Assembly: GCA_018241895.1 (NCBI GenBank)
Contig: JAFECX010000035.1
Span: 1 to 64,000, forward strand
Origin: Pseudomonadota bacterium
GTDB lineage: Bacteria > Pseudomonadota > Gammaproteobacteria > Burkholderiales > Burkholderiaceae_C
Direction of reading: 5' to 3'
Length of the DNA: 64,000 bases
Within the stretch, counting starts at the first letter, position 1. The number at the start of each line of letters is the position of its first letter. Under the pieces are notes generated by a model, which ran no database searches, was not told the DNA's origin, and saw nothing but the letters and a program-made list of their open reading frames with translations. Positions 1 to 64,000 of this stretch are shown piece after piece. The translations under genes were made by a program, and so were the position numbers.

Positions 1-198
1 ATGCCGCCACGAGCGGCGCATGCGATCGTGCACCTTCTGCGCGGCAGCGCCGCACTGCGGGCACGTGAACTGCGCGCTGTCGCAGCCGAGTTCGAAGTCG
101 ATGCGCCGGTGCTCGGCATCGAGCTCGACGTCCTCGACGAACCACGGCGCCTGCAGCCCCAGGGCGCTGGTGAACAGCGCTTCGATCCCGACGTTCAC
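1..198 (-). CDS. ISL3-family transposase, N-terminal part (cut by window edge)
   Basis: Reading the minus strand from a GTG at 198 gives 66 uninterrupted codons running off the window edge. The translation contains LFTSALGLQAPWFVEDVEL, an acidic spacer, then a CPQCG zinc-finger half followed by VHDRMRRSWRH. This order (hydrophobic start, DxE-rich stretch, CxxC, HDxxxRxWRH) is the N-terminal DNA-binding zinc ribbon of ISL3-family transposases. The catalytic DDE domain would lie outside the window, so whether the gene is intact cannot be judged. The identification rests on motif recognition only. Confidence 0.8.
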   Translation of the reverse strand, partial: MNVGIEALFTSALGLQAPWFVEDVELDAEHRRIDFELGCDSAQFTCPQCGAAAQKVHDRMRRSWRH

Positions 199-336
199 GT
201 GCGAACCCCTCGATGCCCGAACAACCGCCCCGTGGACATGTGGACAGGCCCATAGGCGGCCTGCCCACATGCCCACCGGGCTCGACTACGACCACGCATT
301 GTCGGTGTTGGGTTCCACACGAAACGACGAGGGGCC
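1..336 (-). mobile_element. ISL3-family insertion sequence, one end
   Basis: The stretch holds the transposase start (198) and its leader. Between 237 and 271 an inverted repeat (14-bp arms, one mismatch, 7-nt loop) lies just upstream of the transposase start; it could be a regulatory hairpin. At 311-336 the minus strand reads GGCCCCTCGTCGTTTCGTGT, which resembles the GGCTCTTC-type terminal inverted repeats of ISL3 elements, so the IS boundary is placed near 336. The other end and the target duplication are outside the window, so the boundary is inferred. Confidence 0.55.
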
Positions 337-489
337 TGTGGCAGCATCTTCGATGTGGCCGAACGCTGCTGCCGCCGCCACGGCTGCAGCCTTGTCCCAA
401 GGCGCCACCACGACCTGTCGAGTTTTTTTACACTCAGCGCGACCACGTTCGGCCAGTCGACCCGATAGGGTCGGAATCGAAGGATTGAA

Positions 490-503
490 TGTCTTTGGTG
501 ACA
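490..503. promoter_or_regulatory. Candidate activator site, TGTC-N6-GACA palindrome
   Basis: A short palindrome TGTC-N6-GACA lies about 28 bp upstream of the sigma-54-type element at 531. Enhancer-binding proteins bind dyads upstream of sigma-54 promoters, and the PrsR response regulator of this window is such a protein. The pairing of this dyad with PrsR is speculative; a 4-bp half site can occur by chance. Confidence 0.3.
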
Positions 504-530
504 ATGACTTAGCGTTGCGCCTCCGGTACC

Positions 531-546
531 TGGCACAGGTTCTGCT
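531..546 (+). promoter_or_regulatory. Sigma-54 (-24/-12) promoter of the PEP-CTERM gene
   Basis: TGGCAC at 531-536 is followed by TGCT at 543-546, so the invariant GG and GC dinucleotides are 10 bp apart as in the RpoN consensus TGGCACG-N4-TTGCW. Transcription would start around 557, leaving a leader of about 50 nt before the ATG at 610. A sigma-54 promoter fits a PEP-CTERM gene in a genome that carries the PrsK/PrsR pair, because PrsR has the sigma-54 interaction motif GAFTGA. Confidence 0.65.
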
Positions 547-609
547 TATACCCTGACGTCCAGGCGTCGAGCGCGCCTCCCACGGACAGGCAACCCAAGG
601 AGCTATCGA

Positions 610-1494
610 ATGAAACGCACTCTACTCACCGCTGCCATCGCTCTGGCAGCCTCTGCCGGTGCACTGGCCGCTCCCACGTTCGGCTTGAAGAACCTTCCGT
701 CCGGCTGGGATGGATCGTTCGAAATCAAGTTCCAGAACATGGAGGCCTTCACCGGAGATCTGACCAGCTTTGTGAATCAGGCCACGACCCCGATCTACAA
801 CTACGGTGTCGCCAAGCTCTCGTCGATCGTCGATCCGGGGTCGGGCAACACGATCTGGGCCGATGGTGACAACGGCGCCGAGATCACCCTGATCTTCAAC
901 AACATCTCGGTCAAGACCGTCACTCCGATTCTCGGCGGCTTCCAGGTCGATTCCACCGGTGGCCTGATGAGCATGTTCATCAATCCGATGGGAGCGTTTT
1001 CCGCGGCCGGCGGCTTCGCGCAGGGTCTGGGCGGATATGCGACAGGCGGCTGCCTGATCAATCAGCTTTGCTACAACGGCATCTCGGGTGTGGCCGGCGG
1101 TGGCGCGTTCCTGGACTTGGCGTGGGCGGCGGTCGGTATCGTTGCCGATCCGACCGTTACCGTACATGGCACCTTCACCAGCCTGACTACGCCGCAGACG
1201 GGTACGGCCCAGGGCTATCTGAACGTGACCGGCGGCCCGTACGCCGCCAATTTCGATACCAATGGGCAGCTTGGCGGATCGGACCTGTTCTCGCAGAACG
1301 ATTTCTGCACGCCCGGGCAGATCGGATGCGTGAATCTGGCTGCTGCTGGTGGGTCGCCGGCGGCTGGCGGCTGGCCGCTGCGTAGCAACGACCCGGTGCG
1401 CGGCGCCTTCGTGCCAGAACCCGGCACGCTTGGGCTGGTCGGCCTGGCGCTGTTGGGCATTGGTGCCGGCGCGGTCCGCCGTCGGCGCGGCTGA
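610..1494 (+). CDS. PEP-CTERM sorting-domain protein
   Basis: A 294-residue exported protein of unknown specific role. It has a signal peptide of about 21 residues (MKRTLLTA, hydrophobic core, ALAA cleavage) and ends in the exosortase sorting signal: VPEPG at about 268-272, a hydrophobic helix, then RRRR. Such proteins are recognised by an exosortase (XrtA/EpsH type) in the inner membrane, cleaved near PEP and released to the cell surface or matrix. The middle is glycine-, threonine- and asparagine-rich with a few cysteines, typical of these low-complexity substrates. The start is an ATG behind AAGGAG (598-603). It sits behind a sigma-54-type promoter and ahead of a strong terminator, so it is probably monocistronic. 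No exosortase gene lies in this window. Confidence 0.93.
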   Translation: MKRTLLTAAIALAASAGALAAPTFGLKNLPSGWDGSFEIKFQNMEAFTGDLTSFVNQATTPIYNYGVAKLSSIVDPGSGNTIWADGDNGAEITLIFNNISVKTVTPILGGFQVDSTGGLMSMFINPMGAFSAAGGFAQGLGGYATGGCLINQLCYNGISGVAGGGAFLDLAWAAVGIVADPTVTVHGTFTSLTTPQTGTAQGYLNVTGGPYAANFDTNGQLGGSDLFSQNDFCTPGQIGCVNLAAAGGSPAAGGWPLRSNDPVRGAFVPEPGTLGLVGLALLGIGAGAVRRRRG

Positions 1495-1532
1495 CCAAGG
1501 AATGCCGGCTTGCCCCCGGCAGGCACGGCCTG

Positions 1533-1561
1533 AAAGCGACCTCCCTGGCGGAGGTCGCTTT
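1533..1561 (+). terminator. Rho-independent-type terminator
   Basis: A perfect 12-bp stem (AAAGCGACCTCC paired with GGAGGTCGCTTT) with a 5-nt loop CTGGC, followed by GCTTTG. It lies 38 bp after the stop of the PEP-CTERM gene and separates it from the membrane protein gene at 1612. Confidence 0.8.
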
Positions 1562-1611
1562 GCTTTGTCGTTGCCGGCTGCCGCCGAGCCGTAACCGACG
1601 AGTTTGTACCG

Positions 1612-2280
1612 ATGAGCGTCCGGACATGCGTGCGATATGTTGCGCAGCTCGTGCTGACGCTTTGTATCCTGGCATTCGTCCCCGGAAATGCGGTCAAGCT
1701 CGCGCTGCTGTTGCCGATCTGGATACTTACTTTCGGGCGTGTCAGTCGCGCCGAACTGCTATTGTTCGTGGCGGCATCCCTGTTCTTTTCTGCCATGAAC
1801 GCGACTGCCCTGCACCAAGGCATATTTGCGTTCACCAGCCCGGACGTGCTTCGGATGCCGGTCTGGGAGCTGGCCATGTGGGGTTTCTATCTGCTCCACA
1901 CCCGTCGCATGCTCGCCGGCTTCGATCCCACGCCGATGTTTTCGGGCCGCTGGTGGGTGTGGTTGCTGGCTGGGCTCTACGCCGCCGCGTTTGCAAGCAT
2001 TACGGAGCCCGGGATGCTAATGCTGTCGACGGCTTGCCTGCTCGGCATCGGCCTCGCACTTCACCACGAACCAGCCGATTTCGCATACACGGGTTACATG
2101 ATCGCGCTTGGGGCGGCAGTCGAGTACACCGGCGTCCATGCGGGACTCTGGCACTATCCGGGCAGTCCTCCGGGAGGTGTCCCGGCGTGGTTCATTACAC
2201 TCTGGGGCGGCGTCGGATTCTTTCTCTGCCGATTGGTCGGGCCCTGGCTCGACCCGGGACGTCCGCTCGCACCCGCTTGA
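1612..2280 (+). CDS. Polytopic membrane protein of unknown function
   Basis: A 222-residue protein made almost entirely of hydrophobic segments (about six or seven helices) with short polar loops. Near the C-terminus it has the string EYTGVHAGLWHYPG followed by GVPAWF and a last helix ending RLVGPWL. I do not recognise the family with confidence. It lies between a PEP-CTERM gene (same strand, but separated by a terminator) and a convergent PrsT-like lipoprotein gene whose stop is only 3 bp away, so it may belong to the same surface-protein module. There is no clear Shine-Dalgarno sequence before the ATG. Codon use is less GC-biased than in genes beyond 5.4 kb. Confidence 0.75.
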   Translation: MSVRTCVRYVAQLVLTLCILAFVPGNAVKLALLLPIWILTFGRVSRAELLLFVAASLFFSAMNATALHQGIFAFTSPDVLRMPVWELAMWGFYLLHTRRMLAGFDPTPMFSGRWWVWLLAGLYAAAFASITEPGMLMLSTACLLGIGLALHHEPADFAYTGYMIALGAAVEYTGVHAGLWHYPGSPPGGVPAWFITLWGGVGFFLCRLVGPWLDPGRPLAPA

Positions 2281-2283
2281 AGC

Positions 2284-5064
2284 TCACTTGCCCCATTCGG
2301 CAGCCAGCCGATCCACTTCGCCACGATGCGCGCTCTTTGCACCGGCCTTCTGAAGCTTGGCCAGTTCGCTACGCGCTTGGTCAGCCTGACCGCTACGCCA
2401 ATAGGCCTTGGCCAGCGTGAGCGTGTAGGTAAGATTGTCTGGGCCTAGCCGCTGGGCCTTCTGCGCGGCCTCGACGGCTGCTTTCGGGTCGTTTGCCGCC
2501 AGCAGAGCGCCAGCCAGTGTGTCGAGGTAGTCGGGCTTCTCCGGTTGCACTTCGACAGCGCGCTGCGCGTAGGCGAGACCCTGTGAATTCCCTCGTCGTA
2601 CCAGCACCCAGGCAAGGTTGTTGAGCGTCTGGCCGTCCCGCGGGTTGATCCGGCTTGCGACCAGGAGATGCCTCTCCGCGGCCTCCAGATCGGAGCGCAG
2701 GATCTCGATTTCGGCAGCATATTTCGCGAAACGGCTGTCCTGCGGATGGGCGGCGAGCCAGCCGTCGGCAAACGCGCTGGCCTGGGATGCCTTGTCCGCC
2801 GACGTCAGCGCCAGGAAGTATCGGGCCGGTGCCGGATAGGGCTGCTTCTTTGTCACGCCCGTCTTGAAGGCGGCGATGGCAGCGTCCTCGCGTTGACGCT
2901 TGACTTCGATTTCTCCTTCCGCGACCCAGCCGGCGGCATCGTCCGGCTCGGCCTTCTGCATCGATCGGGCCACCGCAATGGCCTCGTCCCAGCGCCTTGC
3001 ACGCACGTGCAGCGAAATCAGCTTGGCCTGCGCAAGCCTGCTGTCGGGCCGTATCTCGAGCGCCCGGTTCAGCGCTTTGAGCGCTTCGGCCTCCTGCCCA
3101 TCGTTCAAATAGACATCGGAGAGCCGCAGGTGCGGCAACTCCGACTTCGGCGCGAGCGACGCCAGCTGCGCGAAGGTGCTCTTGGCCTGCTGCAACTCGT
3201 GGCTGGCCAACTGGGCTGCGCCCAAACCATCGAGCACGTCCAGATCTTCCGGAAGGAGCGCGGCCGCCTCTTGCGCCGCCGCTAAGGCGCGCTTCGCCTG
3301 GCCTGCCTGCAGGAGAAATTGAATCAGTTGCACGCGCGGCCGCGGATCCAATGGGCTGGCCGAACCTGCCCGGTTGAGAATCCCGACGACCTCGTCGGTG
3401 GGTGCTTTCGCAGCGGCTCGGATCTGCGCGAGGGCCAGCAAGGCCGGAACGTTGCTCGGATCGGCCTGGAGCAATTGGGTGAATCGCTTCTGCGCCTCCG
3501 CGGGCTGGCCAGCGCCGATCGAGAGGAGCGCCAGTGCTTCGGCTGCCGGAAAGTACTTTGGGTCCATCGCCAGCGCCCGCTCGAACTGCGCCTTGGCGGC
3601 TGCCTGGCTGCCCTGCTCCAGCAGAATCCTGCCGCGCAGCGCGGGGACCGATGGATCGTTGGCCAACTTCTGCTGCAACCGATCGACTGCCCCGAGCGCT
3701 CGGGCGTAGTCCCGTCGCGATGTGGCCGCGCCGATCAGCGCCAGGTCGCCCACCACGCCAGGGTCTGCCGCCGCAACGGCTGCGAGCTCGGCGTACCCTT
3801 GTTCCGCCTTGCCCTGCGAGATTCGCATCAGCGCCGCTGCCGAGCGCAGCTGTGGGTCCTCGGGCGTCAGGCTGAGCGCCTGCAGATAGAGCGACTCGGC
3901 AGCCTTCATGTCGCCCAGCTCCATCTCCGCGCGTGCAGCAAGGGCCATCGACTCGGTGTCGCGAAGCTCGGCGGCCAGATTGGGCTTGAGTGTGCTCCGG
4001 GCCCTGTCCGGTCGACCCGTGGCGAGATAGACGTTCGCCAACAGCCTTCTCGGTAACACGCCATGCGGATCGGACTGAACGGCCCGCGTCAAGTGCTTCT
4101 CCGCCCTCGCCCATGAATGGGTTCGTGTCGCGATCATTCCCGCCAGGACCAGGCCCCGGACGTTGTCGGGTTGGATTCCCAACAGTCGCTCGCTGAAGTC
4201 GATGGCCGCCGCCAGGTCGCCCTTGAGGAAGGCGATACGTGCACCGTAATACAAGGTCGGCGGGCTCTGCGGCAGCAACGCCTTCATTTTCGCGAATTGG
4301 GCCTCGGCAGCGCGGATATCTCCCCGCGTGAGATAAATATCGATGATCCCCGCGTTGGCCGTCGGGTCCGCCGCTTTCAGCGCGATTACATGCTCGTAGG
4401 CGCTAAGCGCCTCCGGCAGGCGCTTTGCGTCGAGCCGCTTGATGTCGCCGCTCAACTGCCACGCCTCTAGATTTTCGGGCTCGCGCTCGAGAACACCTGC
4501 CACGATCGCTTCCGCGTGCTTCGGATCACCGGAAACCAGCTCGAGCCCCGCCTCCACGAGCTTGGCCCGAGCGTAATCCGGAGCGCTGGCAAGCGCTGTG
4601 GCGACCATTTCGCGAGCCTCGGAAAGCTTGCCGATCTTGAATAGCGCAAATCCGAGACTCGTCCGCAGATCGACCATTGAGGTCCGGTCGGCGATCTGCG
4701 TCGTGGACAGTCTCTTTATGACCTCGGCGAAGTCCCCTTGAGCAATCATGATGCGCGCCAACAACGGGAGCGTTTCGCTCTGCGGTTCTGCAGAATCAAT
4801 GGCCTTCTGGATCTCGATTCGTGCGCTAGACAACTCCCCCGTCGAATAGAGAACTCTTGCCATTAGCAGGTGCGCTGCTCCGGACGATGGGTTCTCCCTG
4901 ATGATGTTCTTCAATTGAATGCTCGCCGCATTCACATCCCCTCGTTCGAAATACGAGCGCGCCTCTGCAAGCGTCCCGGCAGTCGGCCCCTTCGAGCAGC
5001 CGGCTGCGGCCAGCGCCAGCGCGATCAGCAAGATTCCTGGCATTCTGGACAACATGATCTTCAT
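2284..5064 (-). CDS. prsT: PrsT-family PEP-CTERM system TPR lipoprotein (second copy)
   Basis: About 926 residues from the ATG at 5064, chosen because it gives a compact lipoprotein signal: MKIMLSRMPG, a hydrophobic core and the lipobox AAAGC with the acylated Cys at 23. A GTG at 5094 in frame would add ten polar residues. The rest is a long array of tetratricopeptide repeats (recurring LxxAxxxxPxxxxA patterns), the architecture and length of PrsT proteins that accompany exosortase loci and are proposed to act in exopolysaccharide export or matrix assembly. A paralogue of nearly equal length is at 13994. The two share fold and several segment motifs, but their N-termini differ. It is convergent with the membrane protein at 1612 and has a visibly lower GC than the paralogue. 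Confidence 0.88.
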   Translation of the reverse strand: MKIMLSRMPGILLIALALAAAGCSKGPTAGTLAEARSYFERGDVNAASIQLKNIIRENPSSGAAHLLMARVLYSTGELSSARIEIQKAIDSAEPQSETLPLLARIMIAQGDFAEVIKRLSTTQIADRTSMVDLRTSLGFALFKIGKLSEAREMVATALASAPDYARAKLVEAGLELVSGDPKHAEAIVAGVLEREPENLEAWQLSGDIKRLDAKRLPEALSAYEHVIALKAADPTANAGIIDIYLTRGDIRAAEAQFAKMKALLPQSPPTLYYGARIAFLKGDLAAAIDFSERLLGIQPDNVRGLVLAGMIATRTHSWARAEKHLTRAVQSDPHGVLPRRLLANVYLATGRPDRARSTLKPNLAAELRDTESMALAARAEMELGDMKAAESLYLQALSLTPEDPQLRSAAALMRISQGKAEQGYAELAAVAAADPGVVGDLALIGAATSRRDYARALGAVDRLQQKLANDPSVPALRGRILLEQGSQAAAKAQFERALAMDPKYFPAAEALALLSIGAGQPAEAQKRFTQLLQADPSNVPALLALAQIRAAAKAPTDEVVGILNRAGSASPLDPRPRVQLIQFLLQAGQAKRALAAAQEAAALLPEDLDVLDGLGAAQLASHELQQAKSTFAQLASLAPKSELPHLRLSDVYLNDGQEAEALKALNRALEIRPDSRLAQAKLISLHVRARRWDEAIAVARSMQKAEPDDAAGWVAEGEIEVKRQREDAAIAAFKTGVTKKQPYPAPARYFLALTSADKASQASAFADGWLAAHPQDSRFAKYAAEIEILRSDLEAAERHLLVASRINPRDGQTLNNLAWVLVRRGNSQGLAYAQRAVEVQPEKPDYLDTLAGALLAANDPKAAVEAAQKAQRLGPDNLTYTLTLAKAYWRSGQADQARSELAKLQKAGAKSAHRGEVDRLAAEWGK

Positions 5065-5443
5065 CACAAGCGTCGCTCTGGGTTCCTCAGCCACTCGGAA
5101 CGGCCCCGAAAAGTGCGAGCAGGACCAGATCCGAAGCTCGCCGCCTGGAGTGTCCTGAGGTGGGCAATGGGTGGACCATCAGGCCGTGTTCCGCGCGCAG
5201 ACTGCGCGGATGGAGGAGCATCACACGGAAAAACCAGACGCGGCAGTGTAGTTTGCACATCAGCCTGGGCGGCTGGGCAGTACGTCACGGCGCCGCACAG
5301 GCGGGGGACAGCCGATCGGCCGTGCATGAAGCCACAGCGCGATGAGCGCGCGCAGATTGCGAAGTGAAACGATGTGTGCTCAGCCTGCTCCGCGAACCCG
5401 CGTGCGTCTCGGCTAGACTCGCCTGCCTCTTCGGAGAGGAGCC
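5065..5443. other. Divergent intergenic region
   Basis: About 380 bp between the prsT-like gene (leftward) and the ABC ATPase gene (rightward). On the right side a -10-like hexamer TAGACT is at 5414-5419 and a purine-rich ribosome-binding stretch GGAGAGGAG at 5433-5441, just before the TTG start at 5444. No sigma-54 element was found facing leftward. No further gene is apparent. Confidence 0.5.
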
Positions 5444-6187
5444 TTGCACTTGCCAACCGAACCCGTCGCCGAGTTCTCCGGCGTCGTGAAGTCGTACCAG
5501 ATGGACAAGGTGACGGTGCCGGTGCTCAAGGGCATCGATCTCATCGTGCGGCCGGGCTGCTTCACCGTGCTGCAGGGGCCCTCCGGCAGCGGCAAGACGA
5601 CGCTCTTGAACCTGGCGGGCTGCATCGACAGGCCGGATGCCGGCGAGGTTCGCGTGACGGGCCGCAAGGTGGCCGAGATGTCGGACGACGAGCTGGCCGA
5701 CTTCAGGGCCGAGAACGTCGGCTTCATCTTCCAGAACTTCAATCTCCTGCCGGTGCTGACGGCGTACGAGAACATCGAGTACCCGCTCATCCTGGCCGGC
5801 ATGGAGGCGCCCCGGCGCGCCCGACGCGTCACGCGGCTGCTGGAGGCCGTCGGGCTGCACGACCGGGCACGCAACCGCCCGGGGGAGCTTTCGGGTGGGC
5901 AACGCCAGCGCGTGGCCATCGCGCGCGCGCTGGCACGGCGGCCGAGCCTCGTGATCGCCGACGAGCCCACGGCCAACCTGGACAGCGCCACGGGCCAGGC
6001 GATCCTGCGGTTGATGCGGCGCATGCAGTTGCGCTACCGGATCAGCTTTCTGTTCTCGTCGCACGATCGCGGCGTGATGAAGGCCGCCGACGACTTGATC
6101 GTGTTGCGTGACGGCGTCATTCAAGGCACGCGGCGCGGGCCGGCGCCCGCGGGCATGCAACCGGACACGTCCGACGACAACGCGTGA
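5444..6187 (+). CDS. ABC transporter ATP-binding protein, LolD/MacB type
   Basis: A 247-residue cytoplasmic ATPase with Walker A GPSGSGKT, Q-loop IFQNFNL, signature [15 protein letters not shown], Walker B LVIADEPTANLD and a switch histidine in SSHD. These are the hallmarks of the MacB/LolD/FtsE subfamily, which drives transfer of periplasmic or lipid-linked substrates with FtsX-like permeases rather than classical import. The start is TTG, supported by GGAGAGGAG immediately upstream. No permease follows: the next long gene codes for a LolA-like protein, so the ATPase must either work with a permease encoded elsewhere or be left over from a deletion (see 6192). Confidence 0.9.
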   Translation: MHLPTEPVAEFSGVVKSYQMDKVTVPVLKGIDLIVRPGCFTVLQGPSGSGKTTLLNLAGCIDRPDAGEVRVTGRKVAEMSDDELADFRAENVGFIFQNFNLLPVLTAYENIEYPLILAGMEAPRRARRVTRLLEAVGLHDRARNRPGELSGGQRQRVAIARALARRPSLVIADEPTANLDSATGQAILRLMRRMQLRYRISFLFSSHDRGVMKAADDLIVLRDGVIQGTRRGPAPAGMQPDTSDDNA

Positions 6188-6191
6188 GCCG

Positions 6192-6299
6192 ATGCGCCGG
6201 ACCCGCAAGCCGTTCACGATCGGCGGATGGCCCGCCACGATCGGTGCCTGTCCTGCGCGGCTCGCGCCCGATGATGTGGAGGTGCCGCGTCATGCCTGA
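6192..6299 (+). pseudogene. 35-codon ORF, possible scar of a deleted permease gene
   Basis: An ORF of 35 codons starts at an ATG 5 bp after the ATPase stop (MRRTRKPFTI...) and ends with a TGA at 6297-6299 that overlaps the start region of the next gene (ATG at 6292). A start directly behind the ATPase and a stop overlapping the LolA-like gene is what a complete permease gene would show in a LolD-permease-LolA operon. The basic N-terminus would suit the first residues of a membrane protein. The internal deletion is an inference; the ORF may also be meaningless. Confidence 0.3.
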
Positions 6300-7113
6300 T
6301 TCTTCCTTCCCGATCCTTTCGGAGGCTCTGCCCGTGAGGCGAAGACTGGTGATCCTTCCGATGGCCCTCCTTGGGTTGGGTGGCCACTTCGGGGTACGCG
6401 CTGCCCCCGACGCGCAAGCGCTGCTGTCGGCCAGCGACGCCATCCGCAACCCGACCCAGCCGTTTCGCGTCACCGTCACGCTCACCGAGTTCGCCAAGGG
6501 CGTGCAGGTGGACGCCACCACGCTGGTCAGCTACGCACGCACCCTGGAATCGGGCGGCCAGTTCGCGACCATCACGCGCTTCGTGCGCCCGCCGCGCGAC
6601 GCCGGCAAGGTGATGCTGAAGAACGGCAGCGACCTGTGGTTCTACGACCCCGGCACGAAGGCCGCGGTGCGCATCTCGCCGCAGCAGCGCCTGCTGGGCC
6701 AGGCCTCCAACGGCGACGTGATGACGGTGAACTTCGCGCGCGACTATCGCGCCGCGATCGCGGCCGAGGAGACGATCCAGGACGGCGAGCGCAGGAAGCG
6801 CCAGGCCGTCAAGCTGCAGCTCGCGGCGTCGAGCGACGATGCCACCTACGCCGCGATCGAGCTCTGGCTCGACGCCGCGAGCCACGCGCCGATCAAGGCG
6901 CGCTTCTTCGCCGATTCGGGGCGGCTGCTGAAGACGGCATACTACCGGCGCTACCGCATGGAGCTCGGCGTCGAGCGGCCGACCGAAACGGTGATCATCG
7001 ACGGCATCGAGCCGCAGTCGGTGACGCTGGTGGGGTTCGGCGAGTACGCGGCGCGCAACATCCCGGTGTCGTGGTTCCAGCGCGACTATCTGCCCCGCTT
7101 CGATGCCGAATGA
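6292..7113 (+). CDS. LolA-like outer-membrane lipoprotein-sorting protein
   Basis: A 273-residue periplasmic protein from the ATG at 6292, supported by GGAGGTG at 6278-6284; a GTG about 40 bp further on, also behind GGAGG, is an alternative. A hydrophobic signal segment (RRRLVILPMALLGLGG) is followed by a mature domain with the features of the COG2834 group: repeated beta-strands, LWFYDPGTKAAVRIS, RLLGQASNGDVM, and a late YRRYRMELG. In characterised members the half-barrel binds a lipid or lipoprotein acyl chain in transit to the outer membrane. It lies downstream of an ABC ATPase and upstream of a beta-barrel protein, consistent with a dedicated lipid or lipoprotein trafficking route. Confidence 0.82.
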   Translation: MPDSSFPILSEALPVRRRLVILPMALLGLGGHFGVRAAPDAQALLSASDAIRNPTQPFRVTVTLTEFAKGVQVDATTLVSYARTLESGGQFATITRFVRPPRDAGKVMLKNGSDLWFYDPGTKAAVRISPQQRLLGQASNGDVMTVNFARDYRAAIAAEETIQDGERRKRQAVKLQLAASSDDATYAAIELWLDAASHAPIKARFFADSGRLLKTAYYRRYRMELGVERPTETVIIDGIEPQSVTLVGFGEYAARNIPVSWFQRDYLPRFDAE

Positions 7114-7123
7114 CTGCAATCAC

Positions 7124-8398
7124 ATGAATCGCTCGAAGCGCCGCCGCGCCGGTCTCGTCGCCGTCCTCGTGCTCGCGGCGGCCTTTGCCGCGTCGGCACA
7201 GGACGACCTCGATGCGCTGCAGTTGCAGGCCGCGCCGGCGGCCGCGGCAGCGGCGGCGGAGTCCAACCTGCACGCGTACGTCGAACTGGCCGCCGGCCGC
7301 GTCGAGCGGCGCGGCGGGCTGTCGTCGCAGGATGGCCGGCGCGCGTCGCTCGACCTGCGCTATGCGGCCCCGCTGGGCGCAGGCTGGCGCTTCGGCCTGT
7401 CCGACCGGCTCGACGACGTGCATCCGGTGGCCACAGGCATGCGCGCCACCACCAACAGCCTGCGCGAGGCCTGGCTCGGCTGGCGCGACGCGGCGGGCAC
7501 CTGGTCGGCCGACCTGGGGCGCATCAACTGGCGCCGCGGGCCGGCGTATGGCTACAACCCGACCGACTACTTCCGCTCGGGCGGCTTGCGCGCCGTGACC
7601 ACGCTCGACCCGGTCACGCTGCGCGAAACGCGCATGGGCACCGGCATGCTCAGGGTGGCGAACCTGTGGGCCGGCGGCGGCGCCACGCTGGCCCTGGCGC
7701 CCAAGCTCGCCGATGGGCCGTCGCAGGGTGCGAGTGCGGTCGATCTGGGCGCGACCAACATGAACGATCGCGCGCTGATCGGCGTCAACCAGCGCCTGTC
7801 GCCAAGCGTGAGTGCCGAGGGCTCGTTGCTGCTGCAGCGCGGCACGTCGGCCACGTTCGGCGCGAGCCTCACGGCATTGCTCACGGATTCGATCGTGGCC
7901 TACGGCGAATGGTCCAGCGGCAAGTCGAGAAGGATCGACGACATCGTGCTGGCCACCGGCGCGCCGGCCCGGCGCGTGCAACAGGCGGCCGTGGGGCTGA
8001 CCTGGACGCTGCCCACTGCGCTCGCGTTGACGCTGGAGGCCGAATACAACGGCGCCGGCGTCGATCGCGCGGGCTGGAACGCCGTGCTGGCGGGCGGACC
8101 GGCCGCGTACCAAGCCTATCAGGCGCTGATCCAGCCCGGGCAGGATATCGGCTCGCGCCGCGCGTGGCTCCTCTATGCGACGCAGAAGGGGCTGGGCCTC
8201 AAGCAGCTCGACCTCACCGGCTTCGTGCGCGTCAACGCCGTCGACCACAGCCGCCTGGCGTGGGCGGAGCTGCGCTACCACTGGCCGCGCTTCGACGCCG
8301 CGCTGCAGTGGAACCTGGCTTCGGGTGGTGGCTCGACGGAGTTCGGCGTCATGCCGTACCGGCAGATCGTCCAGCTCGTCGGGGTCGCCTACTTCTAG
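7124..8398 (+). CDS. Outer-membrane beta-barrel-like protein
   Basis: A 424-residue exported protein from the ATG at 7124. The signal peptide is MNRSKRRRAGLVAVLVLAAA with cleavage near ASA-QDD. The mature part alternates aromatic and small residues in amphipathic strands (LNAYVEL-like, WRFGLSDRLDD, LRYHWPRFDAALQW) and ends VGVAYF with a terminal phenylalanine, the usual signature of proteins folded by the Bam machinery. Length and pattern suggest a barrel of roughly 14-18 strands. Specific function is unknown. It follows the LolA-like gene by 10 bp, so the three genes at 5444-8398 are probably one operon. Confidence 0.78.
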   Translation: MNRSKRRRAGLVAVLVLAAAFAASAQDDLDALQLQAAPAAAAAAAESNLHAYVELAAGRVERRGGLSSQDGRRASLDLRYAAPLGAGWRFGLSDRLDDVHPVATGMRATTNSLREAWLGWRDAAGTWSADLGRINWRRGPAYGYNPTDYFRSGGLRAVTTLDPVTLRETRMGTGMLRVANLWAGGGATLALAPKLADGPSQGASAVDLGATNMNDRALIGVNQRLSPSVSAEGSLLLQRGTSATFGASLTALLTDSIVAYGEWSSGKSRRIDDIVLATGAPARRVQQAAVGLTWTLPTALALTLEAEYNGAGVDRAGWNAVLAGGPAAYQAYQALIQPGQDIGSRRAWLLYATQKGLGLKQLDLTGFVRVNAVDHSRLAWAELRYHWPRFDAALQWNLASGGGSTEFGVMPYRQIVQLVGVAYF

Positions 8399-8419
8399 AC
8401 GATACCTCTAGACGATACC
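8394..8419. repeat. Direct repeat, 2 x 13 bp
   Basis: TCTAGACGATACC is repeated twice in tandem. The TAG stop of the barrel gene is inside the first copy. A third partial match (GTCTAGACG) lies at 8439-8447 and contains the stop of the convergent prsK gene. Confidence 0.8.
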
Positions 8420-8440
8420 CAGGCCACTTCTGGACAACGT

Positions 8441-10570
8441 CTAGACGCGCGCGAGCAGGTCCGAACCGCTGTGCACCTCGAACAGCGGCATCGTCAGCGT
8501 CACTTGCGAGCCGCGCCCGGGCTCGCTCGTCACGTCGATGCTGCCGCCGAGTTCTTTCAGGTACTGGAAGCTTTCGTAGGAGCCGATCCCCATGCCGCTC
8601 GCCTTCGTGGAATTGAAGGGGCGGAAGAGCCGGTTGCGGATGAACTCCTGGCTCATGCCGATGCCGGTGTCGCGCACGACGACCTGAGCCTGGCCGGCCG
8701 ACTGCTGCAGGCGCACCGCCACGGTGCCGGTGGCCGGCGTGGCGTCGAGCGCGTTCTGCACGACGTGGCCGATGACGCGCTCGAGGCGCTCCTCGTGCCC
8801 GCGCGTCGAGACGCGATCGGCGATCTCGAGATGCACCTCGCGCCCGCGCTGCGCGCTCAGCGCGCGGATGCGCTCGACGATGGGCGCCAGTTCGACCCCC
8901 GAGGCGACGCCGCTCGGGCGCTGGCCCTCGCGCAGCTGCAGCATGAGCTGGCGCATCCTGGCCAGCGAGTTCTCGACCGTGGCCAGCATGTCCTGCTGGA
9001 ACTCGGGGTTGTCGCGGTGGCGCTCGGCATTCTTCAGCATCAGCGACAGCTGCGTGACGATGTTCTTCAGGTCGTGCACGACGAAGGCCGACATGCGGTT
9101 GAAGGCCTCGAACTTGCGCGCCTCGAGCAGCGCCTCGGTGGCGTGCATCTTGGCGAGCACGCCGGCGGCCTGGCGCGCCGCGGTCTTGAGCAGGTCGCGC
9201 ATCTCCCAGTTGAGCCGGGCCGGTGAGCGCGAGTGCGCCAGCACGACGAAGCCGATCATCTCGTCGGCGACGACGAGCGGCACCACCAGCCAGGCCGCCG
9301 CGAGCGCCTGCAGCCACGCGGGCACGGCCTCGGCCTCCTCGCGCGGGCCGCTGGCGGCGCGCACGGCGTCGAGGTCGACGATCCATTCGCGCGGGTGGAC
9401 GAAGCGCACCAGCGCCGACTCGGCCGGGTCGGCCGGCTCGGCCTGCGTGGACTGGGGCAGGTTCCAGAACGCCGACGGCACGTAGCGCGCGTCGCCCGCG
9501 GCCTTGATCCACAGCCCGCCGGCGGGGCTCTCGACCAGGTCGGCCAGGCCCCGGACGACGAGCCGGCCCACCTCCTGCGGCGCGCTGCGCGAGGACAGCA
9601 TCGCCGTGAAGCGCAGCCACTCGACGCGGTAGTCGTAGCGGTAGCGCAGCAGGTGCTTGCCGACGAAGACGCGCACGCGCGCGCGCAGCGTGCCCGAGAG
9701 CACGAGCACACCCAGGCCGGCCCCCGCGACCGCGAGCAGCGCGATCTGCAGCGCGCCGCCCCAGCTGCCGCCGAAGTACCTGACGTAGTAGCCGGCGCCG
9801 GCCGCCACCAGCAGGTAGCCGCCCACCAGCAGCAGCGAGACCGAGTAGAAGGCCGCCGTGTTGGACATGCGCACCTTGTCCAGCCAGCCCGAGCGCCGGC
9901 GCGCGGCGACGACGAGGAAAGGCACCGCCAGGGCATGCACCAGCCCGCGCGCGCCCAGCGTGTCGATGTCGAACGTGCCGAACATCATCGCCTGCGAGTA
10001 CAGGTAGATGTCGTAGCCGAAGATGCAGGCCAGCCCCAGGCACAGCGGCTTGACCGCCCAGCGTGAGCCCTCGTCCTGGCCGCGGAACAGCTGCTCGACG
10101 AGGAAGAGACCCAGCACCGCCCAGCCGAGCTGGCTGGTCACCAGCACGCGCATCGCCAGCGCGTTTTCGGCCCGCACGCCGAGCACCAGGTCGGCGCCCA
10201 GCCCGGCTGCGGCCAGCAGCAGCGCGAGCGGCGCGACGAGCCTGCGACGCCCTGCCCGGCGCGCACCGGGCGGCGGCCCGGGCAGCAGCCAGGCGATGAA
10301 GAGCACCCAGCCCACGTAGCGCAGCTGGTCGCACGCGAGCGCCAGGTGCCATGGCAGCACCTTCGTCGACGCGAGATCCAGGGCGGCGAAGAGACCCCAG
10401 GCGGCACTGGCCGCCACGGCCAGCCAGAGGGCGCGCCGCGCGGGGTCCAGCGGCGCGCGCAGCGCGCCGGCACGCACCAGCTGCACGCCGTAGCCCGCAT
10501 AGGCCAGCAGCACCAGCAGGCAGCCGGTGAGCGCCAGCCCGGTCGAGAAATCGCCTGTGTGGACGAACAT
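8441..10570 (-). CDS. prsK: PEP-CTERM system sensor histidine kinase PrsK
   Basis: A 709-residue inner-membrane kinase, started at the ATG at 10570 (MFVHTGDFSTGLAL) because the upstream in-frame extension is not hydrophobic. Residues 1 to about 290 form a polytopic membrane region, then comes a GAF-like segment, then the phosphorylation motif FVVHDLKNIVTQL that is characteristic of PrsK, and an ATPase domain with VQNALDATP (N box), VRDTGIGMS (G1) and ASGMGIGSYE (G2). It is the cognate kinase of PrsR, whose gene lies at 12556. The pair controls sigma-54-dependent expression of PEP-CTERM proteins. The gene is convergent with the barrel gene and divergent from the sugar transferase gene. Confidence 0.93.
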   Translation of the reverse strand: MFVHTGDFSTGLALTGCLLVLLAYAGYGVQLVRAGALRAPLDPARRALWLAVAASAAWGLFAALDLASTKVLPWHLALACDQLRYVGWVLFIAWLLPGPPPGARRAGRRRLVAPLALLLAAAGLGADLVLGVRAENALAMRVLVTSQLGWAVLGLFLVEQLFRGQDEGSRWAVKPLCLGLACIFGYDIYLYSQAMMFGTFDIDTLGARGLVHALAVPFLVVAARRRSGWLDKVRMSNTAAFYSVSLLLVGGYLLVAAGAGYYVRYFGGSWGGALQIALLAVAGAGLGVLVLSGTLRARVRVFVGKHLLRYRYDYRVEWLRFTAMLSSRSAPQEVGRLVVRGLADLVESPAGGLWIKAAGDARYVPSAFWNLPQSTQAEPADPAESALVRFVHPREWIVDLDAVRAASGPREEAEAVPAWLQALAAAWLVVPLVVADEMIGFVVLAHSRSPARLNWEMRDLLKTAARQAAGVLAKMHATEALLEARKFEAFNRMSAFVVHDLKNIVTQLSLMLKNAERHRDNPEFQQDMLATVENSLARMRQLMLQLREGQRPSGVASGVELAPIVERIRALSAQRGREVHLEIADRVSTRGHEERLERVIGHVVQNALDATPATGTVAVRLQQSAGQAQVVVRDTGIGMSQEFIRNRLFRPFNSTKASGMGIGSYESFQYLKELGGSIDVTSEPGRGSQVTLTMPLFEVHSGSDLLARV

Positions 10571-10969
10571 GAAGCGGTTGGGGCAGGCAGCCCGGGTCGG
10601 GGCCGGGCATCGGCCGTGGCGCACGGACCACGACGGCAGGGCCGCGCGGGCCCCGACCGCCGGCCGCCGGGCCCCGGGCGCGCGTCACCGAGCCGGCATG
10701 GTATCGCCGGCACGCGGCCTGCCGTCCGCCGCGCCGTGAAGTTGTTCGCCGACGGCGCCAGCCCTGCGCCAAAGCGTTCGGATTTCTCTTCCCGACGGCC
10801 GATATGGCGGGCTACCCCCCTAACCGTGGGCTGTCGGCCGACGGTGCGGGTTCGTAAAGTCCCGAGTGTCGGATTACTTGACATTGTTACAAGCCCGGCA
10901 CATCCGGAAGGCCCGTGTCGCGCCTCGATCCCGGGTGCACAGAACGGTTGCAATTCCCCAGGAGCCTGA
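10571..10969. other. Divergent intergenic region prsK / sugar transferase
   Basis: About 400 bp with a less GC-rich middle part. TTGACA occurs at 10878-10883 inside a loose dyad TGTC-N9-GACA (10868-10883), a variant of the TGTC/GACA dyad seen upstream of the PEP-CTERM gene. No convincing -10 or sigma-54 element was found at the right distance. The Shine-Dalgarno sequence AGGAG at 10960-10964 serves the gene at 10970. No gene is apparent here. Confidence 0.4.
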
Positions 10970-12355
10970 ATGTCTCGAACGGTAAGCGATGCGTTGCGCC
11001 GGCTGTCCATGGCGCGCGCGTTCGTGGACGTCACCGTCGTCCTGCTGGCGGTGTACGCCGGCGTGCTGCTCGATGCCCGCACCGCGGGCGCCTCGCTGCC
11101 GGCCCTCGGCACGCGCGGCGTTTCGCTGGCGGCGGGCATCGTGTTCCTCAACGTGGCCACGGGGCTGTACGACGGCGCCGGGCGCCGCAGCCTGGCCTGG
11201 GCGTCGCTGCGCGCGCTCGCGGCGCTGGCGGTGGCGCTGCCGCTGGCCTACTTCGTGTTCCGCCTGCGCCCGGCCGGCCTGGCCGGTGTCGGCATGATCC
11301 AGTGGGCCGCGATGACCGGCGTGGCCGCCGTGATCCTGCACCGCGGCTACGAGGCCACCACGTCGGCGGTGCAGGCGCGCACGCGCCGGCGCACGCTGAT
11401 CTTCGGCAGCGGCGAGGCCGCGCGCGTGGTCGCCGAGACGCTGCGCACCTCCGACCCCGGCGCCGACATCGTGGGCTTCTACGCCGGGCCGAACGAGGGG
11501 CAGCCGGCGGTGCCGCCGGGCGAGCTGCTGCCGGCGACGCAGTCGCTGCTGGAGACGGCCGTCGAGCGGCGCGTCGACGAGATCGTGGTCGCGCTCGCCG
11601 AACGGCGTGCGGGCAGCATGCCGCTGCGCGAGCTGCTCGACTGCAAGCTGCGCGGCATCGGGGTGTACGACATCAACTCGCACTTCGAGAAGCGCCTGGG
11701 GCAGATCCGCATCGGCTACCTGCATGCGAGCTGGATGATCTTCGGCGACGGCTTCAACCAGGGGCTGGCGCGCACGGCCGTCAAGCGGCTGTTCGACATC
11801 GTCTGCTCGCTGGCGCTGCTCGCGCTGGCGGCGCCCGTCATGCTCCTGGCGGCCCTGGCCATCCGCCTGGACAGCCGCGGCTCGGCGCTGTACCGGCAGG
11901 AGCGCACCGGCAAGGACGGGCGTGCGTTCGAGATCATCAAGTTCCGCAGCATGCGCACCGATGCCGAGAGCGACGGCCGGCCGCGCTGGGCGGCGGCCGA
12001 CGACGAGCGCGTCACGCGCGTGGGCCGCTTCATCCGCCGCACGCGCATCGACGAGCTGCCGCAGCTGTTGTGCGTGCTCAAGGGCGACATGAGCCTGGTC
12101 GGCCCGCGCCCCGAGCGGCCGTTCTTCGTCGAGCAGCTCACGCGCGAGATCCCCTTCTATGCCGTGCGCCACAGCGTCAAGCCCGGCGTCACCGGCTGGG
12201 CGCAGGTGCGCTACCAGTACGGCTCGACGGTCGAGGATTCGCAGCAAAAGCTCCAGTACGACCTGTACTACGTGAAGAACCACTCGCTGTGGCTCGACCT
12301 GCAGACGCTGGTCGAGACGGTGCACGTCGTGCTCAGCGGCCAGGGCGCGCGCTGA
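10970..12355 (+). CDS. Exopolysaccharide sugar transferase, EpsB-like (PEP-CTERM associated)
   Basis: A 461-residue inner-membrane enzyme that would transfer a sugar phosphate to undecaprenyl phosphate, the first step of exopolysaccharide repeat-unit synthesis. The N-terminal half has four to five hydrophobic helices and a CoA-binding-like fold with [16 protein letters not shown]. The C-terminal bacterial sugar transferase domain shows the conserved blocks [34 protein letters not shown] and [15 protein letters not shown]. The latter closely match the PEP-CTERM-linked EpsB2 family. The start is well placed behind AGGAG. It lies between prsK and prsR, as in exosortase A loci. Confidence 0.9.
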
Positions 12356-12555
12356 ACGCAGGCCAGCAGCGCCAGGGCGGCGGCCCCGTTGCGCGGCCGG
12401 TATGGTCTCATTCGTCACGCCGGCGGCGGCCGATCCGGCATCTCGGCACGGTATCGTCGTTCCCTTGACGCGCGCCCGTTGACGCTGCCCACGCCGATCC
12501 CGAAGATCGGCCCGATTCGCCGCGCGCCTCGCGCCGCGTGCGTCACCTGAATTCC

Positions 12556-13944
<1,389 letters not shown>

Positions 13945-13993
13945 GCCTGTGAAGAAGCCACGACACCAGCGGCCGTGGGCCGGGGAGACGACG

Positions 13994-16768
13994 ATGCCCT
14001 TTTCGCTTCGGGCCGTGCTCGTGGCGCTCGTGCTGGGCACGGCCGCCCTGGCGGGCTGCCGCTTCGGTGCGAGCGCCGACGACGCCGTGGCCGCGGCGGA
14101 GAAGTCGGTGGCCGACAAGGACTACAAGTCCGCCGTGATCAGCGCCAAGAGCGCGCTGCAGAAGGAGCCGGAAAACGCCCGGGCGCGGCTGCTGCTCGGC
14201 CAGGCGCTGCTCGAAGACGATCAGCCGGCCGCCGCGGCCATCGAGCTGCAAAAGGCGCTCGAGCTCGGCGCGCCCGAGGCCAAGGTCGTGCCGCTGCTGG
14301 CGCGGGCCAAGCTGGGCACGGGCGCGACGCGCGAGGTCACGCTGGCGTACGGCGCCACCCGGCTCGACGACGCGCACGCCTCGGCCGACCTGAAGACCAC
14401 CGTGGCCACGGCCTTCCTGCTGCTGGGCGACAAGGCCGGTGCGCTCGACACGGTGCAGGCGGCGCTCAGGGAGTGGCCGCAATACGCGCCGGCCACGCTG
14501 CTGCTGGCCCATCTGAGCGCCGCCGACGGCGACGGCGCGCGCGCGCTGGCGCTCGCAGACGAGGTGCTGGCGCGCACGCCGAAGGACGGCAAGGCGCTGG
14601 CGCTGAAAGCCGCCCTGCTGCGATCGGTGAACAACGACGCCGACGGCGCGCTCGCGGCCTACCGCGCTGCGGTCGCCGCCGACCCCAGGCAGGCTGCGGC
14701 GCACGCCGAGATCATCGCGATGCTGCTCGAACGGCACGACGTCGCGGGCGCGAAGGAGCAGTTCGCCCAGCTCGCGAAGGCGTTGCCCAACCATCCGACG
14801 ACACTGCTCTACGACGCGCGGCTCGCCTATCTCGACAAGGACTACACACGCGCGCGCGACGTCGCCGAGCGGCTGCTCAAGAACTACCCGAACGACTGGC
14901 GCGCGCTGCTGGTGGCCGGGCTGGCCGAAGTCCAGCTCCAGCACGCGGCGAAGGCCGAGACCTACCTCGCCCAGGCCTCGAAGGCCAGGCCCGACGCCGT
15001 GCTGCCGCGCCAGGCGCTGGCGCAGCTGTACCTGCGCGCCGGGCGCGCACGCGACGCCATCGGCCTGCTGCAGCCCATCCTCGACGCCAAGACCCCGGAC
15101 GCCGAGAGCCTGACGCTGGCCGGGCTGGCCTACCTGCAGGCCGACGACCCCAAGCGCTCCGAAGCCGCCTTCGCGCAGGCTGCGCGGATCGACCCGAAGG
15201 CAACCACGGCGCGCCGCGCGCTCGCGCTCGGCCATCTGGCGCAGGGCAACGTCGAGGGCGGCTTCGCCGAGCTCGAGGCGCTGGCCAGCGAGGACCCGAG
15301 CGCCCGCAGCGCGATGGCGCTGGTGGCGGCGCGGCTGGCGAAGAACGACGTCGCCGGCGCACTCGAGGCGATCGACAGGCTGCAGGCCAGGCAGCCCGAC
15401 AGCCCGGTGCCGTACGCGCTGCGCGGCTCGCTGCAGGCACGGCGCAAGGACGCCGCGGGGGCGACGGCGAGCTTCGAGAAGGCGCTCGCGCTCGACAAGC
15501 GGTACTTCCCGGCCACCGTCGGCCTGGCCATGCTCGACCTGGAGGCGGGCCGGCCCGACGACGCGAAGCGCCGCTACGAGGACCTGCTGCGCACCGACCC
15601 GAAGAACATGCGCGCCGCGCTGGCGCTGGTCGAGCTGCAGGTGCGCGCCGCGGCGCCGGTGCAGGACGTGACCCGGGCGCTGGACGAAGTCATCCGTGCC
15701 CATCCGGCCGACGTGCTGCCGCGGCTGGCGCTGGTCAACTACCTGCTCGGGCGCAACGACGTCAAGGCGGCCGTGGTGGCCGCGCAGGGCGCCGTCGCGG
15801 CGCTGCCCGACAACAACATCTTGCTCGAGCGCCTGGGGGCGGCGCAGCTGGCCAGTGGCACGCCCGAGCAGGCCGCCGCCAGCTTCTCCAAACTGTCGGC
15901 CGCGCTGCCCGATCGCGTCGAGCCGCTGCTGCGCCTGGCCGAAGCGCAGGCCGCCGCCAAGGATCACGCCGCGGCGCAGCGCACGCTGGCGCGCGCGCTC
16001 GAACTCAAGCCGGGGCTCGTGCAGGCCCGGGTCGCCTCGGCGCGCATCGCGCTCGCGCAGGCCAGGCCCGAGGCCGCCCTGGAAATCGCACGCAGCCTGC
16101 AGCGCGAGTTGCCCAAGCAGCCGATCGGCTACGTGCTCGAAGCCGACGTCGCCGGCGCGCGCGGCCAGCCGGACGCCGCCGCCGCGGCGCTGCGCCAGGC
16201 CCTGGCCCACGGCGGCGGCTCCGACGTCGCCGGCCGGCTCTACGGCGCGCTGAACGCCGCCAAGCACGCCGACGAAGCCGAGCGCATGGCCGGCGCCTGG
16301 CTGAAGGACCATCCGAAGGACGCTCTCTTTCGCTTCGTCATGGGCGACGTGGCGCTGGCGAACGGACAGCTGGCCGCCGCCGAGGCCCACTACCGCGCGG
16401 TGATGGCGTTGCAGCCGGACAATGCGCTGGCGCTGAACAACGTGGCCTGGCTGATGGTGCGCCAGGGCAAGCCCGGCGCGGCGGCACTGGCCGAGCGCGC
16501 CAACGCGCTGCAGCCCGAGCGCCCCGCGCTGATGGATACGCTGGCCAGCGCACTGGCGGCCGAAGACCAGACCGCGCGCGCGATCACGGTGCAAAAGCAG
16601 GCGATCGCGAAGGCGCCCGACGACCCGGGGCTGCGCCTGAACCTGGCGCGGCTGTACATCAAGTCGGGCGACCGCCAGGGCGCGCGCGCCGAGCTCGAGC
16701 CGCTGTCCAAGCTGGGCGACAAGTTCGCCGCCCAGCAGGAAGTCGCCCGCCTGCTGCAGTCGCTGTGA
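13994..16768 (+). CDS. prsT: PEP-CTERM system TPR-repeat lipoprotein PrsT
   Basis: A 924-residue lipoprotein from the ATG at 13994, preceded by GGGGAG. The signal peptide MPFSLRAVLVALVLG ends in the lipobox ALAGC with Cys22. About twenty tetratricopeptide repeats follow. The composition is alanine-rich (GC-driven), unlike the less GC-rich paralogue at 2284. It directly follows prsR, the canonical position in the prsK-prsR-prsT gene group. Its proposed role is periplasmic scaffolding for exopolysaccharide export together with exosortase-processed proteins. Confidence 0.92.
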   Translation: MPFSLRAVLVALVLGTAALAGCRFGASADDAVAAAEKSVADKDYKSAVISAKSALQKEPENARARLLLGQALLEDDQPAAAAIELQKALELGAPEAKVVPLLARAKLGTGATREVTLAYGATRLDDAHASADLKTTVATAFLLLGDKAGALDTVQAALREWPQYAPATLLLAHLSAADGDGARALALADEVLARTPKDGKALALKAALLRSVNNDADGALAAYRAAVAADPRQAAAHAEIIAMLLERHDVAGAKEQFAQLAKALPNHPTTLLYDARLAYLDKDYTRARDVAERLLKNYPNDWRALLVAGLAEVQLQHAAKAETYLAQASKARPDAVLPRQALAQLYLRAGRARDAIGLLQPILDAKTPDAESLTLAGLAYLQADDPKRSEAAFAQAARIDPKATTARRALALGHLAQGNVEGGFAELEALASEDPSARSAMALVAARLAKNDVAGALEAIDRLQARQPDSPVPYALRGSLQARRKDAAGATASFEKALALDKRYFPATVGLAMLDLEAGRPDDAKRRYEDLLRTDPKNMRAALALVELQVRAAAPVQDVTRALDEVIRAHPADVLPRLALVNYLLGRNDVKAAVVAAQGAVAALPDNNILLERLGAAQLASGTPEQAAASFSKLSAALPDRVEPLLRLAEAQAAAKDHAAAQRTLARALELKPGLVQARVASARIALAQARPEAALEIARSLQRELPKQPIGYVLEADVAGARGQPDAAAAALRQALAHGGGSDVAGRLYGALNAAKHADEAERMAGAWLKDHPKDALFRFVMGDVALANGQLAAAEAHYRAVMALQPDNALALNNVAWLMVRQGKPGAAALAERANALQPERPALMDTLASALAAEDQTARAITVQKQAIAKAPDDPGLRLNLARLYIKSGDRQGARAELEPLSKLGDKFAAQQEVARLLQSL

Positions 16769-16792
16769 CGCCGCTGGATCGCGACTAGGCGC

Positions 16793-18058
16793 GTGGGCAG
16801 GTCGGCGGCCGCACGCCTGAAGCACCGGCTGCACGGTGCGGCACGGGCGCTGCTGGGCTCGCTGCCGCGCGCGACGCGCTTTCGCATCTACCGCGGCATG
16901 GTCGACTGCCCGCTGGCACTCGACGACACGTACGAGTTCGGCATCGCGCGCACGCGCGAGGACCTCGAGGCGTCGTTCGCCCTGCTGCACGACGCCTACG
17001 TGGCCAGCGGCTTCATGCCGCCGCATCCGAGCGGCCTGCGCGTGACGCCGTACCACGCGCTGCCGACGACGACGACGCTGTGCGCGAAGGTGGGCGGCAC
17101 CGTGGTCGGCACGCTGTCGATCGTGCGCGACGGCGTGTTCGGCTTTCCGCTGCAGACGGCGTTCGACATCTCGGCGGTGCGCGAGCGCGGCGGACGCATC
17201 GCCGAGATCTCGGCGCTGGCCGTGCATCCGGCGTATCGGCGCACCGGCGGCTCGATCCTGTTCCCGTTGATGAAGCTGATGTACGAGTACTGCACGCGGT
17301 ACTTCGACACCCGGCACCTGGTGATCGCCGTGCATCCGAAGCGCATCGAGTTGTACGAGTCGCTGCTGTTCTTCCGCCGCCTGACGGCGCAGACGGTGGC
17401 GCGCTACGACTTCGCCAACGGCGCACCTGCGATCGGCGCCACGCTCGACCTGCAGGAGGCGCCACAGTTGTTCCGGCGTGCCTATGGCGGCAGGCCGGCG
17501 CGGCGCGACCTGCATCGCTACTTCGTCGAGCTCGAACTGCCGAACATCGAGTTTCCGCTGCGCGAGTGGAACGTCAGCAACGACCCGGTCCTGACGCCGG
17601 CGCTGGCCGATCACTTCTTCAACGTCCGCACGCAAGGCTTCACCGAGCTCGACGAGCGCAGGAAGCGGCTGCTGCACTCGATCTACGACGGACCGGCATG
17701 GGCCGCCGTGCTGCCGCGGCTCGCCAGCCCGCCGCCACCGGGCAGCCAGTTGCGCCGCACGCCGCGCTACACGTTCAAGTGCCCGGGTACGGTGGCGCCG
17801 TCGACGGGGTCGGGCCCGACACAGGCGATCACGATCGTCGAGGTGTCGAGAAACGGCCTGCGTGCGCGCATCGACGCGACACTGGAGGTGGGCACGCTGC
17901 TCACGGTGCAGGCCGAACTGGGCGCCGGGCGTCAGACCCGGGTGCAGGCGCGCGTGGCCGTCGCCACGCGCACCTACGACGGCCCGGCCTACGGCCTGCA
18001 CGTCGCGGCGCCCGATGCGGCCTGGCTCGACTGCGTCGCCTGGCTGGAGCGTGCCTGA
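16793..18058 (+). CDS. PEP-CTERM/exosortase-associated acyltransferase fused to a PilZ domain
   Basis: A 421-residue protein from a GTG at 16793 (weak ribosome-binding site; an ATG at 16898 is an alternative). Residues to about 300 form a GNAT-like fold of the FeeM / exosortase acyltransferase type: RTREDLEASFALLHDAYV, RIAEISALAVHPAYRR and LVIAVHPKRIELYESLLFF. Such enzymes are thought to make N-acyl amino acids or acylate a matrix component. Residues about 315-421 form a PilZ domain: LRRTPRY supplies the RxxxR switch (R321, R325) and EVSRNG (350-355) the SxxG motif, with Glu in place of the usual Asp/Asn. PilZ domains bind cyclic di-GMP, so the acyltransferase is likely under second-messenger control. 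It lies 24 bp after prsT. Confidence 0.85.
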   Translation: MGRSAAARLKHRLHGAARALLGSLPRATRFRIYRGMVDCPLALDDTYEFGIARTREDLEASFALLHDAYVASGFMPPHPSGLRVTPYHALPTTTTLCAKVGGTVVGTLSIVRDGVFGFPLQTAFDISAVRERGGRIAEISALAVHPAYRRTGGSILFPLMKLMYEYCTRYFDTRHLVIAVHPKRIELYESLLFFRRLTAQTVARYDFANGAPAIGATLDLQEAPQLFRRAYGGRPARRDLHRYFVELELPNIEFPLREWNVSNDPVLTPALADHFFNVRTQGFTELDERRKRLLHSIYDGPAWAAVLPRLASPPPPGSQLRRTPRYTFKCPGTVAPSTGSGPTQAITIVEVSRNGLRARIDATLEVGTLLTVQAELGAGRQTRVQARVAVATRTYDGPAYGLHVAAPDAAWLDCVAWLERA

Positions 18059-18156
18059 CGCGCAGCGCGCCGATCGCGCCCGCTAGACTCGACCGCCTCG
18101 TGCACCGACTCCGCCCCTCGGCACCGCCGCAACCCACGGCAACAAACCGCAAGCCC

Positions 18157-18912
18157 ATGGCCCGCTGGACGCGCCGCAGCTTCACCGCAACCGTGCTGCT
18201 CGCCGCCGCCGCGCGCGCCGACGTGCCGGCGTTGATCGACCGGTTGCGCGGCGCCGTCGTGCCGGTGGGCACCTTCAACGCGCTCGACAACCCCCGCTTC
18301 GCCTTTCGCGGCAGCGGCTTTGCGGTCGATGACGGCCGGCTGCTGGTCACGAATTCGCATGTCGTGCCGGAGGATGCGCCGGCCAGCGGCCGGCAGTACG
18401 CAGTGCTCGCGCCGCGCGCCGGCGGCGGGCGCGAGGTGCGCATCGCCACGCTGCAACGGCTGGACCGCACGCACGACCTGGCGCTGCTTCAGGTGGACGG
18501 CCCCCCCTTGCCCGCCCTCGAGCTGGCGGCGCCCGGCAGCGTGCGCGAAGGCCTGGACGTGCTGCTGGCCGGCTTTCCGATCGGCGGCGTGCTCGGCTAT
18601 TCGATGGTCACGCACCGCGGCATGCTGTCGTCGATCACGTCGATCGCGCTGCCCTCGCCGAACGCGCATCAGCTCAGCGAGCGCGCGCTCAAGCAGCTGC
18701 GCGACGGCCCGTTCGAGGTCTACCAGCTCGACGCGACGGCGTACCCGGGCAACAGCGGCGGGCCGCTGGTCGACGCACGCGACGGCAAGGTCATCGGCGT
18801 CGTCAACATGGTGCTGGTGCGCGGCACGCGCGAGTCGGCGCTGAGCAATCCGACCGGCATCACCTACGCGATCCCGGTGCGCTTCGTGCGCGAGCTGCTC
18901 GAGCGGCAGTGA
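18157..18912 (+). CDS. Trypsin-like serine protease
   Basis: A 251-residue exported protease from the ATG at 18157. The N-terminus MARWTRRSFTATVLLAAAAR resembles a short signal peptide with a twin-arginine-like start. The catalytic triad is visible: H68 in TNSHVV, D107 in RTHDLALL and S200 in PGNSGGPL. The domain is a single chymotrypsin-like fold without a PDZ module, so this is not a full DegP/HtrA. Such proteases often accompany exosortase loci. A -10-like hexamer TAGACT at 18084-18089 may mark its promoter. Confidence 0.85.
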   Translation: MARWTRRSFTATVLLAAAARADVPALIDRLRGAVVPVGTFNALDNPRFAFRGSGFAVDDGRLLVTNSHVVPEDAPASGRQYAVLAPRAGGGREVRIATLQRLDRTHDLALLQVDGPPLPALELAAPGSVREGLDVLLAGFPIGGVLGYSMVTHRGMLSSITSIALPSPNAHQLSERALKQLRDGPFEVYQLDATAYPGNSGGPLVDARDGKVIGVVNMVLVRGTRESALSNPTGITYAIPVRFVRELLERQ

Positions 18913-18940
18913 GCCGGGCGCGGCCCGGCCCTGGAGGCCG

Positions 18941-19714
18941 TCAGTTGAGCGCCGGCGATGCCGGCTGCTGGGCGGCCATCAGCCGCGCCACGATGCCGCG
19001 CTCCTCGTCCGGCGTGAAAGCCAGCGGATACAGCGAGCGCTCGGTGCCGGCGCACTCGGGGTGCCCGCCGAACTCGCGGATGCATGAGGCGATGTAGTCG
19101 AAGCCGAGCGAAAGCAGCACCGCGGGCGCGTTGACTGCGCGGTTGATGCGCTCGCTGCCGATCACCTGCGCACCGAGCATGCGCTGGTAGTAGCGCACGT
19201 GGCGCGGGTTGACTTCCATCACCAGGCGATCGCGCCCGCGCAGCAGGTGCGCGACGATATGGGCAACGTGGAACAGGGCCGCCAGGACGCGCTTGTTGCC
19301 GGTGATCGGGTCGATCGCCAGCTTGGTGAATTCGCACAGGCGCTGGCCGGCCTGACGCAGCGCGTCGAGCTCGTCGCCGAACGCATCGTCGCTGTTCATG
19401 CCGGCCGTGTCGTCCAGGCCCACAGTGATGGTGCCGATGGCCACGCCGTTCTCGAGCGCCGTCAGCGTCGTGCGGCTGCTGGTCTGGTTTGCCGGCAGGC
19501 TCACCGTGTGGTAGCCGCGCCAGCCGTAGCGCTCGCGCAACAGGCGGTTGGCAGACTGGCGCACGATGAGCGACTCGGCCGACTCGATCGTGAAGCGGCG
19601 CTCGCTGTCGTCGGTGACGGGAGGCTCGCTCGGCTGGCGCTGCCCGGACGGCATGCGCGCCCGCAGCGACGTGCGAGGCTGGAAGCGTGCGGCGATGAGT
19701 GTCGTGGATACCAT
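18941..19714 (-). CDS. FeeM-like N-acyl amino acid synthase / GNAT-type acyltransferase
   Basis: A 257-residue protein from the ATG at 19714 (MVSTTLIAARFQP). The core shows FTIESAESLIVRQSANRLL, ALENGVAIGTITVGLDD, LCEFTKLAID and LVMEVNPRHVRYYQRMLGAQ, the pattern of the FeeM-type N-acyl amino acid synthases that take acyl groups from acyl carrier protein. It resembles the N-terminal half of the protein at 16793 in layout but lacks a PilZ domain. It ends 28 bp from the convergent protease gene, placing two acyltransferases of related type in one surface-polymer locus. Confidence 0.75.
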   Translation of the reverse strand: MVSTTLIAARFQPRTSLRARMPSGQRQPSEPPVTDDSERRFTIESAESLIVRQSANRLLRERYGWRGYHTVSLPANQTSSRTTLTALENGVAIGTITVGLDDTAGMNSDDAFGDELDALRQAGQRLCEFTKLAIDPITGNKRVLAALFHVAHIVAHLLRGRDRLVMEVNPRHVRYYQRMLGAQVIGSERINRAVNAPAVLLSLGFDYIASCIREFGGHPECAGTERSLYPLAFTPDEERGIVARLMAAQQPASPALN

Positions 19715-20021
19715 TTCGGCTGACCTGCGGGCGGAACCCTCACTGTGCCGCAGTCTGCCCGGTCCACGCCTTGTCAGTCTGTATCGAATGGCAAGCGAAA
19801 AGCGTTCCCGCGCAGGCACCGGCGCTCGCGTGGTAACGAGCGCGTACAACTGCGCCGCCACGACGGCAGCGCGGACGTTACACGAGCGCGCGCCGCGGCG
19901 GATGGCGGCCGATCGCGCAACCCCCTGAACAGGGGGGGGGGCGGCGGCCACGCCGACCGGCCGGGGCATCGGCCGCAGGAACCCGGCAAACGCGGCGCGG
20001 GATGCCGCGGCCGCGCGGCGC
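19715..20021. other. Intergenic region with a G-homopolymer
   Basis: About 305 bp between the acyltransferase start and the epimerase stop. It contains a run of 10 G at about 19930-19940 and no recognisable gene, RNA or terminator. The part near 19750-19860 has a less extreme base composition and may hold the acyltransferase promoter. Confidence 0.4.
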
Positions 20022-21038
20022 CTACGGGCGTCCGGCGCCGTAGTACCCCGTGTACCACTCGACGAAGCGCCCGATCCCGGTGCGGATGTCCGTCGCCGGC
20101 ACGAAGCCGACCCACTCGCGCAGCGCATCGACGTCGGCGTAGGTGGCGGGCACGTCGCCATCCTGCAGCGGCAGCATGTTCTTTTCGGCCTTGCGGCCGA
20201 GCGCGTCCTCGATGCAGCCGACGAACTCCATCAGCTCCACCGGGTTGTGGTTGCCGATGTTGAAGACGCGAAACGGCGCGTTGCTCGTGGCCGGGTCGGG
20301 CGCCGCGGCGCGGTAGGCCGCATCAGGCGTGGCGGTCTTGTCGAGCACGCGGATCACGCCTTCGACGATGTCGTCGACGTAGGTGAAGTCGCGCCGCATC
20401 TTGCCGTGGTTGAAGACGTCGATCGGCCGTCCTTCGAGGATCGCCTTCGTGAACAGGAACAAGGCCATGTCCGGCCGCCCCCACGGCCCGTAGACCGTGA
20501 AGAAGCGCAGGCCGGTGGTCGGCAGCCCGTACAGGTGGCTGTAGGTGTGCGCCATCAGCTCGTTGGCCTTCTTGGTGGCGGCGTACATGCTCACCGGATG
20601 GTCGACGCTGTCGCGCTCGGAGAACGGCATCTTCGTGTTGCCGCCGTACACGCTCGAGCTCGAGGCGTAGACCAGGTGCTGCACCTGCGTATGGCGGCAG
20701 CCCTCGAGCACGTTCATGAAGCCGACGACGTTCGCCTCGACGTAGGCCTGCGGGTTGACGAGCGAGTAGCGCACGCCGGCCTGCGCCGCGAGGTGGATGA
20801 CGCGGTCGAACTTCTCGCGCGCGAACAGCGCCTGCATGCCGCCACGGTCGGCCACGTCCAGCCTGACGAAGCGGAATCCGCGCTGCGGCTCGAGGCGCGC
20901 CAGGCGATCGAGCTTGAGCTTGACGTCGTAGTAGTCGTTGAGGTTGTCGAGGCCGACGACCTCGTCGCCGCGCGCCAGCAGGCGCTGCGCCGCGGTGCTG
21001 CCGATGAAGCCGGCGGCGCCGGTGAGCAGGATTTTCAT
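20022..21038 (-). CDS. UDP-glucuronate 4-epimerase-like NAD-dependent epimerase
   Basis: A 338-residue extended SDR enzyme from the ATG at 21038. TGAAGFIG at the N-terminus binds NAD. The catalytic set is SSSSVYGG and [15 protein letters not shown] (YxxxK). [18 protein letters not shown] is diagnostic of the UDP-glucuronate/galacturonate epimerase branch. It would supply UDP-galacturonate for exopolysaccharide or lipopolysaccharide, matching the neighbouring sugar transferase locus. A -10-like GAGAAT lies only 8 nt before the start codon, with no Shine-Dalgarno sequence. Confidence 0.88.
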
Positions 21039-21075
21039 GGGCGCGGATTCTCGCATCCGCCCCTCGTGCAGCCGG

Positions 21076-23802
21076 CTACTTCTGCCAGGGCGCACGCGCG
21101 TCGGGCGCGGGATTCAGCACGGCCAGCGCGGCTTTCATCGTGTCCGCGGCGACGGCGCCCTGGCCCGCCAGCGCGTCGAGCGCGGCCAGCGCGATGTGCT
21201 CGGCGTCGACCTCGAAGAAGCGGCGCAGGTCGCGCCGCGTGGCGCTGCGCCCGTAGCCGTCGGTGCCGAGCGTGACGTAGGGCGCGCCGACGTATTCGGC
21301 GACGAGCTGCGGCACCGCGCGCACGTAGTCGGTGGCGGCGATGACCGGCAGCGTGCCGCCCAGGCAGCGCTCGACGCGGCTCACCAGCGCCAGCTCGCCG
21401 CCGTTGCCGCGCCCGAGCCGGTTCGAGCGTTGCACCTCGCGCGCGTGGCGTGCCAGCTCGGTGAAGCTGGTCGCGCTCCAGACCTCGGCGGCGATGCCGT
21501 GGCGCTCGCGCAGCAGCCCGGCGGCGGCCACCGCCTCGTGCAGGATGCTGCCCGAGCCCACCAGCCGCACCTGCGGCTGCGCCGGCGCGCAAGCGGGCAG
21601 GCGATACAGGCCGCTCACGATGTCGTCCACGCTCACGCCCTCGGGCCAGGGCAGCTGCGCGTGGTTCTCGTTCATCACGGTGACGTAATAGAACTCGTCG
21701 GCCTGGTCTTCGAGCAGGCGCTTCGTGCCGTGCGCGACGAGGGCCAGCAGCTCGTAGCCGTAGGCCGGGTCGTAGGCGCGGCAGGTGGGCAGCGTGCTGG
21801 CGGCGAGGTGGCTCGTGCCGTCCTGGTGCTGCAGGCCCTCGCCCGACAGCGTGGTGCGCCCGGCCGTGGCGCCCATCAGGAAGCCGCGCGCGCGGCTGTC
21901 GGCGGCGCAGGCGATGAGGTCGCCCACGCGCTGGAAGCCGAAGCACGAGTAGAAGATGTAGAACGGCAGCATCGGCACGCCGTGCGTGCTGTAACTGGTG
22001 GCGGCGGCGATCCAGCTCGCCAGCGCGCCGGCCTCGTTGATGCCCTCCTCGAGGATCTGGCCGCTGCGGCTTTCCTTGTAGTACAGCAGCTCGTCGCGGT
22101 CCTCGGGCTCGTAGAGCTGGCCCTGCGCGGCGTAGATCGCGACTTCGCGAAACAGGCTCTGCATGCCGAAGGTGCGCGCCTCGTCGGCGACGATGGGCAC
22201 GACGTGCCGCCCGAGCGTGGCGTCGCGCAGCAGCCCGGTGAGCTGCTGCACGAACGCCATCGTCGTGCTCATGTCGCGTCCGGCCAGGCGCCCGGCCAGG
22301 CGCACCGCCTCGCCGGGTGCCGGCGCCAGCAGCAGCGGCGCCGCGGCGCTGCGCGCGGGCAGCCAGCCGCCGAGTGCGCGCCGGCGCGCGTGCAGGTAGC
22401 GCAGCTCGGGGCTGGCGTCGTCGGGCCGGTAGAACTCGAGCGCCCGCACCTGCTCGTCTGCGAGCGGCAGCGCGAAGCGGTCGCGAAAGGCCAGCAGCGC
22501 CTCGTCGTCGAGCTTCTTCTGCTGGTGCGCGCCCATGCGGCCCTGGCCCCAGTGGCCCATGCCGTAGCCCTTCTTGGTCTGCGCCAGGATCACGGTCGGG
22601 CGGCCGCGGTGGCCGACCGCGGCGCGGTAGGCGGCGTGGATCTTCAGCGGGTCGTGGCCGCCGCGGCGCAGGCGGTCGATGTCGTCGTCCGACAGGTGCG
22701 CGACGAGCTCGCGCAGCTCGGGGTACTTGTTGAAGAAGTGCTCGCGGTTGAAGCGCCCGTCGGTGGCGGCGTACTTCTGGAACTCGCCGTCCACCGTCTC
22801 GTGCAGGCGGCGCAGCAGCACGCCTTCGGTGTCGGCGGCGAACAGCGGATCCCAGTCCGAACCCCACAGCAGCTTGACGACGTTCCAGCCGGCGCCGGCA
22901 AACAGGCCCTCCAGCTCCTGCACGATCGAGCCGTTGCCGCGCACCGGGCCGTCCAGGCGCTGCAGGTTGCAGTTGACGACGAAGACCAGGTTGTCCAGGC
23001 CCTCGCGCGCCGCCAGCGACAGGCCCGCGAGCGACTCGGGCTCGTCCATCTCGCCGTCGCCGACGAAGGCCCAGACGCGCCGCCCGCGCGTGTCGAGCAG
23101 CTCGCGGTCGTTGAGGTAGCGCATGAAGCGCGCCTGGTAGATGGCGGTGAGCGGCCCCAGGCCCATCGAGCCGGTGGGGAACTGCCAGAAGTCGGGCATC
23201 AGCCACGGGTGGCAGTACGAGCTCAGGCCGTCGCCGCCGGTCTCCTGGCGGAACCTGAGCAGGCGCTCGAGCGGCAGGCGCCCCTCGACAAAGGCGCGCG
23301 CGTAGATGCCGGGCGAGGCATGCGGCTGGAAGAACACGAGGTCGCCGCCCTGCCCGCCCCCGGCCCCCTGGCCGTCGCCCGCGCCGGCGCGGAAGAAGTG
23401 GTTGAAGCCGACTTCGAACAGGTCGGCGATCGAGGCGTAGGTGGCGATGTGGCCGCCGAGCTCGCTGCTCGCGTGGTTGCTGCGCACCACCATCGCCAGC
23501 GCGTTCCAGCGCACGATGGCCGAGATGCGCGCCTCGACGACGAGGTCGCCCGGGTACTGCGGCTGGCGATCGAGCGTGACGGTGTTGACGTAGGGCGTGT
23601 TGAGCACCGGCGGCAGCGGCACCTGCTGCGCGCGCGCCGCGTCGAGCAGGCGGCGCAGGATGTAGGTGCCGCGCTCGCGGCCCTCGTGCTGCACGAGCGT
23701 GGCGAAGGCGTCGAGCCACTCGCGCGTCTCGGCCGGATCGGCGTCGGGCGCGATCACGCGCCAGGACGCCTGCAGCGCGCGCGGATCGGGGTCGGCTGGC
23801 AT
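21076..23802 (-). CDS. aceE: Pyruvate dehydrogenase E1 component, homodimeric
   Basis: A 908-residue thiamine-diphosphate enzyme that decarboxylates pyruvate and acetylates the lipoyl group of E2. The start at the ATG at 23802 gives [11 protein letters not shown], close to known AceE N-termini. Landmarks are the ThDP motif [10 protein letters not shown] ... [33 protein letters not shown], and [10 protein letters not shown]. Length matches E. coli AceE (887). The ORF is open further upstream, but that part translates a tandem repeat and is not conserved in character. No aceF or lpd lies next to it, so this is a stand-alone E1 or an additional copy. A -10-like CACAAT lies 7 nt before the ATG. 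Confidence 0.93.
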
Positions 23803-23836
23803 GGCGCGGATTGTGCCGCCGCCACCGCGCGACCCG

Positions 23837-23899
23837 CGCTGCCCACGCTGCCGACGCTGCCCACGCTGCCCAAGCTGCCCAAGCTGCCCAAACTGCCCA
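23837..23899. repeat. Tandem repeat, 7 x 9 bp
   Basis: Seven units of CGCTGCCCA with single-base variants (CGCTGCCGA, AGCTGCCCA, AACTGCCCA) fill most of the gap between the aceE start and the creatininase stop. Confidence 0.9.
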
Positions 23900-23936
23900 A
23901 GCGATCCGCGCTGACGGCGCTGCCTGCCCCCGTACC

Positions 23937-24758
23937 TCAGCGCCAGGCCGGCGCGTTGCCCAGCCGCGCCAGCGGATAGGCGTCGACCTCCTGCAGCAGC
24001 TCGACGAAACGACTGGCGACGAAGTCGAGCACGGCCTCCCCGGTTTCGGCGGTGGCGCCGGCGGCGTCGCCGCAGGCGCCCAGCGGATTCAGATCCTGCG
24101 TCTGCCAGCCGATCTTGCCGCGCGGCGTGATCGACAGGAACTGGTTCTCGCGCGCCAGCGTCTCGGTGAGCGAGCCGAAGCGCTGCCGCCGCTCGAGGCG
24201 CACGTGCTCGGGCGCGAGCGCCATCATGAGCGAGGTCTCGAGCATGCCGCCGTGGATGCCGTGCGCGAGCTCGTGCGCGTCGACGACGCCCGGCGGCAGC
24301 CCGAGCGTCATCCAGTTGCTCGCCACGACCAGGATGCCGTGCTCCTGGCGCAGGTCGCGCGTCACGATGTCCATCGCGTTCATCTGGCCGCCGTGGCTGT
24401 TGAAGAAGACGAACTTCTTCACGCCGGCGGCCGCGACGCTGGCGGCCAGGTCCTTCCAGTACGCCACCACGGTGGCCAGCGACAAGGTCAGCGTGCCCGG
24501 ATAGCGCGCGTGCTCGTTGCTCTTGCCCACCTGCGCCGTGGGCAGGAACAGCACCGGCAGATCCGCCGGCAGCTTCGGAAGCGCGGCGCGCACGATGCCG
24601 TCGACGATCGTGGTGTCGGTGGACAGCGGCAGATGCGGGCCGTGCTGCTCGGTGGCGGCAATGGGCAGCACCGCGATCAGCCGCTCGCGGTCCATCTGCG
24701 CGATGGCCTCGGTGGTGTGATCGGCCCAGTAGCGGCTGGGCGAAGGCGTAGCGGGCAT
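23937..24758 (-). CDS. Creatininase-family amidohydrolase
   Basis: A 273-residue metal-dependent hydrolase from the ATG at 24758 (MPATPSPSRYWADHTTEAIA). The family motifs TEQHGPHLPLSTDT, FFNSHGGQMNAMD and GIHGGMLETSLMM supply the metal-binding Glu, His and Asp residues. Family members hydrolyse creatinine or open cyclic amides in cofactor and lactam pathways; the substrate cannot be told here. A TAGACT hexamer lies 5 nt before the start codon, suggesting a leaderless mRNA. It follows aceE in the opposite reading sense of a possible common leftward transcript, but the two are separated by the 9-bp repeat. Confidence 0.85.
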   Translation of the reverse strand: MPATPSPSRYWADHTTEAIAQMDRERLIAVLPIAATEQHGPHLPLSTDTTIVDGIVRAALPKLPADLPVLFLPTAQVGKSNEHARYPGTLTLSLATVVAYWKDLAASVAAAGVKKFVFFNSHGGQMNAMDIVTRDLRQEHGILVVASNWMTLGLPPGVVDAHELAHGIHGGMLETSLMMALAPEHVRLERRQRFGSLTETLARENQFLSITPRGKIGWQTQDLNPLGACGDAAGATAETGEAVLDFVASRFVELLQEVDAYPLARLGNAPAWR

Positions 24759-25402
24759 GGCGCAGTCTATGGCAGCGAGGGCTTCGACTGCGTACAGGTT
24801 CGACTCCGCGCGGCCGACAAGGGGCCGACATGGGGCCGACATGGGGCCCGGATGCGGGCGGCGGCATGTGGCCGGCATGGCGTCGGCATGGAGCCGGGAC
24901 GCAGCCGACGCGTGGCTGGCATGCGGGCGGCATGCGGACAGTGGCGCGTCGCGACGGGCGGCGTCGGGGTTCTCGTCGAGCGCCACTTCGGCATCGCGAA
25001 GGCGGTGCCGGGCAGGCAGCGGCGCCCATTTGGGGCGCCGAGCATCGCAGGGCTTGTGGCCGCGCGCGTGAGCGCGCTTCGTGATCCGACTCGCCGCAGC
25101 TGTCCGAGCGCAGCGAACGAAGTGAGCGAAGCGAGTTCTGCGGCGGGCCACAAGCGCCGAGAAGCGCAGGGGAGTCGGCGCGCAGCGCCGACCGCCACGG
25201 CTGGGCGCCGCTGCCTGCCCGGCAGCGCCTTCGCCGCGCGGGCGGTGGCGGGCCACCGCTCAGGCTGCAGGGCCGCGTGTGCCGGGAAGCGGACCGCCGT
25301 GCGGGCTCGCATTCGCGGCACCACTCAGCGGCACCCCTCAGCGGCACCACTCAGCGGCACCACTCAGCGGCGCCACTCAGCGGCACCACTCGGCGCCGCA
25401 TC
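24759..25402. other. Long intergenic region made of repeats
   Basis: About 640 bp without a convincing gene. 24800-24960 is a degenerate region rich in GGCCGACATG and GGCATG words; 24996-25234 is a large inverted repeat; 25317-25407 is a 13-bp minisatellite. Open frames crossing it have codon patterns that simply follow the repeats. Confidence 0.6.
24996..25234. repeat. 239-bp palindromic element with 33-bp arms
   Basis: The outer arms at 24996-25028 and 25202-25234 are inverted copies matching at 32 of 33 positions. Inside, GCTTGTGGCC at 25052-25061 pairs with GGCCACAAGC at 25146-25155, and a GCGCCGAG-N-rich word is also present as a direct repeat (25035 and 25155 regions). The centre holds GCGAACGAAGTGAGCGAAGC. 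The nested arms could fold into a long branched hairpin. It has no coding capacity of its own and resembles a miniature transposable element or a structured REP-type element. Confidence 0.75.
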
Positions 25403-25407
25403 TCAGC
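25317..25407. repeat. Tandem repeat, 7 x 13 bp
   Basis: Seven units of GGCACCACTCAGC with few substitutions. The stop codon of the M16 peptidase gene (25403-25405, minus strand) lies inside the last unit, so the array reaches into the 3' end of that gene. Confidence 0.92.
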
Positions 25408-26683
25408 GCCGCAACACGCGCTCGCCGATCTGCCGCATGCGCTCGCGCGTGCCGCGCGCGACCTTGCCGCTCAGCGCCAGCGCCAGCGCGTGGGCGAGCA
25501 TGTGCTCGAACGCGGTGCGCACCTGAAGGGCGCTCACGGCGCCGATCGACTCGGCGCGCTCGGCGCTGCCGCGCACGCGCCCGAGCGCAAACCACTCTAG
25601 CGCGGCATCTTCGAGCACGCGCAGCGGCCGCTCCTCGCGGCGCAGCGCACGCACCGCGAGCTGGTGGCGTGCGCGCTCGAGGTCGACCGCATCGATGCGC
25701 TCGGCGTGGCGGTGCAGCAGCTCGAGCGTGGCCTCGAGCAGCTCGTCGAGCGCCTGCGGCCCGGTCGAGGCCTCGATGACGAACTGGCCGCACATGTCCA
25801 GCACGTCGGCCGAGCAGGCCGCGTAGTAGGCCAGGCCGCGCCGTTCGCGCAGCGTCTCGAGCAGCGGGCTGCTCATGCCTTCGCCGAGCACGGCGGCGGC
25901 CACCTGTCCGGCGGCGTCGGCCGCGCGCAGCGCGGGCAGCGGGAATCCGAGCACGAGGTGCGTCTGGCTCGAGCCCTCCTGCGCCTTGGTGCGGATGCCG
26001 CCCTCGTACGCCGGCTCCTCGACCACGTTGGGCGTGCCGCGCGGCATGTCGCCGAAGGCCGCCTCGGCGGCGCGCAGCACCGCGTCCGGATCCACCGCGC
26101 CGGCCGCCGCGACGACGACGTTGCAGCCGGTGTAGCCGCGCGCCAGGTGCGCGAGCAGCTCGTCGCGCGTGAAGCGCTCGATGTTGGCGCGCGTGCCGAT
26201 CACCGGCTGCGCCGCCGGGTGCAGGCCGAAGCAGCAGCGGTCGAAGAGCTTGAACGCGGTCGCCAGCGGGTCGTCCTCGTCCTCGGTGAACTCGTGCAGC
26301 AGCACCTGGCGCTCGCGCTCGAGCTCGTCGGCGGGCAGCGTGGCGTGGCGCACGATGTCGCCGAGCATGGCGACGAAGCGCGGCGCATGCTCGGGCAGGC
26401 CGAGCATGTGGTAGGCGGTGTGGTCCTTGTCCGTGTGCGCGTTGACCTCGGCGCCCAGCCGTTCGGCGTCGAGGTTGATGTGGCGCGCGTCGCGGCTGTG
26501 CGTGCCCTTGAAGGCCATGTGCTCGAGCACGTGGCCGATGCCGTTGAGGGCGCGGCTCTCGTGCGCGCTGCCCCAGCGCACGTAGACGCCGACGCCGCAG
26601 CTGCGCCACAGCGACGAATGCGCGACCTGCACGCACACGCCGTTGGCCAGCACATGGATCTCGGGCCGGCGCGGCTCGGTCAC
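25403..26683 (-). CDS. M16-family zinc metallopeptidase
   Basis: A 426-residue peptidase of the pitrilysin / processing-peptidase group, from a GTG at 26683 (VTEPRRPEIHVLANG). The inverted zinc motif HVLEH (H51, E54, H55) and a distal Glu near 131 (LLHEFTED) give a complete active site. The second half contains the arginine/tyrosine region LRERRGLAYYAACSAD typical of the family. A single-chain M16B protein of this size usually acts as a homodimer or with an inactive partner; none is adjacent. No signal peptide is evident, so a cytoplasmic location is likely. Confidence 0.9.
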   Translation of the reverse strand: MTEPRRPEIHVLANGVCVQVAHSSLWRSCGVGVYVRWGSAHESRALNGIGHVLEHMAFKGTHSRDARHINLDAERLGAEVNAHTDKDHTAYHMLGLPEHAPRFVAMLGDIVRHATLPADELERERQVLLHEFTEDEDDPLATAFKLFDRCCFGLHPAAQPVIGTRANIERFTRDELLAHLARGYTGCNVVVAAAGAVDPDAVLRAAEAAFGDMPRGTPNVVEEPAYEGGIRTKAQEGSSQTHLVLGFPLPALRAADAAGQVAAAVLGEGMSSPLLETLRERRGLAYYAACSADVLDMCGQFVIEASTGPQALDELLEATLELLHRHAERIDAVDLERARHQLAVRALRREERPLRVLEDAALEWFALGRVRGSAERAESIGAVSALQVRTAFEHMLAHALALALSGKVARGTRERMRQIGERVLRR

Positions 26684-26740
26684 GGCGCCGCCTCGGCGGC
26701 GTGCCGCCTGCCTTGCTGCGTGCGCATCCCAGGCTGGCCG

Positions 26741-26788
26741 CGCATGCAGCGGCGCATGCAACAGCGCATGCGGCCGCGCATGCAGCCG
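26741..26788. repeat. Tandem repeat, 4 x 12 bp
   Basis: Four units beginning CGCATGC (CGCATGCAGCGG and variants) between the M16 peptidase start and the thiolase stop. Confidence 0.85.
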
Positions 26789-26804
26789 CGCCGGCGCGGC
26801 GCGC

Positions 26805-28010
<1,206 letters not shown>

Positions 28011-28086
28011 GGCGGTTCTCCGGGCCGCGATTGTCGCCCGCACCGCCGCGGTCGCGCGGCGACACCGGCTGCGGGCCGCGGCCGCA

Positions 28087-28184
28087 GGCGTCACGGGCCG
28101 GCGTCACGGGCCGGCGTCACAGGCTGGCGTCACAGGCCGGCGTCACAGGGCAGCGTCACAGGGCAGCGTCACAGGGCAGCGTCA
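28087..28184. repeat. Tandem repeat, about 7.5 x 13 bp
   Basis: Units of GGCGTCACGGGCC drifting to GGCGTCACAGGCC and AGCGTCACAGGGC. The array fills the gap between the thiolase start and the kinase stop. It is the third locus in the window with a 13-bp period. Confidence 0.92.
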
Positions 28185-28227
28185 GGCGTCCGGCGCAGAC
28201 CTCCGCCGCGATCATCGGGCGCCAGCC

Positions 28228-31137
28228 TCAGGCGTCGGCCTCGGCCGGCAGGCTGAAGTAGAACGCCGCTCCCGCACCGACGCGGCCCTCGGCGCGCACG
28301 CTGCCGCCGTGGCGTTCGACGACGCGACGCACGATGACCAGGCCGATGCCGGTGCCTTCGAATTCGCCCTGGCCGTGCAGGCGCCTGAAGGGCTGGAACA
28401 GCGGTTCGGCGTGCGCCATGTCGAAACCGGCGCCGTTGTCGCGCACGACGAACTCGGCCTTGCCGCCGGCGCCGTCGACCCTGTCGAAGACGATGTGCGC
28501 GTTCTCGCGCCGGGCGCTGAACTTCCAGGCGTTGGCCAGCAGGTTGGTGAGCACGATGTGCGCGAGGCCCGGGTCGGCGCGCGCCGCGAGCCCGTCGGCA
28601 ATCTCCCACTCCACCCGACGCTCGGGCTGGTTGCGCTGCAGCTCGTCGGCAACCGAGCGTGCCATCGAGCTCAGGTCCACCGGCTGCGGCTTGACGGCGC
28701 TGCGGTTGACGCTGGACAGCGCGAGCAGGTCCTCGATGATCTGCCCCATGCGCTGCACCCCGCCGCGCGTGCGCCGCAGGTATTCACGCGCCTCGGCACC
28801 CAGTTCGCCGGCGTGGCGTGTCTCGAGCAGCCGCGTCAGGCCGTCGACGCCGTGCAGCGGCGCGCGCAGGTCGTGCGAGACCGAGTAGGAGAACGCCTCG
28901 AGCTCGCGGTTGGCCGCCTCGAGCTCGGCCGTGCGCTCGCGCACGCGGCGCTCGAGCTGCTCGTTGAGCGCGATGATCTCGCGCTCGCGCTGCAGCCGCG
29001 CCAGCTCGGCCTCGGCGCGCGCGGCGAAGATGCGGAACACGGCGTCCAGCCGCTCGCAGCGCACCAGCGGCCGCACCGACAACACGTTCATGAGGCCGGC
29101 CGGCCGGCCGTCGACGCCGATCAGCGGCGCTCCCATGTAGGCCTGCAGCCCTTCGGCGACCAGCCCCTCGTTGTGAGCGAAGGCGGCGGCGAGATCGCGC
29201 TCCCAGACCATCATCTCGCGCCGCGCGACGACCGCCTCGCACGGCGAGCCGGCGAGGTCGTACTCGACCACGGCGCCGTGCGTGCCGCTCGTGTAGCGCG
29301 CAAAGGCACGCATGCGCCGGCCGTCGTCGAGCAGTTCGCCGACGACGGCGCGCTCGGCCCCGGTGGCGCGCGCCAGATGCTCCACGAGGCGGCGGAAGAA
29401 CGCCTCGCCGGTCTCGGCCGACATGCCGCGCGCGGCCTCGAGGATGAGCTCCTCCTCGCGCTTGCGCTCGCTGACGTTGATCAGCGACGAGAGCACGCAG
29501 CGCTCGCCGTCGAACTCGACGATCTCGGCGTAGATCAGCACGTCGACCGGCTGACCCCAACGGTTGCGCAGCCGCGTCTCGTGGCCGATGACGCGACCCT
29601 GGGCCTCGAGCCGCGCGACGAAGCGCGCACGCTCCTCGGCGCTCGGCCAGGACGTGGCGAGCGTGCTCCTGCCGATGAGTTCGTCGCGCGCATAGCCCAG
29701 CGTGCGCTCGTCGGCCGCGTTGGCCTCGAGGTGCACGCCGTCGGCCAGCCGCGTGATCGTCATGCCGATCGGGCTGGACCGGAAGGCCTTGGCGAAGCGC
29801 TCGTCGCTCGCGCGCTGTGCGGCGCGCGCGCACGCCTGCTCGCTCACGTCGACGATGGTCATCAGGGCATGGCGCGCACCGGCGTCTTGCACCGTCTCGG
29901 CCGAGACCAGGGCCTCGAACTCCGCGCCGTCGCGGCGCCGCATGCGCAGCGGCAGCGACAGCACGCGAGCCTCGCGCTGCAGCCGGCTGCAGAACGCCTT
30001 GCCCTCCGCGGCCGAAGCCCAGAAGCGCGCGCGCTGGCCCGGCTTGCGCACGTCGTCGGCCGCGACGCCGAACATGCGCTCGGTGGCGGCGTTGGCGAGC
30101 AGCAGGGCTCCCGAGGCCAGGTCGAGCACCAGCAGCGCCGCCGGATTGGAGTCGAACAGCAGGCGAAAGCGCGCCTCGCTCCTCAGCAGCGCCTCGCGCG
30201 CGCGCGCCTCGCCGCCGACGTCGGCCACCGTCGTGACGACCCGCACATCCGCCCCGCGGCCGAACATCTGGGCCGAGACCAGCGCGTCGAACGCTGCGCC
30301 GTCGGCGCGCCGCAGCCGCACAGGCATCTGCCGCAGCCGCCCCTCGCGCTGCAGCGCTGCCATGAACGCAGCGCGATCGTTCGGATCGGCCCACAGCCCG
30401 AGTTCGGCCGCGTTGCGGCCCAGCGCGCGCGCCGGATGCAGGCCGAAGACCGCCTCGAAGGCCGGGTTGACGTCGAGCACGCGGCCGTCGTCGAGCGACG
30501 TCGTGATCAGCGCCGCAGGCAGCGCCTGCACCATCGAAGCCAGCCAGGCCTCGCCTTCGCGCGCACGCCGCGCAGCGTCGACGACGACCGAGCGCACGCC
30601 GCGGATGTTGACCGCGATCACCGACAGGATCGCGACGTAGATCACCCAGTGTGCGACGCCGACTCCGTAGTCGGGCTTGGGCAGCACGGCGGCGTTCTCG
30701 GCCACGATCAGGCTGCCCACGGCCACGGCGCTGGCGACGAGCGTCGCGATCAGTGCCGCACGGCCGAGAAAGAGGCCGCTGAGGGCAATCGCCGCCACCA
30801 GCACCAGCATGCCGCTGCCGCGCACGGAACCGAATTCGAGCACCGTGACCACGCCGACGACGACGAGGGTTGCCGCCAGCGCGGCAACCAGCAGATCGAG
30901 GCGCCGGCGCCGGTGCAGCACGCCCATCGCCGCGGCGACAAACAGCAGGGCGACCACCATCAGCAACTGGGTGCGCGAGGTGTTCGGCGCCCACACCATG
31001 CCGGCCAGGACGACCGGCACGGCGACCAGCAGCGAGACGAGCAGCGCGCCGATCGCGCGGTGCGCGCGCTCGCCGAGCAATTCGATCACCGACATGTCGT
31101 CGGCCCCGCCGGCAACCCCTGGCCCACCGCTGCGCAT
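28228..31137 (-). CDS. Multi-PAS/GAF membrane sensor histidine kinase
   Basis: A 969-residue kinase. The ATG at 31137 is preferred because a TATGCT hexamer lies 7 nt upstream, as at other genes here; an ATG at 31095 (MSVIELLGERAHRAIG) is the alternative. The N-terminal part has six or so membrane helices, then three PAS domains (recurring FEALVSA and EANAADERTLGYARDEL words), a GAF domain, a coiled linker, the dimerisation motif FSYSVSHDLRAPLHG with the phospho-His, and an ATPase domain (NLLANAWKFSA, VRDNGAGFD, GTGIGLVIV). This is the phytochrome-like/BaeS type that often passes phosphate to a separate regulator. No receiver gene is adjacent, so it is an orphan. Confidence 0.88.
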   Translation of the reverse strand: MRSGGPGVAGGADDMSVIELLGERAHRAIGALLVSLLVAVPVVLAGMVWAPNTSRTQLLMVVALLFVAAAMGVLHRRRRLDLLVAALAATLVVVGVVTVLEFGSVRGSGMLVLVAAIALSGLFLGRAALIATLVASAVAVGSLIVAENAAVLPKPDYGVGVAHWVIYVAILSVIAVNIRGVRSVVVDAARRAREGEAWLASMVQALPAALITTSLDDGRVLDVNPAFEAVFGLHPARALGRNAAELGLWADPNDRAAFMAALQREGRLRQMPVRLRRADGAAFDALVSAQMFGRGADVRVVTTVADVGGEARAREALLRSEARFRLLFDSNPAALLVLDLASGALLLANAATERMFGVAADDVRKPGQRARFWASAAEGKAFCSRLQREARVLSLPLRMRRRDGAEFEALVSAETVQDAGARHALMTIVDVSEQACARAAQRASDERFAKAFRSSPIGMTITRLADGVHLEANAADERTLGYARDELIGRSTLATSWPSAEERARFVARLEAQGRVIGHETRLRNRWGQPVDVLIYAEIVEFDGERCVLSSLINVSERKREEELILEAARGMSAETGEAFFRRLVEHLARATGAERAVVGELLDDGRRMRAFARYTSGTHGAVVEYDLAGSPCEAVVARREMMVWERDLAAAFAHNEGLVAEGLQAYMGAPLIGVDGRPAGLMNVLSVRPLVRCERLDAVFRIFAARAEAELARLQREREIIALNEQLERRVRERTAELEAANRELEAFSYSVSHDLRAPLHGVDGLTRLLETRHAGELGAEAREYLRRTRGGVQRMGQIIEDLLALSSVNRSAVKPQPVDLSSMARSVADELQRNQPERRVEWEIADGLAARADPGLAHIVLTNLLANAWKFSARRENAHIVFDRVDGAGGKAEFVVRDNGAGFDMAHAEPLFQPFRRLHGQGEFEGTGIGLVIVRRVVERHGGSVRAEGRVGAGAAFYFSLPAEADA

Positions 31138-31385
31138 GGGCGCAAGCATAGAGCGGGCGCGCCGGCGCGGCCAGACGGATCCGCCCTGATGTGCACCACC
31201 TGCGGTGGCCGCGCCGGGCGCACCCGCCGGCCCGGTTCGAAAGTCCTGAAGCCGGCCTTCAACGACATTCAGACCTCGCTCGGGCGTCGGCCCCTAGAGT
31301 GGCGGCACCGCACCCACACATGCCCGCGGCGGCGGCGCGGGAGCCACGCGCCCGCGCCGTCCGACAGCCCACGGAGAGACCGACC

Positions 31386-32126
31386 ATGATCACCCTGCGC
31401 CGTTGCGTCGAACGCGGCCATGCCGACCACGGCTGGCTCGAGACCTACCACAGCTTCTCGTTCGCCGACTACCACGATCCGGCGCACATGGGCGTGGGCA
31501 ACCTGCGCGTCATCAACGAGGACCGCATCGCGCCGGGCACCGGCTTCGGCACGCACGGCCACCGCGACATGGAGATCGTGAGCTACGTGCTCGAGGGCGC
31601 GCTGGCGCACCGCGACAGCATGGGCAACGGCCAGCCCGCGAGCGCCGGCGACGGCGCTCATGCCGGCGTCATCCGCGCCGGAGACGTGCAGCGCATGAGC
31701 GCCGGCACCGGCGTACGGCACAGCGAGTTCAACCACGACCCGCAGACAAGCACGCATTTCCTGCAGATCTGGATCGTGCCGCGCGAGCGCGGGATCGCGC
31801 CGGGCTACGAGCAGAGGCACTTCGACGATGCGGCCAAGCGCGGCCGGCTCGCGCTCGTGGCCGCGCCCGACGGGCGCGACGGCGCGCTGACGATCCACGC
31901 CGACGCGTCGATCCGTGCCGCGCTGCTCGACGGCGACGAACGCATCGAGCTTGCGCTCGACCCCGTGCGCATCGGCTACGTGTTCGTCGCCCGCGGCAGC
32001 GTGCATCTGAACGGCCGGCCGCTCGCGCAGGGCGACGCCGCACGGCTGGACCAGGAGCCGCGCCTCGTGCTCGAGCAAGGCCGCGGCGCCGAGGTGCTGG
32101 TGTTCGACCTGGCGCCGCTGCACTGA
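31386..32126 (+). CDS. Pirin-family protein (YhhW-like)
   Basis: A 246-residue bicupin with GGAGAG before the ATG. Metal ligands are in GFGTHGHRDMEIVSYVLEG and in RHSEFNH. The order matches YhhW-type pirins, some of which have quercetin 2,3-dioxygenase activity and others act as iron-dependent sensors. An unusual glycine/alanine-rich insertion of about 13 residues (GNGQPASAGDGAHAG) sits between beta-strands of the first cupin. It is convergent with the iorB gene. Its TGA stop is followed at once by a repeat-family end. Confidence 0.88.
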   Translation: MITLRRCVERGHADHGWLETYHSFSFADYHDPAHMGVGNLRVINEDRIAPGTGFGTHGHRDMEIVSYVLEGALAHRDSMGNGQPASAGDGAHAGVIRAGDVQRMSAGTGVRHSEFNHDPQTSTHFLQIWIVPRERGIAPGYEQRHFDDAAKRGRLALVAAPDGRDGALTIHADASIRAALLDGDERIELALDPVRIGYVFVARGSVHLNGRPLAQGDAARLDQEPRLVLEQGRGAEVLVFDLAPLH

Positions 32127-32158
32127 GCAACCTGTGAACGAACCTCTCCCGCCCGCTC
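32126..32158. repeat. Left end of the GAACCTG repeat family
   Basis: Begins at the TGA stop of the pirin gene and shows CAACCTGTGAACGAACC followed by a CCCGCTC word, matching the left end of the full element at 42534. No matching right end was found nearby, so it is a solo or decayed end. Confidence 0.55.
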
Positions 32159-32209
32159 AGGCGTCGCGCGGAGGACCGCGCGGTGCGGCAACGCGCGGCT
32201 TGCGGCCGC

Positions 32210-33826
32210 TCAGGCGTTCGGGCGGCGCCGGTAGAAGCGCACCACCTGCTCGCGTGGCGGCCGCGCGGCGCCGCCGTGCTCGACGAGCACCTTGTCGAGC
32301 GCGCGGCCGGCGTCGTCGGCCAGCGCCGCGACGCGCGCCGCATGCACGGCCTGCGCGCGTTCGCCGGCCGGCGTCGGCGCCGTCGCCAGCTGGCCGACGA
32401 TGTGCAGCAGGTTGTCCTTGCCGCGCTCGTTCGTGCTGCCGTAGCCCTTGACGAGCCGGCCGCAGCTGGCCAGCTCGTGGCCGAGCGCCCAGTGCTCGCG
32501 CGCGCCGCGTTCGACGGCGCCCAGCCACTGCTCGATGAGCCGTTGCTCGAGCGCGAAGCGCTGGCTGCGCCGGCGCAGCCAGGGCAGCGAGGCCACCAGG
32601 CGCAGCGCGAGCGCGCCGAGCACGCCGTGCGTGCCCAGCGCCAGCGGCAGCGCCCACGGCTCGCGGCCGGCCGCGGCGCGGCGCCGGTCCCAGGCAATGA
32701 GGCGGTTGGCGAGTGCCTGCGGCAGCATGCCGGCGAGTTCGGGCACGCCGGGCTTGAAGTGGTCGTAGATGCGCACGACCTCGTCGTCGCGCGCACCGAC
32801 CTCGCGGCGCACGCGCGCGATGCGCGAGCGCGCGAGCTTGAGCCGCGCCACGTACACGATGTCGTCGAACGCCATCCACAGCGCGAGCCAGCGCGTCGCC
32901 TCGAGCGTGGTCGCGTACGCGCCGGCGCCCGCCGGATCGCCGGCGCGCTCGGCGTCGAGCACGCGCGCGAGGCGCTCGACGTACCGCGCCGCGTAGTCGG
33001 CATCCTGGTAGTCGACGAGCCGCGCATGCGCGTGCGCGAGCAGCTCGTGCACCTGCGCCGGAAAGCGCTCGCGCAGCGGCGCGGGCAAGGGCGGCACCGC
33101 GGGCACGGCGGGTGTCGCAGCCGCGGCAGGCACCGGCACGGCTGCCGGCGCCGGCGTCATGACGCCGGCCACGTAAGCCTCGGCCCTGGCGCGTTCGGTG
33201 CGCCGCGCCGCCAGCGCATCGTGCGCGAGCGCGAAGCCGCGCAGGCTCGAGTCGACACCCTTGCCGACGGCGCGGATCGCCGCCTCGCACGGCTCGCGGC
33301 CGAACGGCAGCACGCCGCTGCCGGCGATGGCGCCGAACAGCACCGCGCTCACCACCGTGCCGGCCTGGCGCGCCATGGCCTCGGTGTCGATGAACTCGAG
33401 CGTGCGCGCGTGCGGCTGGATCGCGGCCACGAGGCGCGCGTCGTCGCTGCGCCCGTCGCTCATCTGCATCTTCTCGCTCGTGGTCAGCGAGCGCGCGGTG
33501 GAGCTGACGATCGTCGTGCGCTCGCGGCTGGGCAGCCCGGCGCCGACCTGGCGCGCCGTCTCGAGCAGTTCGGACGAGACCATCAGGTCCAGGCCACCGG
33601 GCACCGGATTGAGGCTGAACACCGGCCGGCGCTGGCCGGCGGCCAGCGGCTCGGGGTGGATCTCGACGTAGTAGGTGGTGGCGCCGGTGCGCTGCGCGAC
33701 GCCGGGAATGGACGTGCACTGTGCGGCCAGCCCGGCGTGCGCGGCGGCCACGTACAGCCATTCGGCCAGCACGCCGCCGCCCTCGCCGCCGAGGGCGCAG
33801 ACCAGGATCGTGATCGGTCGGGTCAT
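32210..33826 (-). CDS. iorB: Indolepyruvate oxidoreductase subunit beta
   Basis: A 538-residue subunit with the gamma-type fold of 2-oxoacid:ferredoxin oxidoreductases at its N-terminus (TILVCALGGEGGGVLAEWL, PGVAQRTGATTYYVEI), followed by a proline/alanine linker near 225-255 and a long helical C-terminal extension ending VVRFYRRRPNA. The extension is found in the proteobacterial IorB group and is absent from the short archaeal IorB (about 200 residues). It lies 15 bp after iorA on the minus strand. With IorA it oxidises arylpyruvates to arylacetyl-CoA and reduces ferredoxin. Confidence 0.9.
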   Translation of the reverse strand: MTRPITILVCALGGEGGGVLAEWLYVAAAHAGLAAQCTSIPGVAQRTGATTYYVEIHPEPLAAGQRRPVFSLNPVPGGLDLMVSSELLETARQVGAGLPSRERTTIVSSTARSLTTSEKMQMSDGRSDDARLVAAIQPHARTLEFIDTEAMARQAGTVVSAVLFGAIAGSGVLPFGREPCEAAIRAVGKGVDSSLRGFALAHDALAARRTERARAEAYVAGVMTPAPAAVPVPAAAATPAVPAVPPLPAPLRERFPAQVHELLAHAHARLVDYQDADYAARYVERLARVLDAERAGDPAGAGAYATTLEATRWLALWMAFDDIVYVARLKLARSRIARVRREVGARDDEVVRIYDHFKPGVPELAGMLPQALANRLIAWDRRRAAAGREPWALPLALGTHGVLGALALRLVASLPWLRRRSQRFALEQRLIEQWLGAVERGAREHWALGHELASCGRLVKGYGSTNERGKDNLLHIVGQLATAPTPAGERAQAVHAARVAALADDAGRALDKVLVEHGGAARPPREQVVRFYRRRPNA

Positions 33827-33841
33827 GTCGCGTCCCCGCTC

Positions 33842-36019
33842 TCAGTTCGGCCGCAGCCAGCCCGTGAGCAGCTCGCGTGTGCGCGCCGCGAAGCGTTCGC
33901 GCCAGGTCGGATGGCGCACGATCTCGGCGCGGTAGAAGCTCGGGCACAGCGTCGCGGCGTGCGCGTTGGCGCCGCACAGGCCGCAGCCGACGCAGCCCTC
34001 GATCACGGTGGCCACCGGGTCGACGCGCAGCGGGTCGGGGTTGTCCTTGAGCGTGAGCGTCGGGCAGCCCGACAGCCGGATGCAGGCGTGGTCGCCGGTG
34101 CACACGTCCTCGTCGACGCCGTACTTGACGCGCTCGACGCGCTCGCCGCGCGCCAGCCGCGCCGCGCGCCAGGGCTTGACGCGGCGCTGGCGCTCGAGCT
34201 GGCACTCGCCTTCGGCGACGATGACCTTCAGGCCCGTGAACGGGCTCGTGAACGCCTCTTCGAGCGTGCGCCGCATCGTGCTCACGTCGTAGCTGTTCAC
34301 GACGCGGATCCACTTGGCGCCCATGCCGGCGAGCGTGCCCTCGATCGACTTGTTGCGATCGACCAGGCTCTGGTGCGGCAGGCCCTGCTGCAGCGCCTGC
34401 GCCTTCACCTCGTCGTCGGGCGTGCTGATGATGTCCTGCTGGCCGGTGGCCGACGTGTAGCCGTTCTTCAGGATCATCAGCACCGCGTCGTCGCCGTTGA
34501 ACAGCGCCGCCTCGACGCCGGTGAGCAGCCCGTTGTGCCAGAAGCCGCCGTCGCCCATGACGGCGATGGCGCGCCGCTGCAGCGCCGGGCTGACGCCGGC
34601 GCGGCTGGCCAGGCTCATGCCGAAGCCGAGGATCGAGTGGCCGGAATCGAAAGGCTCGAAGGTGGCGAACGAATGGCAGCCGATGTCGGCCGCGACGTGC
34701 ACCGGACCGACCGTCTGCTGCGCCAGCTTCATCGCCGCGAACACCGGCCGCTCGGGGCAGCCGATGCAGAAGTTGGGCGGCCGGGGCGGCAGCGCACCCA
34801 GCGCGCTGGCCGCCGCGGCGCGGCGTGCGACGGTCGCCTCGAGCCAGGCGCGCCCGGCCGACACGTCGATCTGCGGCGCCTGCTCGGCGAGGAAGTCGAC
34901 GAGGCCGCGCACGATGACCTCGACGTTGTACTCGCCGGCCGCCGGCAGCGGGCCCTTGCCGAAGACGGGCGTCTGCACGTCGGCGCGGCGCAGCGCGAGC
35001 GCCAGATCCTTCTCGATGTACTCGGGCGAGCCCTCCTCGAGCACCAGCACCGCGCGCCTGCCGGCGCACCAGGGCGCGAGCTCGGCCGGCGCCAGCGGAT
35101 AGACGACGTTGAGCACGAAGATCGGCAGCACGCTGGCGCCGAAGGCGTCGGCCAGGCCGCAGATCTGCAGCGCGCCGACGAGCGCGTTGTAGATCCCGCC
35201 CTGCACCACGAGGCCGAGCTGCGCCGCCGCGCTGTCGGCGCCGGCGCTGCTGTCGTGGCGCTCGTTGAGGCCGTGCTCGACGATGTAGCGCTGCGCCGCC
35301 GGGATGCGCTGGTCGATCTTGAGCTTCTCGTGCTGGAACGTCACCGGCGGATGCGACAGCCGCATGTAGTCGAAGCCGGCCGGCTCGTCGATGAGGCGGT
35401 GCGTGCCGAACCTGGGCGCCACGTTGTCCTTGGTCTGGAAGCTGCCGCGCACGTGGCAGGCGCGGATGCGCAGCTCGACCATCGCCGGCATGTTGCTCGC
35501 CTCGCTGAGCGCGAACGCGTGTTCGACGCAATGCACGAGGTTGGCCGGATCGGGGCGCGGATCGAACAGGGCCAGCGTGCTCTTGGCGGCGTAGGCGTGG
35601 GTGCGCTCCTGCACCACGCTGGCGCCCTCGCCGTAGTCCTCGCCGACGACGATGACGGCGCCGCCGACCACGCCCGGCGACGCCAGGTTGGACAGCGCGT
35701 CGGCGGCGACGTTGGTGCCGACGATGCTCTTCCACGTGACCGCGCCGCGCAGCGGATAGTGCAGGCTGGCGCCGAGCATCGCCGCCGCCGAGGCTTCGTT
35801 GCTGCAGGCCTCGACGTGCACGCCGAGCGTCTCGAGATAGGGCCGCGCCTGCACCATCACGTCGAGCAGGTGCGACACCGGCGCGCCCTGGTAGCCGCCG
35901 ACGTAGGCGACGCCCGACTGCAGCAGCGCCTTGGTGACGGCGATGATGCCTTCGCCGTGGAACGTCTGTCCCGCGCCCAGGCGCAGTTGCTCGATCTCTT
36001 CGGTGAACTGGATTTCCAT
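33842..36019 (-). CDS. iorA: Indolepyruvate:ferredoxin oxidoreductase subunit alpha
   Basis: A 725-residue thiamine-diphosphate enzyme. The pyrimidine-binding half starts with GEGIIAVTKALLQSGV; the pyrophosphate half has MGDGGFWHNGLLTG. Two [4Fe-4S] motifs close the chain: CTGDHACIRLSGC and CVGCGLCGANAHAATLC. The shortened spacing in the first motif is usual for proteobacterial IorA. Reaction: arylpyruvate + CoA + oxidised ferredoxin to arylacetyl-CoA + CO2 + reduced ferredoxin. It sits in a leftward operon after a CoA ligase gene. A -10-like CACAAT at 36046-36051 and AGGA before the ATG suggest its own short leader. Confidence 0.93.
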   Translation of the reverse strand: MEIQFTEEIEQLRLGAGQTFHGEGIIAVTKALLQSGVAYVGGYQGAPVSHLLDVMVQARPYLETLGVHVEACSNEASAAAMLGASLHYPLRGAVTWKSIVGTNVAADALSNLASPGVVGGAVIVVGEDYGEGASVVQERTHAYAAKSTLALFDPRPDPANLVHCVEHAFALSEASNMPAMVELRIRACHVRGSFQTKDNVAPRFGTHRLIDEPAGFDYMRLSHPPVTFQHEKLKIDQRIPAAQRYIVEHGLNERHDSSAGADSAAAQLGLVVQGGIYNALVGALQICGLADAFGASVLPIFVLNVVYPLAPAELAPWCAGRRAVLVLEEGSPEYIEKDLALALRRADVQTPVFGKGPLPAAGEYNVEVIVRGLVDFLAEQAPQIDVSAGRAWLEATVARRAAAASALGALPPRPPNFCIGCPERPVFAAMKLAQQTVGPVHVAADIGCHSFATFEPFDSGHSILGFGMSLASRAGVSPALQRRAIAVMGDGGFWHNGLLTGVEAALFNGDDAVLMILKNGYTSATGQQDIISTPDDEVKAQALQQGLPHQSLVDRNKSIEGTLAGMGAKWIRVVNSYDVSTMRRTLEEAFTSPFTGLKVIVAEGECQLERQRRVKPWRAARLARGERVERVKYGVDEDVCTGDHACIRLSGCPTLTLKDNPDPLRVDPVATVIEGCVGCGLCGANAHAATLCPSFYRAEIVRHPTWRERFAARTRELLTGWLRPN

Positions 36020-36139
36020 GGCCCGTCATCCTGCAGACGGGCGTCATTGTGCGCGCCGCCTGTGCCGCAGCGGCCGACGAGGGCATGAGGGTTGTCGCGG
36101 GTTGCGGCGCGCCGACGCGCGAGTGCGCGAGTGCGTGCG

Positions 36140-37633
36140 CTACGCGCGCAGCGCGCGCACGCGCAGTCGCTTGCCGCTGCGCCCGCGCGCCTCGCCGTCG
36201 GTGCAGACGCCGCATTGCAGGCGCACCGCGCCCAGGCCCTGCTGCCGCAGCCAGCCCTGCAAGGCGGTGCGCGCCGCGGCGACGCGCTCGGGCCGCGCAT
36301 CGCAGCCGTACAGCGTGAGCCGCAGCGTCGCCGGCGCGGTCTGGCACAGCTCGAAGTCGAACACCCGCGCCTCGTCCTCGAGCACCGTCACCAGCGCCAG
36401 CGGCGCCAGATGCACGCGCTCGCCGGCACGCACGTCGACGCCGAGCGTCTCGTCGTCGCGACCGTGCACTTCGACGATCGGCAGCGCGCTGCCGCAAGCG
36501 CACGGATCGCGCACGATGCGCACGCGATCGCCCAGCACGTAGCGGATGGCGGGCTGCACGCGGTTGGCGAGATTGGTCAGCAGCACCGAGGCGCCGAGCT
36601 CGCCTTCGGGCACCGGGCGCAGGCACTCGTCGACCGGCTCGAGGATCACCCAGTCGCCGTGCAGGTGCATGCCGCCGTGGCCGCATTCGCTGGCCATCTC
36701 GAGGCACTCGCTGGCGCCGTAGCTGTCGCGCACGGTGGCGCCGAAGCGTTCGCTCAGGGCCGCGCGCAGCGCCGGCGTGAGCGACTCGCCGCCGGTCCAG
36801 ATCTCGCGCGGCGCGATGCGCAGCCGACCCGCGGCGCGCTCTTCGGCCAGCACCCAGGCCATGCTGGGATAGGTCGACAGGACGCTCGGCTGCCAGGCCT
36901 CGAGTGCCGCCGCGAGCTCGTGCCGAGGCTGCAGGAACGAGAAGGTGCGCAGCGCGCCTTGCAGCCATGGGTTCACGCGCACCAGGCGCGCCAGCGAGAC
37001 CACGCTCGCGAAATGGCCGCCCACCGCGCCGACGAAGGCCAGCCGCGGCAGCATCGGGCCGAACGCGCTCCACATCGGCGTCAGCCACGACGGCAGGGCG
37101 GAGGCCACCGGGCCGCGCGCGCTTTGCAGCGCGTCGCCCACGGCCAGCGCTTCGCGGTCCTGCACGAACAGCGCCGGCCGGCCGCTGCTGCCCGAACTCT
37201 CCCACACGATGTAGCGGCCGAGAAACGGCGTGCCGATGCGCGCCGGATCGCGCACGAACTCGCGCACGCCTTCGACGGTGACGGCCGGGTCGGTGACCCA
37301 TTCGTCGAAGTGCTGCATCAGTTCGGCCTTGTGCACCGGCGGCAGCTCGTCCAGCCGCCACGCCGACGGCGGCCGCGCGCCGAGCAGCGCGCGATACAGC
37401 CGCCGGTAGAACGGCGAGTGCTCGTGCGCGTGCCGCAGCAGTGCGGCCAGCCGCTCGTCGCGCCGCGCGCGCCAGGCGGCGGCACCGCCGCGCGTGACGG
37501 CGAACGCGTCGACGTAGGCCGTCGCCGCGCGCAAGGAGTCGAGCACGCTGTCCACGAGGTCGATCTTCGGCGCCATGCGCGCCGGCAGGTTGATCGCGCG
37601 CAAGGCCGCGAACTTGATCTGCGGCAATGCCAT
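36140..37633 (-). CDS. Phenylacetate-CoA ligase-family AMP-forming enzyme
   Basis: A 497-residue adenylate-forming enzyme from the ATG at 37633. It contains VWESSGSSGRPALF (phosphate-binding loop), YGASECLEMASECG and RYVLGDRVRI, matching the PaaK-like branch, with a CACGS element after it. A carboxylate, probably an arylacetate, would be activated to its CoA thioester. The product overlaps with the product of the IOR enzyme encoded downstream, so both routes would converge on arylacetyl-CoA. It lacks a signal peptide and is cytoplasmic. It heads the leftward ligase-iorA-iorB operon. Confidence 0.85.
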   Translation of the reverse strand: MALPQIKFAALRAINLPARMAPKIDLVDSVLDSLRAATAYVDAFAVTRGGAAAWRARRDERLAALLRHAHEHSPFYRRLYRALLGARPPSAWRLDELPPVHKAELMQHFDEWVTDPAVTVEGVREFVRDPARIGTPFLGRYIVWESSGSSGRPALFVQDREALAVGDALQSARGPVASALPSWLTPMWSAFGPMLPRLAFVGAVGGHFASVVSLARLVRVNPWLQGALRTFSFLQPRHELAAALEAWQPSVLSTYPSMAWVLAEERAAGRLRIAPREIWTGGESLTPALRAALSERFGATVRDSYGASECLEMASECGHGGMHLHGDWVILEPVDECLRPVPEGELGASVLLTNLANRVQPAIRYVLGDRVRIVRDPCACGSALPIVEVHGRDDETLGVDVRAGERVHLAPLALVTVLEDEARVFDFELCQTAPATLRLTLYGCDARPERVAAARTALQGWLRQQGLGAVRLQCGVCTDGEARGRSGKRLRVRALRA

Positions 37634-37785
37634 GCGCGCACCATGCGGACAACATCGGCCCGGACTGCAGCCACTGGACTGCGCGGCCGGCCGTGATGCC
37701 GGCTCCGGTGCGGCGCCGAGTGGGCGTGCCGCACGAGCGTGCCTCGTGCACCGTGTCGCCGCGCTGCTCTGCCGAGGGCACTTCC
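37634..37785. promoter_or_regulatory. Divergent promoter region ligase-iorAB / nfnAB
   Basis: 152 bp between two divergent genes, the only control region shared by the IOR operon and the Nfn-rubrerythrin operon. It contains GCGGACAACATCGG near 37646 but no clear consensus box. Shared space makes joint regulation possible. Confidence 0.4.
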
Positions 37786-40155
37786 ATGTACCAGATCGTC
37801 CGCCGCGAAGCCTTCTCCGAGCTCACGTTCCTGTGGGACGTGCACGCGCCCGACGTCGCGCGCTCGGCGCAGCCCGGGCACTTCGTGATGCTGCGCCTGG
37901 ACGACGGCAGCGAGCGCATCCCGCTCACCGTCGCCGACTACGACCGCGACGCCGGCACCGTCACGCTGGTCGTGCAGGCGCTGGGCAAGACGACGCGCCA
38001 GATGCGCGACCAGTACAAGGCCGGCGACAGCTTCGCCGACTTCGTGGGCCCGCTCGGCCTGCCGCAGCACGTGGGCCAGGTCGGCCACGTGGTGCTGGTG
38101 GGCGGCGGCCTGGGCGTGGCGCCGATCTTCCCGCAGCTGCGCGCGTTCAAGGAGGCCGGCAACCGCACCACCGGCATCATCGGCTTTCGCAACCAGGATC
38201 TCGTGTTCTGGGAGGACAAGTTCCGCGACTGGTGCGACGAGCTCATCGTCTGCACCGACGACGGCAGCTACGGCAAGCACGGCTTCGTCACCGCGGCGCT
38301 GCAGGAGGTGCTCGGGCGCGAGCGTGCCGACCTCGTCGTCGCCATCGGCCCGATGCCGATGATGAACGCCTGCGCCGAGACGTCGCGCCCGTTCGGCGTC
38401 AAGACCATGGTCTCGCTCAACGCCATCATGGTCGACGGCACCGGCATGTGCGGCTCGTGCCGCGTGACGGTGGACGGCGAGGTCAAGTTCGCCTGCGTCG
38501 ACGGCCCCGACTTCGACGGCCACCAGGTCGACTTCCGCGAGCTGATGCTGCGCCAGAAGCGCTTCAAGGGCGAGGAGCAGGAGGCCAACGACGACTACGC
38601 GCGCGTGTGCCACGTCGAGGAGGTGCTGTTCAAGCAGGACAAGAAGAACTACAAGAAGTACAAGGATCTCGCGCCGCTGGCGACCAAGATGCCCGAGCGC
38701 GACGCCGGCGAGCGCGCGCGCAACTTCAAGGAGGTCAACCTCGGCTACGCGATGGCCGACGCGATCGCCGAGGCCGAGCGCTGCATCATGTGCAGCAAGC
38801 CGGCGTGCGTCGAAGGCTGCCCGGTGTCGATCGACATCCCGCGCTTCATCAAGCACATCCTGGTGCGCGACATCGACGGCGCGCGCGACGTCATCAACGA
38901 GTCGAACCTGCTGCCCTCGATCTGCGGCCGCGTGTGTCCGCAGGAGTCGCAGTGCGAGGCGCAGTGCGTGGTCGGCCGCAAGCTCGAGAGCGTGGCCATC
39001 GGGCGCCTCGAGCGCTTCGTCGGCGACAACGCCGGGCCGCGCAAGACGACGCCGCCGCCGTTCGCCGGGCGCCTGGGCAAGGTGGCCGTGGTGGGCTCGG
39101 GCCCGTCGGGCCTGGCGGTGGCGGCCGACCTCGCCAAGTACGGCTGCGACGTCACCGTCTACGAGGCGCTGCACGTGGTGGGCGGCGTGCTGCAGTACGG
39201 CATCCCGGCGTTCCGGCTGCCGCGCGACATCATCGCGCGCGAGGTCGAGGTGCTCGAGGGCCTGGGCGTCAAGTTCCTCACCAACAAGGTCATCGGCAAG
39301 ACGTTCTCGGTGCCGCAGCTGATGGGCGAGATGGGCTTCGATGCCGTCTTCGTCGGTGTCGGCGCGGGCGCACCGGCGTTCCTCGGCATCCCGGGCGAGT
39401 TCGCGGGCCAGGTCTACTCGGCCAACGAGTTCCTCACGCGCGTCAACCTGATGGGCGGCGACAAGTTCCCCTACCTCGACACGCCGGTGACGATCGGCAA
39501 GAGCGTCGTCGTCATCGGCGCCGGCAACACCGCGATGGACTGCCTGCGCGTGGCCAAGCGCCTGGGCGTGCCGACCGTGCGCTGCGTGTACCGGCGCAGC
39601 GAGGCCGAGGCGCCGGCGCGCATCGAGGAGCTGCGCCACGCCAAGGAGGAGGGCATCGAGTTCCTGTTCCTGCACGGGCCGGTCGAGATCCTCGTCGACG
39701 ACGAGGGCAACGTGCGCGGCATGAGAGTCGAGAAGATGGCGCTGGGCGAGCCCGACGAGCGCGGCCGGCGCAAGCCGGTGGGCACGGGCGAGCTCATCGA
39801 GCTCGAGTGCGACACCGTGATCTACGCGCTGGGCACGAAGGCCAACCCGATCGTCACCAAGTCGACGCCGGGCCTCGAGCTCACCAAGTGGGGCTACATC
39901 GTCGCCGACACCGCCACGCAGGCCACCAGCGTGCCGGGCGTGTTCGCCGGCGGCGACATCGTCACCGGCGCCGCCACCGTGATCCTGGCAATGGGCGCCG
40001 GGCGGCGCGCGGCCCGCGCCATCGGCGCCTGGCTGGCCGGGGGCAAGAGCAGCTGGCCCGTCACGCAGGCCGACGCCGACGCGTTCACGCCGCCCGCCGC
40101 GCTCGGCGCGCTGGCACCCTTCGAGCCCCGCAACCCCGACGAGGTCGCGTCATGA
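37786..40155 (+). CDS. Fused NfnAB-like NADH-dependent ferredoxin:NADP oxidoreductase
   Basis: A 789-residue flavoprotein from the ATG at 37786. Residues 1 to about 280 match NfnA (FNR-like FAD/NAD part with GGGLGVAP, and a [2Fe-2S] site with D218, C222, C225 and C237; an aspartate ligand is a known trait of NfnA). A charged linker (about 260-315) joins this to an NfnB/GltD-like half: Cys clusters C333/C336/C341/C345 and C380/C384/C390/C394, a dinucleotide fold GSGPSG (437-442) and a second GAGNTA. In NfnAB these centres bifurcate NADPH electrons to NAD and ferredoxin. Here the two subunits are one chain. It ends overlapping the rubrerythrin start and is divergent from iorAB, which makes or uses reduced ferredoxin. 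Confidence 0.88.
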   Translation: MYQIVRREAFSELTFLWDVHAPDVARSAQPGHFVMLRLDDGSERIPLTVADYDRDAGTVTLVVQALGKTTRQMRDQYKAGDSFADFVGPLGLPQHVGQVGHVVLVGGGLGVAPIFPQLRAFKEAGNRTTGIIGFRNQDLVFWEDKFRDWCDELIVCTDDGSYGKHGFVTAALQEVLGRERADLVVAIGPMPMMNACAETSRPFGVKTMVSLNAIMVDGTGMCGSCRVTVDGEVKFACVDGPDFDGHQVDFRELMLRQKRFKGEEQEANDDYARVCHVEEVLFKQDKKNYKKYKDLAPLATKMPERDAGERARNFKEVNLGYAMADAIAEAERCIMCSKPACVEGCPVSIDIPRFIKHILVRDIDGARDVINESNLLPSICGRVCPQESQCEAQCVVGRKLESVAIGRLERFVGDNAGPRKTTPPPFAGRLGKVAVVGSGPSGLAVAADLAKYGCDVTVYEALHVVGGVLQYGIPAFRLPRDIIAREVEVLEGLGVKFLTNKVIGKTFSVPQLMGEMGFDAVFVGVGAGAPAFLGIPGEFAGQVYSANEFLTRVNLMGGDKFPYLDTPVTIGKSVVVIGAGNTAMDCLRVAKRLGVPTVRCVYRRSEAEAPARIEELRHAKEEGIEFLFLHGPVEILVDDEGNVRGMRVEKMALGEPDERGRRKPVGTGELIELECDTVIYALGTKANPIVTKSTPGLELTKWGYIVADTATQATSVPGVFAGGDIVTGAATVILAMGAGRRAARAIGAWLAGGKSSWPVTQADADAFTPPAALGALAPFEPRNPDEVAS

Positions 40156-40787
40156 GCATCTGCCCACGCTGCCAGCAGCCGCTGGACGACGACGAGCCCT
40201 ACATCTGCTGCGCCGGGCGCGAGCTGCGCTGGCGCTGCACGAGCTGCCAGAAGGTGAGCGAGGGCTTCGCCTTCCCCTACGGCATGTGCCCGCACTGCAA
40301 GGGCCGGCTCGAGCTGCTCGAGCGCGACGGCGTCGAGGACGACGCGGCGCTGGCCGCCGTGCGCAAGGCCTTCGAGATCGAGATCGGCGGCCACGCCTAC
40401 TACACGCGCGTGGCGCTGGAGGCCAAGGACCCGGTGCTGAGCGAGCTGTTCGGCCGCTTCGCCGCGATGGAGCAGGAGCACATGGCGACGCTGGCCCGGC
40501 GCTACCACGCCGAGCTGCCCGCGCCCAGCAGCGACTTCCAGATCGACCGCGCGGCGATCTTCACCGGCGTCGAGCGCCGGCCCGAGGATCCGGCCAACCT
40601 CTTTCGCATCGCCATCGCGTTCGAGCAGCGCGCGGTCGAGTTCTTCACGCGCGAAGGCGAGCGCGCGCCCGCGGGTTCGGTCGAGCGCCAGCTCTACCTC
40701 GAGCTGGCCGCCGAGGAGCGCGAGCACGTCGAGCTGCTGGGCACCGAGTACCGGCGCTGGGAGTCGGGGCGCAGCGGCATCCTCTGA
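40152..40787 (+). CDS. Rubrerythrin-like di-iron protein with N-terminal zinc ribbons
   Basis: A 211-residue protein whose ATG overlaps the stop of the nfnAB-like gene (ATGA), so the two are translationally coupled. The N-terminus has three CxxC pairs (C4/C7, C29/C32, C46/C49), an unusual position because most rubrerythrins carry the rubredoxin domain at the C-terminus. The ferritin-like four-helix part has E-rich helices FEIEIGGHAYY, MEQEHMATL (ExxH), FEQRAVEFF and AAEEREHVELL (ExxH), enough for a di-iron site. Expected role: NAD(P)H-dependent reduction of hydrogen peroxide with electrons from a flavoprotein, plausibly its fused neighbour. Confidence 0.87.
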   Translation: MSICPRCQQPLDDDEPYICCAGRELRWRCTSCQKVSEGFAFPYGMCPHCKGRLELLERDGVEDDAALAAVRKAFEIEIGGHAYYTRVALEAKDPVLSELFGRFAAMEQEHMATLARRYHAELPAPSSDFQIDRAAIFTGVERRPEDPANLFRIAIAFEQRAVEFFTREGERAPAGSVERQLYLELAAEEREHVELLGTEYRRWESGRSGIL

Positions 40788-40796
40788 GCGCCCCCG

Positions 40797-40817
40797 GGGC
40801 CGGGCTGCGCCCGGCCC
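40797..40817 (+). terminator. GC-rich hairpin after the rubrerythrin gene
   Basis: A perfect 9-bp stem GGGCCGGGC/GCCCGGCCC with a 3-nt loop, 9 bp after the rubrerythrin stop, followed by GCTT. There is no long T-run, so termination efficiency is uncertain. Confidence 0.55.
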
Positions 40818-41017
40818 GCTTCCCTGGGGAATCGGGCAAGGCGGCAGGGCCGCGCGTCCGCGCCGACCGCGGGCGGCGCCGCACCGACCCGTCGCGCGCA
40901 GCGACAACCGTACACTGCGCGCGCCGTGGGCAGCGCTGCGCGCTGCGCGCGTGACGGGCAGCAGCGCTGCAGCATCGCCGCCGGCAGCACTGCGGCCTTG
41001 TCCGCCTTGTCTCCCCC

Positions 41018-41869
41018 TTGTCTCATCAGACCGCCCCCTCCTCGCCCGCCGTGCCGCCCCTGCCGCCCGCTGTCTCGGCCCCCTCGCCTTCGCCGCCGGC
41101 CACGCCCGTGCTGCAGGCGCTCGACCTGGCCGGCCAGCGCGGCGAGCGTTCCTTGTTCCAGCACCTCGAGCTCGCGCTCGAGCCCGGTGCCGTGGTCTGG
41201 CTGCGCGGACGCAACGGGCGCGGCAAGACCAGCCTGCTGCGCCTGCTGGCGGGCCTGGCCACGCCGATGGCGGGCGAGGTGCGCGTGCACGGGGTGCCGC
41301 AGCTTCGCAGTGCCCCGGCATGGCGCCGCGGGCTCGTCTACATCGGCCATCAGAACGCGCTCAACGGGGACCTGACGGCGAGCGAGGCGCTCGCCTTCCT
41401 GGAACGCCTGGGCGGGCGCCGCCACGACGCCGTGCGCGTCGAGGCCGCGCTGGCGCGGCTGGGGGTGCAGCACAAGCGCCGCGCGCCGGTGCGCACGCTC
41501 AGCCAGGGCCAGCGGCGGCGCGTGGCGCTGGCACGGCTGGCGTTGGCGCTCGAGTGCAGGCTGTGGCTGCTCGACGAGCCGTTCGACGCGCTCGACGCCG
41601 ACGGCGTGCGCTCGCTCAACGAGCTGCTCGCCGAGCACGCGGCGCGCGGCGGCGCCGCGCTGCTCACCAGCCATCAGCCGCTCAGCCTGGTGGCGCCCGC
41701 ACCGCGCATCTTCGATCTCGACCGCCACGCGCCCGCTGCCGACGCCTGGCCGGCAGTGGCCGAGCGGCAAGCGGGTTCGGTCGCCGCGGCGGCGCCGGGC
41801 CCGGCCGTGGATCCGGTGCGGGCTGCGCCACGGGATCCGGGCGGACGCAGCGCGGCGGGCACGGCATGA
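41018..41869 (+). CDS. ccmA: Haem exporter ATP-binding protein CcmA
   Basis: A 283-residue ATPase of the cytochrome c maturation system. Walker A GRNGRGKTS, signature LSQGQRRRVALARLAL and Walker B LWLLDEPFDALDADG are intact; GLVYIGHQNALNGDLT is typical of CcmA. The start is uncertain: the TTG used here adds a proline/serine-rich leader of about 30 residues, while a GTG near 41108 (VLQALDLAG) would remove it. A long alanine/proline tail follows the ATPase core. It works with CcmB in releasing the holo-CcmE complex from CcmC. Its stop overlaps the ccmB start. Confidence 0.88.
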   Translation: MSHQTAPSSPAVPPLPPAVSAPSPSPPATPVLQALDLAGQRGERSLFQHLELALEPGAVVWLRGRNGRGKTSLLRLLAGLATPMAGEVRVHGVPQLRSAPAWRRGLVYIGHQNALNGDLTASEALAFLERLGGRRHDAVRVEAALARLGVQHKRRAPVRTLSQGQRRRVALARLALALECRLWLLDEPFDALDADGVRSLNELLAEHAARGGAALLTSHQPLSLVAPAPRIFDLDRHAPAADAWPAVAERQAGSVAAAAPGPAVDPVRAAPRDPGGRSAAGTA

Positions 41870-42534
41870 GGGACTGCTTCGGCGCCGTGCTCGCGCGCGA
41901 ACTGCGCCTGGCCTCGCGGCGGCGCATCGACGCGCTGCTGCCGCTGGTCTTCTTCCTGGTGGCGATCAGCCTGTTTCCGCTCGGCGTCGGCCCCGAGGCA
42001 CAGACGCTGCGCCAGATCGCGCCGGGCATCGTCTGGGTGTGCGCGCTGCTGGCGACGATGCTGTCGGTCAACCAGCTGTTCGCCGCCGACCTGGCCGACG
42101 GCTCGCTCGAGCAGATGCTGCTCGCGCCGCAGCCGGCGCTCGCGATGGTGGCCGCCAAGTGCGTGGGGCACTGGCTGGTGACGGGGCTGCCGCTGGTGGT
42201 GGTGGCGCCGCTGGCGGGGCTGCTGTTCGACATGTCGGCGCCGGCGCTGGCGGCGCTGCTCGCCGGCCTCGTGCTCGGCACGCCGATCCTCAGCCTGCTC
42301 GGCGCGCTCGGTGCCGCGTTGACGCTGGGCCTGCGCAGCGGCGGCATGCTGCTGATCCTGATCGTGCTGCCGCTGGCCACGCCGACGCTGATCTTCGGCG
42401 CCGGCGCCGTCAGCCACACCGAGGCGGGGCTGTCGGCCGGCGGCCACTTCTCGCTGCTGGGAGCGCTGCTGATCGCCACCGCGCTCGGCGCGCCGGCGGC
42501 CACTGCGGCGGCGCTGCGCATCTCCACCGAGTGA
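41866..42534 (+). CDS. ccmB: Haem exporter membrane protein CcmB
   Basis: A 222-residue membrane protein with six hydrophobic helices; ATG overlaps the ccmA stop. RELRLASRRRIDALLPLVFF and LADGSLEQMLLAP are conserved CcmB words. It forms the membrane part of CcmAB. The gene ends with a TGA that abuts a repeat element (42534-42694), which then separates it from ccmC by about 250 bp, an interruption unusual for this normally tight operon. Confidence 0.92.
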   Translation: MRDCFGAVLARELRLASRRRIDALLPLVFFLVAISLFPLGVGPEAQTLRQIAPGIVWVCALLATMLSVNQLFAADLADGSLEQMLLAPQPALAMVAAKCVGHWLVTGLPLVVVAPLAGLLFDMSAPALAALLAGLVLGTPILSLLGALGAALTLGLRSGGMLLILIVLPLATPTLIFGAGAVSHTEAGLSAGGHFSLLGALLIATALGAPAATAAALRISTE

Positions 42535-42694
42535 GAACCTGCGAACGAACCACTCACGCCCGCTCGACGCGCCCTGACGCCCCCGCTCGGCGTTGCAAAT
42601 GCTCGCCATATCGCCCGATATGGCTGCGCTTTGCGCCTTGATCAGGGCCGCCCTGTCGCGCCGCTCGGGCGCGACCGATTCATTCACAGGTTCT
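42534..42694. mobile_element. 161-bp MITE-like element, full copy
   Basis: The ends are inverted: GAACCTGCGAACGAACC on the left and, read on the other strand, GAACCTGTGAATGAATC on the right (14 of 17 positions). The interior contains GGCGTTGCAAATGCTCGCC and a CATATCG/CGATATG dyad. It has no coding capacity. A second copy with a 90-bp internal deletion (48590) and a right half (57592) share the same sequence. It begins on the last base of the ccmB TGA stop and lies between ccmB and ccmC. Confidence 0.8.
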
Positions 42695-42780
42695 GAGCCG
42701 GCCTCAGGGCGCACGCCGCCAGGCACCGAGCTTGACGCCGCACGGCTGCAGGCGCAGCGCCGGCAAGGGACAATCGCGCC

Positions 42781-43572
42781 ATGGAGTCCGTTTCCGTCGT
42801 CGACGCGCCGGCGCCGACGCTGCGTCTGTTCACGTTTGCCGCGCCATCGCGCTTCTATGCGCTGGCGGGCCGGCTGCTGCCGTGGCTGTGGCTGGCCACG
42901 GCCGCCTTTGCCGCCGCCGGCCTGTACGTCGGCTTCTTCGTCGCGCCCACCGACGCCACGCAGGGCCAGAGCTATCGCATCATCTTCGTCCACGTGCCGG
43001 CGGCCTGGATGTCGATGCTGCTGTACCTGGTGATGGCGTTCTGGGCCGCGATCGGCTGGGCCTTCAAGGCGCGGCTGGCGTCAATGATGGCGCGTGCCAT
43101 CGCCCCCACCGGCGCGCTGTTCACCTTCCTGGCGCTGTGGACCGGCGCCTTCTGGGGCCGCCCGGCCTGGGGCGCCTGGTGGGTGTGGGACGCGCGGCTG
43201 ACGACCGAGCTGATCCTGCTCTTCCTGTACCTGGGCTTCATCGCGCTGGTCAACGCCATCGACGACGTGCGCCGCGCCGACCACGCCGGCGCGCTGCTGG
43301 CGCTGGTGGGCAGCGTCAACGTGCCGATCATCTACTTCTCGGTGCAGTGGTGGAACACGCTGCACCAGGGCGCGACCATCAGCATGACCGCGGCGCCCAA
43401 GATGGCGGCAACCATGCTCACGGCGATGCTGCTGATGGCCTGCGCCTGCTGGGCCTACGCCTTCGCGGTGATCTTCACCCGCGTGCGCGCCATCATCGTC
43501 GAGCGCGAAGCCCACACGGCCTGGGTGGGCGAAATCACGGCGCCGCGGCGGCAGGGAACAATCGCGCCGTGA
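42781..43572 (+). CDS. ccmC: Haem delivery protein CcmC
   Basis: A 263-residue six-helix membrane protein with the tryptophan-rich haem-handling motif [12 protein letters not shown] and flanking histidines in FVHVPAAW and WWNTLHQG. It loads haem onto CcmE. The N-terminus ([17 protein letters not shown]) is preceded by GACAAT and only 6 nt, with no ribosome-binding site, which suggests a leaderless start after the repeat element upstream. Confidence 0.94.
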
Positions 43573-43748
43573 ACTGGTCAAGCCCTTCCGAATTCTTCGC
43601 CATGGGCGGCTACGGCCTCTATGTCTGGGGCTCGTACGGCGTCATGGCGCTGCTGATGGCGATCGAGCCGCTGCTGGCGCGGCGGCGCCACCGGCAGGCC
43701 TTGCACGACGCGGCCGACGCGGCCGACGACGAACGGAGCCCGACATGA
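43569..43748 (+). CDS. ccmD: Haem exporter small protein CcmD
   Basis: A 59-residue protein from a GTG that overlaps the ccmC stop. It has a single helix with [16 protein letters not shown], the consensus of CcmD, and a basic tail. It anchors the CcmABC complex and helps release holo-CcmE. Its stop overlaps the ccmE start. Confidence 0.9.
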
Positions 43749-44209
43749 AGACCCGCCACAAGCGCCTGGCCATCGCCGGCGGCCTCGTCGTCGCCGTGGG
43801 CGCCATCGCCGCCCTCGTGCTCAACGCGTTCCAGAGCAACCTGGTGTTCTTCTACTCGCCCACACAGGTCGTGGCGCAGGAGGCCCCCAGCGGGCGCACC
43901 TTCCGCATCGGCGGCCTGGTGGAGACCGGTTCGGTGAAGGTCGACGGCACGCACGTGCAGTTCGTCGTCACCGACTCGGCGCAGTCGGTGCCGGTGCGCT
44001 ACACGGGGATCCTTCCCGACCTCTTCAAGGAGGGCAAGGGCGTGGTCGCGCAGGGCCAGTTGCACGACGGCGTCTTCGTCGCACGCGAGGTGCTGGCCAA
44101 GCACGACGAGAACTACATGCCGCCCGAGGCCGCCGAGGCGCTGGCCAAGGCGCAGCAGGGCGACCCGAAGCTGGGCAAGTCGCTCGCCGGCCAGGGGGCA
44201 GCGCAATGA
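43745..44209 (+). CDS. ccmE: Haem chaperone CcmE
   Basis: A 154-residue periplasmic chaperone anchored by one N-terminal helix. It binds haem covalently at H120 in [12 protein letters not shown], with Y124 as the usual axial partner. The OB-fold core includes [12 protein letters not shown] and [13 protein letters not shown]. The ATG overlaps the ccmD stop and the TGA overlaps the ccmF start. Confidence 0.95.
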
Positions 44210-46191
44210 TCCCCGAGGCCGGTCACTTCCTGCTCTGGCTGGCGCTGGGCACGGCGCTCGTGCTGGCCGTCGTGCCGCTGGTGGGCGCCGCGCGCGGCAA
44301 CGTCGCCTGGATGGCGCTGGCGCGCCCGGCCGCGCTGCTGCAGTTCGTGTTCGTGCTCGGCGCCTTCGCCTGCCTCGCCGCCGCCTTCGTCAACCACGAC
44401 TTCTCGGTCGACTACGTGGCGTCCAACTCCAACAGCGCGCTGCCGCTGTACTACCGGCTGTCGGGCGTGTGGGGCGGGCACGAAGGCTCGATGCTGCTGT
44501 GGCAGGTGATGCTGGTCGGCTGGACGCTGGCGGTGGCGCTGTTCTCGCGCCACCTGCCGCAGGTCGTGGTGGCGCGCATCCTGTCGGTGATGGGCTGGCT
44601 GGCCGCGGGCTTCCTGCTGTTCACGATCTTCACCTCCAACCCGTTCGAGCGCCTGGTGCCCGCGGTCGCCGACGGGCGCGACCTGAACCCGCTGCTGCAG
44701 GATCCGGGCATGATCTTCCACCCGCCGATGCTCTACATGGGCTATGTCGGCTTCTCGGTGGCCTTCGCGTTCGCGATCGCGGCGCTGATCGGCGGCCACC
44801 TCGACGCCACCTGGGCGCGCTGGACGCGGCCGTGGACGACGGCGGCGTGGCTGTTCCTCACGCTCGGCATCGCGATCGGCAGCGCCTGGGCCTACTACGA
44901 GCTCGGCTGGGGCGGCTGGTGGTTCTGGGATCCGGTGGAAAACGCCTCGTTCATGCCCTGGCTCGTCGGCACCGCGCTCATGCACTCGTTGGCGGTGACG
45001 GAAAAGCGCGGCAGCTTCAAGAACTGGACCGTGCTGCTGGCGATCGTCACCTTCTCGCTGTCGCTGCTGGGCACGTTCCTCGTGCGCTCGGGCGTGCTGA
45101 GCTCGGTGCACGCGTTCGCCACCGACCCGCGGCGGGGCCTGTTCATCCTCGCCTTCCTGGCCACGGTGATCGGCATCTCGCTCGTGCTGTATGCCTGGCG
45201 CGCGCCCAGGGTCGGGCTCGGCGCGCGCTTCGAGATGGTCTCGCGCGAGACGATGCTGCTCGTCAACAACGTGCTGCTCCTGGTGTCGGCCGGTGCCGTC
45301 ATGCTCGGCACGCTGTACCCGCTGGTGCTCGACGCGCTCGGGCTGGGCAAGATCTCGGTCGGCCCGCCCTACTTCGAGGCCGTGTTCGTGCCGCTGATGA
45401 CGCCGCTCGTCGTGCTCATCGGCGTCGGGCCGCTGGCGCGCTGGAAGCACGCCGAGCTGCCCGACCTCGCGCGGCGCCTGCGCTGGGCCTGCGGCGCCGC
45501 GGTCGTCGCGACCGTGCTCGCGCAGTGGCTCGCCGGGCGCGCCTCGGCGCTGGCGGCGCTGGGCATGCTGCTCGCCTTCTGGATCTTCGCCTCGGTGGCC
45601 ACCGACCTGTGGGAGCGCGTGCGCCCCGCCGGCGGCATGCGCAGCTCGATCGTCGGGCGCCTCGCACGGGTGCCGCGGGCGATGACCGGCATGATGCTCG
45701 CGCACCTGGGCGTGGGCGTGTTCGTCTTCGGCGTCACGATGGTCAAGACGTACGAGGTCGAGCGCGACGTCAGGATGGACGTCGGCGACACGACCGAGAT
45801 CGCCGGCTACGTCTTCACGTTCGAGGGCGCGCGCCAGGTGCAGGGCCCGAACTACCAGGCCATGCAGGGCCTGGTGACGGTGACGAAGAACGGGCGCACG
45901 GTGGCCGAACTCAGGCCCGACAAGCGCGTCTACCGCGTGCAGTCCAACCCGATGACCGAGGCGGCGATCGCCAGCGGCCTCACACGCGATCTGTACGTCT
46001 CGATGGGCAACCCGATCGACAACGGCGGCTGGGTCGTGCGCGTGTACTACAAGCCCTTCGTGAGCTGGATCTGGGGCGGCTGCGTGCTGATGGCCCTGGG
46101 CGGCGCGATCGCCGCCAGCGACCGGCGCTACCGCGTCCTGCGCCGCGAGCAGGCCGCACGCCTCGACGCCACCGGCGCGGCCGCGACATGA
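44206..46191 (+). CDS. ccmF: Cytochrome c haem lyase subunit CcmF
   Basis: A 661-residue protein with about 14-15 membrane helices. The WWD domain [16 protein letters not shown] and flanking periplasmic histidines ([17 protein letters not shown]) bind haem. It joins haem to apocytochrome c with CcmH and CcmI. Start and stop overlap the flanking genes, so translation is coupled. Confidence 0.95.
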
Positions 46192-46739
46192 AGCGCTGGA
46201 AGTTCCTGCTGCCGCTGGCGGCCTTCGTGGTGCTGCTGGGCTTCCTCGTCGTCGGCCTCAGGCTCGATCCGCGCGAGGTGCCTTCACCGCTGATCGGCAA
46301 GCCCGCGCCGGAGTTCAGGCTGGCGCGCCTGGACGACCCGACGCAGCTCGTCGGCCGCGACGAGCTGCTCGGCAAGGTCTGGATGCTCAACGTGTGGGCC
46401 TCGTGGTGCGTGGCCTGCCGCGAGGAGCACCCGGTGCTGGTCGACTTCGCGCGCCGCAAGATGGTGCCGATCTACGGCCTCAACTACAAGGACCAGCGCG
46501 ATGCCGCGCAGGGCTGGCTGCGCCGCCTGGGCAACCCCTACGACGCGTCGATCATGGACCGCGACGGGCGCGTGGGCATCGACTACGGCGTGTACGGCGT
46601 ACCCGAGACCTTCGTCGTCGACAAGCGCGGCGTCATCCGCTACAAGCAGATCGGACCGGTGACGCGCGAGGCGCTCGCGGACAAGATCGTGCCGCTGCTC
46701 GAGCGGCTGCAGGCCGAGAATGCCGCCAACCCGGCCTGA
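46188..46739 (+). CDS. ccmG: Thiol:disulfide interchange protein CcmG/DsbE
   Basis: A 183-residue membrane-anchored thioredoxin-fold protein. One N-terminal helix (KFLLPLAAFVVLLGFL) is followed by the active site WCVAC (C74/C77) and the cis-Pro loop YGVPETFVVD. It keeps apocytochrome c cysteines reduced. The ATG overlaps the ccmF stop. Confidence 0.94.
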   Translation: MKRWKFLLPLAAFVVLLGFLVVGLRLDPREVPSPLIGKPAPEFRLARLDDPTQLVGRDELLGKVWMLNVWASWCVACREEHPVLVDFARRKMVPIYGLNYKDQRDAAQGWLRRLGNPYDASIMDRDGRVGIDYGVYGVPETFVVDKRGVIRYKQIGPVTREALADKIVPLLERLQAENAANPA

Positions 46740-46797
46740 GCCGCGGCGGCACCGGCGCGCGCATCCACATCCGCACCCGCAGCACCCCCGCCCGCAG

Positions 46798-47381
<584 letters not shown>

Positions 47382-47385
<4 letters not shown>

Positions 47386-48590
47386 GCGACCCGATTGCCG
47401 CGCTGCGCCGTCAGCTCGAACAACTCGAAGAGCGCCGTGCGAGCGGCCGGCTCGATGCGGCGTCCTACGCGCGCGACAAGGCCCGCCTCGAGCGCGAACT
47501 GGTCGACCGCGTCATGGCCGCCGAGCGTCCGAAGACCAGGGCCGCGGGTGACGCGCCCAGAGCGCGCATCCCGGGCCGCATGGCCGCGCTGCTGGCGAGC
47601 GCAGTCGCCGTCTTCGCCGTCGCCGGCTACTCGGTCACCGGGTCACCGAACCTGATCTTCGGCGCGCCGCCCCAGGCGCAGTCCGGGGGTGCGCACGAGG
47701 TCGACGGCGCGCCGTTCGCGGCCGCGGTCGAGAAGCTCGCGCAAAAGCTCGACGAGCAGCCCGACAACTTCGAAGGCTGGGCGCTGCTCGCGCACTCGTA
47801 CGCGCAGATGGGGCGCTTTGCCGATGCGGTGCGCGCCTACGGCAAGGCCGCTGCGCTCGACGGCAACGACGCACGGCTGCTCGTCGACTATGCCGATGCG
47901 CTGGCCGTGGTCAACGACCGCAACCTCGAGGGCGAGCCCACGAAGCTCATCGAGCGCGCACTCGCCCTCGACCCCGACAACGCCAAGGCGCTGGCGCTGG
48001 CCGGCACCGCCGCGTTCAACCGCAAGGACTACAAGGGCGCGGTGCGGGCATGGGAGCGCCTGGCCGCGGTCGCGCCAGCCGACAGCCCGTTCCAGCGCCA
48101 GGTGCACGACAGCATCGCCGAGGCGCGCGAACTGGGTGGCCTCGGCCCGGCGGTGGCACCGGCGGGGGCGGCGGCGCCCGCCCCGCTGGCAGCGACGGCG
48201 ACGGCAAGCGCTGCCCCCGGCGGCAAGGCCGTCGCCACAGGCGGCGCCCTCGTCACCGGCACGGTGCGCCTCGCGCCGGCGCTGCTTGCGCAGACACGCC
48301 CCGAGGACACGGTGTTCGTCTTTGCGCGCGCGGCCGAGGGCCCGCGCATGCCGCTGGCCATCGTGCGCAAGCAGGTGCGCGACCTGCCGTTCGCGTTCAC
48401 GCTCAGCGACGAGATGGCGATGGCGCCGCAGGCGCGCCTGTCGCTGCACCCCAAGGTCGTGATCGACGCCCGCGTGAGCAAGAGCGGGCAGGCGCAACCG
48501 GCGGCCGGCGACCTCACCGGACGCTCGGCCACCGTAGCCAACAACGCCCGCGACGTCGTGGTGGAGATCGACGACGTGGTCAGGAACTGA
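47382..48590 (+). CDS. ccmI: Cytochrome c maturation protein CcmI (TPR)
   Basis: A 402-residue protein with an N-terminal coiled segment (ALRRQLEQLEERRASGRLD), one membrane helix near 65-85, and a periplasmic tetratricopeptide domain (WALLAHSYAQMGRFADAVRAY). The C-terminal part has the strand-rich domain of CcmI proteins that binds apocytochrome. It ends in a TGA that is also the first base position of a repeat element. It completes the ccmABCDEFGHI operon. Confidence 0.92.
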
Positions 48591-48659
48591 GAACCTTTGA
48601 ACGAACCACTCACGCCCAGTCGCGCCGCTCGGGCGCGACCGCTTCATTCACTGGTTCCG
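48590..48659. mobile_element. MITE-like element, 70-bp internally deleted copy
   Basis: Same inverted ends as the 161-bp copy at 42534 (left GAACCTTTGAACGAACC, right inner strand reading GGAACCAGTGAATGAA), with the interior reduced to CGCGCCGCTCGGGCGCGACC. It starts on the last base of the ccmI stop codon. Confidence 0.75.
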
Positions 48660-48713
48660 AGCGCGGCCGGCGCGCCGCGGCGCTCGCACCCAACCGTTCA
48701 ACAAGGAATCGAC

Positions 48714-48938
48714 ATGCCGATCTACGAGTACGCCTGCCGCGACTGCGGCCAGCAGTTCGAGACCCTGGTGCGCTCGGACACCGTGCCCGAGTGCCCGGGC
48801 TGCCACTCCAGGCAGCTCGAACGCCAGCTCTCGGTGTTCGCCACCGCGAGCAGCGGCCCCGAGGCGATGCCGTTGCCGCCCGGCGCCTGCGGCGCCTGCG
48901 GCCACCCGGACGGCCCGGGCAGTTGCGCGCTGCAGTGA
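48714..48938 (+). CDS. FmdB-like zinc-ribbon regulatory protein
   Basis: A 74-residue protein with ATG behind AAGGA. MPIYEYACRDCGQQFE and CPGC (C8/C11, C27/C30) form the single zinc ribbon of the FmdB family. A second Cys-rich tail (C59, C62, C71) is an addition that is common in betaproteobacterial homologues. Function is uncertain; FmdB itself was proposed to regulate an amidase or formamidase gene. Confidence 0.85.
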   Translation: MPIYEYACRDCGQQFETLVRSDTVPECPGCHSRQLERQLSVFATASSGPEAMPLPPGACGACGHPDGPGSCALQ

Positions 48939-49019
48939 GCACGCGCGGCTGCGCGCGCCACTTTTCGCGGCCGCGCGACGCAACTCTCGCGGTCGCGGGC
49001 GGCCGCCGCCGCGCGCACC

Positions 49020-50765
49020 TCAGCGTTTGCGTACGTACTGCCCGGGCGCGTCGTCGAGCACCTTGTAGCCTGCAGCCGGCGCACCGATCGCCGGCGGCTT
49101 GGTGCGCGCGCTCGAATGCGCGGCCAGCCATTGCTGCCACGCCGGCCACCACGAGCCCTGGTGCAGGCTGGCGGCCTCGACCCATTCGTCGGGCGTCAGG
49201 TGCGGGTCGGCCAGGCGCCGCGTCCCGAGGCGATAGCGGCGCTTCGGGTTCACGGCGCCGCTGACGATGCCGGCGTTGTGCCCGCCCGAGGTCAGCAAGA
49301 ACGTGAAGTCGTCCGAGCGCACCAGGTTGTCGACCTTGTAGACCGAGCGCCAGGGGGCGACGTGATCGCTCTCGGTGCCGACCACGAACATCGGCAGCGC
49401 GATGTCCGACAGCCGCACCGTCTGCCCGTCGACCGGGAAGCGGTTGGTCGCCAGTTCGTTGTCGAGGTACAGGCGGTACAGATACTCCGAGTGCATGCGC
49501 CAGGGCATGCGCGTGCCGTCGGCGTTCCAGGCCATCAGATCGATCATCGGCTCGCGCCGGCCCTTGAGGTACTGGTTGACGAACGGCTGCCAGATCAGGT
49601 CCTGCGAGCGCAGCAGCGCGAACGCGCCCGCCATCTGCTTGCTCTCGAGCACGCCCTTGCGGTGCATCGACGCCTCCAGCATCGCGAGCTGGCTCGGGTT
49701 GATGAAGAAGGCGAGCTCGCCGGGCTCCGAGAAGTCGGTCTGGGCGGCGAACAGCGTCATCGACGCGAGGCGCCGCTCACCCCCGCGCGCCAGGGCCGCG
49801 ACGCCGATCGCGAGCAGCGTGCCGCCGATGCAGTACCCCACCGCGTGCACCTTGCGCTCGGGCACGATCGCGCTCACGGCGTCGAGTGCGGCGCGCAGAC
49901 CCAGCGCCACGTAGTCGTCCATGCCGAGGTCGCGGTCGCTCGGGTCGGGGTTCTTCCACGACATCATGAACACCGTGTGGCCCTGATCGACGAGGTACTT
50001 GACGAGCGAGTTGCGCGCGCTCAGGTCGAGGATGTAGTACTTCATGATCCAGGCCGGCACGATGAGCAGCGGCTCGGCATGCACGTCCTTGGTCGTCGGC
50101 TCGTACTGGATCAGCTCGATCAGGTCGTTGCGCAGCACGACCTTGCCCGGCGTCACCGCGACCGTCCTGCCGACCTCGTATTCGGCACTGGCGGCCGGGG
50201 CGGCACCGTTCAACGTGCCTTGCAGGTCCTCGATCCAGTTCTGCAGCCCGCGCATGAGGTTGGCGCCGCGCTCGGAGGTGGTCAGCGCCAGCAGCTCGGG
50301 GTTGGCCGCCAGGCAGTTGGACGGCGACGAGCCGTCCAGCAGCATGCGCACCGCGAAGCCGAGCAGCTGCGCGTGGTAGTCGCTCACGCCGGCGACGTCG
50401 CTCACCGTCTCCTGCATCAGCCGGGCGCTGTTCTGGTAGGCGCGCGCATAGACGTTGAACGGGAATTGCGTCCAGGCCTCGCCTTCGAAGCGCCGGTCCG
50501 GGCCGCCCCCGAGGTCTTCGCTCGGCGCGATGCGGCCGCCGGCCAGCGCGCGCAGCGCGAAGGCCCAGGTGTCGCCGGCACGCGCCAGCGCGTGCGTGCG
50601 CAACTCCTGCCGCTTGGCCGGCGCCAGCGCCATGTGCATGGCCCAGTCGGCCCACGCGGTGGTGAACGCCGTCGGCGCCAGGCCGGCGGTCATCTGCCCG
50701 AGCTGGGCGCGGTATTCGCGGTCGAAATCCTGTGTGCTGGGGGCAGGTTTGCGCGTCGGCTTCAT
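49020..50765 (-). CDS. phaC: Class I poly(3-hydroxyalkanoate) synthase
   Basis: A 581-residue enzyme from the ATG at 50765. The lipase-like box GYCIGG carries the catalytic Cys; the Asp and His are expected in VGTESDHVAPW and TSGGHNAGIV. It polymerises (R)-3-hydroxyacyl-CoA into storage granules and, as a class I enzyme, needs no PhaE or PhaR. Its N-terminal block PFNVYARAYQNSARLMQET is typical. It follows an SDR gene on the same strand by about 120 bp, which suggests a supply of hydroxyacyl-CoA. Confidence 0.93.
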   Translation of the reverse strand: MKPTRKPAPSTQDFDREYRAQLGQMTAGLAPTAFTTAWADWAMHMALAPAKRQELRTHALARAGDTWAFALRALAGGRIAPSEDLGGGPDRRFEGEAWTQFPFNVYARAYQNSARLMQETVSDVAGVSDYHAQLLGFAVRMLLDGSSPSNCLAANPELLALTTSERGANLMRGLQNWIEDLQGTLNGAAPAASAEYEVGRTVAVTPGKVVLRNDLIELIQYEPTTKDVHAEPLLIVPAWIMKYYILDLSARNSLVKYLVDQGHTVFMMSWKNPDPSDRDLGMDDYVALGLRAALDAVSAIVPERKVHAVGYCIGGTLLAIGVAALARGGERRLASMTLFAAQTDFSEPGELAFFINPSQLAMLEASMHRKGVLESKQMAGAFALLRSQDLIWQPFVNQYLKGRREPMIDLMAWNADGTRMPWRMHSEYLYRLYLDNELATNRFPVDGQTVRLSDIALPMFVVGTESDHVAPWRSVYKVDNLVRSDDFTFLLTSGGHNAGIVSGAVNPKRRYRLGTRRLADPHLTPDEWVEAASLHQGSWWPAWQQWLAAHSSARTKPPAIGAPAAGYKVLDDAPGQYVRKR

Positions 50766-50886
50766 GGCCACACCTCGAAGTGCCGTGAGTATTGCAGCGC
50801 GGCCGCCGGGCCGCCGGAGCGCCGCTGCGATAGCGCCGCGCACGCCGCTGCGGCAGCGCGCGCGCGGATGTCCGGTGCGGCGTCGC

Positions 50887-51702
50887 TCAGGCCGGCGCGT
50901 GCCAGCCGGCGTCGACCCACAGCTCGCCGCTCACGGCCGAGTTGGCGAGCATGAAGCAGATCGCGTCGGCGATCTCGTCGGGCTCGATCAGACGGCCGAG
51001 CTGGGTGTAGGGCAGGATGTTCTTGGCGACGTAGTCCTCGCCCATCGCGCGCACCATCGGCGTGTCGGTGAAGCCCGGGTGGATGACCCCGCAGCGCACG
51101 CCGTGGAACATCGCCTCCTTCATGATCGTCGCCGCCGCGCCTTCGAGCCCGGCCTTGGTGCTCGCATACGAGATCTGGCCGCGATTGCCCTGCGACGAGA
51201 CCGAGCCGATGAACACCACCGAGCCCTGCATCCCCTCCTCGGGCACCCAGCGCTTGAGCCCGGCGGCGGCACGCTCCGCGGCGATGCGGCCGATCATCTC
51301 GAGCGCCCAGTACACCGGCGCGATCAGGTTCACCTCGACGACGAGGCGGAACTGCTCGAGCGGATAGATGCGCGCCTTGCCGCTCGCCTTGTCGATGCGC
51401 ACCGCGAGATCGTCGCGCGTGATGCCGGCCGCCGGCACGCACATCGTGACCGCACCGTAGCGGCCCTGCATCGCATCGAAGACCGAGGCGCGGAACTTCG
51501 GGTCGGTGGTGTCGCCCTGGAACGGGACCGCGAACGTGCGCCCGGCCTCGGCGTTGAGCTTGGCGGCCACGTCTTCGACCGCCTCGCTCATGTCGACCAG
51601 CGCCACCGCGGCGATGCCGCGCCGGGCCATCGCCGCCGCGACCGCACGACCGATGCCGCTCGCGCCGCCGGTGATCACCGCCACTCTCTTGCCCATGTCC
51701 AT
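50887..51702 (-). CDS. Short-chain dehydrogenase/reductase
   Basis: A 271-residue classical SDR. The start at 51702 has GAGAGG 6 nt upstream. It has the cofactor motif TGGASGIG and catalytic YASTK, with VFIGSVSS in between and an extended active-site region (KASGKARIYPLEQF). It resembles acetoacetyl-CoA/3-hydroxyacyl-CoA reductases but is longer than PhaB (about 246 residues), so a direct role in PHA supply is suggested by position only. Confidence 0.85.
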   Translation of the reverse strand: MDMGKRVAVITGGASGIGRAVAAAMARRGIAAVALVDMSEAVEDVAAKLNAEAGRTFAVPFQGDTTDPKFRASVFDAMQGRYGAVTMCVPAAGITRDDLAVRIDKASGKARIYPLEQFRLVVEVNLIAPVYWALEMIGRIAAERAAAGLKRWVPEEGMQGSVVFIGSVSSQGNRGQISYASTKAGLEGAAATIMKEAMFHGVRCGVIHPGFTDTPMVRAMGEDYVAKNILPYTQLGRLIEPDEIADAICFMLANSAVSGELWVDAGWHAPA

Positions 51703-51802
51703 GGAATGCCTCTCGTCCTTTTGGTGCAGTGCAGCAATTCTACGGCGCAATGGCTTGTCGTGCGCTGACAGCCCGGCCGCGCAGGGGCTCGGCGCGGGCC
51801 GC

Positions 51803-53374
51803 TCAGGACACGCGGGGCGGCACGGCAGCCACCTGCCAGCAGCCGAGCAGGCTCGCAACCGCCAGCGGCTCGTCGGTGCGCACCTCGAGCGTCCAGGCGC
51901 GCTCGTCGTCGCCGAGCGGCTCTTCGACGGCGGCGAGCGTGTCGAGCACCGCTTCGTCGGCCTCCGAGGCATCGGCGCGCGCCGCGCGGCGCTCGCGCAC
52001 GCGCTCGCGCAGCACCGCGATCGGCGCCTGGCAGTCGAGGATCGCGAACGGCACCTGCATGCGCGCGGCCAGCGCGCGCATGCGATCGCGCTGCTCGCGC
52101 CTGAGGAAGGCGGCGTCGACGATGGTCGGGTAGCCGGCTTCGAGCGCGCCGCGCGCCAGGGCGGCCAGGCGCGCATAGGTGGCCTCGGTGTCGGCCGCGC
52201 CGTACAGGTCGCCGACGGCTTTCGAGTCGGCCAGCGCCGCCAGCCCGGCGGCGCGCTTGCGCTCGACGTCCGAGCGCAGGCGCACTGCGCCCGCGCGCTC
52301 GAGCAACTGCTGCGACACGCGCGTCTTGCCCGAACCGGGCAGTCCGTGCATGACGAGCAGCCGCGGCACGCCCGGCTCGGCCAGCCGTTCGGCCAGGCGC
52401 AGGTAGTCGGCCGCGGTGTGGCCGTTGCCGGGCACGTGCGCGGCCGCGCGCAACGCGTAGACGAGCGCGCGCACGAGCGCGCGGTAGACCATGAACAGCG
52501 GCAGCACGGCCAGCCCGTCGTGGTCGCCGCTCACCTCGAGATAGGCGTCGAGCACACCGAAGGCCAGATCGCGCCGGCCGTGCGCGAGCAGGTCCATCAG
52601 CAGGAAGGCGAGATCGTTCATCACGTCGATCCAGCGCAGCGCGGGGTCGAACTCGATGCAGTCGAAGGCCGTGATCTCGTCTTCGGCGACGAGGATGTTG
52701 GCCAGGTGCAGGTCGCCGTGGCCCTCGCGCACGCGGCCCGCGGCGCGCCGCCCGGCCAGCCGCGGCGCGAGCGCAGCCACGCGGTCGTCGAACCAGCGGC
52801 CGAGCGCGGCGCAGACGGCAGGATCGGCGTGCGCCGCCAGCCCCACCAGCGCCCGCTGCGCGTCGTCGAGCACGGCCTGCGGTGCGCCCCAGCCCGAGTC
52901 GGCCGGCGCCTGCGGTGCGTCGCGGTGGAATTCGGCGAGGCGCCGCGCGAAGTGCCCGAGCGCCTCGGCATCGAGCCGGCCGCGTTCGAGCCGCTCGCTG
53001 GCCAGCGCATGCGGCGGCAGCCGGTGCATCTTCACCGCGTACTCGATGACCGCGCCGCGGCCCTCGAGGCTGGGCCCGCCCGCTGCCTCGCGCACCGGCA
53101 CGACGCCGATGTACAGGCGCGGCGCGAGGCGCCGGTTCAGGCGCACTTCCTCCTCGCAGTAGCGGCGGCGCGCGTCGAGCGTGCCGAAATCGAGGAAGCC
53201 GAGCTGCAGCGGCTTCTTGATCTTGTACGCGAACGCGCCGGCCAGCAGCACCCACGAGATGTGGGTCTCGATCAGGCTCGTCGGCAATCCCTGCGACTCG
53301 AAGCGCGCGCGCAGTGCCGCCGCCACGTCCTTGGCGCCACGCGCGGCCTGCGGCACGATGGGGTTCGACACCAT
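51803..53374 (-). CDS. Bifunctional aminoglycoside-phosphotransferase-like / AAA ATPase protein
   Basis: A 523-residue cytoplasmic protein with two domains. Residues to about 320 form an APH-like kinase fold with EGHGDLHLANIL (catalytic loop, HGDLH) and DCIEFDP (metal-binding Asp). After a linker, residues from about 340 form a P-loop kinase with GLPGSGKTR. This fused family is common in proteobacteria; no substrate is known. It is upstream of the SDR and phaC on the same strand with a 100-bp gap, so it may not belong to their operon. Confidence 0.82.
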   Translation of the reverse strand: MVSNPIVPQAARGAKDVAAALRARFESQGLPTSLIETHISWVLLAGAFAYKIKKPLQLGFLDFGTLDARRRYCEEEVRLNRRLAPRLYIGVVPVREAAGGPSLEGRGAVIEYAVKMHRLPPHALASERLERGRLDAEALGHFARRLAEFHRDAPQAPADSGWGAPQAVLDDAQRALVGLAAHADPAVCAALGRWFDDRVAALAPRLAGRRAAGRVREGHGDLHLANILVAEDEITAFDCIEFDPALRWIDVMNDLAFLLMDLLAHGRRDLAFGVLDAYLEVSGDHDGLAVLPLFMVYRALVRALVYALRAAAHVPGNGHTAADYLRLAERLAEPGVPRLLVMHGLPGSGKTRVSQQLLERAGAVRLRSDVERKRAAGLAALADSKAVGDLYGAADTEATYARLAALARGALEAGYPTIVDAAFLRREQRDRMRALAARMQVPFAILDCQAPIAVLRERVRERRAARADASEADEAVLDTLAAVEEPLGDDERAWTLEVRTDEPLAVASLLGCWQVAAVPPRVS

Positions 53375-53488
53375 GGGCGCCGAGATTGCCCTGCCCCATG
53401 CGCGGCCGGCTTGAGCACGCTCACGCGGTGCGGCGATCGGCCGCAGGCCCCGGCCGCCCCATCCCAGCGCCGATGGGCGCAGACCCTC

Positions 53489-54271
53489 TCAGGCCGCGGC
53501 GCGCGCTGCTTGTGCGACGGCGTTGCGGGCGCTGCCCCGGGTCGCACGCTGCATCTCGTGCAGCGCGTCGACGTCGACGATCTCGATGTCGCGGTGCGAC
53601 ACCGCGATGCAGCCGCCGTTGGCCAGGCCGGTGAGCGCGCGGCTCACGGTCTCGTGCGCGACACCGAGGCAGTTCGCGATGTCGCGGCGCGTCATGCGCA
53701 GGCGCAGCCGGTGGCCCGACTGGCCGAGCGCGGCCTGGCGCCGCGCCAGATGCAGCAAGAAGCGCGCGACGCGCACCTCGGAGCTCGGTGCCGCCATCAG
53801 GTATTGCGTGTCACCACGGCGCTGCAGCTCGGCGCCGCTGGCATGCAGCAGCAGTTGCGCCAGCGCGGGCACCTCGCGGCTCGTGGCCAGCAGATCGCCG
53901 AAGGGCAGCACGACGACCGCCGAGTCCTCGAGCGCGACCGCATTGCTCGCATGCTGCTGGCCGCACAACGCGTCCAGCCCCAGCATGTCGCCGCGCAGCG
54001 CGAAGCCCAGCACCTGCTCGTAGCCCTCGACGTCGTTCTGCGTCGACTTGAAGCTGCCCGAGGCGACGAAGTACAGGTGCTGCAGCGGCTGGCCTTCGAC
54101 GTACAGCGTCGCCAGCGCGGGGATGCGGCGCAACGAGTAGTCGATGGCGTCGGTGTCGGGGCCAGCGAGCTCGCCGATGCCGGCCCAGCGCAGCAGGTCG
54201 CTGGCATGCAGCTGGGCCGCTCCGCGGCGCCGATCCTCGATGCGGGTGATGCTGGCAGCACGCAGGTCCAT
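53489..54271 (-). CDS. Crp/Fnr-family transcription regulator
   Basis: A 260-residue regulator with GAGGAG before the ATG at 54271. An N-terminal cyclic-nucleotide-like beta-roll (VEGQPLQHLYFVASGSFK, LRGDMLGLDALCG) is followed by a helix-turn-helix RDIANCLGVAHETVSRAL. It lacks the N-terminal cysteine cluster of Fnr, so it is not an iron-sulfur oxygen sensor. It is close to Dnr/CooA-like or cAMP-type members. The effector is unknown. Neighbours are a response regulator gene and a universal stress gene. Confidence 0.85.
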   Translation of the reverse strand: MDLRAASITRIEDRRRGAAQLHASDLLRWAGIGELAGPDTDAIDYSLRRIPALATLYVEGQPLQHLYFVASGSFKSTQNDVEGYEQVLGFALRGDMLGLDALCGQQHASNAVALEDSAVVVLPFGDLLATSREVPALAQLLLHASGAELQRRGDTQYLMAAPSSEVRVARFLLHLARRQAALGQSGHRLRLRMTRRDIANCLGVAHETVSRALTGLANGGCIAVSHRDIEIVDVDALHEMQRATRGSARNAVAQAARAAA

Positions 54272-54428
54272 TCGACGCTCCTCGCACGGGGAGGGCGATG
54301 CATGCGCCCGATCCCTCGCCCCGAGCATCGCCGCCATGCAGCGGCCGCGCCATCGGCGCAAGCTGCGCCGCGTTGTGGGAACGCCGCCCGTGGAGACAGC
54401 CGAATCCGACGGTCGGGTCGGAATCCTC

Positions 54429-55109
54429 CTACCCGGCGCCCCGCATGCCGGTGGCATCCTCGAACAGCCGGTGCTCGAGGCCGTAGCGGATCAGCGCCGC
54501 CGTGCTGTCCAGCCCCATCTTCTCGAGCACGCGCGCCTTGTGCGTGCTCACCGTCTTGATCGACAGGTGCAGCGCGTCGGCGATGTCGGTCAGCCGCTGG
54601 CCGCAGACGATGCGGCGGAAGACCTCGAACTCGCGGTCCGAAAGACTCGCATGGCGCGGCGCCTCGCGCAGCGTGCTCAGGCCCATCGCCAGCCGCTCGG
54701 CGAGCGACGCCGTGACGTAGCCGCCGCCACCGGCCACCTTGCGGATCGCCTGCACGAGTTCGCCGCCGGCGCTGTCCTTGGTGAGGTAGGCGCTGGCGCC
54801 GCAGCGGAACGCGCGCATCGCATACTGCTCCTCGGCGTGCATCGTCAGCACCAGCACCGCGACGTGCGGGAACTCGGTCTTGACGCGGCGGATGAGGTCC
54901 ATGCCGCTCATGCCGGGCATCGAGAGGTCGAGCACGGCCACGTCCACCGCCAGCCGGCGCAGCAGTTCGAGCGCCTCGTGGCCGGTGGCCGCCTCGCCGG
55001 CCACGTGCATGCCCGGCGTCGACTCGAGCAGCCGCCGCAGGCCTTCGCGCATGAGCTGATGGTCGTCGGCGAGGACGACGCTGATGTCGAGCGACGGGGC
55101 CTGGGTCAT
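54429..55109 (-). CDS. NarL/FixJ-family response regulator
   Basis: A 226-residue regulator from the ATG at 55109: receiver domain with D15/D16, phospho-acceptor D61 (AVLDLSMPG) and K111 (LTKDS), then a LuxR-type DNA-binding domain (LSDREFEVFRRIVCGQRLTDIA, ISIKTVSTHK-like helix). No kinase gene is adjacent. A 43-codon open stretch without a start codon (WHPLHDNLASLPLEKA) ends in a stop that overlaps this ATG, possibly the tail of a lost partner gene. Confidence 0.88.
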   Translation of the reverse strand: MTQAPSLDISVVLADDHQLMREGLRRLLESTPGMHVAGEAATGHEALELLRRLAVDVAVLDLSMPGMSGMDLIRRVKTEFPHVAVLVLTMHAEEQYAMRAFRCGASAYLTKDSAGGELVQAIRKVAGGGGYVTASLAERLAMGLSTLREAPRHASLSDREFEVFRRIVCGQRLTDIADALHLSIKTVSTHKARVLEKMGLDSTAALIRYGLEHRLFEDATGMRGAG

Positions 55110-55299
55110 GCCTTCTCCAGCGGCAGGCTGGCGAGATTGTCGTGCAGCGGGTGCCAGCGGGTCGTCCGCGGGTCGGCGGTCGGACGTCCGTGGCGCGGCG
55201 CCGGGCGCGCCGCGCTGCGCACGCGCGCTGCGCAGGCTCAACGCCGCGGCCGCTTCGGCGCAGTAGCATGGATTCGGACGTTGCCCAAGGAGAAAGCGC

Positions 55300-55758
55300 A
55301 TGTACCGCAAGATCCTCGTGCCCCTGGACGGCAGCCCGACCTCGGCGTGCGGGCTCGACGAGGCCATGGGCCTGGCGCGCGCGACCGGCGCCAGCCTGGT
55401 GCTGCTGCACGTCATCGACGCCTTTCCGCTCACGATGGACATGGGCAGCGCCCACGCCTGGGATCTGCTGATCGACGGCATGCAAAAGCACGCGCGCGAA
55501 CTGCTCGAGCAGGCGCAGGCCACGGCGCGCGAGCAGGGCGTGAGCACGAGCGATCGCCTGATCGAGTTCCCCGCGCTGCGCGTGGCCGACGTCATCGTCG
55601 ACGAGGCCAAGACGCAGGGTTGCGACCTGATCGTGATGGGCACGCACGGGCGGCGCGGCTTCAGGCACGCGATGATGGGCAGCGACGCCGAGCGTGTGCT
55701 GCGCCTGAGTCCGGTGCCGGTGCTGGTGGTCAGGCATCCCGAAGCACGCCCCGCGTGA
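55300..55758 (+). CDS. Universal stress protein, UspA family
   Basis: A 152-residue protein with AAGGAG before the ATG. The ATP-binding motif G-2X-G-9X-G-S is complete (GTHGRRGFRHAMMGSDAE), so it belongs to the nucleotide-binding branch. It is likely cytoplasmic and stress-responsive. It is divergent from the response regulator gene. Confidence 0.92.
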   Translation: MYRKILVPLDGSPTSACGLDEAMGLARATGASLVLLHVIDAFPLTMDMGSAHAWDLLIDGMQKHARELLEQAQATAREQGVSTSDRLIEFPALRVADVIVDEAKTQGCDLIVMGTHGRRGFRHAMMGSDAERVLRLSPVPVLVVRHPEARPA

Positions 55759-55839
55759 GCCGCAAGCGCTGCGGCGCGCGCACCCGGCACGGCATCGGCG
55801 CCGCGCTCGACGCGCGCGCGGCGCCGCTGAGCGCGCGCG

Positions 55840-57372
55840 TCAGCGTCGTCTCGCGGTGGTCGACGCAGCCGCCCTGGCGCCGACCCGGGCGCCGCCTTCG
55901 GGCCCTCGACGCAGGGCCGCGGCGAGCGCGGGCAACTGCTCGACGAAGGGCTGCGCGTCCTCCAGGCAGCGCAGGTCCAGCAGCAGCCGCTCGTCGGCGA
56001 TGCGCCCGATGACCGCGAGCGGCAGCGCGCGCAACGCGCTCGCGAGTTCGTCGAGGGCGCGCCCGCCGCCCTTCCTCTGTGCCGGCGCGATCGCCAGGCC
56101 TGCCGACGCGAGGCGCTCGACCGGCAGCGAGCCGGAGCCGATCTGGCCCTGCATCGCCGCTGCCTCGACCGTGTAGCGCGGCGCGAGTGCCTGCGCCACG
56201 GCCGGCGCGAGTCGCCCGGCCAGCGCACGGATCTGCTCCACGGGCCGCGCGAGCAGCCGCAGCGTCGGCAGGTCGCGCGCCAGCCGTTCGGGCCGCAGGT
56301 ACAGCCGCAGCGTCGCCTCGAGCGCGGCCAGCGGCAGCTTGCTCATGCGCAGCGCGCGCTTCATCGGGAACCCGCGGATGCGCGCGATGGCCGAGCGCGA
56401 GCCGACGATCAGCCCCGCCTGCGGGCCGCCCAGCAGCTTGTCGCCGCTGAAGGTGACGACGTCGCAGCCGGCGGCGAGCTTGTCCTGCGGCAGTGGCTCG
56501 CGCGGCAGCCCGTGGGCCGCGAGATCGACGAGCGCGCCGCTGCCCAGGTCGCTGGCCACCGGCAGCCCGTGCGCGTGCGCGATGCGCGCCAGCTCGGCCT
56601 CTTCGACCGCCGCCGTGAAGCCCTGCAGCGCGTAGTTGCTCGTGTGCACCTTCATCAGCAGCGCCGTGCGCTCGCCGATTGCGCGCTCGTAGTCGCGCGC
56701 ATGCGTGCGGTTGGTGGTGCCGACCTCGACCAGCGTGGCGCCGGCCGCGGCCATCACGTCGGGCATGCGGAAGGCGCCGCCGATCTCGACCAGCTCGCCG
56801 CGCGAGACGACGACCTCGCGTCCCTGCGCGAGCGCGGCGATCGTCAGCAGCACCGCGGCGGCGTTGTTGTTGACCACCGTCGCCGCCTCGGCGCCGGTGA
56901 GCGTGCACAGCAGCTCCTCGACCAGGCTGTCGCGCTCGCCCCGGCCGCCTGAGGCGAGGTCGTACTCGAGGTTGTTCGGCGCCGCCATCGTCGTCAGAAG
57001 GTGCCCGAGCGCGGCGTCGGCGAGCACGGCGCGACCCAGGTTGGTGTGGATCACCGTGCCGGTGAGATTGAGCACGCGGCGCATGCGCGGCGCGAGGCGC
57101 GCGTCGACGCCGCCGGCGAGTGCCGCAGCGAGCGCATCGGCGTCGATCTCGGCTGCCGACAGCGTGCCGGCGACGGCGCGCACGCGCAGCGCGTCGAGCA
57201 GCGCACGCGCCTCGTGCGCGACCAGCGTGTGGCCGTGCTCGGCCACGAGCGCCCGTGCACGCGCACTGCGCAGCAGGCGGTCGGTGGACGGCAGATCCTG
57301 CGGGCCGGCCTTGACGCCGTCGACGACGGAGCCCTCGGTGCTCGGCGTGCGCACGCTCGCGCGCTCGGTCAT
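55840..57372 (-). CDS. selA: L-seryl-tRNA(Sec) selenium transferase
   Basis: A 510-residue PLP enzyme that converts seryl-tRNA(Sec) to selenocysteinyl-tRNA(Sec). The PLP lysine is in FSGDKLLGGP; NLTGTVIHTNLGRAVL and LEYDLASGGRGERD are conserved SelA words. No Shine-Dalgarno sequence is evident before the ATG at 57372. selB, selD and tRNA-Sec are not in the window; the usual downstream position of selB is taken by the uspA gene on the other strand. The presence of selA implies selenoproteins elsewhere in the genome, for instance a formate dehydrogenase. Confidence 0.92.
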   Translation of the reverse strand: MTERASVRTPSTEGSVVDGVKAGPQDLPSTDRLLRSARARALVAEHGHTLVAHEARALLDALRVRAVAGTLSAAEIDADALAAALAGGVDARLAPRMRRVLNLTGTVIHTNLGRAVLADAALGHLLTTMAAPNNLEYDLASGGRGERDSLVEELLCTLTGAEAATVVNNNAAAVLLTIAALAQGREVVVSRGELVEIGGAFRMPDVMAAAGATLVEVGTTNRTHARDYERAIGERTALLMKVHTSNYALQGFTAAVEEAELARIAHAHGLPVASDLGSGALVDLAAHGLPREPLPQDKLAAGCDVVTFSGDKLLGGPQAGLIVGSRSAIARIRGFPMKRALRMSKLPLAALEATLRLYLRPERLARDLPTLRLLARPVEQIRALAGRLAPAVAQALAPRYTVEAAAMQGQIGSGSLPVERLASAGLAIAPAQRKGGGRALDELASALRALPLAVIGRIADERLLLDLRCLEDAQPFVEQLPALAAALRRGPEGGARVGARAAASTTARRR

Positions 57373-57439
57373 GGTCTGGATCCTGGCGACGGAGCCAGGA
57401 CTCTATCAACGGCGGCCGGCGCCTGCGTCGGCCCGCGCG

Positions 57440-57604
57440 CATGCCGACCAGCGGCGGGTCGAAGCGGCGGCCCGCGACGCGCCCAAGCCGGTCATCGCAC
57501 GCGTGCAGGGCTGCGCCATCGGCGGCGCCAACGTGCCGTGCACGATCTGCGACTTCACGATCGCCTCCGAGAGCGCCGTGTTCGCCATGCCCGCGCTCGG
57601 CGTT
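57440..57604 (+). pseudogene. Truncated enoyl-CoA hydratase/isomerase fragment
   Basis: Fifty-five codons resemble the centre of crotonase-fold proteins: APKPVIARVQGCAIGGANV, then ICDFTIASESAVFAMPALG, the oxyanion-hole and substrate-pocket region. The frame has no start or homologous N-terminus of normal length and runs straight into the right half of the repeat element at 57592. It is a decayed gene interrupted or eroded next to the element. Confidence 0.7.
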
Positions 57605-57706
57605 GCAAATGCTCGCCCTGTCGCGCGATAGGGCTGCGCTTTGCGCCTGGTTCGGGCCGCCCTGTCGCGCCGCGCGGGCGCGACCGGTTCATTCACAGGT
57701 TCCGAG
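57592..57706. mobile_element. Right half of the MITE-like repeat family
   Basis: About 115 bp matching the right two thirds of the element at 42534: GGCGTTGCAAATGCTCGCC, a CCCTGTCGCGC word, GGCTGCGCTTTGCGCC and the right inverted end CATTCACAGGTTCCGAG. The left end is missing and the crotonase fragment is in its place. Confidence 0.75.
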
Positions 57707-57775
57707 CCGCCGCGCCGCCGCCGTGCGGCGCCTGGGCTCGCCTGCGGCGCGCGCGCCTATGAGGGGAAGTGCGGT

Positions 57776-57804
57776 TTGCCGGGCCCGCCGGGCGGCGTTA
57801 GATT
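57776..57804 (+). promoter_or_regulatory. Candidate sigma-70 promoter of the amino acid transporter operon
   Basis: TTGCCG at 57776-57781 and TAGATT at 57799-57804 are separated by 17 bp. The Shine-Dalgarno AAGGAG at 57860-57865 precedes the ATG at 57876, giving a leader of roughly 65 nt. Confidence 0.5.
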
Positions 57805-57875
57805 GCCCGGCCGCCGGCGCGCCGGGCGTCGGGTGCGTCGACGCTTTCCCCTTCCGTCCAAGGAGACCCCGCAAG

Positions 57876-58910
57876 ATGAAACCGACTTCCGTGAAGTCCG
57901 CGCTCGCCGCGACCGTCGTCGCTGTCGCCGCGGCGAGCGCGCCGGCGCATGCCGGCAAGACGCTGGACGCGATCAAGGCGCGCGGCCAGGTCGTGTGCGG
58001 CGTGCACACCGCGCTGGCCGGCTTTTCCGCCGCCGACGCGCAGGGCAACTGGAGCGGCATCGACGTCGACGTCTGCCGCGCCATCGCCGCCGCGGTGCTG
58101 GGCGACGGCACCAAGGTCAAGTGGGTGCCGCTGGTCGCGCAGCAGCGCTTCACCGCGCTGCAGTCGGGCGAGATCGACGTGCTGTCGCGCAACACGACCT
58201 GGACGCTGACGCGCGATGCCTCGCTGGGCCTCGAGTTCACCGGCGTCACCTACTACGACGGCCAGGGCTTCATGGTGCCGGTGAGCGCCAAGATCACGAG
58301 CGCCAAGCAGCTCAAGGGCGCCACCGTGTGCGTGCAGTCGGGCACGACCACCGAGAAGAACCTGACCGACTTCTCGCGCGCCAACGGCCTGAACATCAAG
58401 CCGGTCGTGTTCGAGAAGATCGAGGCCGCCGAGAACGCGTACTTCACGGGGCGCTGCGTCGCGTACACCACCGACGCCTCGGGGCTGGCGTCGACGCGCA
58501 ACCAGGTCGCGAAGAACCCGGCCGATCACGTCATCCTGCCCGAACTGATCTCCAAGGAGCCGCTGGGGCCCGCCGTGCGCCGCGGCGACGACGAGTGGTT
58601 CACGATCGTCAAGTGGGTGCTGTTCGGGCTGATCGAGGCCGAGGAGTACGGCGTCACGCAGGCCAACGTGGCGAAGATGCAGGCCGAGAGCCAGGACCCG
58701 GTCGTCATGCGCCTCACCGGCAAGAGCGAGGACATGGGCAAGCTGCTGGGCCTGGACAAGAACTGGCTCGTCAACGCCATCAAGGCGGTGGGCAACTACG
58801 GCGAGATGTTCGAGCGCAACGTCGGCCCGAAGACGCCGCTGAACCTGCCGCGCGGGCTGAACAACCTGTGGAACAAGGGCGGCATCATGTACGCGCCGCC
58901 GGTGCGCTGA
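57876..58910 (+). CDS. Amino acid ABC transporter substrate-binding protein, AapJ-like
   Basis: A 344-residue periplasmic binding protein: signal peptide ending SAPAHA-GK, then the type 3 solute-binding fold with GVHTALAGFSAADAQGNW, DVDVCRAIAAAVLGD, VLSRNTTWTLTRD and CVQSGTTTEKNL. These words match the general L-amino acid binding proteins AapJ/BztA. It is the first gene of a four-gene operon with two permeases and one ATPase. Confidence 0.92.
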   Translation: MKPTSVKSALAATVVAVAAASAPAHAGKTLDAIKARGQVVCGVHTALAGFSAADAQGNWSGIDVDVCRAIAAAVLGDGTKVKWVPLVAQQRFTALQSGEIDVLSRNTTWTLTRDASLGLEFTGVTYYDGQGFMVPVSAKITSAKQLKGATVCVQSGTTTEKNLTDFSRANGLNIKPVVFEKIEAAENAYFTGRCVAYTTDASGLASTRNQVAKNPADHVILPELISKEPLGPAVRRGDDEWFTIVKWVLFGLIEAEEYGVTQANVAKMQAESQDPVVMRLTGKSEDMGKLLGLDKNWLVNAIKAVGNYGEMFERNVGPKTPLNLPRGLNNLWNKGGIMYAPPVR

Positions 58911-58919
58911 ACACAGGCG

Positions 58920-60098
58920 ATGGCCGAACGCGCGGCGCCGGCACGGCGCAGATGGTCCTGGCGCAGCGGCGCGCTGCGCGGGATCGCGTACCAGATCGTC
59001 GCCGTGGCGCTGCTCGGCCTGGCGCTCTGGTACCTGGCGCACAACACGCTCGTCAACATGCAGGCGCGCGGGATCCAGAGCGGCTTCGGCTTCCTCGGCC
59101 AGCCGGCGGGCTTCGACATCGGCGAGTCGGTCATCCCCTACGACGCGCTCGACCCGTACTGGAAGGCCTTCCTCGTCGGCGTGCTCAACACGCTGCGCGT
59201 CTCGGCGCTGGGCATCGTGCTGGCGACGGCGCTGGGCACGCTGCTGGGCGTCGCGCGCTTCTCGCGCAACGCGCTCGTGCGCGGCCTGAGCTACGGCTAC
59301 ATCGAGCTGTTTCGCAACGTGCCGCTGCTGCTGCAGCTGGTGCTGTGGTACATCGTGTTCACCGAGATCCTGCCGGCGGTGAGCGAGCCGATCGTTCTCG
59401 CCGACATGGTCTTCCTCAGCAAGGGCGGGCTGTCGCTGCCGTGGCCGGTCTGGGGCCTGGGGCAGGGCCTCGCGCTGGCGGGCGCGATGGTCGGCGTGGC
59501 CCTGGCCTGGGGCTACCGCCGCTGGGCGCGGCGCCGCTTCGAGCTGAGCGGGCAGGCCCGCAGCATGGTCTGGCTGCCGCTGGCGATCGTGCTCGTCGCT
59601 GCCGTGCTCGGCTGGCTTGCCGGCGGCGCGCCGACGGCCTGGAGCATCCCGAAGCCGGGCGGCTTCCTGATCGAAGGCGGCGTCGCCGCCACGCCCGAGT
59701 TCCTCGCCGTGCTGTTCGGCCTCGTGTGCTACACGGCGGCCTTCATGGCCGAGGTGGTGCGCGCCGGCATCTCGTCGGTCGCGCACGGTCAGGTCGAGGC
59801 CGCCGCCAGCATCGGGCTGTCGAAGGTGCAGTCGATGCGACTGGTGATCCTGCCGCAGGCGCTGCGCGTGATCATCCCGCCGATGACGAGCCAGTACCTG
59901 AACCTGACGAAGAACTCGTCGCTGGCAGTGGCGATCGGCTATCCCGACGTGGTCTCGATCGCCAACACGTCGCTCAACCAGACCGGCCGCGCGGTCGAAT
60001 GCATCGCGATCGTGATGGCGGTGTACCTGGCGACGTCGCTGTCGACCAGCGCGGCCATGAACTGGTACAACCGGCGCGCCGCGATCCGGGAGCGCTAG
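58920..60098 (+). CDS. Amino acid ABC transporter permease, AapQ-like
   Basis: A 392-residue permease with a long N-terminal part and eight or so helices. IELFRNVPLLLQLVLWY and the EAA-loop AHGQVEAAASIGLSK match AapQ/BztB. It starts 9 bp after the binding protein gene. Confidence 0.92.
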   Translation: MAERAAPARRRWSWRSGALRGIAYQIVAVALLGLALWYLAHNTLVNMQARGIQSGFGFLGQPAGFDIGESVIPYDALDPYWKAFLVGVLNTLRVSALGIVLATALGTLLGVARFSRNALVRGLSYGYIELFRNVPLLLQLVLWYIVFTEILPAVSEPIVLADMVFLSKGGLSLPWPVWGLGQGLALAGAMVGVALAWGYRRWARRRFELSGQARSMVWLPLAIVLVAAVLGWLAGGAPTAWSIPKPGGFLIEGGVAATPEFLAVLFGLVCYTAAFMAEVVRAGISSVAHGQVEAAASIGLSKVQSMRLVILPQALRVIIPPMTSQYLNLTKNSSLAVAIGYPDVVSIANTSLNQTGRAVECIAIVMAVYLATSLSTSAAMNWYNRRAAIRER

Positions 60099-60099
60099 C

Positions 60100-61203
60100 G
60101 TGAGCGCCGCCTTCGAGCCGATCGCGCCCCGGCCCGCCCCGGTGCCCACCGAGGGCCTCCGGCCGTGGCTGCGCGCCAACCTGTTCGGCAGCGTCGCCAG
60201 CTCGATCGCCACGCTGGCCATCGCCGCGCTGGCGATCTACGTGCTGCGCTCGGTGCTGACGTGGGGCGTCGCCGACGCCGTCTTCGCGCCCGATCTCGCC
60301 GCCTGCCAGCACGCGCGCGGCAGCGGCGCCTGCTGGGGCGTGATCGACGAGAAACTGCGCGTCATCCTGTTCGGGCGCTATCCGTTCGGCCAGCAGTGGC
60401 GGCCCGCGGCGGCCACCTTGCTGCTGCTGGCGCTGCTGGTGCTCAGCTGCATCCGCTTCTTCTGGAGGACGTGGCTCGTGCTGGTGTGGCTCGCGGTGAT
60501 CCCGGCCTACTTCGTGCTCATGGGCGGCGGCGTGCGCGGGCTCGAGCCGGTGCCCACCGCGTCCTGGGGCGGCCTGCCGCTGACGCTGCTGCTGGCGACC
60601 TTCGGCATCGTCCTCGCGTTCCCGATCGCGATCGTGGTCGCGCTCGGGCGTCGCTCGGGGCTGCCGGCGATCCACACGCTGAGCGTGACCTTCGTCGAAC
60701 TGATCCGCGGCGTGCCGCTGATCTCGGTGCTGTTCATGGCCAGCTTCATGTTCCCGCTGTTCATGCCGGTGGGCAAGTCGCCCGACGTGCTGCTGCGCGT
60801 GCTGGCCGGCATCACGCTGTTCGAGGCTGCCTACCTGGCCGAAGTGGTGCGCGGCGGCCTGCAGGCGATCCCGAAGGGGCAGGTCGAGGCGGCGCAGTCG
60901 CTCGGCCTGGGCTACTGGCAGACGCAGCGCAAGATCGTGCTGCCGCAGGCGCTGGCGCTGGTGGTGCCGGGCATCATGAACACCTTCATCGCCATCTTCA
61001 TGGACACCTCGCTGGTGACGATCGTGTCGATGTACGAACTGATGGGCGCGCTCGGCATGGCGGTCAACTCCGACGCCAACTGGCGCCCCTTCATCTTCGA
61101 GGGCTACATCTTCATCACCGCGATCTACTTCCTGTTCTGCTTCGCCATGACGCGCTACAGCGGCTGGGTCGAGCAGCGCGTCGGCCGCAGCAAGGCGCGC
61201 TGA
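60100..61203 (+). CDS. Amino acid ABC transporter permease, AapM-like
   Basis: A 367-residue permease starting at a GTG 1 bp after the stop of the preceding gene. It has VELIRGVPLISVLFMA and the EAA motif PKGQVEAAQSLGLGYWQ. It pairs with AapQ-like in a heterodimeric channel. Confidence 0.92.
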   Translation: MSAAFEPIAPRPAPVPTEGLRPWLRANLFGSVASSIATLAIAALAIYVLRSVLTWGVADAVFAPDLAACQHARGSGACWGVIDEKLRVILFGRYPFGQQWRPAAATLLLLALLVLSCIRFFWRTWLVLVWLAVIPAYFVLMGGGVRGLEPVPTASWGGLPLTLLLATFGIVLAFPIAIVVALGRRSGLPAIHTLSVTFVELIRGVPLISVLFMASFMFPLFMPVGKSPDVLLRVLAGITLFEAAYLAEVVRGGLQAIPKGQVEAAQSLGLGYWQTQRKIVLPQALALVVPGIMNTFIAIFMDTSLVTIVSMYELMGALGMAVNSDANWRPFIFEGYIFITAIYFLFCFAMTRYSGWVEQRVGRSKAR

Positions 61204-61212
61204 GGAGCCGGC

Positions 61213-61956
<744 letters not shown>

Positions 61957-61995
61957 GCCGCGCCGCACGCAGCACAGCAACCCCGTGAGGCAAAG

Positions 61996-62388
61996 ATGCC
62001 GACGCAAGCACGAATGAAGGGCGTCATGCTCGAGTATGTCGAGCGTGTGAACGCCGGCGACGTCGACGGCGTCGTCGCGCTGTACGCGCACGGCGCCACG
62101 ATCGAGGACCCGGTCGGCTCGCCGCCGCGCGCCGACCACGCCGCCATCGTCGATCTGTACCGCAAGGCGGTCGCCGCGCGCGTCCACCTGCGCGTCCTGG
62201 CCGGGCCGTTCGGCTCCTTCGCCAATGCCGCCGCGATGGCCGCCGAGGTGCGCGTCGAGGCGCTGGTCGGCATGCCGGACCGGGGCCCGACCCGCATCCC
62301 GCTCGTCGAGGTCATGACGTTCGACGACCAGTGCCGCATCACCTCGATGCGCGCCTACTGGGGAGCCGAGGAAATGACCCCGGCGTGA
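61996..62388 (+). CDS. Ketosteroid-isomerase-like protein (NTF2 fold)
   Basis: A 130-residue protein aligning with Comamonas-type 3-oxo-delta5-steroid isomerase. The general acid Tyr14 is present (LEYVERVNAGD), and the base Asp38 is present in IEDPVGSP. The third residue of the classic triad, Asp99 of the Comamonas enzyme, aligns with Glu105 here (LVEVMTFD versus APIDHFRF). It lies between the Aap transporter and a luciferase-like gene. A steroid substrate is possible but unproven; other NTF2-fold functions remain open. Confidence 0.78.
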   Translation: MPTQARMKGVMLEYVERVNAGDVDGVVALYAHGATIEDPVGSPPRADHAAIVDLYRKAVAARVHLRVLAGPFGSFANAAAMAAEVRVEALVGMPDRGPTRIPLVEVMTFDDQCRITSMRAYWGAEEMTPA

Positions 62389-62498
62389 CGCGCCACGGCC
62401 GCTGCAGCCGATGCACGCCAGCGGCACCTCATCGGCACCGCATCGGCGTGTCGTCGGCGTGCCCTCGGCAAGCGGTGCCGACGATCGAGCCACCCCCC

Positions 62499-62575
62499 AA
62501 GCGACAAGCGACAAGCGACAAGCGACAAGCGACAAGCGACAAGCGACAAGCGACAAGCGACAAGCGACAAGCGAC
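62499..62575. repeat. Tandem repeat, 11 x 7 bp
   Basis: Eleven perfect copies of AAGCGAC, ending directly before GAGGAG of the next gene's ribosome-binding site. In one forward frame three units encode RQATSDK, so the array looks coding although it is upstream of the gene. Confidence 0.95.
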
Positions 62576-62591
62576 GAGGAGACGACAGATC

Positions 62592-63494
62592 ATGCGATTC
62601 GGCTTTCACCTGTTCATGGTCGATCCGGGCGAGCACCAGGAGATCGCCCGCACCGCCGACGACTGCGGCTGGGACAGCATCCAGGTCGCCGACGCGCCGT
62701 TCTTCCCGGAGACGGTTTCCGTGCCCTACCCCTACACGCCCGACGGCGCGCGCTTCTGGCCGCTGGACATGCCGGTGCTCGACCCCTGGGTGGCGATGAC
62801 CGCGATGGCCGTCGTCACGCGGCGCATCCGCTTCGTCCCCTCGGTGCTGCGCCTGGCGATCCGCCAGCCGCTGCTCGAAGCCAAGAGCCTGTGCTCGCTG
62901 GCGGCGGTCTCGAACGACCGCGTCGCGCTCGGGGTCGGCCTGGCCTGGATGCCCGAGGAATTCAGGTGGCTGGGCATCGACATGAAGACGCGCGGCAAGC
63001 GCCAGGACGAAGCCATCCAGGCGGTGCGCCTGCTGATGCAGGGCGGATTCCAGGAGTTCCACGGCGAGTTCGTCGACTTCGACCGCGTCATCATGGCGCC
63101 GACGCCGAAGAAGAAGATCCCGATCTACGTCGGCGGCGCCACCGCCCCGGCGATGCGGCGTGCCGCGCGCCTGGGCGACGGCTGGCTCAGCGTGATCCAC
63201 GACAAGGCCGAAATCCCCGGCCTCGTCGCCGAACTCAACGGCCACCGGCGCGAATTCGGCCGTGCCGCCGAGCCCTTCGACATCATGCTGCACTGCCCCG
63301 ATGCCACCGGCATCGACGACATCAAGCGCCTCGAAGACCTCGGCATCACCGACCTGCAGGTCACGCCGTGGGCCGTGCCCGGCATCGCGGCCGAAGAAGG
63401 CGTGGGCAAGATCCAGCAGCAGCAGCCGGCGCTGCAGACGAAGCTCGACGCGATCCGCCGCTATGCGGATCAGGTGATCGCGCGCTTCGCCTGA
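62592..63494 (+). CDS. Luciferase-like (LLM) flavin-dependent oxidoreductase
   Basis: A 300-residue TIM-barrel protein from the ATG at 62592 (MRFGFHLFMVDPGEH), with GAGGAG 10 nt upstream. Landmarks are VALGVGLAWMPEEFRWLGI, PTPKKKIPIYVGGATAPAM and RAARLGDGWLSV. These belong to the bacterial luciferase superfamily, often annotated F420-dependent (TIGR03619 type); FMN or F420 cannot be told apart here. The adjacent ketosteroid-isomerase-like gene makes a joint role in a steroid or terpenoid catabolic step conceivable. Confidence 0.87.
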   Translation: MRFGFHLFMVDPGEHQEIARTADDCGWDSIQVADAPFFPETVSVPYPYTPDGARFWPLDMPVLDPWVAMTAMAVVTRRIRFVPSVLRLAIRQPLLEAKSLCSLAAVSNDRVALGVGLAWMPEEFRWLGIDMKTRGKRQDEAIQAVRLLMQGGFQEFHGEFVDFDRVIMAPTPKKKIPIYVGGATAPAMRRAARLGDGWLSVIHDKAEIPGLVAELNGHRREFGRAAEPFDIMLHCPDATGIDDIKRLEDLGITDLQVTPWAVPGIAAEEGVGKIQQQQPALQTKLDAIRRYADQVIARFA

Positions 63495-64000
63495 GGGCCG
63501 AGGCGCGCACGACGTGACGGGCCGCTGCCGCCAAGGCCGCCGCGCGGAGATCCCGCCGCGGTCTTCGCCTGTTTTCGCCACTTTGCGCCGGACAGCGCCA
63601 CGAGCGGGCCTCTTGCACAGTGGTCGCCAACCGACCGTTGGGCCGACTGCCGGGCTTTGACAAGCCCGTGCAACCTGCCCCACCGCGGTCCCCACGTGAG
63701 GGCCTGCTTCGAGAACCTGCTGCCTGACAGCAAAGACATCCGGGCACGCATGGCGCGCCGCTGCCGGGCCGGCTCCGCCGATGCCTTCGACCTGCTGTCA
63801 GAGGCAGGCCTGTGGAGCTCGCGCCTGCAGCCACCGCGACCGACAAGGCCACGGCGCCCAGTGTCTCGGACTGACAGGGCTGAAGCTGCGGGCACAGGGT
63901 CCAACGGTCGCTTCGATAGCGCCACGTCAGAGGTTGGGCACGGCCTGGGCACACAATGGGCACAGGCTGGGCACAGGATGGGCACAAAGCAAAAAGCCAC
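63495..64000. other. Right-edge region without a recognised gene
   Basis: About 505 bp. A minus-strand open frame crosses the whole stretch, but its translation (cysteine/proline- and arginine/serine-rich, no recognised domain) looks non-coding. The distal part contains an array of 11-bp units. It could be the edge of a mobile element that continues outside the window. Confidence 0.45.
63931..63985. repeat. Phased array, 5 x 11 bp with TGGGCAC core
   Basis: TGGGCAC recurs every 11 bp five times, with a variable 4-bp spacer (AGGT, GGCC, ACAA, AGGC, AGGA). The period is close to one helical turn, so the copies would face the same side of the DNA, as in some regulator or replication initiator binding arrays. 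The array ends 15 bp before the window edge. Confidence 0.75.

Follow-up and report, generated by a model that had tools for sequence, protein, structure and literature searches.

An N-acyl amino acid synthase with a C-terminal PilZ domain encoded directly behind prsT in an exosortase-type locus

The stretch of DNA analysed here, 64,000 nucleotides in length and referred to below as the window, carries an exosortase-type locus in which the genes for PrsK, an EpsB2-type sugar transferase, PrsR and PrsT are followed by a gene for a two-domain protein and then by one for a trypsin-like peptidase (Table 1). PrsK, PrsR and PrsT are families defined by Haft et al. 2006 (PMC1569441), and floc formation in Aquincola tertiaricarbonis has been reported to require both prsT and epsB2 (PMC9850573). 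Only 24 nucleotides separate the stop codon of PrsT from the start of the two-domain protein. An earlier note on this DNA had placed the gene next to PrsK, PrsR and exopolysaccharide genes, and this placement holds, with PrsK, EpsB2, PrsR and PrsT all scoring above the cut-offs of their families. In the window, PrsK is divergent from EpsB2, while in the relatives that carry the whole cluster it is found on the same strand, between EpsB2 and PrsR.

Table 1. Features of the exosortase-type locus and of the two-domain protein encoded in it (positions in the window)
Feature	Position	Strand	Evidence
PrsK histidine kinase	8441..10624	-	TIGR02916 753.7 bits, cut-off 300
EpsB2-type XrtA-associated sugar transferase	10970..12355	+	TIGR03013 480.3 bits, cut-off 393.35
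PrsR, sigma-54-type response regulator	12538..13944	+	TIGR02915 698.5 bits, cut-off 502.6
PrsT, XrtA/PEP-CTERM TPR protein	13994..16768	+	TIGR02917 661.8 bits, cut-off 312.2; lipobox-like N-terminus
N-acyl amino acid synthase with C-terminal PilZ domain, 421 aa, GTG start	16793..18058	+	ORF, Pfam, model
FeeM (N-acyl amino acid synthase, GNAT-like) domain, residues 61-219	16973..17449	+	Pfam PF21926; fold match 2g0b
Codon of E138, candidate catalytic glutamate	17204..17206	+	aligned with FeeM 2g0b glutamate; conservation
Linker region, residues 220-318, mostly helical	17450..17746	+	secondary structure of model
PilZ domain, residues 319-421 (Pfam match 319-404)	17747..18055	+	Pfam, models, fold matches
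RxxxR motif, R321-R325	17753..17767	+	both R invariant in 29/29
ExSxxG motif, E350-G355	17840..17857	+	conservation in alignment A1
Trypsin-like peptidase, conserved downstream neighbour	18157..18912	+	Pfam Trypsin_2 E 2.6e-24 in containing ORF

The description of the protein as the acyltransferase of the exosortase locus is correct in one respect and needs two corrections. The locus is indeed of the exosortase type, but the protein does not belong to the exosortase acyltransferase family TIGR03694, likewise an acyltransferase family tied to exosortase systems, since it scores 13.5 to 14.6 bits against a cut-off of 111.95; it is of the FeeM type instead, and no TIGR03694 copy above the cut-off was found in the genome of the window. 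The exosortase XrtA itself lies elsewhere. It is absent from the ten ORFs scanned between positions 21038 and 40152 of the window and is encoded, above its cut-off, on another contig of the same genome (G000:C36:36032-36805, minus strand), so in this genome the exosortase may be separated from the regulatory part.

The ORF at 16793-18058 encodes an N-acyl amino acid synthase of the FeeM type that ends in a PilZ domain. Pfam assigns residues 61-219 to FeeM (E 3.6e-44, 150.8 bits against a cut-off of 27), and an amino acid is, as had been suggested, the likely substrate for acylation. Among solved structures, FeeM (2g0b) was a match in a phmmer search (E 4.8e-7), and E138 aligns there with the glutamate of the AEVVQ segment of FeeM. 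The same residue is invariant in all 29 sequences of alignment A1, which consists of the window protein, 27 loci from genomes of the same family and one Azonexus metagenome-assembled genome; left out of the alignment were one relative with FeeM domain and linker but without PilZ (L032 in G068, 49% identical) and one with FeeM only (L034 in G100). An AlphaFold2 model of the full-length protein, made with 29 aligned sequences, reached a pLDDT of 87.1 and a pTM of 0.84. Residues 44-228 of this model had FeeM 2g0b as their best fold match (Z 20.4, 175 aligned residues, 2.3 A), followed by acyl-homoserine-lactone synthases such as BjaI and LasI with Z about 16. The two proteins thus share a fold and an aligned glutamate, but the solved FeeM chain has neither the linker extension nor the PilZ domain and is 23% identical to the window protein in the structural alignment. 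The linker is kept in the PilZ-less relative L032. Residues 43-300 were matched by NCBIfam NF011425, a hypothetical-protein model of 989 positions, with 75.2 bits, far under its cut-off of 1337, and since this sub-threshold match covers both the FeeM domain and the linker, the linker may accompany the FeeM domain more widely in this subgroup.

The comparison of the whole model with VIA covered little past residues 44-248, and the C-terminus was therefore folded alone. The model of the C-terminal 111 residues (AlphaFold2, pLDDT 90.4) is clearly of the PilZ type. The top Foldseek matches include BcsA with cyclic di-GMP, MotI/DgrA, VCA0042 with cyclic di-GMP and MapZ, and VIA-align gave Z scores of 14.6 to MotI/DgrA, 12.6 to VCA0042 and 12.6 to the PilZ domain of CeSA. 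The first 32 VIA-align matches, at Z 14.6 to 9.2, are PilZ proteins, with the exception of the uncharacterised protein 4q63, and from the 33rd match onward Z is 7.6 or lower. Many of the PilZ structures matched were solved with cyclic di-GMP. At the sequence level, Pfam found PilZ at residues 319-404 of the full protein (E 4.2e-7, 30.7 bits, cut-off 22.5) and in the C-terminus alone (E 2.5e-8), while a phmmer search of the C-terminus against PDB sequences gave spurious-looking matches only and the A2 profile gave zero matches in the same set, although the fold comparison is clear. Structure prediction thus bears out the PilZ fold that the earlier note had proposed for residues 315-421 of the acyltransferase, and FeeM and PilZ both exceed their curated Pfam cut-offs.

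The earlier note had regarded this fusion as undescribed, which is not the case. Thies et al. 2016 (PMC4897644) reported the same architecture for Nas343 and Nas354, in which a FeeM-like domain at the N-terminus is followed by an unassigned stretch at 200-278 and by a PA4608-like PilZ domain, and they also proposed regulation through PilZ and cyclic di-GMP, while stating that the function of the PilZ domain could not be related to activity. Expression of Nas354 in E. coli, with no added ligand reported, gave a biosurfactant phenotype with N-acyltyrosine as the product, and the exchange E103A abolished the phenotype (PMC4897644). The window protein resembles Nas343 and Nas354 in the order of the two domains, in the catalytic glutamate and in the next gene, which after the Nas354 gene is likewise an ORF for a putative peptidase (PMC4897644). 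It differs in its setting, as Nas343 and Nas354 come from metagenomic clones whose host is not known, and the authors presume no biosynthetic operon and, in the parts of the paper available to us, describe no prs locus. The kinship rests on architecture, residue numbering and the neighbouring gene. Subtracting 35 from 138 gives 103, and the window protein has a methionine at position 36, which would fit Nas354 being a homologue annotated from that methionine. Among open-licence PMC papers, the only one that we found on the fusion is Thies et al. 2016 (PMC4897644), and it is absent from the available parts of PMC7726332 and PMC11511702. N-acyl amino acid synthases have been linked to PEP-CTERM/exosortase by Craig et al. 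2011, judging by the title, and the available text of Thies et al. 2016 (PMC4897644) mentions the exosortase link for other synthases only; we found no placement of the PilZ form in an exosortase locus in the open-licence PMC literature. The fusion and the regulatory proposal are thus already in print, and the observation is real and well conserved but largely known.

The canonical ligand motifs of PilZ domains are RxxxR and (D/N)xSxxG. In the window protein, R321/R325 and E350-V-S-R-N-G355 stand at the residues that had been named, the first matching RxxxR and the second starting with E rather than with the canonical D or N. R321, R325, S352 and G355 are invariant in 29/29 homologues, while position 350 holds a glutamate (E) in 27 of them and D in two. 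This conservation stands out because, of four segments compared, the PilZ domain shows the lowest conservation (mean majority fraction of 0.53 versus 0.84 for FeeM): only six of its 86 columns are invariant, and four of these six belong to the five motif positions (hypergeometric P 3.5e-5, with columns treated as independent). A PilZ-like motif arising by chance was ruled out by the motif invariance, the confident model of the C-terminus and the PilZ fold matches. Judged from conservation, R321, R325, S352 and G355 are predicted to be contacts for cyclic di-GMP.

Some of the evidence would also fit a PilZ domain that no longer binds cyclic di-GMP and serves as a structural C-terminal cap, leaving the synthase under transcriptional control only. 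The glutamate in place of D/N in most homologues, the existence of a relative that does without PilZ and the failure of the Pfam PilZ model to match more than 21 of the 29 homologues at E 0.01 all count against control by cyclic di-GMP, and PilZ-like folds whose binding is trivial are known (title of 3dsg, among the VIA-align matches). The activity of Nas354 in E. coli, where no ligand was reported to be added, suggests that the synthase may work without cyclic di-GMP. E. coli does produce a certain amount of the messenger itself. We nevertheless consider a purely structural role very unlikely, because four ligand positions are invariant within an otherwise fast-changing domain and because RxxxR...ExSxxG is also kept in six copies from four genomes that belong to a different family within the order.

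The fusion has a narrow distribution. A protein search in the family of the window gave matches in 29 of 150 genomes, 28 of them close (E below 1e-70, the window's own included) and one, G100, weak and with FeeM only; G068 is the PilZ-less one among the 28 close matches. In a phylum-wide sample, two of 398 genomes had a match and one of these was the window's own, whereas FeeM itself is present in 67 of the 398, and the PilZ profile derived from A1 matches only this synthase-PilZ family among the loci fetched from that FeeM search. A profile search across the order, a kind of check proposed in the earlier note, found matches in 10 of 399 genomes, with full-length matches in six (the window's own included) and FeeM only in four. 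Scanning genome contigs added one relative only, the Azonexus metagenome-assembled genome, with 54% identity. The fusion thus looks like a single clade concentrated in one taxonomic family.

The position of the gene behind prsT is shared by many of its relatives. We compared 28 relative loci from 27 genomes, one genome contributing two and the locus of G068 being without PilZ. PrsT was directly upstream and on the same strand in 15 of these loci, as in the window; prs genes were found elsewhere in the stretch in four and were absent from the fetched stretch in nine, some of the contigs being short. The peptidase was the next gene in 16 of the 28 (13 on the same strand, three convergent). At the genome level, within the family, PrsT scores above its cut-off in 27 of the 28 genomes with a close homologue versus 40 of 150 overall (Fisher P 7e-19, ignoring relatedness), and XrtA in 27 of 28 versus 39 of 150 (Fisher P 2e-19, ignoring relatedness). 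The exception is the same for both, G040, a genome that is 74% complete. The converse does not hold, as 13 genomes with PrsT and 12 with XrtA have no close homologue of the synthase. What these comparisons usefully add to the published fusion is its conserved position behind prsT and its close co-occurrence with XrtA. In G094, which belongs to the same genus as the window's genome, the gene order (locus L065) is EpsB2-PrsK-PrsR-PrsT-PrsT-peptidase with no gene for a synthase-PilZ protein, which has been lost or replaced there.

The tight co-occurrence with XrtA and PrsT could also indicate that the acyl product becomes attached to a component of the matrix or of the PEP-CTERM kind, or that it serves as an aminolipid precursor, which would make the protein a matrix- or envelope-modifying acyltransferase, much as the earlier note suggested. 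This alternative concerns the product and is compatible with either role of the PilZ domain, and a review that lists FeeM and related synthases beside aminolipid N-acyltransferases (PMC11631085) lends it some weight. We find it quite unlikely, given that Nas354 alone yields N-acyltyrosine in E. coli (PMC4897644) and that no signal peptide was visible by eye at the N-terminus of the protein, which makes it unlikely that the synthase reaches secreted proteins.

With moderate confidence, we propose that the gene encodes a two-domain synthase of the Nas343/Nas354 type that is modulated by cyclic di-GMP and works within the XrtA/PEP-CTERM matrix programme. The FeeM domain would move a long acyl chain to the amino group of an amino acid by means of E138, with acyl-ACP as the most likely donor, as proposed for FeeM, and tyrosine as the most likely acceptor. 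The PilZ domain would use R321/R325 and the ExSxxG loop to bind cyclic di-GMP, and binding would alter the activity of the synthase such that the N-acyl amino acid is made in the matrix-building state, where it would presumably have a role in the matrix. The synthase gene is probably co-transcribed with prsT and would in this way be part of the XrtA/PEP-CTERM programme, although the nine of 28 loci that lack prs genes in the fetched stretch and the locus of G094, which lacks the synthase, count against such a tie. The stronger claim that cyclic di-GMP-gated synthesis of N-acyl amino acids is a regular, co-transcribed element of this programme in one family is one that we make only tentatively.

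How cyclic di-GMP would act on the enzyme is a separate matter. According to Thies et al. 2016 (PMC4897644), PilZ domains mostly work by way of protein-protein or protein-DNA contacts; the synthase gene is tied to prs and eps genes with membrane-linked products, and the linker between the two domains is mostly helical. These features are consistent with a PilZ domain that binds cyclic di-GMP as a docking or localisation module, bringing the synthase to the inner-membrane exopolysaccharide and exosortase machinery with its catalytic rate unchanged. Such docking seems rather unlikely to us, since the high pTM of the full-length model suggests a defined arrangement of the domains that would allow direct allostery. 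Other systems show partial parallels to the window protein. In BcsA and Alg44, whose PilZ domains are both among the fold matches, a PilZ domain is likewise joined to the synthesis of a matrix product, but the catalytic parts and the products differ from those of the window protein. Thies et al. 2016 (PMC4897644) cite another synthase under second-messenger control, in that case with a different messenger.

If this stronger claim of a regular, cyclic di-GMP-gated element is correct, the messenger that activates the matrix would also turn on, by direct binding, the production of an acyl-amino-acid surfactant or signal, and this synthesis would be in step with the sorting of matrix proteins. Cyclic di-GMP and the exosortase system would then be connected directly by an enzyme, a link of which we found no description in the open-licence PMC literature. 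With a synthase that carries a likely receptor for cyclic di-GMP behind prsT, floc formers amenable to genetics offer a way to test the hypothesis of joint switching, in which matrix-protein sorting and acyl-amino-acid production are switched in concert. The conserved position behind prsT also points to a possible native setting for Nas343 and Nas354, which have been studied biochemically but are orphans.

The window holds a further copy of two of the protein families discussed here. A second PrsT-like TPR protein is encoded at 2284-5094 on the minus strand and matches TIGR02917 above its cut-off (588.8 bits at 2350-5031). A second FeeM protein, with a single domain and without PilZ, is encoded at 18941-19714 on the minus strand, convergent to the peptidase and two genes from the fusion; the containing ORF matches Pfam FeeM with an E value of 2e-45, and its nearest relative among the stretches compared is a protein from G100 (L066, 50%).

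Follow-up and report, generated by a model that had tools for sequence, protein, structure and literature searches.

A single-chain NfnAB and its rubrerythrin-like diiron partner as a probable ferredoxin module for benzoyl-CoA reduction

The window analysed in this study, a stretch of 64,000 nucleotides from a bacterium of the Burkholderiales, encodes an Nfn-type flavoenzyme on a single chain together with a protein related to rubrerythrins, which raises the question of the process that both proteins would serve and of the route that electrons would take through them. An initial annotation had proposed a redox module that connects aryl-2-oxoacid oxidation to ferredoxin metabolism and a rubrerythrin. 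After computing the architecture, the cofactor ligands, the conserved partnership, the genome content and the co-occurrence of genes, we consider it probable that the pair nfnAB-rbr encodes an Nfn-type module that links NAD(P)H and ferredoxin in support of benzoyl-CoA reduction and to which a diiron protein reducing peroxide or O2 is attached. This interpretation retains the links to ferredoxin metabolism and to the rubrerythrin but, in light of other loci, abandons aryl-2-oxoacid oxidation and the ior genes as its defining element.

Gene organization and identity of NfnAB

The gene nfnAB is a single open frame on the forward strand (37786-40155), which encodes a protein of 789 residues as initially annotated and where the NfnA part precedes the NfnB part. 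The former (37786-38625) contains the FAD/NAD(H) domain and an Asp(Cys)3 [2Fe-2S] site, the latter (38686-40038), which matches Pfam Fer4_20 and Pyr_redox_2, two [4Fe-4S] sites and the FAD and NADPH Rossmann folds. On the same strand follows rbr (40152-40787), identified in family scans, whose 211 residues form an N-terminal double Cys4 ribbon and a four-helix diiron domain. Its start codon at 40152 overlaps the stop of nfnAB (ATGA), in line with the proposed translational coupling. The start codons of nfnAB and of a divergent ligase are separated by exactly 152 bp (37634-37785), and this upstream region is shared with a ligase-iorA-iorB operon at the coordinates previously assigned. The operon is located on the reverse strand and encodes an AMP-binding, PaaK/F390-synthetase-like ligase with only distant PaaK likeness (36140-37633), an iorA-like alpha subunit of the indolepyruvate:ferredoxin oxidoreductase family (33842-36019; TIGR03336, 228 bits, cut-off 651) and an iorB of the PRK08312 family with DUF6537 (32210-33826; 550 bits, cut-off 348), with the family matches of ligase and iorA falling under curated cut-offs and that of iorB above its own. 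No sigma-70-like promoter was found in the 152-bp region, searches for a terminator and for an Rfam match gave none either, and sigma-54-like sites were not in excess. Two FNR-like sites (TTGATNNNNATCAA, two mismatches) at 37590 and 37614 are unproven candidates, given their place inside the start of the ligase coding sequence.

The affiliation of NfnAB is reflected in its score of 1510 bits against the NF009413/PRK12775 model, of which positions 1-779 are covered, and in its matches to gltA (TIGR01316, 535 bits, cut-off 472) and NfnA (PRK06222, 392 bits, cut-off 220). In an alignment of 84 sequences, with loci drawn from the best 80 of 160, all members share the [2Fe-2S] ligands D217, C222, C225 and C237, the eight [4Fe-4S] cysteines C333, C336, C341, C345, C380, C384, C390 and C394, and also E409, which is part of the motif IGRLERF. 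The same three cysteines had been named for the [2Fe-2S] site, although with the aspartate misplaced at position 218. The annotation had further described two Cys quartets, and whereas the eight cysteines are present, the pattern is that of Nfn, where one [4Fe-4S] cluster is coordinated by Glu(Cys)3 (PMC8097209) and for which E409 probably provides the glutamate.

Two alternative readings of the enzyme itself can be weighed on this basis. The fold and cofactors are common to GltD and NfnB, and GltS beta chains reach 285 and 274 bits against the NfnB part, compared to 494 bits for Thermotoga NfnB, 472 for the large chain of Pyrococcus NfnII and 466 for that of NfnI. These scores, together with the NfnA domain ahead on the same chain, led us to reject the ordinary GltD-type second half that the annotation had itself raised against its Nfn assignment, and make it highly improbable that a GltD-like subunit was mistaken for Nfn. 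The nearest solved relatives are instead the Nfn chains of Thermotoga and Pyrococcus. It could also be argued that the protein is a non-bifurcating NADPH:ferredoxin oxidoreductase devoid of NADH activity, since cofactor ligands are no proof of bifurcation and Pyrococcus furiosus NfnII retains the cofactors with an obstructed NADH site (PMC8097209). We regard this as improbable in view of the NfnA part, which scores 316 bits with the small subunit of P. furiosus NfnI and 260 bits with T. maritima NfnA, both bifurcating, but 178 bits with that of NfnII, and whose NAD(H)-domain motifs GGGLGVAP, GFR and TDDGS are intact, whereas they are degraded in NfnII.

The rubrerythrin-like protein and its partnership with NfnAB

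Rbr matches Pfam Rubrerythrin and positions 798-1006 of the PRK12775 model (335 bits). Among its 58 members from the best 80 of 160 loci, the eight cysteines of both Cys4 ribbons and the diiron ligands E77, E107, H110, E158, E189 and H192 are invariant, the latter conforming to the pattern Glu, ExxH, Glu, ExxH of a rubrerythrin site in a four-helix bundle. A fairly confident structure model (mean pLDDT 85) finds its fold matches in COG1633 proteins and bacterioferritins. Canonical rubrerythrins contain an extra Glu three residues past the helix-C ligand. At this position Rbr carries A161, an alanine in 58/58 members from the same best 80 loci. The N-terminus had been described as zinc ribbons, and while two ribbons are indeed found, the second of them, with the pattern WRCxxC..V.EG...P...CPxC, is similar to a rubrerythrin's rubredoxin-like domain, and its metal may be iron as well as zinc. 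When aligned by profile to Desulfovibrio rubrerythrin, this ribbon matches the rubredoxin domain weakly (E 0.04), and equally weak are the matches to RUBY_RBDX (PF21349), found in 28/58 members with a best E of 0.0024, and the about equally weak ones to zinc-ribbon models. The ribbons may thus bind zinc instead of forming Fe(Cys)4 sites, and the protein is best called rubrerythrin-like, with a predicted diiron site and N-terminal ribbons.

The partnership of both proteins was investigated in 83 loci, comprising the 80 named loci of a contig scan and three from a genome search, with two pairs being identical. The named loci are the best 80 of 160 confirmed and could be retrieved only if they shared conserved peptides with the query, incomplete MAGs are frequent among the genomes, and the carriers are related, so that counts do not represent independent events. 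In this set Rbr shares a chain with NfnAB in 39 loci and is encoded by a neighbouring gene of its own in 37, whereas 7 loci are without it, one of which is at a contig end. With 76/83 loci showing rbr adjacent or on the same chain, the association, as anticipated in the initial annotation, is not a matter of chance. In a quick tree with one distant outgroup, covering the best 80 of 160 loci, NfnAB of the window falls into clade I (26 rows, SH-aLRT 100), which is betaproteobacterial, as is clade II (9 rows), whose branch arises within the alphaproteobacteria. The same-chain, split and absent states of Rbr change 9 times in total on this tree. Of the 24 clade-I loci examined from this selection, 19 show the ATGA overlap. 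A Rbr profile search across 300 Burkholderiales genomes exceeded 290 bits only in that of the window and in G083, which are the two with fused nfnAB (2/300). No other observation supports a physical or functional partnership as strongly as this exclusive co-occurrence and the repeated fusion. The homologue L024 is a single chain of 994 residues, which, with 1983 bits, surpasses the PRK12775 whole-protein cut-off of 1895, whereas the two genes of the window each remain below. Since both fall within this one model, nfnAB-rbr corresponds by its family matches to a known architecture of one chain, here divided over two genes. An AlphaFold model of the trifunctional chain (pTM 0.49) does not fix the domain arrangement and leaves the Rbr domain not placeable.

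Host genome and neighbouring genes

The genome containing the window (3.98 Mb), whose content was read from family searches and chosen stretches, encodes all four subunits of benzoyl-CoA reductase (bcrCBAD) above curated cut-offs, directly followed by a YfhL-type 2[4Fe-4S] ferredoxin, and a second related four-gene set below the bcr cut-offs. It also contains PFOR, which, like the bcr genes, is on a different contig from nfnAB-rbr; nfnAB is thus not part of a benzoate cluster. A second copy of Rbr was found on another contig by profile search. No NifH was detected in a family search of this genome, which rules out nitrogenase as local electron sink. Since bcrCBAD with its ferredoxin and PFOR are encoded, the host is probably a facultative anaerobe degrading aromatics by the benzoyl-CoA route and not simply aerobic, whereas the annotation had presumed an aerobic or facultative host.

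Class I benzoyl-CoA reductase is strongly enriched in Burkholderiales carrying nfnAB-rbr. BcrB was found in 24/35 betaproteobacterial genomes with the pair, compared to 6/270 Burkholderiales, and about one third of these carriers, many of them incomplete MAGs, are without a match. In an even sample of the order it is present in 3/3 Nfn-bearing genomes, two with a fused gene and one (G103) with separate nfnA and nfnB, but in 3/267 others, a pattern whose chance would be about 6e-6 if genomes were independent, a significance that is inflated by their relatedness. Among the contig-scan loci, nine alphaproteobacterial or myxobacterial carriers were checked and none contained BcrB, and the electron sink thus differs by lineage, although BcrB is found in G484, an alphaproteobacterial carrier from the genome search.

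The genes surrounding nfnAB-rbr share low-potential ferredoxin chemistry as common theme, of which ior is one instance. Clade I shows the order nfnAB-rbr-PFOR (nifJ), usually followed by a dihydroorotate-dehydrogenase-like gene, with PFOR following rbr in the same orientation at a distance of 21-157 bp in 23/25 loci (from the best 80 of 160). The two others are L040, where the contig ends too soon, and L026, a true exception. PFOR is found in 28/300 Burkholderiales genomes. The genome of the window keeps the PFOR/DHOD pair on another contig, with its PFOR 84.6% identical to that of L028, and therefore it was the linkage that was lost and not the genes. The clade II genes are directly preceded by those for a PaaK-type ligase and for HcrA/HcrB resembling 4-hydroxybenzoyl-CoA reductase, with a molybdopterin oxidoreductase likewise upstream, and four loci (L101, L103, L104 and L105) encode a hydroxybenzoate-CoA-ligase domain on the same chain as Rbr. 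In several Rhodospirillales, nfnAB-rbr is directly downstream of nif genes (NifN, NifV).

Three further explanations can be considered. The ligase and IorAB, oxidizing aryl-2-oxoacids, might form one unit with Nfn and rubrerythrin that is co-regulated by the 152-bp region, and the IorB family is indeed more common in carriers (17/36) than in the order (38/300, where fused nfnAB is found in 2/300). Yet, among 81 other distinct loci (best 80 of 160 and three), ligase-iorAB adjoins nfnAB only in L026, the nearest relative of the window (93% identity), in the same divergent arrangement. Also in favour of the unit are L050 (Xanthobacteraceae), with these genes 3-8 kb downstream, and L094, where a fused IorAB (PRK13030) comes after rbr and overlaps it. 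Overall, the fused gene occurs largely independently of iorAB, the usual neighbour in clade I is PFOR, which the window genome retains elsewhere, and the ligase is too distant from PaaK for its sequence to assign a substrate. Consequently, the neighbourhood of the window is mostly a local arrangement, ior was rejected as defining partner, and the co-regulated unit appears unlikely. Conversely, Nfn might mainly act as reductase of the diiron protein, in an NAD(P)H:rubrerythrin peroxidase or O2 reductase with no major ferredoxin flux. The conserved fusion and co-occurrence would be compatible with such a role, for which reverse rubrerythrins, NADH-linked H2O2/O2 reductases that rely on a separate reductase, offer a precedent (PMC7482061). 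It is quite unlikely, however, in face of the low-potential [4Fe-4S] ligands that are all retained (84/84, best 80 of 160 loci), of lineages with nfnAB but no rbr and of ferredoxin enzymes as recurrent neighbours. In a doubtful third scenario, the pair would be bifurcating, with electrons of NADPH (or NADH) being split between ferredoxin, serving benzoyl-CoA reductase or nitrogenase, in the low-potential branch and the diiron site of its own rubrerythrin in the high-potential branch, where they would reduce H2O2 or O2, or it would operate in reverse, with ferredoxin and NAD(P)H jointly driving peroxide removal.

Proposed mechanism and relation to known systems

For the module that we consider probable, we infer the direction of electron flow, the ferredoxin partner and the supply of the diiron site by Nfn as follows. 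The NfnAB flavoenzyme would exchange electrons between NAD(P)H and low-potential ferredoxin, and Rbr, as dedicated diiron partner, would physically work with it, both being on one chain in many relatives and translationally coupled in the window. The ferredoxin pool would most likely feed class I benzoyl-CoA reductase during anaerobic aromatic-acid breakdown, with PFOR and, locally, IorAB as additional entries. Rbr most likely would receive electrons from the Nfn flavins via its rubredoxin-like ribbon for the reduction of H2O2 or O2 and would in this way protect the oxygen-sensitive ferredoxin system. The pair would provide named candidate genes, with a strong genome-level association, for the supply of very low-potential electrons to class I benzoyl-CoA reductase in bacteria that lack KorAB.

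A review of Nfn lists four architectures, none including rubrerythrin (Liang et al., 2019; PMC6405883), and its linkage to an oxygen-defence protein, by fusion or coupling, is therefore an unexamined variant, which may show how ferredoxin pathways survive exposure to oxygen. Within open-access papers we found none treating the function of such a fusion, for which the NCBI family NF009413/PRK12775 exists. This 'putative trifunctional' NfnA-NfnB-ferritin family shows the same domain order and subfamily as nfnAB-rbr, as one chain of about 1006 residues instead of two overlapping genes. The Nfn of Thermotoga maritima and Pyrococcus furiosus (NfnAB/NfnI) share ligands, folds and NAD(H)-domain motifs with NfnAB, and Foldseek matched them to the homologue L024 at 47-54% identity. 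They consist, however, of two subunits, contain no rubrerythrin and are of proven activity, whereas that of the window's protein is predicted.

A close parallel, at most a candidate orthologue, is AadN (RPA0678) of Rhodopseudomonas palustris, a fused 'pattern B' Nfn with all cofactor sites on a single NfnA-NfnB chain, which is linked to benzoyl-CoA reductase in an organism degrading aromatics anaerobically. It is required for anaerobic benzoate growth: when it is deleted, growth on benzoate and on 4-hydroxybenzoate suffers, whereas that on cyclohexanecarboxylate does not. AadN was proposed as electron source for the reductase, with no mention of rubrerythrin (Lewis et al., 2023; PMC9973337). 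The aadN gene is part of a benzoate/4-hydroxybenzoate cluster, unlike nfnAB of the window, whereas clade II relatives are found in hydroxybenzoyl-CoA clusters. The column of its Cys38 contains no cysteine in any NfnAB retrieved (best 80 of 160 loci), and AadN itself is therefore not among these sequences.

With respect to the diiron protein, reverse rubrerythrins, which reduce H2O2 and O2 with NADH via partner proteins, resemble Rbr in a Cys4 rubredoxin-like ribbon N-terminal to the helix bundle (PMC7482061). Rbr differs in its additional ribbon, its weak match to solved rubrerythrins, the alanine at the extra-Glu position and its connection to a reductase, either on one chain or by coupled translation. 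In the predicted Rub-Bfu enzyme, proposed to remove peroxide, a rubrerythrin subunit likewise stands beside a bifurcating core for NADH and ferredoxin (Schut et al., 2022; PMC9304861). If bifurcating, Nfn-Rbr would be its Nfn counterpart, although the BfuBC core of Rub-Bfu is unrelated and associated by adjacency only, whereas in many relatives of nfnAB-rbr both parts are covalently linked.

Benzoyl-CoA reductases and rubrerythrins outside the window

The source genome of the window encodes a complete bcrCBAD set with ferredoxin and a second BcrABCD-like set (L114:800-5858 and L115:10263-14892), the latter of which scores under curated cut-offs and possibly acts on another aryl- or hydroxyacyl-CoA substrate. 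Besides the window rbr, this genome carries another member of that rubrerythrin subfamily on contig C221 (L113:9294-9980, 55% identity), whose incomplete gene runs off the contig end. The cluster located upstream, which comprises a molybdopterin oxidoreductase, an FeS protein and a PaaK-type ligase, resembles that of the second betaproteobacterial clade (clade II), and nfnAB is not present between this cluster and the rubrerythrin. An unusual single chain combining rubrerythrin with a 3-hydroxybenzoate/benzoate-CoA ligase domain is found in Ramlibacter and Rhodoferax relatives (L101, L103, L104, L105).

Fused nfnAB in other surroundings

In five loci (L056, L057, L060, L075, L097), nif genes (NifV, NifN, ferredoxin) are directly followed by nfnAB, which is a candidate electron donor to nitrogenase and is accompanied by rbr in some but not all cases. 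Fused nfnAB of the same subfamily is retained without rbr in L025 (G472, a 0.9-Mb genome) and L076, with a small alphaproteobacterial genome as carrier.

Neighbouring genes in the window

The C-terminal ferredoxin domain of IorA (33842-36019) contains seven instead of eight cysteines, with a CTGDHAC pattern common to the window, its nearest relative L026 and the Xanthobacteraceae locus L050. Two FNR-box-like sites, each with two mismatches, are located within the start of the ligase gene (37590-37627). The window also encodes PrsK histidine kinase and EpsB_2 glycosyltransferase of an XrtA/PEP-CTERM exopolysaccharide system (8441-12355) and selA, the L-seryl-tRNA(Sec) selenium transferase (55840-57372), and its host thus probably makes selenoproteins. 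Directly 3' of rbr reside cytochrome c maturation genes, from ccmA onwards (41018-46739), whereas in clade-I relatives this position is occupied by PFOR.
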